38,018 nt of DNA from an uncultured Lachnospiraceae bacterium (GTDB lineage Bacteria > Bacillota > Clostridia > Lachnospirales > Lachnospiraceae): positions 1 to 38,018 of the forward strand of contig CAMWGV010000029.1 of NCBI GenBank assembly GCA_947173945.1, in the 5' to 3' direction. Below are positions 1-38,018 of the stretch, piece after piece. Below the pieces are notes generated by a model that was not told the origin of the DNA, made no database searches, and saw only the letters and a program-made list of their open reading frames with translations. A program made the translations under genes and the position numbers. Position 1 is the first letter of the stretch; every line of letters starts with the position of its first letter.

Positions 1-1
1 T

Positions 2-37
2 GGTTTCGGTGATGATACGGCTGATATTCTTATTTGA
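2..37 (+). CDS. Possible 3' end of an upstream gene (partial)
   Basis: The first bases read as an open frame ending GFGDDTADILI followed by TGA at 35-37, which would fit the tail of a gene that starts before the window. Only eleven codons are visible, so this could be chance. Confidence 0.25.
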   Translation, partial: GFGDDTADILI

Positions 38-62
38 CTATTCATGTGTGAGCTTGTATAAT
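34..62 (+). promoter_or_regulatory. Candidate sigma-A promoter
   Basis: TTGACT (34-39) and TATAAT (57-62) are separated by 17 bp, close to the vegetative consensus. Predicted transcription would start near 69, only about 9 nt before the ATG at 78, so the Shine-Dalgarno GGGAG at 67-71 would be partly cut off. Either the leader is extremely short or initiation occurs slightly upstream. Confidence 0.55.
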
Positions 63-77
63 TAATGGGAGAACAAA

Positions 78-905
78 ATGAAAAACAGTATTAAATTTAT
101 AAGAGTTAGCTTATTTTCGATATTACTGTTATTATTTTCAGGATATATGATAGTAGAATATGTAGACAGTATGAAAATCAGACTTGTAATTTTTATAATT
201 TTATTTGTTTTAATAGCTATAATTGCAGTAATATTACTGAGAAGTTCTAAATGTGCAGCTTCGCGAATTATACTGTTGGATGTTTTGACCATAGTGATTT
301 TTGTAGGATTGCTTGGAAGTTTTGCAAAGGAGCTTATGGCAATAAATGAAATACAGAGTGCTTTTGAAGGAAATAATGGATTTTCGTTTTCTTATTCAAA
401 GAATATTGGCGATAAAGGATATGAGGATATAGATAGTGCTGTGGCAGATGCAATAGAAAATAGAAAGAAAACAACGAATCAAAATGAATTGGAAGAAATT
501 TATCGTGTACAGACAGGAGAAAAAATATTTATTTATTTTAAAGAATCGGAAAACATTATTGAATTTGAATTTTTTAGACAGAATGATTTGTATTATAGTT
601 ATGGCAGTAAGCTTTTAATGTATTATGGCGTGGGAAGCAGTGATAGATATACTGCAGAAGAAACAATCAGAAAAGATATAGCAAATACCATGTGGCGTGG
701 ATTTGAAAGCAAAGAGGTAGGAGTACCAGCGTGGGGTGTATCTACTGATGAGAAAATTTTCTCAATGACTATTAATGCGAGGAAGGTGGATGATGTAATT
801 CAAATAGACGAAAAAGATGGGAAAAAATATTATTTTTGGATTACAACAAATACTGGAGAAATAGAAACAATGGAAGATGTGAAAAAGGTAACTATACAAT
901 TATAA
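78..905 (+). CDS. Hypothetical membrane-anchored protein
   Basis: This 275-residue protein has two or three hydrophobic segments in its first 90 residues (about 8-28, 35-54 and 66-86). A soluble, acidic, lysine-rich region with mixed beta-type sequence follows. I do not recognise a family. The remainder may sit outside the membrane, with the N-terminal helices as anchor; this is inference. The start is the ATG after GGGAGAA at 67-73. The next gene begins 18 nt downstream with a strong ribosome binding site and is also a membrane protein with a C-terminal soluble domain, so the two may share a transcript with cdd and add. No enzymatic motif is visible. Confidence 0.7.
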   Translation: MKNSIKFIRVSLFSILLLLFSGYMIVEYVDSMKIRLVIFIILFVLIAIIAVILLRSSKCAASRIILLDVLTIVIFVGLLGSFAKELMAINEIQSAFEGNNGFSFSYSKNIGDKGYEDIDSAVADAIENRKKTTNQNELEEIYRVQTGEKIFIYFKESENIIEFEFFRQNDLYYSYGSKLLMYYGVGSSDRYTAEETIRKDIANTMWRGFESKEVGVPAWGVSTDEKIFSMTINARKVDDVIQIDEKDGKKYYFWITTNTGEIETMEDVKKVTIQL

Positions 906-923
906 GTTTTAAGGAGGGATTTA

Positions 924-2702
924 ATGGGTAAGCTGGGAATTGCCATTGATAGACAGAAGGAATCTATAAAGGGAATTATAAAGAGATATCTCATAACACT
1001 TATCTGTGTAAATGCGGCATGCATTTTTGAGATATTTCTTGATGCAACTGGTTATTATACGAAGAGCAGCGGGATGGGATCACTTTGGGGCAACGGCAGT
1101 GTAAGGGACATGGTTGATTATATATTGGGGTTCCTTGTATTGTTTGCAGTCGGAAGCTTTTTTGTGGAGAGTGTATTTACGGAGGATGGCAGTAACAGAA
1201 AAAAGCTTGTCCTGCCATATATTTTGCTCGGAATTATCAGTGTTGTTTTGGATGTTCTCTCATGGAACGCAGATGATATATTTTCGAAAATGGGTCAGGA
1301 TATGCTTTTAAAGACCGTTTGGCTGTACATTATTTTATGTACGGTTCTTGGGTTTCATAAGCTGATAAAAAGCAGCGGTATGTCATTTGCAAAATATGCT
1401 GTCAATCTGCTTGTGGGTGCAATCAAGGTGGGAACCGTCCTGTTTTTGTTAAATGTGGGATTTGTTCTTCTGGTCACAATATTCGATATATTAATTCTTG
1501 ATATAAAAGAATGGGATTTTATAGAGTACGTTGAATTATTCCTCGTTGGAGCTGTTTATGTGCCATATACACTTATTTGTCTTACTGATAAAACGGAAAC
1601 AGAATCCAAATTTATAAGAAGTCTTTTGCTTTGGGTACTTATGCCAATGGTAAACGCCGCAATGATTATCATTTACATGTATGTACTGAAGATTGTTGTT
1701 ACGGGATATATGCCGAAAAATGAAGTGTTTGGCATTTGTGCAGGGCTGTTTTGTTGCGGAGTGGTTATTTGGACAATGGCATATCCGTTTGTGCCTGATG
1801 AATATAAAGATTCAAAGGGAAAGGCATTATACCGAAATGTAATAAAATATGCAAAATATATATATGCACCTTTTATACTGCTTGAATGCTATTGTATCGG
1901 TATCCGCATTAATGAATATGGAATTACCGTTGAGCGTTATTTTGCTGTTGTATTTATTATTTGCCAGATAATCTATGTGGCATGGGAACCGCTTTACGGA
2001 CTGGTGCGTAAAATGCTCAAAAAAGAAAAAAACGGATATGCGGAAGGCTATGAGAATCTGCTTTATGTCGGTATTGCAGTTTATGTGTTGTGTGTTATGC
2101 TGCCGTTTTTCAGTGCGGAAAAGGTGGAATTTCTGTCGCAGAAAAAGCGGTTTGAGGCTATTATGAATGGATATTCCGTAGATGAATTAAATTTGGCTAA
2201 GGATGACCTGCGGAGTGCAAGTAGCACATATCGGGTTATAATGTGGAACATTTACGGCGATGAATATTTAAGAGAAACGTATACGACAGACGAGAGAAAG
2301 AAATTATCAACATATTTTAAAACTGCGGATGTATCTGAAAAGTGGAATTATTATAAAAGCACAACAAAAGATGCAATTTCTGTTTCTGGCTACAGCTATA
2401 TGTATTCGTTTACGAAAAGTTTGCCTAGCCATGAGGAATATAATATTGACAATACAATGCCTGTGAGTATCAATATTCAGGACCTTCAGAATGGAGAGGA
2501 AGTCTGGGAGGTGGATGTCTGGGAGCTTGTCCAGCTTGTTATAAGACGTGGAAGTAATAGTGATTACAATGATGGTACATTGCCATATGAAATTCAGATG
2601 GATGGTGGAAAAAAATGTGTGGTATCCTATATCTCGTTTAGTTACAACGAGACGGATGGAACAATTAAGTATTTAGATTTGAAGGGTTATATTTTATGGT
2701 AG
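924..2702 (+). CDS. DUF4153-like polytopic membrane protein
   Basis: The 592-residue protein has about ten to twelve hydrophobic segments spread over residues 20-400. A soluble C-terminal portion of about 190 residues (from about 400) follows, rich in Tyr, Asp and Glu. The pattern VLMPMVNAAMIIIYMYVLKI followed by a short proline-containing loop and another helix pair resembles DUF4153 family proteins as I remember them. Function of that family is unknown. The start is supported by AAGGAGGG about 6 nt upstream. The stop is 10 nt before cdd, whose ribosome binding site follows immediately, so it is probably co-transcribed with the nucleoside genes. Family assignment is by recollection of motif style, not by search. 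Confidence 0.7.
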   Translation: MGKLGIAIDRQKESIKGIIKRYLITLICVNAACIFEIFLDATGYYTKSSGMGSLWGNGSVRDMVDYILGFLVLFAVGSFFVESVFTEDGSNRKKLVLPYILLGIISVVLDVLSWNADDIFSKMGQDMLLKTVWLYIILCTVLGFHKLIKSSGMSFAKYAVNLLVGAIKVGTVLFLLNVGFVLLVTIFDILILDIKEWDFIEYVELFLVGAVYVPYTLICLTDKTETESKFIRSLLLWVLMPMVNAAMIIIYMYVLKIVVTGYMPKNEVFGICAGLFCCGVVIWTMAYPFVPDEYKDSKGKALYRNVIKYAKYIYAPFILLECYCIGIRINEYGITVERYFAVVFIICQIIYVAWEPLYGLVRKMLKKEKNGYAEGYENLLYVGIAVYVLCVMLPFFSAEKVEFLSQKKRFEAIMNGYSVDELNLAKDDLRSASSTYRVIMWNIYGDEYLRETYTTDERKKLSTYFKTADVSEKWNYYKSTTKDAISVSGYSYMYSFTKSLPSHEEYNIDNTMPVSINIQDLQNGEEVWEVDVWELVQLVIRRGSNSDYNDGTLPYEIQMDGGKKCVVSYISFSYNETDGTIKYLDLKGYILW

Positions 2703-2712
2703 GAGGTTTTCT

Positions 2713-3132
2713 ATGGATATGGATGAAAAGGAGCTTGTACGACTTGCAAAAGAAGCAAGAGAACATGCATATGCTCCCTACTCTCATTTCAAAGTCGGAG
2801 CGGCACTGTTAACACATACAGGAAAGATTTACAAGGGCTGTAATGTGGAAAATGCATCCTTTGGAGCCACAAATTGTGCGGAGAGAACAGCGTTCTTTAA
2901 GGCAGTGTCAGAAGGTGAAAAATCCTTTGCTGCGATAGCCATTGTGGGAGCGCCTGACGGAACGGACACTGCGGATACATGTGCACCTTGTGGAATCTGT
3001 CGTCAGGTCATGAGGGAATTTTCCCAGCCGGAGGATTTTAAGATTGTGCTTGAAGATGGACAGGGAGGCACGATTTCCATGACATTGGAGGAGCTTTTAC
3101 CAAGAAGCTTTGCGGGGGAAAGTATGGGCTGA
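2713..3132 (+). CDS. cdd: Cytidine deaminase
   Basis: This enzyme hydrolytically deaminates cytidine and deoxycytidine to uridine and deoxyuridine in pyrimidine salvage. The 139-residue length is typical of the tetrameric zinc form. Signature pieces are visible in order: PYSHFKVGAALL near the N-terminus, the substrate-binding NVENASFGATNCAERTAF block with the zinc-ligand Cys and catalytic Glu, and CAPCGICRQVMREF with the other two zinc cysteines. AGGAGG lies about 6 nt before the ATG. It sits 21 nt upstream of add and 10 nt after the preceding membrane gene, so it is in an operon. Its product uridine would feed the uridine phosphorylase encoded at 11870, now separated from it by the accessory island. 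Confidence 0.95.
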   Translation: MDMDEKELVRLAKEAREHAYAPYSHFKVGAALLTHTGKIYKGCNVENASFGATNCAERTAFFKAVSEGEKSFAAIAIVGAPDGTDTADTCAPCGICRQVMREFSQPEDFKIVLEDGQGGTISMTLEELLPRSFAGESMG

Positions 3133-3153
3133 TGTTCAAAGGGGTGATTTTAA

Positions 3154-4116
3154 ATGAATATAATTAAAATGCCAAGAGTTGAATTGCATTGTCATCTGGA
3201 TGGCTCTATATCGAAGGCTTGTATGGAAGAACTGTTGGGAAGAACAGTAGATAAAGAAGAACTTAGTGTTTCGGACGATTGTCGGGATTTGGCGCAGTAT
3301 CTTGAAAAGTTTGATTTGCCTCTCAGTGCACTTACAAATGAAGAAGGGTTAAAGCTGGCTGGCAGTGATTTCATGAGAACGATGCACGAGGAAAAAATGG
3401 ATTACGTCGAGGTGCGGTTTGCTCCGCTTTTATCTGTAAATTCCGATATGACAACAGAAAAAGTAATACAGGCGGTAATAGACGGACTTGAGGCAGGGCG
3501 GCAAAAGTACAAGGTAGATTATGGTGTTATTGTATGTGCGATGAGACATCACAGCTATGATGAAAATTACGCTATGCTCAAGGTGGCACGTAAATTTTTA
3601 GGAAATGGTGTCTGTGGGGCTGACCTTGCAGGAAACGAGGCGGCATACCCAATGACCGAATTCGTGGAGCTGTTTCAGCATGTGAAAAAATGGGGGATGC
3701 CATTTACAATTCATGCCGGCGAATGTGGCAGTTCAAAAAATATTGAAGATGCAGTAAACTGCGGTGCGTCACGTATCGGACACGGCATAGCGATGGCAGG
3801 ACATGACGACGTTATGAGGCTTTGCACCCAAAAGAAAATAGGCGTGGAAATGTGTCCTGTAAGTAATTTACAGACAAAGGCTGTGGAGGATGTTTCAAAG
3901 TATCCTATGAGATTGTTTTTGGATAACGGAATAATGGTTACCGTAAATACGGACAATAGGACCGTAAGTAACACAACACTTGACAAGGAATTTGAATTTA
4001 TAAAGGAAAATTGCCATATTACAGATGGAGATATAATTAAAATGATGAAGAACGCAGTCGAGGTTTCATGGGCTGACGATGACTTGAAGGATAAACTTAT
4101 GAAAATGTTTTTGTAA
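3154..4116 (+). CDS. add: Adenosine deaminase
   Basis: The protein converts adenosine and deoxyadenosine to inosine and deoxyinosine. Metal-ligand and active-site motifs of the adenosine deaminase/AMP deaminase superfamily are present: VELHCHLDGS near residue 9 (HxH), FTIHAGE in the middle, SRIGHGI, and VTVNTDNR near the C-terminal third. The last is usually NTDDP in canonical enzymes, so Asn-Arg here is a mild deviation. The 320 residues are close to the usual 330-340. The ATG at 3154 follows GGGGTGATTTTAA, a weaker ribosome site than its neighbours. The gene ends the first salvage block and is followed by a rho-independent terminator. Confidence 0.93.
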   Translation: MNIIKMPRVELHCHLDGSISKACMEELLGRTVDKEELSVSDDCRDLAQYLEKFDLPLSALTNEEGLKLAGSDFMRTMHEEKMDYVEVRFAPLLSVNSDMTTEKVIQAVIDGLEAGRQKYKVDYGVIVCAMRHHSYDENYAMLKVARKFLGNGVCGADLAGNEAAYPMTEFVELFQHVKKWGMPFTIHAGECGSSKNIEDAVNCGASRIGHGIAMAGHDDVMRLCTQKKIGVEMCPVSNLQTKAVEDVSKYPMRLFLDNGIMVTVNTDNRTVSNTTLDKEFEFIKENCHITDGDIIKMMKNAVEVSWADDDLKDKLMKMFL

Positions 4117-4144
4117 ATAGACGATTGATTTTAATATTGGTTGG

Positions 4145-4190
4145 AAAAGCTTGGATGCCTATTTTATAAAGGTTTCCGAGCTTTCTTTAT
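4145..4190 (+). terminator. Rho-independent terminator after add
   Basis: AAAGCTTGGA at 4146-4155 pairs with TCCGAGCTTT at 4175-4184 (one G-T pair), followed by a T-rich stretch. It closes the cdd-add transcript just before the accessory island. Confidence 0.75.
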
Positions 4191-4465
4191 GTCTTATTGT
4201 TTTATTTGAAAAAGCCTGTTTCAAACAAAGTGGAAGATAGAGTTATAGGATAGACTATTCTTTCCCATCAGAAGTTAGATTGAATGTAATTCCTTGTATA
4301 CCTTTCTTGACAATGCGGCTAGCATATCTGTACAAGAAGAGAGAATGGTAGAGAAATTGTAGTTTACTTGTTAATTACAATGAGAAAAATTGTGAAATAA
4401 CGGCATTGCTTAAAATATAGAGTGTTTTAATGGGGGTAGTTTGAGTTGTAATAGCAAAAACGAAC
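4191..4465 (+). other. Non-coding AT-rich left flank of the accessory island
   Basis: No convincing gene was found here. A short minus-strand frame (about 40 codons, stop at 4255-4257) exists, but nothing in it is recognisable. No direct repeat shared with the right flank (11670-11869) was seen by eye. This is the probable left junction of the island. Confidence 0.4.
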
Positions 4466-4494
4466 TTGTGTTCTTGAGATGGAAGTGTTATACT
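4466..4494 (+). promoter_or_regulatory. Candidate promoter of the HTH/RM operon, extended -10
   Basis: TTGTGT (4466-4471), a 17-bp spacer and TATACT (4489-4494) with an upstream TGT giving an extended -10. A small inverted repeat, GAAC-TTGT-GTTC (4462-4473), overlaps the -35, where a regulator such as the HTH protein encoded next could bind. The operator role is inference. Confidence 0.5.
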
Positions 4495-4584
4495 ATAAAG
4501 AAATAAGTAATTGAGTGATACTTCAAATAAATGTTGCTATTGTTCGCCCCATCGAATACAATATATTATAAGAGGTGTATTATT

Positions 4585-4773
4585 ATGGGATATATTACAG
4601 CAGCGCAAGCAGCAGAAAAATGGAAAGTTTCACAAAGACGTGTGCAGATACTATGTGCACAACAAAGAATCGAAGGTGTATTTAAGCTGGGCGAAGTTTG
4701 GGCTATACCGGATGATGCTGAAAAGCCAAATGACAACAGAATAAAAAGGACAGAAAATAATGATGAAAACTAA
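4585..4773 (+). CDS. Small helix-turn-helix DNA-binding protein
   Basis: The 62-residue protein begins MGYITAAQAAEKWKVSQRRV and continues to a basic and polar tail. The first 45 residues fit the excisionase/MerR-like HTH_17 fold (AAEKWKVS-turn-RRVQILCAQQRIEG, then a WAIP wing). The start chosen is the ATG at 4585 with AGAGGTG 6-13 nt upstream; a longer in-frame reading from 4531 lacks a ribosome site. Its last codons overlap the first methyltransferase by 14 nt, so the two are translationally coupled. Small HTH proteins of this kind often precede RM genes in Firmicutes. It could regulate the cassette as a controller-like protein, but it does not look like a classical XRE-type C protein. Confidence 0.8.
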   Translation: MGYITAAQAAEKWKVSQRRVQILCAQQRIEGVFKLGEVWAIPDDAEKPNDNRIKRTENNDEN

Positions 4774-5854
4774 ATTAAAAGCAATAGATTTATTTTGTGG
4801 ATGTGGAGGATTTTCATATGGGTTTCAAGAAGCAGGCTTTGAAATGTTGTTGGGAATAGATATGTGGAAAGATGCTACAGTTACATATAAACACAATTTT
4901 CCTAATGCCACAGTAATAAATGATGATATTGAAAGGATAACTGCAAAACAAATAATGCAAAAACTAAATACAAGTAAAGATGATATAGATGTTATTATAG
5001 GTGGACCACCTTGTCAGGGCTTTTCAGTCTCTGGAAAGCGAATGATAGATGATCCAAGAAATAAATTATATAAGTCTTTTGTTAATTTGGTAAAAGAAAT
5101 TCGCCCCAAATTATTTGTTATGGAAAATGTGCCGGGATTGATAAGGCTGTTTGATGGAAAAGTAAAGGAACAGGTATTGGGAGATTTTTCATCAATAGGC
5201 TATACAGTAAAGGTACAATTGCTTTCTTCTGATATGTTTGGTGTTCCGCAACAAAGAAAACGAGTTTTCTTTGTTGGAATAAATAAAGAGAAAATCAAGA
5301 ATACAGAGGAGTTTACATTTCCAGAGGCCTGTTATGGTGAGGGATTGAAGGAATTTATTACTTGCGAAGAGGCTATATCCGATTTGGATTTTGTTCCAGT
5401 TGATATTTCTCTGGGCGAGGATATACCATATAAATTACCGCCGAATTGTGAATATCAAAAAAGGATGAGAGTTGGAAGTGATAGAATAAAGAATCATTCG
5501 ATAACTATTCATAAAGAAAAGACTAGAGAAATAATCGCAATGGTTCCTGATGGGGGTAATTATAAGAATTTGCCTAGCAATTTACAGGATACAAGAAAAG
5601 TACATATAGCTTGGACGCGAATGAACAGCAAAAAGCCTTGTTTTACGATTGATACAGGGCATAATCATCATTTTCACTATAAGGAAAATCGAGTACCTAC
5701 GGTTAGGGAGTCTGCTCGAATACAATCGTTTCCCGATAAATTTGAATTTATTGGGATAAAAACTAGTCAGTTAAAGCAAGTTGGTAATGCCGTTCCACCA
5801 TTGATGGCACAGGCAATTGCTGAAAAGGTAAAAAATGTTATAGAAAGAGGATAA
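4760..5854 (+). CDS. DNA (cytosine-5) methyltransferase, first of two
   Basis: This enzyme transfers a methyl group from S-adenosylmethionine to carbon 5 of cytosine. The order of motifs is complete: I (DLFCGCGGFSYGFQEAGF), IV with catalytic Cys85 (GGPPCQGFSV), VI (MENVPGL), VIII (PQQRKRVFFVGI), a target recognition region of about 110 residues, then IX (RESARIQSFP) and X (QVGNAVPPLMAQAIA). The 364-residue length is normal. The ATG at 4760 has AAAGGA 9 nt upstream; ATG 4763 is the alternative. It is tightly packed with the nuclease gene (4 nt gap) and the second methyltransferase, so it is most likely one modification arm of a restriction-modification system. Codon use is AT-rich relative to udp/deoB. 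Confidence 0.95.
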   Translation: MMKTKLKAIDLFCGCGGFSYGFQEAGFEMLLGIDMWKDATVTYKHNFPNATVINDDIERITAKQIMQKLNTSKDDIDVIIGGPPCQGFSVSGKRMIDDPRNKLYKSFVNLVKEIRPKLFVMENVPGLIRLFDGKVKEQVLGDFSSIGYTVKVQLLSSDMFGVPQQRKRVFFVGINKEKIKNTEEFTFPEACYGEGLKEFITCEEAISDLDFVPVDISLGEDIPYKLPPNCEYQKRMRVGSDRIKNHSITIHKEKTREIIAMVPDGGNYKNLPSNLQDTRKVHIAWTRMNSKKPCFTIDTGHNHHFHYKENRVPTVRESARIQSFPDKFEFIGIKTSQLKQVGNAVPPLMAQAIAEKVKNVIERG

Positions 5855-5858
5855 AAGT

Positions 5859-7292
5859 ATGTATAATCCCAAAAACCAATATAGATGTACAATAATAAGG
5901 GCGAGAGCGATTTCGGAAGTAGATGATTTGTTACCTAAATATGCTGCTGTAATTGATAATATTTGTCCATGTACAAAAGATGAGTTTGAGAGAGGCTTTA
6001 ATTCAGCTTTTCGTAACTATGCTGAAAGTAAGGCTCGAAATCAGAATAATGAAAGTGCAATAAAGAAAACGTTGGACAATCATCGGACAGAAGTAAGTGG
6101 TTCGCTTTTTGGAATGCATTATGAGATTGATGGGATTGTTTATGCTTCTGAAAGAACTAAAAAATTTCTGCAAGATTATGATCAACCTGCCTTTTTTAAG
6201 GACTGGCTGTTAAAAATGCAATTCCCAAATGGAATGCAGAAATCACAAACATACACAAAGGTTATGGCAGATGGTTTAAGGTGTCAGCCATATTCAATAT
6301 TGTTAAAAGTGTTAGATTATGCTCGAAGGGAGGGTATAGTTTTACTTAAACAGGAAGTGGGTTACTATATTTTGAATGCAGAGAATGTACTAAAAGGAGA
6401 AGCCACCCCTAATGAAGTATTTGATGAAATAGTGAATGATAAGAGAATGGGGATTACTCCTAGAAAAATAGAAGTACCAGAGGGAGAAAATAAGTCTAAA
6501 TATTACCAGCATGTTACAGACCAATTGCAGTATTTACAGTTAGCCAATTTGATAATATTAGATGGACAAGAGGTAAAATTAAATCCGCATGAAATGAAGG
6601 CTGTTAAAATCTTTGAGGAATTATGGTCTAAGCCTCTTGGATTTGATATCTATTCATATGACGTAAGTAGTGCTTCAGAGAGAAAAAGGTTAGAAGAAGA
6701 ATGGGCTATCTATTATGGAAAGCTTAGTGACAATGTTGATTTGTTGGACACACCAGTAGAGGCATTAATAGCACCAGAAATGGAAATTGATTATGAGAAG
6801 AAAAATAGCAAGAGAACTAATAAGACAGAACTTGGAGATGCTGGGGAAGTGTATGTATATGAGTATGAGAAACAACGTGTGGGCAAATTCAATTCTCGGC
6901 TTGTAAACAATGTCTTGGCACTTGGAAAAACAAAGGGATTAGGATATGATATTCAATCAGTTATTGCTGAGCATGGAGAATTTGCTGAATTTATAAAATA
7001 TATTGAAGTGAAATCGACAAAAAGAGTGACTGCTCCAGATATAAACGATTCGATGTGGGTAGATACTGTAAATATTACTAGAAATGAATGGGTAGCTGCA
7101 TTGCAACATAAGGAGTTTTATTATATTTATCGAGTGTATTTTGTGCGTGGTGGAGTTGTAATGTATGTAATTAGAGACCTTTATAAGAAAATAGAAAGTG
7201 GAATTGTTGAAATAATCCCTATGACATATCGTGTTGACTTTCAAAATTCTGCTGTGGATAATGTGATTAGTGAGGTGAATCAAAATGTATAA
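5859..7292 (+). CDS. Putative restriction endonuclease with DUF3883 nuclease domain
   Basis: The 477-residue protein lies between two C5-methyltransferase genes. Its C-terminal part (about 322-460) starts with GDAGE, has GYDIQS with Asp364 and then IKYIEVKST with Glu383 and Lys385. That D...ExK arrangement fits the PD-(D/E)XK fold seen in DUF3883/NOV_C domains. The first 310 residues are not recognised; they are rich in charged helices and may carry DNA recognition. AGAGGA precedes the ATG by 7 nt, and the 3' end overlaps the second methyltransferase by 8 nt. Position and motif suggest the cleaving subunit of a type II-like system; enzymatic activity is inference. Confidence 0.75.
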   Translation: MYNPKNQYRCTIIRARAISEVDDLLPKYAAVIDNICPCTKDEFERGFNSAFRNYAESKARNQNNESAIKKTLDNHRTEVSGSLFGMHYEIDGIVYASERTKKFLQDYDQPAFFKDWLLKMQFPNGMQKSQTYTKVMADGLRCQPYSILLKVLDYARREGIVLLKQEVGYYILNAENVLKGEATPNEVFDEIVNDKRMGITPRKIEVPEGENKSKYYQHVTDQLQYLQLANLIILDGQEVKLNPHEMKAVKIFEELWSKPLGFDIYSYDVSSASERKRLEEEWAIYYGKLSDNVDLLDTPVEALIAPEMEIDYEKKNSKRTNKTELGDAGEVYVYEYEKQRVGKFNSRLVNNVLALGKTKGLGYDIQSVIAEHGEFAEFIKYIEVKSTKRVTAPDINDSMWVDTVNITRNEWVAALQHKEFYYIYRVYFVRGGVVMYVIRDLYKKIESGIVEIIPMTYRVDFQNSAVDNVISEVNQNV

Positions 7293-8283
7293 AGTAGTTT
7301 CATTATTTTCGGGGTGTGGAGGTGCAGATCAGGGGATTGTTGGCGGATTCATGTTTAATAAAAAAAGATATAAAAAACTGCCATTTAAGTTGGTTTATGT
7401 AACAGATATAGATCAGAAAGCCTTAAATACTCATATGAAAAATTTTAAATGCAGTAAGGTGGTATGTAAGGATATATGTGATACAGACAGTTCAGAAATT
7501 CCGGATTGTGATATAGTAGTTGGTGGATTCCCATGTCAGTCATTTAGTACAGTGAATCCTAATAAAGATCCGTTTGATGAGCGAGCAAAATTATATAAGC
7601 AAATGGCAAGAGTGGTGAAAGATAAGCAACCTAAAGTTTTTGTTGCTGAAAATGTTAAAGGGTTTATGACCTTACATAAGGGAGATATATTTAATAAAGT
7701 TATTTCTTGTTTTGAGAAAGCAGGTTATACAGTTTTTTCAAAATTGTTTAATGCTGCTGATTATGGAGTTCCTCAAAAAAGAGAGAGAGTAATCTTGCTT
7801 GGAATTCGTAATGATATTGCTCAAAATTTAGAGTATTATTGGCCTGATGAAACAAATAAAGAAAATTGGATTCCGCTTTCTGTGGCAGTGCCGCAATTGG
7901 CTATAGAGGAGGGGAAATACTATTTTTCACAGAGAGCAGTTCAAGGTATGAAGAATGCCAAAAATAATATGAAAAGAGGATTGTATCAGGATTTAAACAA
8001 ACCTTGCTTAACTGTTACAAGTCATTTGGCGAAAGTAAGTTTAAATTCGAGAGACCCAGTTCTTTTGGTGGATTCTGATAAGGAACTTTATCGGAGGTTC
8101 ACACCACTAGAAGCTGCAAGAATTCAATCATTTCCTGATGAATTTAAATTTGCAGGAAGCGAGACAGATGCCTATAAGCAAATAGGTAATGCAATTCCGC
8201 CAGTAATGTTTTGGCATATAATGAAGTCGATTGAAGATTATTTGGAGAAAGTGAACAAGGTTGATTTAGAAGAAGCAATATAA
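7285..8283 (+). CDS. DNA (cytosine-5) methyltransferase, second of two
   Basis: The 332-residue enzyme is a distinct C5-methyltransferase, not a copy of the first. Motif I is SLFSGCGGADQGI with an insertion of about 15 residues before VTDID; motif IV with Cys84 is GGFPCQSFSTV; motif VI is AENVKGF; motif VIII is YGVPQKRERVILLGI; motifs IX/X are EAARIQSFPDEF and QIGNAIPPVMFWHI. Its target recognition region is short. GAGGTGAA within the end of the nuclease gene serves as ribosome site, so the two are coupled. Two different C5-methyltransferases around one nuclease are usual when the recognition site is asymmetric and each strand needs its own methylase; that reading is inference. Confidence 0.95.
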   Translation: MYKVVSLFSGCGGADQGIVGGFMFNKKRYKKLPFKLVYVTDIDQKALNTHMKNFKCSKVVCKDICDTDSSEIPDCDIVVGGFPCQSFSTVNPNKDPFDERAKLYKQMARVVKDKQPKVFVAENVKGFMTLHKGDIFNKVISCFEKAGYTVFSKLFNAADYGVPQKRERVILLGIRNDIAQNLEYYWPDETNKENWIPLSVAVPQLAIEEGKYYFSQRAVQGMKNAKNNMKRGLYQDLNKPCLTVTSHLAKVSLNSRDPVLLVDSDKELYRRFTPLEAARIQSFPDEFKFAGSETDAYKQIGNAIPPVMFWHIMKSIEDYLEKVNKVDLEEAI

Positions 8284-8322
8284 TAAGTTATTTGAAACAA
8301 TATTATGAGGGGAGTTGGGGAA

Positions 8323-9144
8323 ATGAATCCACAAATTAAAGATCATTTTTATGATGACTTTTTAAAAGAACCTACAAAGGACAACTTTCAGAAATTTATG
8401 AGAAATTCTTGTGGTGAATTAAATGATGTTGATTTTAAAGAGGAATGGATTGAAAAAGGACCATTAGCAAAAATAATGTTGGCAATGGGAAATAATGGCG
8501 GTGGTATTGTGGTGTTTGGAATTAAGGAAAATGAAGACAATTTGTTTACAATTTCTGGATTAGATACAATTAAGGACACGGCTGATATTAGTAATAGTAT
8601 CGCAAAACTAGTATCTCCAAGTCTAGATTATGAGATTTTGAGCTTTTTGTATGATTCTTCTGTATATGGGATTTATGAAAATAAAAAATTCCAAATTATT
8701 GTAATTCATGATACACCAGAGAGATTGCCATTTGTTTCTTTAGGTCAATCTGATAAAATAGAAAAAGATGTAATTTATGTGAGACGAGGAACAAAAAGTG
8801 TTAGGGCATCTTCTGAAGAAATTCAAAGAATAATTGAGCGAAAGATTGCAACTATATATTCGGATAAAACAAATATTTCGTTGGACGAACATTTGATTCA
8901 GTTAAGAAAATTATATGATGAACTTCCTCAGAAAATAAGAGTGTTGGTTCGCAAAGGTACTCGGGCGCATTTTATGACATTACTAGAAACATTTGGAGAG
9001 CGAGTTGGGAGTGTATATGGAACACCTGATGAATATGAGGAGCAGGATAACCCCAATTATCCAGATGAAGATTATGAGGCATTCATATTGAGAATGATAA
9101 ATGCGAAAAAGTTAAAAATTGAGAAAATACTAGATGTGAAATAA
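8323..9144 (+). CDS. AlbA_2 (Schlafen-like) domain protein
   Basis: The 273-residue protein carries in residues 20-175 the pattern of the AlbA_2/divergent AAA-4 family: an acidic stretch (DVDFKEEWIEKGPLAKIMLAM), GNNGGGIVVFGIKE, a central DISNSIAKLVSPSLDYEI block, IIVIHDTPERLPFV and VIYVRRGTKSVRASSEEI. Such domains are linked to nucleic-acid binding and occur in many defence and regulatory proteins. The C-terminal 90 residues are helical and unassigned. The ATG at 8323 is preferred over 8305 because AGGGGAG (8308-8314) lies 8 nt before it. The gene follows the second methyltransferase by 39 nt with no terminator, so it is probably in the same transcript and may assist or modulate the RM system. 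Confidence 0.8.
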   Translation: MNPQIKDHFYDDFLKEPTKDNFQKFMRNSCGELNDVDFKEEWIEKGPLAKIMLAMGNNGGGIVVFGIKENEDNLFTISGLDTIKDTADISNSIAKLVSPSLDYEILSFLYDSSVYGIYENKKFQIIVIHDTPERLPFVSLGQSDKIEKDVIYVRRGTKSVRASSEEIQRIIERKIATIYSDKTNISLDEHLIQLRKLYDELPQKIRVLVRKGTRAHFMTLLETFGERVGSVYGTPDEYEEQDNPNYPDEDYEAFILRMINAKKLKIEKILDVK

Positions 9145-9168
9145 GAAATGGATGTACATATAGTGTTA

Positions 9169-9233
9169 TTGACAATTGTCAATGCTAGATTACAGCATAA
9201 AAGATATAATGTAACAGGATTGTTAATTGTTAC
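9169..9233 (+). promoter_or_regulatory. Two palindromes upstream of the ATPase-FRG genes
   Basis: TTGACAATTGTCAA (9169-9182) is a perfect 14-bp palindrome. About 30 bp further, GTAACA (9211-9216) and TGTTAC (9228-9233) form an inverted repeat around TTGTTAAT. A TATAAT lies between them at 9205-9210 and could be a -10, but no -35 is correctly spaced. The arrangement looks like paired operators around a promoter of the downstream pair. Confidence 0.5.
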
Positions 9234-9339
9234 ATTAAATATATATAACAATGTTTAAAAAGCATATATGAAGATTAACTTAGAAATTGAAAAAATGATT
9301 TTATGTTAATTTAATATACGATAGGGGAGGTTTTTTAAA

Positions 9340-10908
9340 ATGTACGATAGAAATGCATTTGGTAATCCTGATGGTTCAAGAACGGATATTGAAGATATGA
9401 TGTCAGAATTTATTGTATTTGATAAGAGATATTTTTCTTCTGGTGTTGCATCTCCTGATGATTTGAAAACAAGAGTGATTGTAGGACCGAAGGGCTCTGG
9501 TAAAACTGTATATTTACGAAGAATACGAGCGAATTTGAAACTGAATAACTCAATTCATGTTAATAGTATTGAACATGAACTTCCAGCAACTGACTTAGTT
9601 GTAAGATTTGGACAAAATTTCGCTGAAAGTAATATAACAGAAAAATGGATGTATGCTTGGAAGTTTGCAATTTTGCGAGCAGTAATTTCAAGTATTTTAA
9701 ATGATGAGGATTGGAATCAGGATGTTACAGAAAAAGAAAAAAACAAATTATTAGAGTACGAGGGAATTATATTTCCTAAATATAAAGTGCCAATGCCGAT
9801 ATATTCAGAACTTAGGAATATTTTGTCTCATTATTCAACAAAAAATACTTTTAATGAATATGCTGAGAGAAAAGAGTGGGATGAGATTGAAATTATTGTT
9901 GAGAAGATTTTTAAAAAAATGCCTGCATTATATTATTTTGTTGATTCAGTTGATGAAGAGTTTGGAAATGCACCAATGTATTGGCTTAGATGTCAAAAAG
10001 GTCTTTTTTATCAAGTAATGAGATTAATACGTAAAGAGTTATATGGTAATAAATTGCATGTAGTTATTTGTATCAGAGATAATGTTATGGCTTCAATATG
10101 TAAAAGTGAACACCATACACGTTATATAAATGAGGAACATGTCAAAATACTTAATTGGGATTATGCGTCTATCCAATATTTTTTTGAAAGTAAAATTGCT
10201 AATATGAAAAAGTGCTATTTTATAAATGAAAATTCCGAAAAAAGTGTAGTTAATTGGTTTGGCATAACACATATACACAATAATTATAGAGATATTGAGG
10301 AACCAATACTTCAATATGTATTAAGACATACAAGATTGTTGCCGCGAGATATTGTAATTATGGGGAATTCATTAAGTGAAATAAAGCAAATGAAAACAAA
10401 CTCTCCTCAAACAGATATTTGTAAAATGATAAGGAAGAAGGTTGCTAAATGTGCTAAGGTATTTGGCAATGAATTGTTGCAGATATGTGCAAATCAGATT
10501 AATAACAATGAAATGCCCAAAGATGCTGCAGAAAAAGAATATTCAGAAGTTTATACAAGTATACAAGAGTATAAAGAATCTACGTCTAATCGTATGAAAG
10601 AGGTTTTTGTGGATGTTACTTCTGATAAATTGAAATGGAATCAAATATGTGAATTAGAAGAAAGAGCGGAAAAACTTTTAGGTGAAAATTGTAAAATGTT
10701 TGATGTACTATGGCAGAATGGAGGTGTGGGTTATATTGAGGAAGGACCTAATGGTAAAGAAGAAATTTTTTTTAATGATGGATATCCAGAATTCTTGCTT
10801 CCAAAGGAGAAAAGCATATATATATTAAGGTCTTGTTTAATTGATGCAATTGGAATACATAATCCTATATGGGATACAAATCCTGTTTTAGGTGGCACTA
10901 CAGAATAG
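9340..10908 (+). CDS. P-loop ATPase, possibly Sll1717-type
   Basis: The 522-residue protein has a Walker A motif, GPKGSGKT at residues 49-56, and a Walker B-like strand ALYYFVDSVDEEFG near 200-213. An arginine-rich region (RHTRLLPRDIVIMGN) near 325-345 and a winged-helix-like C-terminal third follow. This layout resembles STAND-like or Sll1717-type predicted P-loop ATPases found next to defence genes. GGGGAGG lies 10 nt before the ATG. The next gene, with an FRG domain, starts 14 nt after its stop, so the two are probably one functional unit in which the ATPase senses or gates the FRG effector. That partnership is inference; no substrate is evident. Confidence 0.75.
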   Translation: MYDRNAFGNPDGSRTDIEDMMSEFIVFDKRYFSSGVASPDDLKTRVIVGPKGSGKTVYLRRIRANLKLNNSIHVNSIEHELPATDLVVRFGQNFAESNITEKWMYAWKFAILRAVISSILNDEDWNQDVTEKEKNKLLEYEGIIFPKYKVPMPIYSELRNILSHYSTKNTFNEYAERKEWDEIEIIVEKIFKKMPALYYFVDSVDEEFGNAPMYWLRCQKGLFYQVMRLIRKELYGNKLHVVICIRDNVMASICKSEHHTRYINEEHVKILNWDYASIQYFFESKIANMKKCYFINENSEKSVVNWFGITHIHNNYRDIEEPILQYVLRHTRLLPRDIVIMGNSLSEIKQMKTNSPQTDICKMIRKKVAKCAKVFGNELLQICANQINNNEMPKDAAEKEYSEVYTSIQEYKESTSNRMKEVFVDVTSDKLKWNQICELEERAEKLLGENCKMFDVLWQNGGVGYIEEGPNGKEEIFFNDGYPEFLLPKEKSIYILRSCLIDAIGIHNPIWDTNPVLGGTTE

Positions 10909-10922
10909 TAAGGAGATACAAA

Positions 10923-11669
10923 ATGAAAAATACTTTTCAAACATTAACTTATAGTACATGGTATGAAATGAAAAAAGATTTAACAAAAGATATTTGTAAT
11001 AGGGATAATTTTCCTTATAATAAATTTTTATTTAGAGGGCATAGTTCTGAAGAATGGGGGTTAACAGCAACTTTAGATAGAAGATATTCTGGATTAGCAT
11101 TAGGAAAAAGAAAAGAGAAAGAAAAATTTTTATTAGAGAATTTTCGTGACATGTGTATTACATGGGAAGGGAGAGGAAACTTAAGTAATTGTGATGAGAA
11201 ACAGTTAATGTCTATAGGACAACATTATGGTTTGCCTACAAGATTATTAGATTGGACATATAGTATATACATAGCTGCTTTTTTTGCGTTTTCAGATTTG
11301 ATGAGTGATGCTTCAAATGTTGCAATATGGGTGTTGGATAAGGAACATGAGATTTGGAATGCAAATTATGGTGTGACAATAGTAAATGCTAGGGTAGAGG
11401 AAAATGACAGGCAAAAATATCAATATGGTGTTTTTACATTAAATGAAAGTCCATGTAAATCAATAGAGGAATATGTAGAAACTTGTGGAAAACAATATTG
11501 CGTTGATGGAGCATTATACAAAATTATTTTGCCAAGTAATGAAAGGAAGATTGTTTTAAACGATTTAGAGATGATGGGACTTACACCATATAATTTGTAT
11601 CGTGGTATAGAAGGATGTGCAAGGACAACAATTTTGCGAGAGTTTATGCAACAGGATACGCAGGAATAA
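10923..11669 (+). CDS. FRG-domain protein
   Basis: The 248-residue protein contains the motif that names the FRG domain: FLFRGHSSEEWGLTATLDRR at 35-54, then IGQHYGLPTRLLDWTYSIYI at 98-117 and AAFFAFSD. The biochemical role of FRG domains is not settled to my knowledge; they are frequent in mobile and defence contexts. The C-terminal half (about 130-248) ends in a region with GLTPYNLYRGIEGCARTTIL and is otherwise unassigned. The ATG at 10923 follows AAGGAGAT by 7 nt; an upstream in-frame extension overlaps the ATPase gene and has no ribosome site. It is the last gene of the island; no convincing terminator follows. Confidence 0.85.
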   Translation: MKNTFQTLTYSTWYEMKKDLTKDICNRDNFPYNKFLFRGHSSEEWGLTATLDRRYSGLALGKRKEKEKFLLENFRDMCITWEGRGNLSNCDEKQLMSIGQHYGLPTRLLDWTYSIYIAAFFAFSDLMSDASNVAIWVLDKEHEIWNANYGVTIVNARVEENDRQKYQYGVFTLNESPCKSIEEYVETCGKQYCVDGALYKIILPSNERKIVLNDLEMMGLTPYNLYRGIEGCARTTILREFMQQDTQE

Positions 11670-11869
11670 GTTGATGCTATACTAGAATATAGTTGATGAG
11701 TCACTTTACAGGGCAATAGATGTAAAAGTATGATTTAGAAGTGAAAAAATAAGTATACAAATGTGGTGAAAAAAAGATAAGGGTTTCATTATCCGAGCAA
11801 AAGTTTTTATATTGAAAATGATAAAAATTGCAGTTGAATGTATATGTCAGAGGCAAAGGAGGAACCGCT

Positions 11870-12655
11870 ATGCAGAATTATTCAGGCGAAGTTGGATTAC
11901 AATATCATTTACAAATAAGACCCGGTGATGTGGGACGGTATGTTATACTTCCGGGAGACCCAAAGAGATGTGAAAAAATAGCAAGCCATTTTGATGAACC
12001 GAAGCTTATTGCAGACAGCAGGGAATTTGTAACATATACGGGATATCTGGATGGGGAAAAGGTAAGTGTTACCTCAACCGGAATCGGAGGACCGTCAGCG
12101 TCAATTGCTATGGAAGAGCTTGTGCTTTGCGGTGCAGACACATTTGTGAGAGTAGGTACGTGTGGTGGAATCGACATTGATGTAAAGGGTGGTGACATAG
12201 TAGTTGCCACAGGTGCAATCCGTATGGAGGGAACAAGCAGGGAATATGCACCAATCGAGTTTCCGGCAGTTGCCAATCTGGATGTGACAAATGCTCTTGT
12301 TGGGGCAGCAGGGAAGCTTGGGTACACATTCCACACAGGTATAGTACAGTGTAAGGATGCATTTTACGGACAGCATGAGCCGGAACGGATGCCTGTAAGC
12401 TATGAACTTCTTAATAAATGGGAAGCATGGAAGCGTCTGGGTGTTAAGGCATCGGAGATGGAATCAGCGGCACTCTTTGTAGTGGCAAGTCATCTTGGAG
12501 TAAGATGCGGTTCGAATTTTCTTGTAGTCGGCAATCAGGAGCGTAATGCAGCAGGGCTTTCCAATCCGATTGTCCATGACACGGAATCGGCAATAAAGGT
12601 CGGAATCGAGGCAATTCGAATCCTGATTGAACAGGACAAACAGGACAGAAAATAG
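11870..12655 (+). CDS. udp: Uridine phosphorylase
   Basis: The enzyme phosphorolyses uridine (and often deoxyuridine) to uracil and (deoxy)ribose-1-phosphate. NP-I family motifs are clear: [19 protein letters not shown] near the N-terminus, [29 protein letters not shown], and [12 protein letters not shown] with the catalytic-site Glu and Met. At 261 residues it is the expected size. The ATG at 11870 follows AAAGGAGG by 7 nt; the longer reading from a TTG at 11828 lacks support. deoB follows after 36 nt and uses the pentose-1-phosphate it makes. GC content is visibly higher than in the island just upstream. Confidence 0.92.
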
Positions 12656-12691
12656 ATGCGAATGGCTGATGTTCAATGATAGGAGGCATTT

Positions 12692-13882
12692 ATGGGAAGA
12701 TTTAAACGTATATTTACAATAGTGATAGATTCCTTAGGAGTCGGCGCAATGGAGGATGCGGCAGATTTCGGGGATATAGGAACTGATACGCTGGGACATA
12801 TTTCGCAGCGTATGGAGAATTTTCAAATACCAAATCTGCAAAAGCTGGGGCTTGCAAACCTTCATAGCCTAAAGCAGGTTATGCCTGTTGACAAGCCGAT
12901 TGGCTATTACATGAAAATGAATGAGGCCAGCACGGGAAAGGATACCATGACGGGACACTGGGAAATGATGGGACTCCACATTACCAAGCCGTTTCAGACA
13001 TTTACGGATACAGGATTTCCGGATGCGCTTGTTGCGGAATTGGAGAAACGTACAGGGCATAAGGTCATAGGAAACAAAAGTGCAAGTGGTACAGAAATAC
13101 TGGATGAGCTTGCTGAGGAGGAGATTGCAACAGGAAATATGATTGTTTATACATCCTCTGATTCCGTGCTTCAAATATGTGGAAATGAGGAAACATTTGG
13201 ATTGGATGAGCTTTACAGATGCTGTGAAATTGCAAGGGAACTTACCATGAGGGATGAGTGGAAGGTAGGACGTGTTATAGCAAGACCTTATGTGGGAAAG
13301 AAAAAGGGAGAGTTTGTAAGAACAAGCAACAGGCACGATTATGCACTTAAGCCGTATGGTCAGACTGCATTAAATGTGCTTAAGGATGCAGGCTATGATG
13401 TCATATCGGTAGGAAAAATAAATGATATATTTGCAGGGGAAGGCATAACAGACAGTAACAGGTCAAAATCCTCCGTTCATGGTATGGAGCAGGCGATAGA
13501 AATTGCAGAAAGAGATTTTACTGGTTTGTGTTATGTAAACCTTGTTGATTTTGATACTTTATGGGGACACAGAAGAAATCCGATCGGATATGGACAGGAA
13601 CTGGAGCGTTTTGATGAAAAACTGGGGCAGTTTCTGAAGGTTATGCGGGAGGATGATTTGCTTATTATAACAGCAGACCACGGCAATGATCCGACACATA
13701 CAGGTACGGATCACACGAGGGAACGAGTGCCGTTTATTGCCTATTCACCAACTCTAAAAGACAGTGGCAGGCTGCCGGATTCCGATACATTTGCTGATAT
13801 AGGTGCAACAATCGCTGATAATTTTAATGTTTCAATGCCGGAAGGAACGATAGGAAAGTCTATATTGGAGAAAATCGTGTAG
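12692..13882 (+). CDS. deoB: Phosphopentomutase
   Basis: The 396-residue enzyme interconverts (deoxy)ribose-1-phosphate and -5-phosphate and is a member of the alkaline phosphatase superfamily using two Mn ions. Visible motifs are [14 protein letters not shown] near the N-terminus (metal Asp), the catalytic-Thr region [27 protein letters not shown], and [22 protein letters not shown] with the metal-binding His and Asp. AGGAGG is placed 7 nt before the ATG. It follows udp as an operon partner. A good promoter begins 3 nt after its stop codon, followed by a terminator. Confidence 0.96.
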
Positions 13883-13884
13883 TG

Positions 13885-13914
13885 TTGACAAAATACCGCT
13901 TATTATGATATAAA
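13885..13914 (+). promoter_or_regulatory. Promoter directly after deoB
   Basis: TTGACA (13885-13890), 18-bp spacer, TATAAA (13909-13914). Predicted start is near 13921, only a few bases before a terminator hairpin. It would make either a transcript of about 50 nt or an attenuated leader for the symporter at 14109. Confidence 0.65.
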
Positions 13915-13927
13915 ATACAAGGACAAA

Positions 13928-13970
13928 GGTGTCTAGAGTAGGATAATACTGTATCTAGGCACCGTTTTTT
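13928..13970 (+). terminator. Rho-independent terminator / possible attenuator
   Basis: GGTGTCTAGA (13928-13937) pairs with TCTAGGCACC (13954-13963) with one G-T pair. An extra inner AGTA/TACT pairing and six T (13965-13970) complete it. It terminates deoB transcripts and any transcript from the promoter at 13885. Confidence 0.85.
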
Positions 13971-13985
13971 GTTTAACTTAGATGA

Positions 13986-14071
13986 TTGCGAAACTTCTTA
14001 TTTCGATAAGCTAGTTGTACAATATAGACAATATTGTACAACGGACGTTCGCAAAAACTTAAGTTTCGCAA
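13986..14071 (+). promoter_or_regulatory. Structured leader upstream of the symporter
   Basis: An 11-bp outer stem, TTGCGAAACTT (13986-13996) with AAGTTTCGCAA (14061-14071), encloses two hairpins. One is CTTAT-TTCG-ATAAG (13997-14010). The other is a perfect 12-bp stem, GTTGTACAATAT (14014-14025) with ATATTGTACAAC (14031-14042). A second TTCGCAA at 14049-14055 can compete for the 5' arm, giving an alternative fold. It could be a regulatory RNA or a small palindromic element; it does not match a riboswitch I know. Confidence 0.6.
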
Positions 14072-14108
14072 GCACTTATTTATTTAATTATGTAAAAGGA
14101 GAGGAAAC

Positions 14109-15593
14109 ATGGATTTAATTGCAAAAATTAATTCTGCCGTAAATGATGTGGTTTGGGGTCCGCCTATGCTGATTCTCATGGGTGTGGTAGGTATACTGAT
14201 GACCATACTTACAAAGTTTTTTCAGATAAGCCATTTTGGGTATTGGATGAAAAATACAATCGGAGGAATTTTTGGAAAGAAGAGTGTAACTGCGCATACC
14301 GAGGATAAATCTATATCACAGTTCCAGTCGCTTTGTACTGCACTTGCGGCAACGGTAGGTACAGGTAATATTGTAGGTGTTGCAGGAGCTATAGCAGCAG
14401 GTGGCCCGGGTGCAGTTTTCTGGATGTGGGTGATTGCATTTTTTGGAATGATGACAAACTATTCTGAAAACGTATTAGGTATATATTACCGTAAGAAAAA
14501 TGAAGCAGGAGAGTGGTCAGGCGGTGCCATGTACTATCTTCAGAATGGACTTGGCTCTAAAAAGGGCTGTAAAGGAATCGCAACATTTCTTGCTGTATTA
14601 TTTTCAATATTCTGTTTCCTCGCCTCATTCGGTATAGGAAATATGACACAGGTAAACTCCATATCATCAAATGTAAATAAGGCGTTTGGCATGCCAAAGC
14701 CTGTGATAGGCATTATACTTGTAATAGCTGTCGGTTTGGTTGTAATCGGTGGTCTTAAGAGAATTGCAGCAGTTACTGAGAAAATTGTTCCGTTTATGGT
14801 TGTTCTTTACATAATTGGTGCAATTGTAATAATTGTTACACATATAACTGACATACCTGACATATTTGTATCTATATTTAAGAGTGCGTTCGGCATGAAG
14901 GCTGTAGGCGGTGGTATCGTCGGTTTTGGTATAAAGCAGGCCGTTGTGCTTGGAATGAAGAGAGGAGTGTTCTCAAATGAGGCAGGACTTGGTTCCTCAG
15001 TTATGGTACACTCAAATTCAAATGTTAAGGAGCCGGTTGTACAGGGAATGTGGGGTATTTTTGAGGTATTTACAGATACAATTATCGTATGTACCCTTAC
15101 GGCTGTTTCAATACTTGCATCAGGTGATATTGACCTTGCAACAGGTCAGGTTGTTTCCGGAGTTGACTCAAATAATCTTGCATCAGAGGCATTTGGAAAA
15201 ATGTTTGGTTCGGTGGGAGAAATGTTTATTGCAATAGCGATTCTTCTCTTTGCGTTTTCAACAGTACTTGGCTGGAGTCATTATGGCAGCAAAGCATGCG
15301 AGTATCTTTTCGGTTTAAAGGCAACATATGTTTACAAGGTAATATTTACAATCGCTGTTTTTGGCGGAGCCGTTATGGGACAGAACCTTGCATGGGATAT
15401 AGCAGATACATTAAACGGTCTTATGGCGATTCCAAACTTGATAGGTGTGCTTACACTTTCGGGAACTGTAGCTGCGATAACTGCAAACTATGTAAAGAGA
15501 CATTTTAAAAATGAGAATATAACACCAATGCTTTCCGCATACAAAGATATACAGGATATGCAGGAGAAGGCACTTAAGGAAGAGAAAGACTAG
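14109..15593 (+). CDS. Sodium:alanine/glycine symporter, AGCS family
   Basis: The 494-residue polytopic membrane protein imports alanine or glycine with a cation. The AGCS hallmark GTGNIVGVAGAIAAGGPGAVFWMW lies at about 77-101, followed by TNYSENVLGIYYRKK, GGAMYYLQNGL, and FSNEAGLGSSVMVHS near residue 290. About ten to eleven hydrophobic segments are visible. AAAGGAGAGG precedes the ATG by about 6 nt. It is monocistronic: a leader with terminator and hairpins lies upstream and a terminator downstream. Substrate choice between alanine and glycine cannot be told from sequence alone. Confidence 0.93.
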   Translation: MDLIAKINSAVNDVVWGPPMLILMGVVGILMTILTKFFQISHFGYWMKNTIGGIFGKKSVTAHTEDKSISQFQSLCTALAATVGTGNIVGVAGAIAAGGPGAVFWMWVIAFFGMMTNYSENVLGIYYRKKNEAGEWSGGAMYYLQNGLGSKKGCKGIATFLAVLFSIFCFLASFGIGNMTQVNSISSNVNKAFGMPKPVIGIILVIAVGLVVIGGLKRIAAVTEKIVPFMVVLYIIGAIVIIVTHITDIPDIFVSIFKSAFGMKAVGGGIVGFGIKQAVVLGMKRGVFSNEAGLGSSVMVHSNSNVKEPVVQGMWGIFEVFTDTIIVCTLTAVSILASGDIDLATGQVVSGVDSNNLASEAFGKMFGSVGEMFIAIAILLFAFSTVLGWSHYGSKACEYLFGLKATYVYKVIFTIAVFGGAVMGQNLAWDIADTLNGLMAIPNLIGVLTLSGTVAAITANYVKRHFKNENITPMLSAYKDIQDMQEKALKEEKD

Positions 15594-15615
15594 AATTAAA
15601 TAAAAGAATATAGTC

Positions 15616-15682
15616 AGGCTGTTACGCAATGGTATTATGTATATAAAATGCCATTATGTGGCAGCCTCTTTTATTGCTTTTT
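15616..15682 (+). terminator. Terminator after the symporter gene
   Basis: AGGCTG (15616-15621) pairs with CAGCCT (15662-15667). Imperfect inner pairing (CAATGG with CCATTA) follows and then a T-rich tail. Confidence 0.7.
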
Positions 15683-15692
15683 ATTTTTTTAG

Positions 15693-15722
15693 TTGATATA
15701 ATTGTATTATAAATTTTATAAC
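15693..15722 (+). promoter_or_regulatory. Candidate promoter for the patatin gene
   Basis: TTGATA (15693-15698), 18-bp spacer, TATAAC (15717-15722), in an AT-rich stretch where chance matches are common. Confidence 0.4.
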
Positions 15723-15764
15723 TATGCGTTTTTGTCATATAAAAATGAATGAAAGGATTTTTAG

Positions 15765-16616
15765 ATGAAAAAAGGGTTAGTGCTTGAGGGCGGTGCCATG
15801 CGCGGCATGTTCACAGCAGGAATATTAGATGTTTTTATGGAAAATGATATAGACTTTGACGGGGCGGTGGGTGTTTCGGCAGGAGCAGTGTTTGGGTGTA
15901 GCTATAAATCCAGACAGATAGGCAGAAGCATAAGGTATAACAAGAAATACTGTACGGATGACAGATATGTGAGCTTAAAATCATGGATTACCACAGGTGA
16001 CCTTTATGGGGCAGAGTTTTCATATCATACTCTGCCCCAAGAGCTTGATATATTTGATACGGATACATTCAGCAAAAATCCTATGGATTTTTATGTTGTC
16101 TGTACGGATTTGGATACAGGGAAGGCAGTTTATCACAAATGCAGTGATGGCGGTGAAAATGATATACAGTGGATAAGGGCGTCAGCTTCGCTTCCGCTTG
16201 CGGCACGTCCGGTTTATATTAAAGGTCGTGCTTTATCAGATGGTGGAACGTCAGATTCCATACCGGTAAAGTTTATGGAATACAAAGGTTATGATAAGCA
16301 GGTTGTAATACTTACCAGACCAAAAGGATATGTAAAAAAAACATCCTCCATGATGCCTGTAATGAATATGTGGATGAAAAAATATCCTAATTTTCTGAGA
16401 ACTATGTCCAGGAGATATATTAAATATAATAAGACGCTTGAATATATAGAAAAGCAGGAAAAAGCAGGCAAGCTACTTGTGATAAGACCGGATTCAGACT
16501 TGAAAATCGGTAAGGTAGAGCGAAATCCAAAGGAGCTGGAACGAGTATATCTAATTGGACGAAAAAAGGCAGAGCAGGAACTGGATAGAATAAAAGAATA
16601 TCTTTGCGTGAGTTGA
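15765..16616 (+). CDS. Patatin-like phospholipase family protein
   Basis: The 283-residue protein is a predicted serine acyl hydrolase with the Ser-Asp dyad of patatins. The oxyanion hole is GLVLEGGAMRGMFTAGIL at residues 4-21, the nucleophile elbow is GVSAGA (about residues 36-41), and the dyad Asp lies in LSDGGTSDSIPV (about 163-174). RASASLPLAARPVYIKG before it is also typical. This bacterial subgroup acts in the cytoplasm on unknown lipid esters. GAAAGGA lies about 7 nt before the ATG. The -35 of the next gene's promoter overlaps its stop codon, so it is a separate unit from the hydrogenase. Confidence 0.9.
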   Translation: MKKGLVLEGGAMRGMFTAGILDVFMENDIDFDGAVGVSAGAVFGCSYKSRQIGRSIRYNKKYCTDDRYVSLKSWITTGDLYGAEFSYHTLPQELDIFDTDTFSKNPMDFYVVCTDLDTGKAVYHKCSDGGENDIQWIRASASLPLAARPVYIKGRALSDGGTSDSIPVKFMEYKGYDKQVVILTRPKGYVKKTSSMMPVMNMWMKKYPNFLRTMSRRYIKYNKTLEYIEKQEKAGKLLVIRPDSDLKIGKVERNPKELERVYLIGRKKAEQELDRIKEYLCVS

Positions 16617-16641
16617 AACTTCATGTCCGTATTGATATAAT
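16613..16641 (+). promoter_or_regulatory. Promoter of the hydrogenase gene
   Basis: TTGAAA (16613-16618), 17-bp spacer, TATAAT (16636-16641). The -35 overlaps the patatin stop codon. Confidence 0.6.
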
Positions 16642-16683
16642 AAATGTACACGAAACAAATAATCTTTTATCAGGAGGAATGGG

Positions 16684-18195
16684 ATGCGAGGTATATACAC
16701 ATCGGTAAATGACCTTAGAGAGAGAGTTTATGCAGAGGTTGCAAAGCTTTCTTATGACTATAAGGACGGAGATTTGTCACAAATGGAGCAGATACCTTAT
16801 AGGATTATTCCAGGTGAGGTTACGGTATACAGGGACAGTGTGTTCCTTGAGAGAGCTATCGTAAAGGAACGTATGAGGCTTTCCATGGGACTTCCGCTTC
16901 GGTCTCCGACAGAGCATGCACCTGTGTCAACAGGAGCGGAGGAGTGCGTAAAACCGGAAAAATACTATCAGCCTCCTCTTATAAATATAATAAAGTTTGC
17001 ATGTCATGCCTGTCCTGATAATGTTGTTAAGATAACCGATGCATGTCAGGGCTGTCTTGCGCATCCGTGTAAAGAGGTATGCCCAAGAGGTGCCATAAAA
17101 TTTTATGGCGGAAAGACTGAGATTGATCAGGAAAAATGCATCAAATGCGGCAAATGTGTCAGTGTGTGCCCATATGGTGCCATAGTAAAGCAGGAAAGAC
17201 CATGTGCAAAGGCGTGTGGAATGAATGCAATATCATCGGATGAGTATGGTCGTGCGGATATTGATCAGGAAAAATGTGTATCCTGCGGAATGTGTCTTGC
17301 CAATTGTCCTTTTGGAGCAATTGCAGATAAAGCACAGATATTTCAGGTTATTCAGGCTATCAAGAGTGATGTGCCTGTCTATGCTGCAATAGCACCTGCT
17401 GTTGCGGGTCAGTTCGGACCAAAGCTTACACCTGAGAAAATAAGGTCGGCATTTCAGGCACTTGGATTTACAGATGTTATTGAGGTCGCTATCGGGGCCG
17501 ACCTTTGTACGATACAGGAAGCGAAAGATTTTGTCTCTGAGGTACCTGATAATCTTCCGTTTATGGCAACCTCGTGTTGCCCTGCATGGTCGATGATGGC
17601 AAAAAAGGAGTTCCCGGAAATCGCGCATTGTATTTCAATGGCAATTACGCCGATGGTATTTACGGGAAGACTTATAAAGAAAAAATATCCGGACTGCAAG
17701 GTTGCATTTATCGGACCATGTGCTGCAAAGAAGCTTGAGGCAAGCAGAAGAACAATACGAAGCGATATAGATTTTGTGCTCACCTTCGAGGAAGTGATGG
17801 GAATGTTTGAGGCCAAACAGGTTGACTTTGATAAGCTGAAAGAAGATGATACCATGCATGGTGCAAGCGGTGACGGAAGAGGCTTTGCTGTCAGCGGAGG
17901 CGTTGCCAATGCTGTAGTAAATTGTATTTCAGAGCTTTATCCTGAGTGTGAGGTGAAGGTTGAAAATGCCCAGGGACTTGCAGAGTGCAGAAAGCTTCTT
18001 GCCATGGCAAAGGCAGGCAAATATAACGGTTATCTGCTTGAGGGAATGGCATGTCCGGGCGGATGCGTTGCAGGTGCAGGAACACTGCAGCCGATTGCCA
18101 AGTCAACGGCTGCAATTAATCTGCACAAAAAGGTTTCAACCAATGCCCACGCACTTCAAAGTAATTATAAAGATTTGGTTGACGAGCTTGAGTAA
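16684..18195 (+). CDS. Monomeric [FeFe] hydrogenase, group B-like
   Basis: The 503-residue protein reversibly reduces protons to hydrogen with electrons from ferredoxin. Iron-sulfur cysteines occur as C121/C124/C129/C133, then C152-C162 and C198-C208 (CxxCxxCxxxC). The H-cluster domain shows L1 TSCCPAW (296-302), L2 FIGPCAAKKLE (342-352) and L3 EGMACPGGCVAGAG (453-466). The Ala after CCP, GPC rather than MPC in L2, and the VAGAG ending differ from bifurcating or classical group A enzymes and fit group B as I recall it. AGGAGGAAT precedes the ATG. No hydE/F/G or NADH-binding partner is in the window. Confidence 0.92.
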   Translation: MRGIYTSVNDLRERVYAEVAKLSYDYKDGDLSQMEQIPYRIIPGEVTVYRDSVFLERAIVKERMRLSMGLPLRSPTEHAPVSTGAEECVKPEKYYQPPLINIIKFACHACPDNVVKITDACQGCLAHPCKEVCPRGAIKFYGGKTEIDQEKCIKCGKCVSVCPYGAIVKQERPCAKACGMNAISSDEYGRADIDQEKCVSCGMCLANCPFGAIADKAQIFQVIQAIKSDVPVYAAIAPAVAGQFGPKLTPEKIRSAFQALGFTDVIEVAIGADLCTIQEAKDFVSEVPDNLPFMATSCCPAWSMMAKKEFPEIAHCISMAITPMVFTGRLIKKKYPDCKVAFIGPCAAKKLEASRRTIRSDIDFVLTFEEVMGMFEAKQVDFDKLKEDDTMHGASGDGRGFAVSGGVANAVVNCISELYPECEVKVENAQGLAECRKLLAMAKAGKYNGYLLEGMACPGGCVAGAGTLQPIAKSTAAINLHKKVSTNAHALQSNYKDLVDELE

Positions 18196-18203
18196 TAAAG
18201 ATT

Positions 18204-19682
18204 CTAATAATGTATCCGGTTATTCTCGTATTTAGGCTCCATGGTAAGCTGAATGGAAAGCCGTTTCAGCTGCTTAATGTCTACATACGAGAGCATAACT
18301 GATGCATGAGCCTGACAGCCTGCCAGCTTTGGAAGCTGTTTCAGTGCAAGGGCTGCATTTTCGTAGTTGGCGGCACTTATTGATAGTGCAACAAGTATTT
18401 CATCAGTGTGAAGTCTCGGATTACGACTGCCGAGGTACGCTGTCTTAAGTCTCTGTATAGGCTCCAGTGATTCGGGAGCTATAATTTCAATTTCCTGATC
18501 GATACCGGCAAGCGCCTTAAGTGCATTTAATAGCATAGCAGATGTTGCCCCCAGAAGCGATGAGGTTTTACCTGTTATGATAGTTCCGTCAGGAAGCTCA
18601 ATTGCCGAGGCTGGTGATTGTGTAAGCTCTGCCCGTTTTCTGGCAGCCGTAACCACAGCTCTATCGGTAGGGCTTATCTTAGCCTGCTTCATAACAAGCT
18701 CAATTTTGTATATCTCATCCTCGGTACTGTGTCCCTCAAGGAAACCATTAACCGTGTTGAAATATCTTCTGATTATTTCCTGTTTGGATGCCTCTTGGCA
18801 TACGGCGTCATCACAAATACAATTTCCTGCCATGTTTACACCCATGTCGGTAGGAGACTGATATGGACTTTCACCATATATTTCATCAAACATTGCTTTC
18901 AGGACAGGGAATATTTCCACATCACGATTATAGTTCACGGTAGTGACACCATATGCCTCAAGGTGGAATGGGTCAATCATATTTATGTCATTCAAATCAG
19001 CAGTTGCCGCCTCATATGCGAGGTTAATCGGATGCTTAACAGGTATATTCCAAATAGGAAAGGTTTCGAATTTGGCATAACCTGCCTTGACACCTCTTTT
19101 GTGTTCGTGGTAAAGCTGTGAAAGACATGTGGCCATTTTTCCGCTTCCTGGGCCGGGAGCTGTAATGACAACCAAAGGTCTGGTAGTTTCTATATAATCG
19201 TTTTTTCCAAAACCTTCATCACAGACTATCTGTGAAACGTTATTTGGGTAGCCGGGAATAATATAATGTGTATAAACCTTGATTCCAAGCTTGCCGAGAC
19301 GCTGTTTAAACATGTCGGCAGCAGACTGCCCTGCATACTGGGTAATACATACACTTCCCACATAAAGTCCCTTTGCTTCAAATTCATTTATGAGACGGAG
19401 AACATCTGTGTCATATGTAATTCCTAAATCTCCGCGGATTTTATTCTTTTCGATATCCGTTGCATTGATAACGATAACAAGCTCTGTCTGGTCTGAGAGC
19501 TGCATAAGGAGCTGAAGCTTTGAATCCGGTTTAAAGCCGGGCAGAACCCTTGATGCATGATAGTCATCAAAAAGTTTTCCTCCGAATTCAAGATAAAGCT
19601 TGTCCCCGAATTTATTTATCCGCTCCCTTATGTGGCGGGACTGTGTATCAAGATATTTATCATTATCGAAACCTATTTTCAT
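18204..19682 (-). CDS. DUF1846 family protein
   Basis: The 492-residue protein begins MKIGFDNDKYLDTQSRHIRE, the characteristic start of the DUF1846 family, whose function is not established. A phosphate-binding-like loop ITAPGPGSGKMATCLSQL lies near residue 175, and a conserved HPINLAYEAATADLNDINMIDPFHLE block follows. NMAGNCICDDAVCQEA carries several cysteines, and SPTDRAVVTAARKRAELT is seen later. The ATG at 19682 is preferred over 19685 for better spacing from AAAGGGG and agreement with the family start. It is convergent with the hydrogenase gene, with only 8 nt between stops and no obvious terminator, so antisense read-through is possible. Confidence 0.88.
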   Translation of the reverse strand: MKIGFDNDKYLDTQSRHIRERINKFGDKLYLEFGGKLFDDYHASRVLPGFKPDSKLQLLMQLSDQTELVIVINATDIEKNKIRGDLGITYDTDVLRLINEFEAKGLYVGSVCITQYAGQSAADMFKQRLGKLGIKVYTHYIIPGYPNNVSQIVCDEGFGKNDYIETTRPLVVITAPGPGSGKMATCLSQLYHEHKRGVKAGYAKFETFPIWNIPVKHPINLAYEAATADLNDINMIDPFHLEAYGVTTVNYNRDVEIFPVLKAMFDEIYGESPYQSPTDMGVNMAGNCICDDAVCQEASKQEIIRRYFNTVNGFLEGHSTEDEIYKIELVMKQAKISPTDRAVVTAARKRAELTQSPASAIELPDGTIITGKTSSLLGATSAMLLNALKALAGIDQEIEIIAPESLEPIQRLKTAYLGSRNPRLHTDEILVALSISAANYENAALALKQLPKLAGCQAHASVMLSYVDIKQLKRLSIQLTMEPKYENNRIHY

Positions 19683-19816
19683 CATATACCCCTTTCGGAA
19701 AATGTAAAATTAACAATACTTTAATAATATAGCACATATTTGGGTGAAAAAGAAGAAAATCTTCACGTTTAGATAAATTACTATAGGTAAAATCCGATTT
19801 ATTTTGGAACATAGAT

Positions 19817-19845
19817 TTGACATAATGGAAGCAATGTAATAATAT
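19817..19845 (+). promoter_or_regulatory. Promoter of the HTH-LemA-LytTR unit
   Basis: TTGACA (19817-19822), 17-bp spacer, TAATAT (19840-19845). The predicted start near 19852 leaves a leader of about 58 nt before the HTH gene. Confidence 0.6.
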
Positions 19846-19909
19846 AAAGGTACATGTACGCATAGAGAAACCAAATCTCGCTCTATAAACTTAAAAAGGA
19901 GGTAGAAAA

Positions 19910-20107
19910 ATGTCAAGAACAGATAAAGTGGAGTTATTAGAGTTAAGAGAGTCAACAGGAATGAACAGAAGAGAGTTCTGTGAATATTTCGGAATACCGT
20001 ACCGTACCGTGCAGGACTGGGAGCTTGGAAACAGGAGGATGCCTGACTATTTGTTCAGACTTATGGCATACAAGATAAAGATGGAGAAACTTGATAAGGT
20101 AAAGTAA
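19910..20107 (+). CDS. Small XRE-like helix-turn-helix protein
   Basis: The 65-residue protein consists almost entirely of an HTH: LLELRESTGMNRREFCEYFG, then IPYRTVQDWELGNRRMPDYL, resembling Cro/CI-type or antitoxin-like DNA-binding domains with the YRTVQDWE recognition helix. AAAGGAGG lies 8-9 nt before the ATG. It is the first gene after a good promoter and is followed at 24 nt by a small gene of unknown function. It may autoregulate this unit. No toxin partner is recognisable nearby. Confidence 0.8.
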   Translation: MSRTDKVELLELRESTGMNRREFCEYFGIPYRTVQDWELGNRRMPDYLFRLMAYKIKMEKLDKVK

Positions 20108-20131
20108 ATCCAACATTGAGGAGGCTGAAAG

Positions 20132-20359
20132 ATGAATCCTATGGGCTTAATGAAAATAAAAGGGCTTGTAGACAGGTTTAAGGTTAACCATCCTAAAGTT
20201 CCTAAATTTTTTGCAGCTGCTTCAAGTAGCATAGATGTTGACAGTATAATCGAGATTAATCTCACAACTGCTGATGGTAAGAATTTATGTACGAACATGA
20301 AGGTGTCTGCAGATGATATGGAGCTGATTAAACAGCTCTCAGAAGCAATAAAAAGTTAA
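20132..20359 (+). CDS. Small conserved-looking hypothetical protein
   Basis: The 75-residue protein has a basic N-terminal helix (MNPMGLMKIKGLVDRFKVNH). A hydrophobic alanine-rich stretch FFAAASSS follows, then a beta-type segment SIIEINLTTADGKNLCTNMK and an acidic helix ending LIKQLSEAIKS. It is not recognised. GAGGAGGCTG lies about 5 nt before the ATG. It sits between the HTH gene and lemA with short gaps, so it is probably a member of the same operon. Codon use and ribosome site make it a real gene rather than a chance frame. Confidence 0.7.
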   Translation: MNPMGLMKIKGLVDRFKVNHPKVPKFFAAASSSIDVDSIIEINLTTADGKNLCTNMKVSADDMELIKQLSEAIKS

Positions 20360-20394
20360 CAGGAGTATATTTTATTTATTAGGAGGGTATGGAT

Positions 20395-20949
20395 ATGCCA
20401 GGTATTATTGGAATGATGATTAGTGCACTGATTTTCTTCATTATAGTGATTGTTCTTTGGTATGTTGCTACATATAACGGAATTAAAGTGCTGGATCTTA
20501 AGGTTCAGGAGGGATTATCCGGAATTGATGTCGCACTTACAAAAAGATACGATACACTTACAAAGCTGCTTGATGTAGTAAAAGGATATCAGAAGCATGA
20601 GAAAGAGATACTTTTAGAGGTTATTAAGCTGAGAAGCGGAATGAGTATGGCTGAAAGAAATGCTGCCAGCACTCAGATGGATCAGGCTTCAAATCAGATT
20701 AGACTTTTGGCAGAAGCATATCCTGAGCTGAAATCCAGCAACAACTTTGTACAGTTGCAGAACTCTGTGGCTGATGTAGAAGAACATTTACAAGCAGCAA
20801 GGCGTCTTTATAATGCCAATGTAACTGCATACAATTCAAAGATAGTTACATTTCCGAACAGTATTGTTGCCGGAGCAATGAATGCAACAGCAAAAGAATT
20901 TTTTGAGGCAGAGGAAGCGAAAAGATCAGACGTTAAAATGAGTTTCTAG
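20395..20949 (+). CDS. lemA: LemA family membrane protein
   Basis: The 184-residue protein has one N-terminal transmembrane helix (about residues 5-28) followed by helical-bundle sequence typical of LemA: LWYVATYNGIKVLDLKVQEG, KRYDTLTKLLDVVKGYQKHE, LLAEAYPELKSSNNFVQLQ, and ARRLYNANVTAYNSKIVTFP. Family function is poorly defined. The ATG at 20395 is preferred over 20389 because AGGAGGG (20381-20387) is 7 nt away from it but only 1 nt from the earlier ATG. A LytTR regulator follows after 3 nt. DUF3137 proteins, which I associate with LemA in other genomes, are encoded 4 kb downstream. Confidence 0.93.
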   Translation: MPGIIGMMISALIFFIIVIVLWYVATYNGIKVLDLKVQEGLSGIDVALTKRYDTLTKLLDVVKGYQKHEKEILLEVIKLRSGMSMAERNAASTQMDQASNQIRLLAEAYPELKSSNNFVQLQNSVADVEEHLQAARRLYNANVTAYNSKIVTFPNSIVAGAMNATAKEFFEAEEAKRSDVKMSF

Positions 20950-20952
20950 AAC

Positions 20953-21393
20953 ATGAAAGTAGAATTAGAAATAAAACCAAAATATAATGAGCCGGAGATA
21001 CATATTTGCAACAACAAAGCAGACGATAATACAAGAAAGCTGAGACGGGTTGTTTTGGAGGCTGTGGACGGAAGTATTGTTGCGTATGACGGTGATAATT
21101 CTATATTTATACGGCACTCGGAGATTGTAAGAATCTTTTCTTCAAACAAAAATGTATATGTTTCGACTGATGCAGGAGAATACCGCATAAAGGAGAGACT
21201 TTATGAGATGGAAGAAAAACTGGATGGAATCAGGTATGTGCGTATTTCTAATTCTGAGATAGTAAATGTCAGGAAGCTACTTAAGTTGGATACAAGTCTT
21301 GCGGGAACAATAAAAATGTACTTTAAAAATGGGCAGGAGACATACGTGTCAAGACGGTATGTGCCCAAAATTAAAAAGGCACTTGGAATATAA
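20953..21393 (+). CDS. LytTR DNA-binding regulator
   Basis: The 146-residue protein has a C-terminal LytTR domain (about 40-144): LEAVDGSIVAYDGDNSIFIRH, VRIFSSNKNVYVSTDAGEYRI, ERLYEMEEKLDGIRYVRISN, SEIVNVRKLLKLDT, and the closing NGQETYVSRRYVPKIKKAL. There is no receiver domain, so it belongs to the stand-alone class usually paired with a DUF3021 membrane protein. That partner is the next gene, separated by a terminator and a promoter region. Only 3 nt separate it from lemA and there is no clear ribosome site, so it is probably translationally coupled. The direct repeat at 21486-21518 is its likely binding site. Confidence 0.9.
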   Translation: MKVELEIKPKYNEPEIHICNNKADDNTRKLRRVVLEAVDGSIVAYDGDNSIFIRHSEIVRIFSSNKNVYVSTDAGEYRIKERLYEMEEKLDGIRYVRISNSEIVNVRKLLKLDTSLAGTIKMYFKNGQETYVSRRYVPKIKKALGI

Positions 21394-21407
21394 CAGTATA
21401 TATGTTT

Positions 21408-21451
21408 AAAAATATGTCGTTGGAGATTTTTCTTTAGCGACATATTTTTTT
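21408..21451 (+). terminator. Terminator after the LytTR gene
   Basis: AAATATGTCG (21410-21419) pairs perfectly with CGACATATTT (21438-21447), then a run of T. It separates the regulator from the operon it likely controls. Confidence 0.85.
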
Positions 21452-21485
21452 GTTGGAAGAACTCTGTTTTTATGCATGATAAATT

Positions 21486-21518
21486 ACCATTTGTCGTTTA
21501 AAATATACCATTCATCGT
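21486..21518 (+). promoter_or_regulatory. LytTR-type direct repeat (probable binding site)
   Basis: ACCATTTGTCGT (21486-21497) is repeated as ACCATTCATCGT (21507-21518) with starts exactly 21 bp apart, two helical turns. Ten of twelve positions match. LytTR proteins are known to bind imperfect direct repeats with this period. The site lies about 85 bp before the DUF3021-ABC operon, placed for activation. Confidence 0.75.
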
Positions 21519-21602
21519 AAACCCCTTTATTTTTTATATGAAATATTGTAAAAATAATTTAGTAAACAGATTGTAGAAAAACTAAAGAGAGGGGAATTTA
21601 GA

Positions 21603-22061
21603 ATGCTGAAAAATGTATTGTTCAGAATGATAAACAGTTTTTTCTATGCAATAGGAATTACAACGGTTTTCTATTTTTTCATTACGCTTGGGAGGGATTT
21701 CATTCCAATGCTGCCGGAATACAGGGAAAAATTTCCGAATGACGTCAGAGCACTTGTTGTACAGCTTATGCTTGTGGGAGGTATGAGTGCGGTACTTGGC
21801 GGAGGCTCTGTTATTATGGAGCTGGAACGGCTGAGCCTTGTTATCCAAAGTATAATTTATTTTATAATTGCTGCCAGTGTATGGTTTTTTGTGGGATGCT
21901 TTTGCTGGAGTATGAACAAGTACCCGAAGTCATTTGCATCCACAACGATAAGCTTTATCGTTTCTTATGTTATATGCTGGATTATACAATATAAAATTTG
22001 CAAAAAATCTGTTGAGGATATAAATAATAAACTCAGGGATATGAATATGGAGGAAGATTAA
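21603..22061 (+). CDS. DUF3021 membrane protein
   Basis: The 152-residue protein has four hydrophobic segments (about 11-32, 48-70, 78-100 and 105-125) and an acidic C-terminus. This size, topology and the position beside a LytTR regulator and an ABC exporter fit DUF3021, a family thought to restrain or sense for LytTR regulators. GAGAGGGG lies about 8 nt before the ATG. The ABC ATP-binding gene begins 1 nt after its stop. The anti-regulator role is family knowledge extended by inference. Confidence 0.8.
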   Translation: MLKNVLFRMINSFFYAIGITTVFYFFITLGRDFIPMLPEYREKFPNDVRALVVQLMLVGGMSAVLGGGSVIMELERLSLVIQSIIYFIIAASVWFFVGCFCWSMNKYPKSFASTTISFIVSYVICWIIQYKICKKSVEDINNKLRDMNMEED

Positions 22062-22062
22062 T

Positions 22063-22809
22063 ATGAATGAAAAGTATGGTATACAAATACAAAATCTGAG
22101 AAAAGAGTTTGGGAGCAAGGTCGCTGTAAATGATATAAACATAAATATAAAAGAAGGGCAGCTTTTCTCCATGCTTGGTGTAAATGGAGCAGGAAAAACT
22201 ACAACTATCAGAATGTTAATGGGACTCTCGAAACCTACATCGGGAGATGCACTGGTTATGGGACACAGCATTTTAACCGAGCTTTCGGCGGTGAAACAGA
22301 TTTCTAATTTTTCACCACAGGAAACATCAGTAGCACCAAACCTTACAGTTCGGGAAAACCTTGAGTTTTTTGCAAAAATTTACGGTGCAGATAAAGAAAA
22401 AGCAAGCAAACTGGTGGAGGAAATGATAGAAAAATTTTCGCTTCAAGAGGTGGAAAAAAGTAAAGCAAAAACATTATCAGGGGGCTGGCAAAGAAAGTTA
22501 AGTATTGCAATGGCATTAATTTCCTCACCAAAGGTTCTTTTTCTTGATGAGCCGACACTTGGACTTGATGTCCTTGCAAGACGTGAGCTTTGGAGCATCA
22601 TTGAAAAGCTGAAGGGAAATATGACAATCGTTCTTACGACACACTATATGGAGGAGGCAGAGCAGCTTTCGGATGAGATAGCAATTATGGTTAATGGAGA
22701 GATAAAGGCACATGGCACATTGGAGGAAATGAAGAGGATTACCGGTAAGGATAACCTTGAGGATGCATTTGTATCAATTGCAGAGGGTTCTGGAAAGACG
22801 GAGGTATAA
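22063..22809 (+). CDS. ABC transporter ATP-binding protein
   Basis: The 248-residue ATPase subunit energises the neighbouring ABC-2 permease. Motifs are Walker A GVNGAGKTT (about 39-47), Q-loop FSPQETS, signature LSGGWQRKL (Trp replaces the usual Gln/Glu, seen in some drug or antibiotic exporters), Walker B VLFLDEPTLGLD and H-loop LTTHYMEEAEQL. The ribosome site GGAGGAAG is inside the end of the DUF3021 gene, so they are coupled. The operon order regulator/DUF3021/ATPase/permease suggests export of an antimicrobial or lipid-like compound, but the substrate is unknown. Confidence 0.95.
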   Translation: MNEKYGIQIQNLRKEFGSKVAVNDININIKEGQLFSMLGVNGAGKTTTIRMLMGLSKPTSGDALVMGHSILTELSAVKQISNFSPQETSVAPNLTVRENLEFFAKIYGADKEKASKLVEEMIEKFSLQEVEKSKAKTLSGGWQRKLSIAMALISSPKVLFLDEPTLGLDVLARRELWSIIEKLKGNMTIVLTTHYMEEAEQLSDEIAIMVNGEIKAHGTLEEMKRITGKDNLEDAFVSIAEGSGKTEV

Positions 22810-22812
22810 AAT

Positions 22813-23574
22813 ATGAGAAGTATAGAATTTAGTAAAAGAACAACGAAAGAAATATTGAGGGATCCGTTAAGCTACATATTTTGTCTGGGATTTCCGATTA
22901 TAATGCTCATTATTATGACGGCTGTTGACAGGAGCATACCGAAGGAAGCTCAGATGAAAATATTTAAGATACAGTCTCTTGCACCGGGAATGGCAATTTT
23001 TGGACTTACATTTGTGATGCTGTTTACATGCATACAGCTTTCAAAGGACCGCACAACTGCGTTTCTTACAAGACTATATGCATCACCTATGAAATCCGTG
23101 GACTTTATAGTCGGATATACACTTCCATCCGTAGTGCTTGCATTGCTTCAGATTACGATAACATATGTCTGTTCTTTTATTGTTGCGGCAATAACAGGAG
23201 GTGACTTGAAGTTTGTAAACGTATTGCTTTCCGTTACATGTCTTCTTCCATCTGTGCTGTTATATATAGGATTCGGGTTACTTTTCGGGGCACTTTTAAA
23301 TGATAAGGCAGCACCGGGAATATGTTCCATTATTATAACTCTGTCGTGTATGATAGGCGGTATTTGGATGGATGTTGATTTAATGGGTGGCGGAATAAAG
23401 AGCTTCAGCCATTCCCTGCCGTTTTATCATGGTGTGAAGGCTGTCAGAATGGCTGTATCCGGAGATATGGGCGATGCTTCAAGGTCATTGCTTATTACGC
23501 TTGCATATGCTACAGTAATATATATCCTTGCCATAGTTGTAATGCAGGGAAAAATGAAAAAGGATGTACGATAG
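22813..23574 (+). CDS. ABC-2 type transporter permease
   Basis: The 253-residue protein has six hydrophobic segments in the ABC-2 pattern: an N-terminal amphipathic helix (RSIEFSKRTTKEILRDPLSY), a first membrane helix at about 25-42, a second after a short exposed loop, then four more to the C-terminus. KDRTTAFLTRLYASPMKSVDF in the cytoplasmic loop is a typical ABC-2 signature. GGAGGT overlaps the end of the ATPase gene. It forms the exporter channel with the upstream ATPase. The downstream pseudouridine synthase gene starts 3 nt later, showing read-through transcription. Confidence 0.92.
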   Translation: MRSIEFSKRTTKEILRDPLSYIFCLGFPIIMLIIMTAVDRSIPKEAQMKIFKIQSLAPGMAIFGLTFVMLFTCIQLSKDRTTAFLTRLYASPMKSVDFIVGYTLPSVVLALLQITITYVCSFIVAAITGGDLKFVNVLLSVTCLLPSVLLYIGFGLLFGALLNDKAAPGICSIIITLSCMIGGIWMDVDLMGGGIKSFSHSLPFYHGVKAVRMAVSGDMGDASRSLLITLAYATVIYILAIVVMQGKMKKDVR

Positions 23575-23577
23575 AAA

Positions 23578-24348
23578 ATGCCGGAAATAAGATTGGACAA
23601 ATATCTTGCTGATGCAGGGCAGGGTACAAGAAGTCAGGTTAAGACACTGATAAAACAGGGCAGAGTGAAAATAGGAGCGGAAACTGCAAAAAAACCTGAG
23701 CAAAAGGTTGATACGGATTGCAGTAATGTATATGTGGATGGGAGCATGATTTCTTACAGAACAGTTGAATACTATATGCTCAACAAGCCTCAGGGTGTTG
23801 TATCTGCAACAAAGGATAAGAGGGATAAAACTGTCATAGACCTTATTGATGAGGATAAAAGGCGTGATTTGTTTCCTGTGGGAAGGCTGGATAAAGATAC
23901 GGAGGGACTTCTGATTATTACAAATGATGGACAGCTGTCGAAGGATTTGCTGTCACCGAAGAAGCATGTGGAAAAAATATATTATGCCACAATTTGTGGA
24001 ACTGTTACACAGGACACAATTGCACAGTTTGAGGAAGGTATCGATATAGGAGACGATAAACCTACAAAGCCTGCAAAGTTAAAAATACTTTCTGATGCAG
24101 AAATTGATGGTATTGCTAAAAAAAGTTCTGGAACGGATGAGGAAAATAGTGATATCCTTAGTTATGTCGAGATAACGATTACTGAGGGCAGATACCACCA
24201 GATAAAGCGGATGTTTGAGGCAGTAGGTATGAAGGTTGTATATTTAAAGAGGATTGCCATGGGAGGAGTTGTGCTTGATGAGACATTGCCCTGTGGCTCA
24301 TGGAGGCGGCTTAGTGAGGGCGAGATTGAGTTGCTTGTGACAAGATAG
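23578..24348 (+). CDS. 16S rRNA pseudouridine synthase, RsuA/RluB family
   Basis: The 256-residue enzyme isomerises a uridine in rRNA to pseudouridine. An S4 RNA-binding domain is at the N-terminus (RLDKYLADAGQGTRSQVKTL through KIGAETAKKPEQKV). The catalytic motif GRLDKDTEGLLIITNDGQLS with its Asp is near 101-120, and EGRYHQIKRMFEAVGMKVVY marks the C-terminal part. Whether it acts on the small-subunit site (RsuA) or another uridine (RluB-like) cannot be decided here. There is a short insert around 180-195 rich in Ser and Glu. It is the last enzyme gene of the ABC transcription unit. Confidence 0.92.
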   Translation: MPEIRLDKYLADAGQGTRSQVKTLIKQGRVKIGAETAKKPEQKVDTDCSNVYVDGSMISYRTVEYYMLNKPQGVVSATKDKRDKTVIDLIDEDKRRDLFPVGRLDKDTEGLLIITNDGQLSKDLLSPKKHVEKIYYATICGTVTQDTIAQFEEGIDIGDDKPTKPAKLKILSDAEIDGIAKKSSGTDEENSDILSYVEITITEGRYHQIKRMFEAVGMKVVYLKRIAMGGVVLDETLPCGSWRRLSEGEIELLVTR

Positions 24349-24384
24349 ATTTTTATAAATATTTATGTATTATTGGGAGGACTT

Positions 24385-24798
24385 ATGGAGGAAAACAGGG
24401 ATGAACAGTTTAAAAGAGTGCTTGAGATTCTGCATCAGTGGACGATAAATCTAGGCAGGTATTCCTTTAAGACGGATGAAGAGATTGAAGAATTTTGGAA
24501 AAAGCTTTCGTCTGATATGGGGCTTTTGGCAGAATATGCATATTACTACGATAATGGAAAATTTTTGTGCAGATACAACATAGATGGTTATACAATAGCA
24601 GATATAGCAGTGTGGCAGATGGATCATTTCAGGGCACATATGAACAGACCTGACAGTATATACCGCTATGACAGCGACCGCCTTGTATATGTAGCATTTG
24701 AAACAATGCTTAAAATGAAGGAAAACCCTGAGGAAATAAAGCTTGTAATGTCTCAGGAATCGGGAACGGATGTATCAGGCGGCTGGTATATACATTAA
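24385..24798 (+). CDS. Hypothetical protein
   Basis: The 137-residue soluble protein is helix-rich, with an acidic N-terminus (MEENRDEQFKRVLEIL) and a Tyr-rich core (AEYAYYYDNGKFLCRYNIDG, then AVWQMDHFRAHM). It ends GGWYIH. No family is recognised. ATG 24385 with GGGAGG 4 nt upstream is preferred over a TTG at 24373 that overlaps the ribosome site. It follows the pseudouridine synthase by 36 nt and precedes a strong promoter, so it probably ends the ABC unit. Confidence 0.75.
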   Translation: MEENRDEQFKRVLEILHQWTINLGRYSFKTDEEIEEFWKKLSSDMGLLAEYAYYYDNGKFLCRYNIDGYTIADIAVWQMDHFRAHMNRPDSIYRYDSDRLVYVAFETMLKMKENPEEIKLVMSQESGTDVSGGWYIH

Positions 24799-24846
24799 GG
24801 AAAACACAAAAATCCTGAAAGGTGGCTATTGTCGGAATTTATGATG

Positions 24847-24900
24847 TTGTGAGGTAAGTGAAATTGCTTTATAATGAGATAAATAGGTTGTGATAACAAC
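24847..24900 (+). promoter_or_regulatory. Promoter and operator-like repeat of the DUF3137 genes
   Basis: TTGTGA (24847-24852), 17-bp spacer, TATAAT (24870-24875). Just past the predicted start, GTTGT-GATA-ACAAC (24887-24900) forms an inverted repeat, a possible repressor site. Confidence 0.6.
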
Positions 24901-24923
24901 GTTGACAAGGGGTAAATAAAAGG

Positions 24924-25904
24924 ATGAATGATGACAAAATAGTAAAAACGATACGTGATTATCAGAGTAAGATAAAAAGCTTTTCGGGATTGCATACATT
25001 TATGGGCGTGATTGCATATGTGATTTTTCCGATAGGCTTACTTTTTTTGATTATTGATATTACATCTACGGCATTATCATATAAGTCAATGTATGGGATT
25101 GGTATAGCCATTGTTGTGGCTTTTTGCATATGTTTGTTTTTGCTAGTTAAGCATATAGATAGGCTTCAAAAGAAAATGAAACAGTTTATAGGTGAGCATG
25201 TGGTGAAGCATATTATTGCTGAACGGATTACGATTCAGGAATACAAGCCAAATGGTAGCTTTGACAAAGATTTTCTGTACTCATCAGGAGTACTGCCGGG
25301 CTATAGTAAAAGCTATGGATCAGATTATATAAAGGGTATTTATAGAGGAAAGGAAATTATATATTGTGATTTAAAGCTTGAGGCACAACAGGAAGACAGT
25401 GATGGTGATTATAAAACAGTTACTGTATTTAAGGGACCTGTTGTCAGCCTTGCTTTAGGTAGGTCTCTTGGAGATAAGCGTGTAAGAATTTTGGAGACGG
25501 ATAAAACTGGCAGGGCGATAAGTTCTATCGTAAATGCATATACCAATTTTTGGCGTGCATTTGGTGTAAAAACGATGGAACAGACAGTATCACTTGAAAA
25601 CGTGGGATTTAATAATCAGTTTGAAGTGAAAACTACTGACGAGGAGCTTGCATTTTACATACTGACGCCACAGTTTATGGAAAATATTATAAGTGCAGAC
25701 CGACTGGCAGAGGGACGTACAAACATTTGCTTTGGCGGCGACAGGGTCAATATAGCAATCCATAATAATCACGATGCGTTTGAGGTTGGTAATACAATGA
25801 AAAATACAAAACAGTTGGAGGATAGCAGGGCGAGAATGCGTGCTGACCTGAATAAGATACTTTCCGTTGTTGATGAAATATTAAAAAAGGATAAATTATT
25901 CTAA
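24924..25904 (+). CDS. DUF3137 family protein, paralogue 1
   Basis: The 326-residue protein has two transmembrane helices (about 24-48 and 55-75). A cytoplasmic-type domain follows with DYIKGIYRGKEIIYCDLKLE, VFKGPVVSLALGRSLGDKRVRILE, and the family-like NNQFEVKTTDEELAFYILTPQFMENI and DAFEV. The function of DUF3137 is unknown. It is the first of three tandem copies. Paralogue 2 is closest in sequence: both share the starts DDKIVKTIR and the ends VVDEILKKDKLF. AAGGGG is about 11 nt before the ATG. LemA is encoded 4 kb upstream, the usual companion of this family in my recollection. Confidence 0.85.
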   Translation: MNDDKIVKTIRDYQSKIKSFSGLHTFMGVIAYVIFPIGLLFLIIDITSTALSYKSMYGIGIAIVVAFCICLFLLVKHIDRLQKKMKQFIGEHVVKHIIAERITIQEYKPNGSFDKDFLYSSGVLPGYSKSYGSDYIKGIYRGKEIIYCDLKLEAQQEDSDGDYKTVTVFKGPVVSLALGRSLGDKRVRILETDKTGRAISSIVNAYTNFWRAFGVKTMEQTVSLENVGFNNQFEVKTTDEELAFYILTPQFMENIISADRLAEGRTNICFGGDRVNIAIHNNHDAFEVGNTMKNTKQLEDSRARMRADLNKILSVVDEILKKDKLF

Positions 25905-25948
25905 AATGAGAAAGCAGGTTGGATAAAACGTGGCAAGGGGAAGATAAG

Positions 25949-26917
25949 ATGAGTGATGACAAAATAGTAAAAACGATACGTGGTTATCAGCGTAAGATAA
26001 AATGCATTGATGGATTGGATTCGCTGATGGGGATTGCAATTATGATTGCTTTCGCAGTTTTCGTTTTTTTATTTGTGTATATGGTGGCATTATCATATAA
26101 GCCTATATATTTTGGAATGATTATGGCTTTCTTCGTGGTTTTACTTATGTTGTTTTGGGTTGTAGGTAAGCAAGTAGACAGGCTTCAAAAGAAAATGAAA
26201 CAGTTTATAGGTGAGCATGTGGTGAAGTATATTATTGCTGAACGGATTACAATTCAGGAATACAAGCCGCATGGCTGTTTTGACAGAGATTTTTTGAGTT
26301 CTTCGGGAGCACTGCCGGACTTTAGCCAAAGCTATGGGTCAGATTATATAAAAGGTATTTATAGAGGGAAGGAAATTATATATTGTGATATAAAGCTTGA
26401 GAGAAAAGGCAATGATGGAACGTTTATTGTATTTAAGGGATCTGTTGTCAGCCTTCCTTTGGGCAGACCTCTTGTAGGTAAGCGGGTAAGGATATTGGAG
26501 AAAGGAAGTAAGCCGATAGATTTTATTGAAAATGCATATATAAACGCAGAGACAAAACTTTATCGTGCACTTGGTATAAAAAAAGGTGAGGAGCAGACAG
26601 TTACACTTGAAAGTGTGGAATTTAATAATCAGTTTGAAGTGAAAGCAACGGATGAGGAACTTGCATTTTACATACTGACGCCACAGTTTATGGAAAATAT
26701 TGTAAGTGCCGACCGACTGGCAGAGGGGCGAACAAATATTTGTGTTGGCAGCGACAGGGTCGATATAGCAATCCACAATAATTACGATGCTTTTGAGTTT
26801 GGTAATACAATGAAAAATAAAAAACAGTTGGAGGAAAGCAGGGCGAGAATGCGTGCTGACCTGAATAAGATACTTTCCGTTGTTGATGAAATATTAAAAA
26901 AGGATAAATTATTTTAA
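25949..26917 (+). CDS. DUF3137 family protein, paralogue 2
   Basis: The 322-residue protein repeats the architecture of paralogue 1: a short N-terminus, two membrane helices (about 20-45 and 50-70), the motif RLQKKMKQFIGEHVVKYIIA, then the DUF3137 domain ending ELAFYILTPQFMENIVSADR and a helix RARMRADLNKILSVVDEILK that is almost identical between the two. The insert after CDIKLE is shorter here. ATG 25949 with AAGGGGAA upstream is chosen over an in-frame ATG at 25919. The similar upstream DNA (CAAGGGG and GATGACAAAATAGTAAAAAC) points to recent duplication. Confidence 0.85.
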   Translation: MSDDKIVKTIRGYQRKIKCIDGLDSLMGIAIMIAFAVFVFLFVYMVALSYKPIYFGMIMAFFVVLLMLFWVVGKQVDRLQKKMKQFIGEHVVKYIIAERITIQEYKPHGCFDRDFLSSSGALPDFSQSYGSDYIKGIYRGKEIIYCDIKLERKGNDGTFIVFKGSVVSLPLGRPLVGKRVRILEKGSKPIDFIENAYINAETKLYRALGIKKGEEQTVTLESVEFNNQFEVKATDEELAFYILTPQFMENIVSADRLAEGRTNICVGSDRVDIAIHNNYDAFEFGNTMKNKKQLEESRARMRADLNKILSVVDEILKKDKLF

Positions 26918-26935
26918 AGTCTGGAGAGGATACTT

Positions 26936-27907
26936 ATGAATGATTCAAAGATAATAAAAACAATACACCGCTATCAGGTGGGAAAAAAATTCTTTGGTGT
27001 ATTGGCGGTTCTTGTGCCCGGAGGCATGCTTGTTTATATAATGCTTGTGGGAAGCTTGCCTGAGCTTCAGGTTACATTTAGTGGCATACATTTTATTATA
27101 GGCGCAGTGGTTGGTATTGCAATTTTTATAATAGGGGCAAAGTATGTAGACAAGCTTCAAAAGAAGCTTAAGCTTTTTATTGGCGAATATGTGACGAAAG
27201 GGATTATTGCTGAGCAAATTGATATTAAGGAATACGACCCAAATGGCTGCTATAAAGATAAATTCCTGCGTCAGTCAGGAATACTTCCTGGCTTTGACAA
27301 AAAACGTGGCTCGGACTATATTAAGGGTTTCTATAAGGGACAGGAGGTTACATATTGTGATATAGAGTTGGAGGTAGAATATGAAACAACTGATAGTGAT
27401 GGCCACAGTAGTCATGAAACATCTACTGTATTCAAGGGACCTGTTATCAGTCTTCCTCTCGGAAAAACACTTGGTGACAAAAGAGTCAGGATTATGGAGA
27501 GACGAACGAAACGCAGAAAAAAAGGTTTTATATCAGATTTATTTAAAACAGCTGCAGATTCTCTTGGTATAAAAATGAAGGAACAGAGTATCTCGCTTGA
27601 AAGTGAAGCGTTTAATAATCAGTTTGAGGTGAAAACCAACGACGAGGAGCTTGCATTTTACATACTGACACCACAGTTTATGGAAAATATTGTAGATGCA
27701 GACCGATTGGCAGATGGACGTACAAATATCTGTTTTGGCGGTGACTATGTAATTATAGCTATTTACAATAATCGTGATGCGTTTGAACTTGAAAAGACAT
27801 TACGTAATAAAAAACAATTAGAGAAGACTAGGGAGCAAATGCGGGGCGAGCTACGTGAGGTGCTTTTAATTGTTGATGAAATACTAAAAAAGGATAAATT
27901 ATTTTAA
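26936..27907 (+). CDS. DUF3137 family protein, paralogue 3
   Basis: The 323-residue protein is the most divergent of the three. Two hydrophobic helices lie at about 18-37 and 45-68, with basic KRRKKGFISDLFK in the middle. The DUF3137 core is RGSDYIKGFYKGQEVTYCDI, VFKGPVISLPLGKTLGDKRV, then NNQFEVKTNDEELAFYILTP and FGGDYVIIAIYNNRDAFELE. It has a His/Ser-rich insert (DSDGHSSHETST) after the first core strand. GGAGAGGA lies 7 nt before the ATG. It is followed by a strong bidirectional terminator. The tail KKDKLF is shared with both other copies. Confidence 0.85.
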   Translation: MNDSKIIKTIHRYQVGKKFFGVLAVLVPGGMLVYIMLVGSLPELQVTFSGIHFIIGAVVGIAIFIIGAKYVDKLQKKLKLFIGEYVTKGIIAEQIDIKEYDPNGCYKDKFLRQSGILPGFDKKRGSDYIKGFYKGQEVTYCDIELEVEYETTDSDGHSSHETSTVFKGPVISLPLGKTLGDKRVRIMERRTKRRKKGFISDLFKTAADSLGIKMKEQSISLESEAFNNQFEVKTNDEELAFYILTPQFMENIVDADRLADGRTNICFGGDYVIIAIYNNRDAFELEKTLRNKKQLEKTREQMRGELREVLLIVDEILKKDKLF

Positions 27908-27908
27908 G

Positions 27909-27947
27909 CATAAAGCAGGGGCATTAGTCAGATGCCCCTGCTTTATG
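27909..27947. terminator. Bidirectional terminator
   Basis: A perfect 16-bp stem, with arms at 27909-27924 and 27932-27947 around loop TAGTCAG, lies between the convergent DUF3137 and FliD-like genes. Its GC-rich core is GCAGGGGCAT. T tails are short in both directions. Confidence 0.85.
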
Positions 27948-27961
27948 ATAGAAAATATGAT

Positions 27962-29224
27962 TTATGCATAATTGTTATAAATAAGTCCACTGTAAAGCGA
28001 TTGTGTATATGGTGTACTGGACTTGTTTAACGTATTCGGATACGTAACAATCAGTTTGTTAATATATGCAACAGGATCAAGCGTAAGCCGATTGGTTGCA
28101 TTTGATACATCATCCTTAAAGGAAGATATATCATTAAAGAGCTGTGCAAATGATCCGCTTTGTACACTGTCCAGTAACAGAGGTTCGTTTTTTATTAAAT
28201 GGTTGTCATCCGTAATTTTGAGACCGGCTGCCTCAAGCTCTTCACGGTGCTTTGACGCAATAACAGAAATGTCATTGTAAAGGTTTCTTGAACCAATAGG
28301 AGTGATTGCATCGGCATCAGATAAGTCAACAAGACTGTTGTAAGCATCAACAAACATGTCAACTTGTGCCATAGCTGTATTTGTATCCGGAACAAGGTCA
28401 ATTGTGACAGCCTCAGCCGTTGGGTGATGGAAATCAAGCTCTATCGTCTGGTTGATTGATATGTGGTTTGACGCAGAACTGTGAGATGTCCCATTCACAT
28501 AAAATTCTGAGTTCTGAGGAGCAGTGGTTACATTGTTGAGCTTCAATGCATCAACAATATCATTGTCTCCCTCTGATTTGAAACTGAAATATAGTCCATC
28601 AGAACTTGAAGGGTTTCCTGTTTCGGAGGAGCTAAACATAAGAGCACTGCTGTTACCATTGGTTACAACTGATGCGGATATACCTAAGCTTCTGTTATTT
28701 ATATATTGAGCAATTTTATGCTGCACTTCAATGTTTGATTCGCCATTAAGCTGTACATTAAAGTGAGAAGTTTCTCCAATTGTATTTAATGCAAATCTGT
28801 AATCGCCCGAACTGAAATTGTGACCATCAGATTTAATGTAGCTTCCCATGTTGATCTGTTCTGTTGCAAGTGATACAATTTTTATGTCCAGAGAATCAGG
28901 TATGTCACCATAATTTGATGATTTCAAAGCTCCTGAAACCGCACTGTTGTCAGAAGATTTTAATGACCTCTTATGGTATACGTCACTGTCCGGGTTTGCA
29001 AAGCTTTCAGCTACATCCTTAAGTGTAATTGCTGCCTCTTTGATGTTTATCATATAAGACTGCTTTTTTTCAGATAGCGACAGCAAATACAGTGGTGAGT
29101 TTTTGTTGTACCGTGCCATCTTATTATATATAGCACGAAGCTCGGAGGATTTATGAGTGACATTTCGTTTTTTTGGCACAAGTGTGCTGCTTAAATGATT
29201 ATATATATTTTGGTTTATACGCAT
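27962..29224 (-). CDS. FliD-like (flagellar hook-associated 2) protein
   Basis: The 420-residue protein has features of the flagellar filament cap family. SLDIKIVSLATEQINMGSYI and GDYRFALNTIGETSHFNVQL in the middle, QHKIAQYINNRSLGISASVV, and an MAQVDMFVDAYNSLVDL heptad segment toward the C-terminus correspond to FliD-type D1/D2 domains and coiled-coil ends. It is shorter than typical FliD (about 450-800) and its N-terminus is unlike it. No other flagellar gene lies near. GGAAGGAGTGATATT precedes the ATG. A strong minus-strand promoter is at 29285-29313. It could be a surface adhesin or a stand-alone cap homologue. Confidence 0.6.
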   Translation of the reverse strand: MRINQNIYNHLSSTLVPKKRNVTHKSSELRAIYNKMARYNKNSPLYLLSLSEKKQSYMINIKEAAITLKDVAESFANPDSDVYHKRSLKSSDNSAVSGALKSSNYGDIPDSLDIKIVSLATEQINMGSYIKSDGHNFSSGDYRFALNTIGETSHFNVQLNGESNIEVQHKIAQYINNRSLGISASVVTNGNSSALMFSSSETGNPSSSDGLYFSFKSEGDNDIVDALKLNNVTTAPQNSEFYVNGTSHSSASNHISINQTIELDFHHPTAEAVTIDLVPDTNTAMAQVDMFVDAYNSLVDLSDADAITPIGSRNLYNDISVIASKHREELEAAGLKITDDNHLIKNEPLLLDSVQSGSFAQLFNDISSFKDDVSNATNRLTLDPVAYINKLIVTYPNTLNKSSTPYTQSLYSGLIYNNYA

Positions 29225-29253
29225 AATATCACTCCTTCCCTAAATTAGTTTTC

Positions 29254-29273
29254 ACTTTGTAAATTAACAAAGT
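29254..29273. repeat. Inverted repeat in the FliD-like gene leader
   Basis: ACTTTGT (29254-29260) and ACAAAGT (29267-29273) around AAATTA. It lies between the minus-strand promoter and the start of the FliD-like gene, so it may be an operator or a 5' RNA hairpin. Confidence 0.45.
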
Positions 29274-29284
29274 TAGATAAGCTA

Positions 29285-29313
29285 ATTATATAATTTTTAT
29301 TTTTATTTGTCTA
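29285..29313 (-). promoter_or_regulatory. Promoter of the FliD-like gene
   Basis: On the minus strand, TAGACA (29313-29308) and TATAAT (29290-29285) are 17 bp apart. The predicted start is near 29278, about 55 nt before the ATG. Confidence 0.6.
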
Positions 29314-29409
29314 TATAAAATTCAAAAAAAATTCACATTTTATATGGAAGCTTTAAAATGGAATGTATAGTTTTATAAACTGGATTTTGTTGATTTTTCA
29401 ATATTTTTC

Positions 29410-29438
29410 TTGACTTTATAAGAGCCTTTTGTTATTCT
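29410..29438 (+). promoter_or_regulatory. Promoter of the rpmG-secE-nusG-rplK-rplA unit
   Basis: TTGACT (29410-29415), 17-bp spacer, TATTCT (29433-29438). Confidence 0.55.
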
Positions 29439-29457
29439 ATACCTTGCGATGGAAGAA

Positions 29458-29495
29458 GGTCTTTTTTTTATGCCTTAAAATCAGGCAAAAAGACC
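29458..29495 (+). promoter_or_regulatory. Hairpin in the rpmG leader
   Basis: GGTCTTTTT (29458-29466) pairs with AAAAAGACC (29487-29495), with an inner GCCT/AGGC pairing. A run of T is in the 5' arm, so it is not a plus-strand terminator. It may be a protein-binding or mRNA-stabilising leader element. Confidence 0.45.
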
Positions 29496-29534
29496 ATGTC
29501 TAATAATAAAAAATAATAATGGAGGTGGAAAGTT

Positions 29535-29684
29535 GTGCGTGTTAAGATAACATTGGCATGTCAGGATTGTAAACAGCGTAATTACAATATGACAAAGGAT
29601 AAGAAAACGCATCCGGACAGAATGGAAACTAAGAAATATTGCAAATTCTGTAAGGCTCATACATTGCATAAGGAGACAAAGTAA
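29535..29684 (+). CDS. rpmG: 50S ribosomal protein L33
   Basis: The 49-residue protein ([20 protein letters not shown] at its start) has the two zinc-type Cys pairs, CQDC and CKFC, and ends AHTLHKETK, all typical of bacterial L33. It starts with GTG at 29535; GGAGGTGG lies 7 nt upstream. It belongs to the large ribosomal subunit. secE follows 28 nt later, as in many Firmicutes. Keeping the four cysteines makes this the zinc-containing C+ form. Confidence 0.93.
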
Positions 29685-29712
29685 TCGGTATTTTGAAATA
29701 AGGAGAGTGTAT

Positions 29713-29919
29713 ATGGCAAAGAACAAAGAAACATCGCCTACACTTAAGAGAAGCTGGTTCCAAGAGCTGAAAGCAGAGTTTGCAAAGATTGTATGGCCTA
29801 CAAAGGAATCTTTGATTAAGCAGTCAATTGTTGTTCTGGTGGTGGCAATCCTTTTGGGTGGTCTCATTTACGGAGTTGACATATTGCTGGCATTGGGTTT
29901 AGATCAGATAATAGGTTAG
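29713..29919 (+). CDS. secE: Preprotein translocase subunit SecE
   Basis: The 68-residue, single-span membrane protein is part of the SecYEG channel. The hallmark WFQELKAEFAKIVWPTKESL is followed by one transmembrane helix (about 40-62) and a short tail. AGGAGAG is 5 nt before ATG 29713; the GTG at 29707 lies inside that site. nusG begins immediately after the stop. Short length is normal for Gram-positive SecE. Confidence 0.95.
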   Translation: MAKNKETSPTLKRSWFQELKAEFAKIVWPTKESLIKQSIVVLVVAILLGGLIYGVDILLALGLDQIIG

Positions 29920-29931
29920 GTGGGTGAATAT

Positions 29932-30513
29932 ATGTCAGAAATAGTAGCAAGCGAAACTACTGTAGGCAACAGTGGCGGTTTGGAGAGAACTCCAAGCAGC
30001 AACGAGGCCAGATGGTATGTAGTTCATACCTACTCAGGTTACGAAAACAAAGTTAAAAGTGATATTGAAAAGACAATCGAAAACCGTAAGCTTCACGACC
30101 AGATACTTGAAGTGGCAGTGCCTGTTCAGGATGTTATGGAGATGAAGAACGGCGTAAAGAAAAATGTTTCCAGAAAACTGTTTCCGGGATATGTGCTTAT
30201 TAATATGTTCATGAATGATGCTACATGGTACATTGTTCGTAATACAAGAGGCGTTACAGGATTTGTAGGACCGGAATCAAAGCCTGTACCATTGACCGAA
30301 ACAGAAATGAGAACCCTTGGTATCAATGTGAAGGAAATTCAGATTGATGTTGCCATCGGTGATATGATAAAGGTTGTAACTGGAGCGTGGGAAGGAAATA
30401 GTGGCGAAATCAAGGCTATCAATGAAAGCAAACAGACTGTTACCATCGAGGTTGATATTTTTGGAAGAGCCACATCCGTTGAGATTGGATTTACCGATAT
30501 TCAAAAGATGTAA
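29932..30513 (+). CDS. nusG: Transcription termination/antitermination protein NusG
   Basis: The 193-residue factor binds RNA polymerase and modulates pausing, termination and translation coupling. The NGN domain begins at RWYVVHTYSGYENKVKSDIE and includes SRKLFPGYVLINM and RNTRGVTGFVG. The KOW motif is GDMIKVVTGAWEGNSGEIKA toward the end. An N-terminal extension of about 24 residues is Ser/Thr-rich. ATG 29932 is preferred to GTG 29920, since AGGTGGG is the ribosome site for the former. An L1-type hairpin follows before rplK. Confidence 0.95.
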   Translation: MSEIVASETTVGNSGGLERTPSSNEARWYVVHTYSGYENKVKSDIEKTIENRKLHDQILEVAVPVQDVMEMKNGVKKNVSRKLFPGYVLINMFMNDATWYIVRNTRGVTGFVGPESKPVPLTETEMRTLGINVKEIQIDVAIGDMIKVVTGAWEGNSGEIKAINESKQTVTIEVDIFGRATSVEIGFTDIQKM

Positions 30514-30524
30514 GTTATATTTAA

Positions 30525-30552
30525 GTGGAAGGGTATCCCCCGTTAATACCAC
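30525..30552 (+). promoter_or_regulatory. L1-binding-site mimic upstream of rplK
   Basis: GTGG-AAGGG (30525-30533), a short loop, then CCCCCG-TTA-ATACCAC. The outer GTGG/CCAC pairing with an internal loop and the flanking purines AAGGG / ATACCAC resembles helix 76 of 23S rRNA (GUGGGAGG...AUACCAC), where L1 binds. Probably the autoregulatory site for L1 on the rplK transcript. Confidence 0.65.
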
Positions 30553-30576
30553 AATATGTTTAGGAGGTACGCTATA

Positions 30577-31002
30577 ATGGCGAAAAAAGTAGAAGGATAT
30601 ATTAAATTACAGATACCTGCAGGAAAGGCAACACCTGCACCACCTGTTGGTCCTGCACTTGGACAGCATGGTGTAAACATTGTACAGTTTACGAAGGAGT
30701 TCAATGCAAGAACTGCTGATCAGGGAGATATGATTATTCCTGTAGTTATTACAGTTTATGCAGATAAGAGCTTCAGCTTTGTAACTAAGACTCCACCGGC
30801 AGCAGTACTGCTTAAGAAGGCGTGCGGCATTAAGTCAGGTTCTGCGGTGCCTAACAAGACTAAGGTTGCAAAGATTTCAAAGGCAAAGATTCAGGAGATA
30901 GCTGAACTTAAGATGCCTGATTTAAATGCTGCTTCACTTGAGGCTGCAATGAGCATGATAGCAGGAACTGCCCGTTCAATGGGTATAACTGTAGAGGATT
31001 AA
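30577..31002 (+). CDS. rplK: 50S ribosomal protein L11
   Basis: The 141-residue protein is standard length. It starts [20 protein letters not shown] and shows [20 protein letters not shown], the conserved proline-rich N-terminal domain, and a C-terminal rRNA-binding domain with [11 protein letters not shown] at its end. It forms part of the GTPase-associated centre with 23S rRNA. AGGAGGT is 9 nt before ATG 30577. Upstream in-frame codons (from 30556) carry the L1-type leader and are untranslated. Confidence 0.97.
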
Positions 31003-31035
31003 TCATCAAAATGATTAACCACAAATAACAAGGAG

Positions 31036-31103
31036 TCATCCGCATTAAAATTTGCTGTGCAAATGGCGGATGAGAAGGCAATTAATTGATGACGCAATTA
31101 ATT
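31036..31103 (+). promoter_or_regulatory. Two hairpins in the rplK-rplA gap
   Basis: TCATCCGC (31036-31043) pairs with GCGGATGA (31066-31073), with an inner ATTTGC/GCAAAT stem. AATTAATTG (31080-31088) pairs with CAATTAATT (31095-31103). Neither has a T tail, so they are processing or regulatory structures rather than terminators. Confidence 0.55.
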
Positions 31104-31110
31104 ACAAGAA

Positions 31111-31138
31111 GTGGGAGGGTCGCTCCCGATAATACCAC
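31111..31138 (+). promoter_or_regulatory. Second L1-binding-site mimic upstream of rplA
   Basis: GTGGGAGGG (31111-31119), a loop and CTCCCGATAATACCAC (31123-31138) fold as GGGAG/CTCCC beneath an outer GTGG/CCAC pair. It is even closer to the rRNA L1 site than the first copy. Placed directly before the rplA ribosome site, ideal for feedback by L1. Confidence 0.7.
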
Positions 31139-31155
31139 AGGAGGTTTTTAATTAA

Positions 31156-31845
31156 ATGAAAAAAGGTAAAAGATATACAGAGGCTGCAAAGCTTATTGAA
31201 AAGACAAATTTTTATGACTTAGAAGAGGCTGTATCTTTAGTCAAGAAGTCAGCAAGCGCAAAGTTTGATGAGACAATCGAAGCTCATTTAAGACTTGGTG
31301 TTGATGGACGTCATGCAGATCAGCAGGTTCGTGGTGCAGTTGTACTTCCTCATGGAACAGGTAAGACTGTAAGGGTTTTGGTGTTTGCTAAGGGAGATAA
31401 GGTTGATGAGGCTTTAGCTGCAGGTGCTGATTTTGCAGGTGGAGACGAGTTGGTTCCAAAGATTCAGAATGACGGTTGGTTAGACTTCGATGTTGTTGTT
31501 GCTACACCTGATATGATGGGTGTTGTTGGACGCCTTGGACGTGTACTTGGACCTAAGGGCTTAATGCCGAATCCAAAGGCCGGTACAGTTACAATGGATG
31601 TTACAAAGGCAGTCAACGATATCAAGGCAGGTAAGATAGAGTACAGACTTGATAAGTCAAATATTATCCATGTGCCAATTGGAAAGGCTTCTTTCACAGA
31701 GGAGCAGTTAACAGACAACTTCCAGACTTTAATAGATGCTGTTATCAAGGCTAAGCCATCGGCTGCTAAGGGTCAGTACCTTAAGAGCGTAGTTATCGCT
31801 TCAACTATGGGTCCTGGCGTAAAGCTCAATACTGCAAAGTATTAA
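31156..31845 (+). CDS. rplA: 50S ribosomal protein L1
   Basis: The 229-residue protein forms the L1 stalk and in many bacteria represses its own operon. Recognisable segments are [80 protein letters not shown], and a final [11 protein letters not shown]-like [26 protein letters not shown] is 11 nt upstream of the ATG. A terminator follows, so rplJ-rplL are not in this unit. Confidence 0.97.
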
Positions 31846-31871
31846 TAGCATTGTAAACAGATTGTTACTCT

Positions 31872-31931
31872 AAGAGCTGGCATACTGAGAATATTACGGT
31901 ATAAATATTCCTGGTATGCCGGCTCTTTTTG
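31872..31931 (+). terminator. Terminator after rplA
   Basis: AGAGCTGGCATAC (31873-31885) pairs with GTATGCCGGCTCT (31913-31925; one G-T pair), with an inner GAATATT/AATATTC pairing, then T5. It ends the ribosomal operon. Confidence 0.85.
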
Positions 31932-31969
31932 TCATTGTATAGGGAGTTTGTTCAGTTTGTATAATAATC

Positions 31970-31998
31970 TTGATTTTTACAACCAAAAATAGTAAAAT
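31970..31998 (+). promoter_or_regulatory. Promoter of the ACP gene
   Basis: TTGATT (31970-31975), 17-bp spacer, TAAAAT (31993-31998), with a leader of about 33 nt. Confidence 0.5.
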
Positions 31999-32037
31999 AT
32001 TTTTTGAGTTATAAAATAGTGTCAGGGGGTACATAGA

Positions 32038-32286
32038 ATGGACAAAGAACAGATTACAAAGAAGCTGGAAGAAGTTATTCAAGATGTTATGCCGGATATT
32101 GAAGACATCAATATGACATCTTCAATTACTGAAATTTATGGGGTGAATTCCGTATCTTTGATTCGATTGATTGTTGCGGCAGAAAGCAAATTTGACGTGG
32201 AATTTTCTGATTATGAGCTTGCACTTTCTTCATATGATTCATTTGGAGACTTGGTTGCAGTAATATCAGAAAAATTAGCACAGTAA
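32038..32286 (+). CDS. Acyl carrier protein
   Basis: The 82-residue acidic protein has the ACP fold: DKEQITKKLEEVIQDVMPDI, then the phosphopantetheine-attachment region ITEIYGVNSVSLIRLIVAAE (Ser in NS instead of the usual DS), and EFSDYELALSSYDSFGDLVA. The attached cofactor would come from the Sfp-type transferase encoded at 33832. It is not next to fatty acid synthesis genes, so it is probably a specialised carrier. GGGGG lies about 8 nt before the ATG. The next gene begins 23 nt after its stop. Confidence 0.88.
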   Translation: MDKEQITKKLEEVIQDVMPDIEDINMTSSITEIYGVNSVSLIRLIVAAESKFDVEFSDYELALSSYDSFGDLVAVISEKLAQ

Positions 32287-32308
32287 ATAGTATTGGAGGA
32301 TTGAAAAC

Positions 32309-33364
32309 ATGGCAGATATGAAAAAATTACCGGTAACTTACCCAACGATTACATCATGGCAGTGGCATGCAACGCTTTTCTCTATCCTTTCAGATGATGA
32401 GAATGCAAAGAAATGGATTTTCAGTAACTATATCCAGCTTCGTTGCTACAATATACAGGAGATATTTACAGGAGATGAGATGCTTCTGACAGATATGATG
32501 CCGGGAAGCAGCTCACTTAAGCAGTGCCCGTATCTTGTGTTCTCACTTCTTACTAAGGCGCAGATTGAGAGCTACTGCGGAAATATTATCGATTTTATCA
32601 TTAAGACGATTGATTTGAATGGATATGTATATGGCGTATTTGATGAGGCGAAAATTCTTTGTGATGCTGAAGTAGATTACAAGTTCCCTCATGAGTTATT
32701 TATATATGGATATAACAGGGATGAAGAAAAGTTTTATGTAGGTGATTTTACATTCCAGGATCACTATTCATACAATACAGTTTCATTTTCTGATATAGAA
32801 AGAGGCTATGAGGTTATTACCGAAAAGGATGATCATGTCTTCAAGGATGATTATAAGGGCGGTAGAGGACTTTATGTCGTTATGAAAAACAGCGATACTA
32901 TCTGCTACGATGTAGATATTGAGCTTATCAAAACAACATTAAGAGAGTACCTCAATTCAATGGATACAAAGAATCATTTCCGTATGATGAGAAACAGATT
33001 CAATGATACAACATTTGGTATTAAGGTTTATGATAAGACGCTTGCTCAGATAGAAAAACAGGTCCGTGCTGAGGAGCCGGATTATGATATAAGAGCCCTT
33101 CACGTAATGTATGACCATAAGGTGCTTATGCTTGAGAGAATCAAGTATCTGATGAATAACGGATATCTGAAATATAATCAGGATACAATTGATGAGTATG
33201 AGACGGTTGTTACAAATATGCTCACTGCCAGAAATCTTCTTGTAAGAATTTCAATTACGGGTGAGATTGAGGCAGCTTCAAGATTTAAGAAGTATTTTGA
33301 TACAGCTAAGGAAAAGGAAGTCTGTGTATTATTCAGGATATTAGCTGAGCTTGAGGACAACTAA
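32309..33364 (+). CDS. BtrH-like N-terminal domain protein (possible acyl-ACP-dependent transferase)
   Basis: The 351-residue soluble protein is not firmly assigned. Its middle, IIDFIIKTIDLNGYVYGVFD then PHELFIYGYNRDEEKFYVGD, has the pattern (Y/V)Y...D...H...IYGY followed by F(Y/F)VGDF seen in BtrH_N-like domains, a fold in enzymes such as the butirosin acyltransferase that take acyl groups from an ACP. The C-terminal 130 residues are helical and charged. Its place directly after an ACP gene supports a role with that ACP. GGAGG is 10 nt before the ATG. No catalytic Cys-His pair can be proposed with confidence. A search against BtrH_N would decide the matter. Confidence 0.5.
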   Translation: MADMKKLPVTYPTITSWQWHATLFSILSDDENAKKWIFSNYIQLRCYNIQEIFTGDEMLLTDMMPGSSSLKQCPYLVFSLLTKAQIESYCGNIIDFIIKTIDLNGYVYGVFDEAKILCDAEVDYKFPHELFIYGYNRDEEKFYVGDFTFQDHYSYNTVSFSDIERGYEVITEKDDHVFKDDYKGGRGLYVVMKNSDTICYDVDIELIKTTLREYLNSMDTKNHFRMMRNRFNDTTFGIKVYDKTLAQIEKQVRAEEPDYDIRALHVMYDHKVLMLERIKYLMNNGYLKYNQDTIDEYETVVTNMLTARNLLVRISITGEIEAASRFKKYFDTAKEKEVCVLFRILAELEDN

Positions 33365-33435
33365 TTTCTATTGAAAAGATTGCTGTAATGAAGATTGCAG
33401 AAAAATATTTCAAATAATCATTGAAAATAAAAATG

Positions 33436-33509
33436 TATGCCTGCTGTATTGAGAAAATATATACTACATAAATGGTTATAGTATGTATTATCTCAATACA
33501 GCAGGCATA
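33436..33509. repeat. Large inverted repeat (31-nt arms)
   Basis: Arms 33436-33466 and 33479-33509 pair over 31 positions with one A/A mismatch and one G-U pair. The outer part includes ATGCCTGCTGTATTGAGA. The loop is 12 nt. It follows the ACP/BtrH-like genes and precedes the small gene at 33546; it may terminate or attenuate transcription or be a palindromic element. Confidence 0.75.
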
Positions 33510-33545
33510 TGTTTTGGATTTTTCATATGAACGGAGGGCTGTTTC

Positions 33546-33842
33546 ATGGAAAATAATAAATATTTTCAGGCTGCACTTGGTAAAATGGTATCAGAATTTG
33601 CTTATGCGGACTCGGTTATCCGGCTTTACAAAAAAGGTTTGCCTCCTGAAAAAATCAAGGAACAGCTGTTATATCCGGTTTCCATTGGAAATATAAAAAG
33701 GGTTATTGCAGATTACGAAAAAAATATGCAGTGTGAAAATCAATATGACTATGTGCAGGAAACAAATGCATATGGAAGAAAAAGTTTTCGGCGTGTCCGT
33801 AAAAATGAAGTCAGTAGGCATAAGGAGCAAAATGAAGAATAA
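33546..33842 (+). CDS. Small hypothetical protein
   Basis: The 98-residue protein begins MENNKYFQAALGKMVSEFAY and continues with a predicted helix-turn-helix-like region, IRLYKKGLPPEKIKEQLLYP. The tail is basic and charged (GRKSFRRVRKNEVSRHKEQN). I do not recognise the family. GGAGGG lies 9 nt upstream. It overlaps the start of the phosphopantetheinyl transferase gene by 11 nt, so it is translationally coupled to it and likely related in function. Nothing indicates an enzyme. Confidence 0.7.
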   Translation: MENNKYFQAALGKMVSEFAYADSVIRLYKKGLPPEKIKEQLLYPVSIGNIKRVIADYEKNMQCENQYDYVQETNAYGRKSFRRVRKNEVSRHKEQNEE

Positions 33843-34482
33843 TACAATTAATATAGTATATAGAAATGTTGATAAATATTTTTTAGAGCAAAGCTATGAT
33901 TCCATATTTGAAAAATTATATCCTGCCAGACGGCAGGCGATACGTAAGCTGAAAAATAAAAATGCGACATATGTATCAATGACCGCTGGACTTCTTTTGC
34001 AGGAGATTGCAATGGATGTGTTGGGGTTGCTGCCTGAAAAGATTTTGATAGAAAAAAATGAGCATGGCAAGCCTTTTATACAGGGACAGGAGAATTTTAA
34101 ATATAACATTTCCCATTCTGGAGATATGGTTATGCTCGCCTACTCCACACAGGAGCTGGGGGCAGACATAGAGAAGCTTCGGGATAAGGATATCAGGGTT
34201 GCCAAAAGGTGCTTCTGTAAGTCGGAATATGACTATGTTATAGGCAGTCCACAGGATGATGATAAGGCTGTAGCGGAGAGGTTTTTTCGTGTATGGACTA
34301 TGAAAGAGGCATATCTAAAGTATAGTGGGAAAGGGATAAGTGTTCCACTATCATCGTTTGAGGTCGATGCGATTTATAAATGTGTAAAGGGCGAGACTGT
34401 AAAATATTATACTGGAAAAGTGGATAATTATATATATGCAATTTGTGCTGAGGATGTTTCTGATGTCCGGATAGAAAATTAG
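33832..34482 (+). CDS. 4'-phosphopantetheinyl transferase, Sfp type
   Basis: The 216-residue enzyme attaches phosphopantetheine from coenzyme A to carrier proteins. Sfp/AcpT motifs are present: GKPFIQGQENFKYNISHSGDM at mid-protein, GADIEKLRDKDI with the metal Asp and Glu, and the FFRVWTMKEAYLKYSGKGIS signature toward the C-terminus. ATG 33832 with AAGGAG upstream is preferred to a start at 33706 inside the previous gene. The ACP at 32038 is the evident local substrate. Confidence 0.93.
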   Translation: MKNNTINIVYRNVDKYFLEQSYDSIFEKLYPARRQAIRKLKNKNATYVSMTAGLLLQEIAMDVLGLLPEKILIEKNEHGKPFIQGQENFKYNISHSGDMVMLAYSTQELGADIEKLRDKDIRVAKRCFCKSEYDYVIGSPQDDDKAVAERFFRVWTMKEAYLKYSGKGISVPLSSFEVDAIYKCVKGETVKYYTGKVDNYIYAICAEDVSDVRIEN

Positions 34483-34515
34483 TAAATTTTTTATGCGGAT
34501 TTTTAAATAAAAGCA

Positions 34516-34546
34516 AACCTTTCAGCACTTTTTTTTGTCTTTATAG
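34516..34546 (+). promoter_or_regulatory. Possible ECF-type promoter of the sigma factor gene
   Basis: AACCTTT (34516-34522) and GTCTTTATAG (34537-34546) are separated by 14 bp and recall the AAC-type -35 and GTC-type -10 of ECF sigma factors. This suggests autoregulation. Confidence 0.4.
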
Positions 34547-34632
34547 TGTATAGATTTGCCAAAATACTGGAACAAAGTGCCTTCGACACTGCAGTTCACA
34601 TCAAACAAAAATAATTGGGAGGAGGATATAAA

Positions 34633-36285
34633 ATGGATTTTAGGACACTTGTGGAACAGGTGCTTTCAGGAAATCAGGATGCATGGAGCAATCTTTACCA
34701 GATGACATATCAAAAGATATATTATACATGCATTTGTCTTGTTAAAAATGAGCAGGATGCACTTGACATGGTTCAGGAAGCATATACCTCGGCGTGGGAG
34801 CATTTGGGGGAACTTAAGGACAGACAACAGTTTGAGGCATGGCTTATAAGAATTGCAGTAAATAAATGTAAAAACTTATTAAAGAAAACCAATATGTTTT
34901 ATTTGAATGATGCTGATGCCATGGAGGACTGTGAGGAGGAAAATGAAAATTTTCTTCCTGAAAGCTATGCGGCACAGCAGGAAAAGCGACAGCTTGTATT
35001 TTATATTATGAGCAATGTTTTATCGGAAACATTGTACAGAACAGTTATCCTGTTTTATTTTGATGAAATGACAATACAGGAAATTGCCGAGCTTATGGAG
35101 TGTCCGGTTGGTACGGTTAAATACCGCCTAAATGCAGCCCGCAGAAAAATAAAGGAGGGTGTGCTTGCCTATGAACAGCAAAGCGGAGAGAAAATCTACT
35201 CTGTTGCAGGTATACCGTTTCTTGCACTGCTTTTTCACTATCAGGTATATGGAATTCCACCTATGGCAAAGGCAGCAGTGGTAGCTTCTGTTGCAGGCAG
35301 TGTAACTACGGAAACAGCAATGGCAACGGCAGGACAGACAGCGACAGCGGGAGCAGTTGGAGGACAGGCGGCAGCAGGCACGGCAGCGAAAATAGGAGGA
35401 TATGCTATGACAAAGGCTTTAAAGACAAAAATAATAGCAGGAATAGCGGCACTTGCTGTACTGGGAGGTGCAGCAGGCTTTATAATTGCAAACAATGACA
35501 AGGATGATAATAAAGTGGATAATGGAACAACGCAGCTTGAAAGCATGACAAAGGGCGGAGATTCTCGTATTGTGTTTGAATATACTAATCGCAACCGTGT
35601 ATCAAATGAATTTAATGAAACGGTATCTGATGATATGTTTAAACGGTATAATCTCAGCTATCTTGAAAGTCAGGTTTGGGATAAAAAGGCATACAATTTC
35701 CTTATTCCATTGGAGTTTGATGGGCAAAGATTAGATAATGAAGCATGGGATTATCACACACGCATGCTGGAGGACGTAACGTTTATAAAAAATGTACAGC
35801 TTGGTTATGGCACTCGTTCATTGGCATATGTTGATGACGAGTACTTCCCTGATTCTGAGGCTTTGGATATCGGATTATATATAAATGATACGAGCAACAC
35901 CCAGTCATGGGAGGAGGAGTTTGATGATGATAGCTTGCGATCTTGGCTTGACAGTATATCCGTTGAAAATAGTCTTTGGGGTATTGAGAGCTTGACGCGA
36001 AGCGTTGCAAGCACAGATGAGGGAGTCAATCCTTTTGGATTTTCCTATACCTTGGAGAAGGGTACAATGACCGTGGAGGAGAAACATGAGCATATTTCGG
36101 GTGACGAGATAATCATTCGAGAGATTCCTTACAACCTTATAAGATTTTCCGGACTTACGGAGGATAGCATTAACGATTGGAGCTTTTTGTATTTCGATGT
36201 TTCAGAAGACGCATCCAAGCAGGCTGTCGTGGATGATTTGTCTCAGGCACTGATAGATTCCTTCAAGGCTGTTGAGTGGGAGTAG
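34633..36285 (+). CDS. ECF sigma factor fused to a membrane anchor and C-terminal sensor-like domain
   Basis: The first 180 residues are a complete ECF sigma factor: region 2 (YYTCICLVKNEQDALDMVQE, WEHLGEL, AWLIRIAVNKCKNLLKK) and region 4 (LYRTVILFYFDEMTIQEIAEL, CPVGTVKYRLNAARRKIKEG). A hydrophobic stretch follows around 190-212, then an Ala/Gly/Thr-rich linker of about 50 residues, a clear transmembrane helix (about 266-286, KIIAGIAALAVLGGAAGFII), and 260 acidic residues with no recognisable domain, presumably outside the cell. GGAGGAGG precedes ATG 34633. Typical ECF factors are about 180 residues, so the fusion is notable. No separate anti-sigma gene adjoins it. Confidence 0.9.
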   Translation: MDFRTLVEQVLSGNQDAWSNLYQMTYQKIYYTCICLVKNEQDALDMVQEAYTSAWEHLGELKDRQQFEAWLIRIAVNKCKNLLKKTNMFYLNDADAMEDCEEENENFLPESYAAQQEKRQLVFYIMSNVLSETLYRTVILFYFDEMTIQEIAELMECPVGTVKYRLNAARRKIKEGVLAYEQQSGEKIYSVAGIPFLALLFHYQVYGIPPMAKAAVVASVAGSVTTETAMATAGQTATAGAVGGQAAAGTAAKIGGYAMTKALKTKIIAGIAALAVLGGAAGFIIANNDKDDNKVDNGTTQLESMTKGGDSRIVFEYTNRNRVSNEFNETVSDDMFKRYNLSYLESQVWDKKAYNFLIPLEFDGQRLDNEAWDYHTRMLEDVTFIKNVQLGYGTRSLAYVDDEYFPDSEALDIGLYINDTSNTQSWEEEFDDDSLRSWLDSISVENSLWGIESLTRSVASTDEGVNPFGFSYTLEKGTMTVEEKHEHISGDEIIIREIPYNLIRFSGLTEDSINDWSFLYFDVSEDASKQAVVDDLSQALIDSFKAVEWE

Positions 36286-36322
36286 TGGATTGAAAAATAA
36301 CGGTAAATGTTTAAAAAAGTGT

Positions 36323-36351
36323 TTGACACACATGGCTTCGTGTAATATAAT
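36323..36351 (+). promoter_or_regulatory. Consensus promoter of rplM-rpsI
   Basis: TTGACA (36323-36328), 17-bp spacer, TATAAT (36346-36351): both hexamers match the consensus. The start is predicted near 36358. Confidence 0.85.
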
Positions 36352-36357
36352 ACTTAA

Positions 36358-36636
36358 CTGTGTAAAAGTGTGACTGTATGTGATACCAAAGCCCCGGTAT
36401 TATATTTGGTCATTTGAATTTACATTTTCATCTGAACTCCATTGATTTTGAAAATGTAAATATAATTTTTCTGATAGGAAACATTGTTCCAAGACATGGT
36501 ATAGTAGCTGTTTCGGACATTTCGGCGAAAATTACCTGTGTTTGCACAAGGTAGGAAGGATTATGTTTCCTATGGATAGGGTCTTAACGCCCGTCAATAT
36601 ATGATATATTTTGGATTAGTTTAAGGAGGAACCACA
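36358..36636 (+). promoter_or_regulatory. Structured leader of rplM-rpsI (L13-type leader candidate)
   Basis: This region of about 280 nt has no gene. ATACC/GGTAT (36383-36400) and ACCAAA/TTTGGT (36385-36410) are mutually exclusive. A perfect 13-bp stem, ATTTACATTTTCA (36418-36430) with TGAAAATGTAAAT (36449-36461) before T5, looks like an attenuator terminator. An 11-bp outer stem, ATAGGAAACAT (36474-36484) with ATGTTTCCTAT (36563-36573), encloses a branched region. Feedback by a ribosomal protein is inferred. Confidence 0.65.
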
Positions 36637-37071
36637 ATGAAGAGTTTTATGGCAAGCCCATCAAACATTGAAAGAAAGTGGTACGTTGTTGATGCCACTG
36701 GACATACATTAGGCCGTTTATCATCTGAAATAGCAAGTATTTTAAGAGGAAAGAACAAGCCGACATTTACACCTCATATTGATACAGGTGACTATATAGT
36801 AGTAGTTAATGCTGAGAAGATTAAGGTTACAGGTAAGAAGTTGGATCAGAAGATTTATTATCATCATTCTGATTACGTTGGAGGCATGAAGGAGCAGACT
36901 CTCAAGGAGAAGCTTGCTAAGAAGCCGGAAGACGTTATTTACCTTGCAGTAAAGGGTATGCTTCCAAAGGGACCACTTGGAAGACAGATGATCAAGAAGC
37001 TTCACGTTTACGCAGGACCTGAGCACAAGCAGCAGGCACAGAAGCCTGAAGTATTAGAGATTAAGTATTAG
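36637..37071 (+). CDS. rplM: 50S ribosomal protein L13
   Basis: The 144-residue protein is the expected size. Its start, [20 protein letters not shown], and the [34 protein letters not shown] and [20 protein letters not shown] motifs are diagnostic of L13, one of the early assembly proteins of the large subunit. AAGGAGG lies 7 nt before the ATG. rpsI follows after 17 nt, the usual pairing in bacteria. A long structured leader precedes it. Confidence 0.97.
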
Positions 37072-37088
37072 TAAGGGAGGAAATGTTC

Positions 37089-37484
37089 GTGGCTAAGAGT
37101 ACAAGATTTTACGGAACAGGTAGAAGAAAAAGCAGTATTGCACGAGTATATCTCGTACCGGGTACTGGTAAGATAACTATAAATAAGAAGGACATGGAAG
37201 ATTACTTTGGTCTTAATACACTTAAGGTAATCGTTCAGCAGCCATTTGCAGCAACAGGTACTACAGGAAAGTTTGATGTACTTGTTAATGTTCATGGTGG
37301 TGGATTTACCGGTCAAGCTGGTGCAATCAGACATGGAATTTCAAGAGCATTGATTCAGGCAGATGCTGATTACAGACCTGCACTTAAGAAGGCTGGCTTC
37401 TTAACAAGAGACCCACGTATGAAGGAAAGAAAGAAATATGGTCTCAAGGCAGCAAGACGTGCACCACAGTTCTCGAAGAGATAA
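37089..37484 (+). CDS. rpsI: 30S ribosomal protein S9
   Basis: The 131-residue protein includes [40 protein letters not shown], and the basic C-terminus [20 protein letters not shown] followed by FSKR, which contacts tRNA in the ribosomal P site. The GTG at 37089 is chosen over ATG 37083: GGAGG (37076-37080) is 8 nt from the GTG but only 2 nt from the ATG, and most S9 proteins begin MA. Terminator follows. Confidence 0.96.
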
Positions 37485-37510
37485 TATTCAACATAATAAG
37501 AGATTTTACA

Positions 37511-37545
37511 AACCCCTTGAAAGTAGTTTTTCAAGGGGTTTTTTT
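37511..37545 (+). terminator. Terminator after rpsI
   Basis: AACCCCTTGAAA (37511-37522) pairs with the TTTCAAGGGGTT arm ending at 37540, then five more T. Strong intrinsic terminator. Confidence 0.9.
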
Positions 37546-37681
37546 ACATCTGTATTTTTAAAAGCACTAAATTTTAAAGTGTGACACACATAGCACACAA
37601 ATTTAGTTGATTTTTTTGTAAATAGCTGATATTATGCGTACAATCTCATATCATGTTTTTGGTATTTGGGCAATGAATAAG

Positions 37682-37713
37682 AAAAGAGCATCTGCATTGT
37701 ACAGATACCCTTT
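37682..37713 (-). terminator. Candidate terminator of the minus-strand gene
   Basis: On the minus strand, AAAGGGTATCTG and CAGATGCTCTTT form an imperfect stem around TACAATG, followed by a T-rich tail. It lies just past the stop of the partial gene at the right edge. Confidence 0.55.
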
Positions 37714-37733
37714 AATTCAGGTTTATGTAACAG

Positions 37734-38018
37734 TTATTTAGTATCTTTAATTATGATATTGTCTATTTTCATTGGAAAGAAATTTTCAGTCACTAAGTAT
37801 TTATAACCCGTTTGCAAATCATATTCATCAATATCCTCTAATAGTTGAATTCCGTTTAAATTATCTGTGGAAATATCCACTTCTGGAATCTGCTCTATTT
37901 TTATTTTTTTGTCTTCCAAAACAATATCGCAAACATTATAAAATACATCTATTTTAAATAAATTATTATCATACTTTTTATTGTTTTTTATAGACAATTC
38001 AACCAATTTGTTATAAGC
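37734..38018 (-). CDS. Partial hypothetical protein, truncated by the window edge
   Basis: About 94 codons are visible, ending NIIIKDTK at the stop. The frame is open to the window end, so the true start is outside. The fragment is acidic and beta-rich (KIDVFYNVCDIVLEDKKIKI, then EVDISTDNLNGIQLLEDIDE), with no recognisable motif. AT-rich composition and opposite strand to the ribosomal genes suggest an unrelated accessory gene. Confidence 0.6.
   Translation of the reverse strand, partial: AYNKLVELSIKNNKKYDNNLFKIDVFYNVCDIVLEDKKIKIEQIPEVDISTDNLNGIQLLEDIDEYDLQTGYKYLVTENFFPMKIDNIIIKDTK

What the first reader, a model, noticed from the sequence alone, without database searches (positions are those of the whole stretch)
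9169..11669. Two-gene ATPase-FRG module with palindromic operators: candidate undescribed defence system
A P-loop ATPase (GPKGSGKT, DSVDEEFG) and an FRG-domain protein are adjacent (14 nt gap) in a defence island. A perfect 14-bp palindrome and a second inverted repeat lie just upstream, implying tight control as for toxic effectors. Architecture suggests sensor ATPase plus effector. The FRG biochemical activity is not settled to my knowledge.
Basis: partly seen in the sequence, partly recalled or inferred. Interest (0 to 1): 0.7.

Follow-up and report, generated by a model that had tools for sequence, protein, structure and literature searches.

The report
ATPase plus FRG gene pair
Two adjacent bacterial genes, an ATPase and a protein predicted to be an NAD-handling enzyme, sit at the end of an inserted cluster of anti-phage genes; they look like a defence pair, but the pairing was not seen again in the loci examined.

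Summary
The gene pair is real: a 522-aa P-loop ATPase (9340-10908) and a 248-aa FRG-domain protein (10923-11669), 14 nt apart. They end a 7.7-kb insertion (about 4112-11854) that also carries a BpuJI-type restriction-modification operon and an AlbA_2 gene; a same-genus genome has 23 bp at that site. The ATPase passes the cut-off of NCBIfam "P-loop ATPase, Sll1717 family" and keeps its ATPase motifs. The FRG protein matches PADLOC candidate family PDC-S15; its confident model (pLDDT 89) resembles ADP-ribosyltransferase folds, though with middling scores. So "ATPase control unit plus ART-fold effector" is reasonable. Pairing did not recur: 0 of 123 other FRG proteins and 0 of 36 other Sll1717-like ATPases share a locus with the partner, but the one close ATPase relative (74%) is cut by its contig end before the partner position. 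The palindrome (16 bp, not 14) is weak evidence (P about 0.02), has no second exact copy in the genome and no counterpart in that relative. Verdict: a plausible, untested defence pair built from known families, or two independent neighbours.

The parts
4112..11854 (.). Inserted defence island (7743 bp) between adenosine deaminase and a uridine-phosphorylase-like gene
   Evidence: blastn to same-genus genome G706 (L202): window 2677-4111 and 11855-12636 match L202 9071-7617 and 7593-6812, 23 bp apart there
4760..8283 (+). Restriction-modification operon: C5-cytosine methylase 4760-5854, BpuJI_N restriction enzyme 5859-7292, C5-cytosine methylase 7285-8283
   Evidence: Pfam and PADLOC
8305..9144 (+). 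Schlafen AlbA_2 domain protein, 21 bp after the second methylase
   Evidence: Pfam PF04326 E 6.5e-13; gap
9168..9183 (.). Perfect 16-bp palindrome ATTGACAATTGTCAAT; function undemonstrated
   Evidence: not conserved, no second exact copy in the genome
9204..9240 (.). Imperfect inverted repeat (13-nt arms, 92%), AT-rich, overlaps a TATAAT at 9205-9210
   Evidence: fold z-score of the whole leader -1.56
9340..10908 (+). P-loop ATPase, Sll1717 family, 522 aa; ribosome-binding site AGGGGAGG at 9323-9330
   Evidence: NCBIfam NF047389 95.3 bits against cut-off 75; sequence
9484..9507 (+). Walker A GPKGSGKT (residues 49-56)
   Evidence: G49, G52, G54, K55 invariant in 7-sequence alignment A5
9943..9966 (+). 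Walker B DSVDEEFG (residues 202-209)
   Evidence: D202 invariant in A5
10342..10353 (+). PRDI motif (residues 335-338), sensor-2-like (label recalled)
   Evidence: P335 and R336 invariant in A5
10923..11669 (+). FRG-domain protein, 248 aa (PDC-S15), predicted ADP-ribosyltransferase-like fold
   Evidence: Pfam 1.3e-21; PADLOC PDLC04937 3.3e-59; model pLDDT 89.1; fold comparison
11031..11039 (+). FRG tripeptide F37-R38-G39; R38 is the candidate NAD-binding arginine
   Evidence: R38 and G39 at 90% or more in 46 sequences; range starts
11220..11264 (+). QHYGLPTRLLDWTYS core motif (residues 100-114)
   Evidence: Q100, H101, G103, P105-L108 and D110 invariant in 46 sequences
11421..11435 (+). QYGVF (residues 167-171); Q167 is the candidate residue for the third catalytic position (inferred)
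   Evidence: Q167 and F171 invariant in 46 sequences

Best explanation
A two-gene anti-phage module made as one mRNA. The ATPase (Sll1717 family, a P-loop ATPase that I take to be STAND/ORC-like, with a C-terminal part of unknown fold) senses or holds, and the FRG protein is the effector: an ADP-ribosyltransferase-fold enzyme that consumes NAD+ or transfers ADP-ribose once the ATPase is triggered by infection, stopping phage growth by stopping the cell. Shown: both genes, intact ATPase motifs, FRG family membership, location in an inserted island with restriction-modification genes. Predicted: the ART-like fold. Inferred: co-transcription, contact between the two proteins, the trigger, the enzyme activity and the defence phenotype.
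Confidence: 0.42

Rival explanations
1. Two independent single-gene defence units that happen to be neighbours in a defence island: a stand-alone Sll1717-family ATPase and a stand-alone FRG effector, perhaps sharing a transcript but not a mechanism.
For: No recurrent pairing among 123 FRG proteins and 36 ATPases; 39 of 111 FRG loci have no close same-strand neighbour and the others have varied ones, among them type I restriction operons; 12 of 21 viral ATPases have no same-strand frame within 100 nt.
Against: 14-nt gap and same strand; no complete close relative was available to test linkage.
Confidence: 0.35
2. Toxin-antitoxin-like pair: FRG is a constitutively toxic enzyme, and the ATPase neutralises it and represses the operon through the upstream palindrome.
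For: Small putative enzyme after a larger partner, 14-nt gap; palindrome in the leader, 4 bases after a weak (9 of 12) promoter-like match at 9136-9164.
Against: The promoter scan finds fewer sites than its shuffles (16 against 22.7); the palindrome is weak and not conserved; no DNA-binding family over cut-off in the ATPase by Pfam.
Confidence: 0.1
3. The ATPase belongs functionally with the upstream AlbA_2 or restriction genes, or the module serves element maintenance rather than phage defence.
For: The AlbA_2 gene ends 195 nt upstream and the island is contiguous.
Against: The ATPase has its own leader and ribosome-binding site, and in the relative it follows a different gene, TIR/SEFIR.
Confidence: 0.08

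Closest known systems
PADLOC PDC-S15 (phage defence candidate, FRG-type protein)
   Same: The FRG protein matches 14 PDC-S15 models, best 3.3e-59
   Different: The library holds it as a candidate; here an ATPase gene precedes it at 14 nt
NCBIfam NF047389, P-loop ATPase, Sll1717 family
   Same: Over the cut-off; Walker A, Walker B and PR motif kept
   Different: Aligns to positions 1-350 of 454 only; a single-sequence phmmer search found no other member among the loci fetched by then
DS-41 (DefensePredictor, PMC13092281; passages and section 5 seen); I take NCBIfam NF053860 DS41_1 to be its first gene
   Same: Weak match of the ATPase to NF053860 (1.1e-4, residues 26-138); another Sll1717-family protein matches at 5.3e-10
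   Different: 21.3 bits against a cut-off of 370, P-loop region only: not a DS-41 protein
Frg clade of the ADP-ribosyltransferase superfamily (PMC9503650, passages seen; its source Burroughs and Aravind 2020 is not held)
   Same: FRG family and ART-like predicted fold
   Different: No activity shown here; the fold match is middling

Membership tests
FRG domain (PF08867) | Score over Pfam gathering cut-off | tested here: met
   77.7 bits against 25
PADLOC PDC-S15 | Strong match to a PDC-S15 profile | tested here: met
   PDLC04937 E 3.3e-59, 198.6 bits, residues 2-237
P-loop ATPase, Sll1717 family (NF047389) | Score over curated cut-off | tested here: met
   95.3 against 75 bits; residues 7-368 to positions 1-350 of 454
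P-loop ATPase, Sll1717 family (NF047389) | Walker A, Walker B and PR motif intact | tested here: met
   G49, G52, G54, K55, D202, P335, R336 invariant in the 7 sequences of A5
DS-41 antiphage system | Score over NF053860 cut-off | tested here: not met
   21.3 against 370 bits
STAND NTPase (nSTAND_NTPase5, PF25199) | Score over gathering cut-off | tested here: not met
   20.1 against 34 bits; other STAND families not excluded
ADP-ribosyltransferase superfamily | ART fold | tested here: inconclusive
ADP-ribosyltransferase superfamily | Catalytic Arg/His, Ser/Thr/Tyr and Glu/Gln positions | tested here: inconclusive
   Range starts put R38 on Arg7 in 12 of 17 cholera/heat-labile toxin rows and on Arg9 in 8 of 8 pertussis rows (residue roles recalled); T112/S114 and Q167 assigned by motif order only
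ADP-ribosyltransferase superfamily | NAD+ hydrolysis or ADP-ribosyl transfer | not testable with these tools
   needs a biochemical assay
Conserved two-gene ATPase-FRG system | Recurrent adjacency in unrelated genomes | tested here: not met
   0 of 123 other FRG proteins and 0 of 36 other Sll1717-like ATPases; the nearest ATPase relative is truncated
Toxin-antitoxin module | Toxicity neutralised by the partner | not testable with these tools
   needs expression tests

The most novel reading that the evidence does not exclude
A rare two-component immune module in which a STAND/ORC-like Sll1717-family ATPase gates an FRG enzyme of ADP-ribosyltransferase fold with an unusual Arg / Thr-Ser / Gln active site; it would give FRG a defined partner and a way to switch its activity on.
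Probability: 0.27. Interest if true: 0.6.

Novelty: new variant of a known kind. Interest (0 to 1): 0.33.

Why it matters
FRG genes are common: 31 of 398 genomes of the window's phylum match one PDC-S15 profile, and one scan confirmed 178 viral-contig loci. What FRG does is not clear from what I saw: PMC9503650 lists Frg among biochemically characterised NAD+-using signal enzymes in one passage and says it might function as a NADase in another; its cited source is not held, and the listings showed me no experimental paper on an FRG protein (listings only, most papers not opened). If the pair works as proposed, it is a small system in which an FRG enzyme could be switched on by a known partner, making the prediction testable. 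If not, it is another chance neighbourhood in a defence island.

Tried and rejected
Palindrome as a conserved operator: rejected as unsupported.

Recurrent pairing: sought through FRG loci in the window's phylum, 80 viral FRG loci kept of 178 confirmed, 14 of 59 plasmid records (the region carries no annotation), and Sll1717 loci in genomes and viral contigs. Only window-derived loci hold both.

More ATPase relatives: none in plasmids, phages (17) or viral contigs. Own genome only among 299 family genomes. Among 37 same-genus genomes (91) one extra match, a 24% stretch in a frame that reads like a TIR protein; among 392 order genomes (111) two weak C-terminal matches; I judged these three to be chance. 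One true relative came from the genome-contig scan, which uses peptide patterns and finds close relatives only; its MAG shows no further piece of the ATPase and no FRG (37, 38; the tool warns that an empty answer proves nothing), and the 8 other genomes of its genus have no match.

ATPase structure: two sequences only, pLDDT 31.7, not used for a fold search. Solved-structure sequence searches gave no match under E 0.08 for FRG or 0.2 for the ATPase. C-terminal 152 aa: no PHROG, and no Pfam family over cut-off. Sll1717 relatives on plasmids: 5 records for one query, none for another, not followed.

The closest FRG found, Rhizobium jaguaris (36% in alignment A2), has an upstream neighbour unrelated to the ATPase.

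Full report
What is there. Two co-directional genes: ATPase 9340-10908 (522 aa) and FRG protein 10923-11669 (248 aa). A longer FRG frame starting at 10869 exists, but AAGGAG at 10910-10915 favours 10923, which gives the 14-nt gap. The ATPase has AGGGGAGG at 9323-9330.

Setting. The nucleoside-salvage genes on either side (cytidine and adenosine deaminase on the left; a uridine-phosphorylase-like gene, named from its sequence and not searched, and a Metalloenzyme-family gene, on the right) are neighbours in same-genus genome G706, with 23 bp between the matched segments. The window has 7743 bp instead (4112-11854): a BpuJI-type restriction-modification operon, an AlbA_2 gene, and the pair. None of the island's frames of 90 aa or more that I searched is an integrase; shorter frames at 4112-4760 were not searched.

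ATPase. NCBIfam NF047389 at 95.3 bits (cut-off 75) over residues 7-368. In a seven-sequence alignment (the window, its 74% relative and five family members at 14-18% identity) G49, G52, G54, K55, W107, D202, W273, P335 and R336 are among the invariant columns. Phage family phrog_13260, of unknown function, matches at 5.2e-14. Similarity to the antiphage model DS41_1 is distant: 21.3 bits for the window protein, 38.9 bits for another family member, cut-off 370, both over the P-loop region only. One close relative was found in a pattern scan of the 84,980-species collection: 74% identical over residues 1-389, ending at its contig edge. DNA similarity begins at 9350, ten bases into the gene; upstream there lies a TIR/SEFIR gene. 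So the ATPase occurs in two different defence-type settings with unrelated leaders, and the palindrome does not travel with it.

Recurrence. Of 123 distinct non-window FRG proteins fetched (77 viral, 32 genome, 14 plasmid; 115 with at least 1200 upstream bases visible), none shares its locus with a Sll1717-like ATPase; of 36 distinct non-window ATPases (20 genome, 16 viral; 28 with at least 500 downstream bases), none has an FRG gene in its locus. Distinct means different last 120 residues. The 36 include the truncated close relative and some weak family matches; flanks are short for genome loci (about 1.5 kb for the listed loci), and the sample leans to viral contigs. In 112 FRG loci checked by neighbour (the window among them), the immediate upstream same-strand frame held a Walker A pattern in three: the window, a transposase helper (IstB), and an apparent chance pattern in a frame that looks like a type I specificity subunit (that identity is recalled from its setting). 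Of the 111 others, 39 have no same-strand frame of 60 aa or more within 250 nt, 23 have one upstream only, 20 downstream only, 29 both. Some FRG genes sit beside or inside type I restriction operons.

Palindrome. 16 bp and perfect, but P is about 0.02 for that leader, and two other palindromes of at least that size in the window lie in open frames; no second exact copy in the genome, two one-mismatch copies; no counterpart in the relative. The leader fold is unremarkable (z -1.56). In favour of an operator: a weak promoter-like match (9 of 12) at 9136-9164 ends four bases before it; but the scan lists 16 sites where its shuffles average 22.7.

Conclusion. I favour a co-transcribed ATPase-controlled ART-fold effector (0.42) over independent neighbours (0.35). 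Neither was tested in cells. Novelty lies in the combination only, and the failure to recur holds the score down.

Noticed in passing
L204:4224-5312 and 5309-7621 (- strand; G000:C25): A second FRG gene in the same genome overlaps the end of an upstream 770-aa gene with no Pfam family over cut-off that carries a HEVSH (HExxH-like) motif: a different two-gene FRG arrangement.
   Followed up: partly
L221:3821-5086; also L074, L077, L083, L084 by position: FRG genes inside type I restriction operons, e.g. hsdM-hsdS-FRG-hsdR on a Rhizobium johnstonii plasmid; the four genome loci look alike from their neighbours' sequences but were not searched.
   Followed up: no
L232-L237, about 3962-5449 (3137-4624 in L232): Six very similar Sll1717-family ATPases of 495-497 aa in viral contigs, some beside frames that look like phage tail genes (recalled): a possible phage-borne defence gene.
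   Followed up: no
window 4585-4773 (+): Small frame, read by eye, resembling an excisionase-type helix-turn-helix protein just before the first methylase; my one attempt to search it used wrong coordinates.
   Followed up: no
window 24924-27907 (+): Three tandem DUF3137 proteins downstream of an ABC transporter gene at 22063-22809.
   Followed up: no
window 17092-17109: Perfect 18-bp palindrome inside a hydrogenase-like coding frame, a reminder that such palindromes occur without being operators.
   Followed up: no
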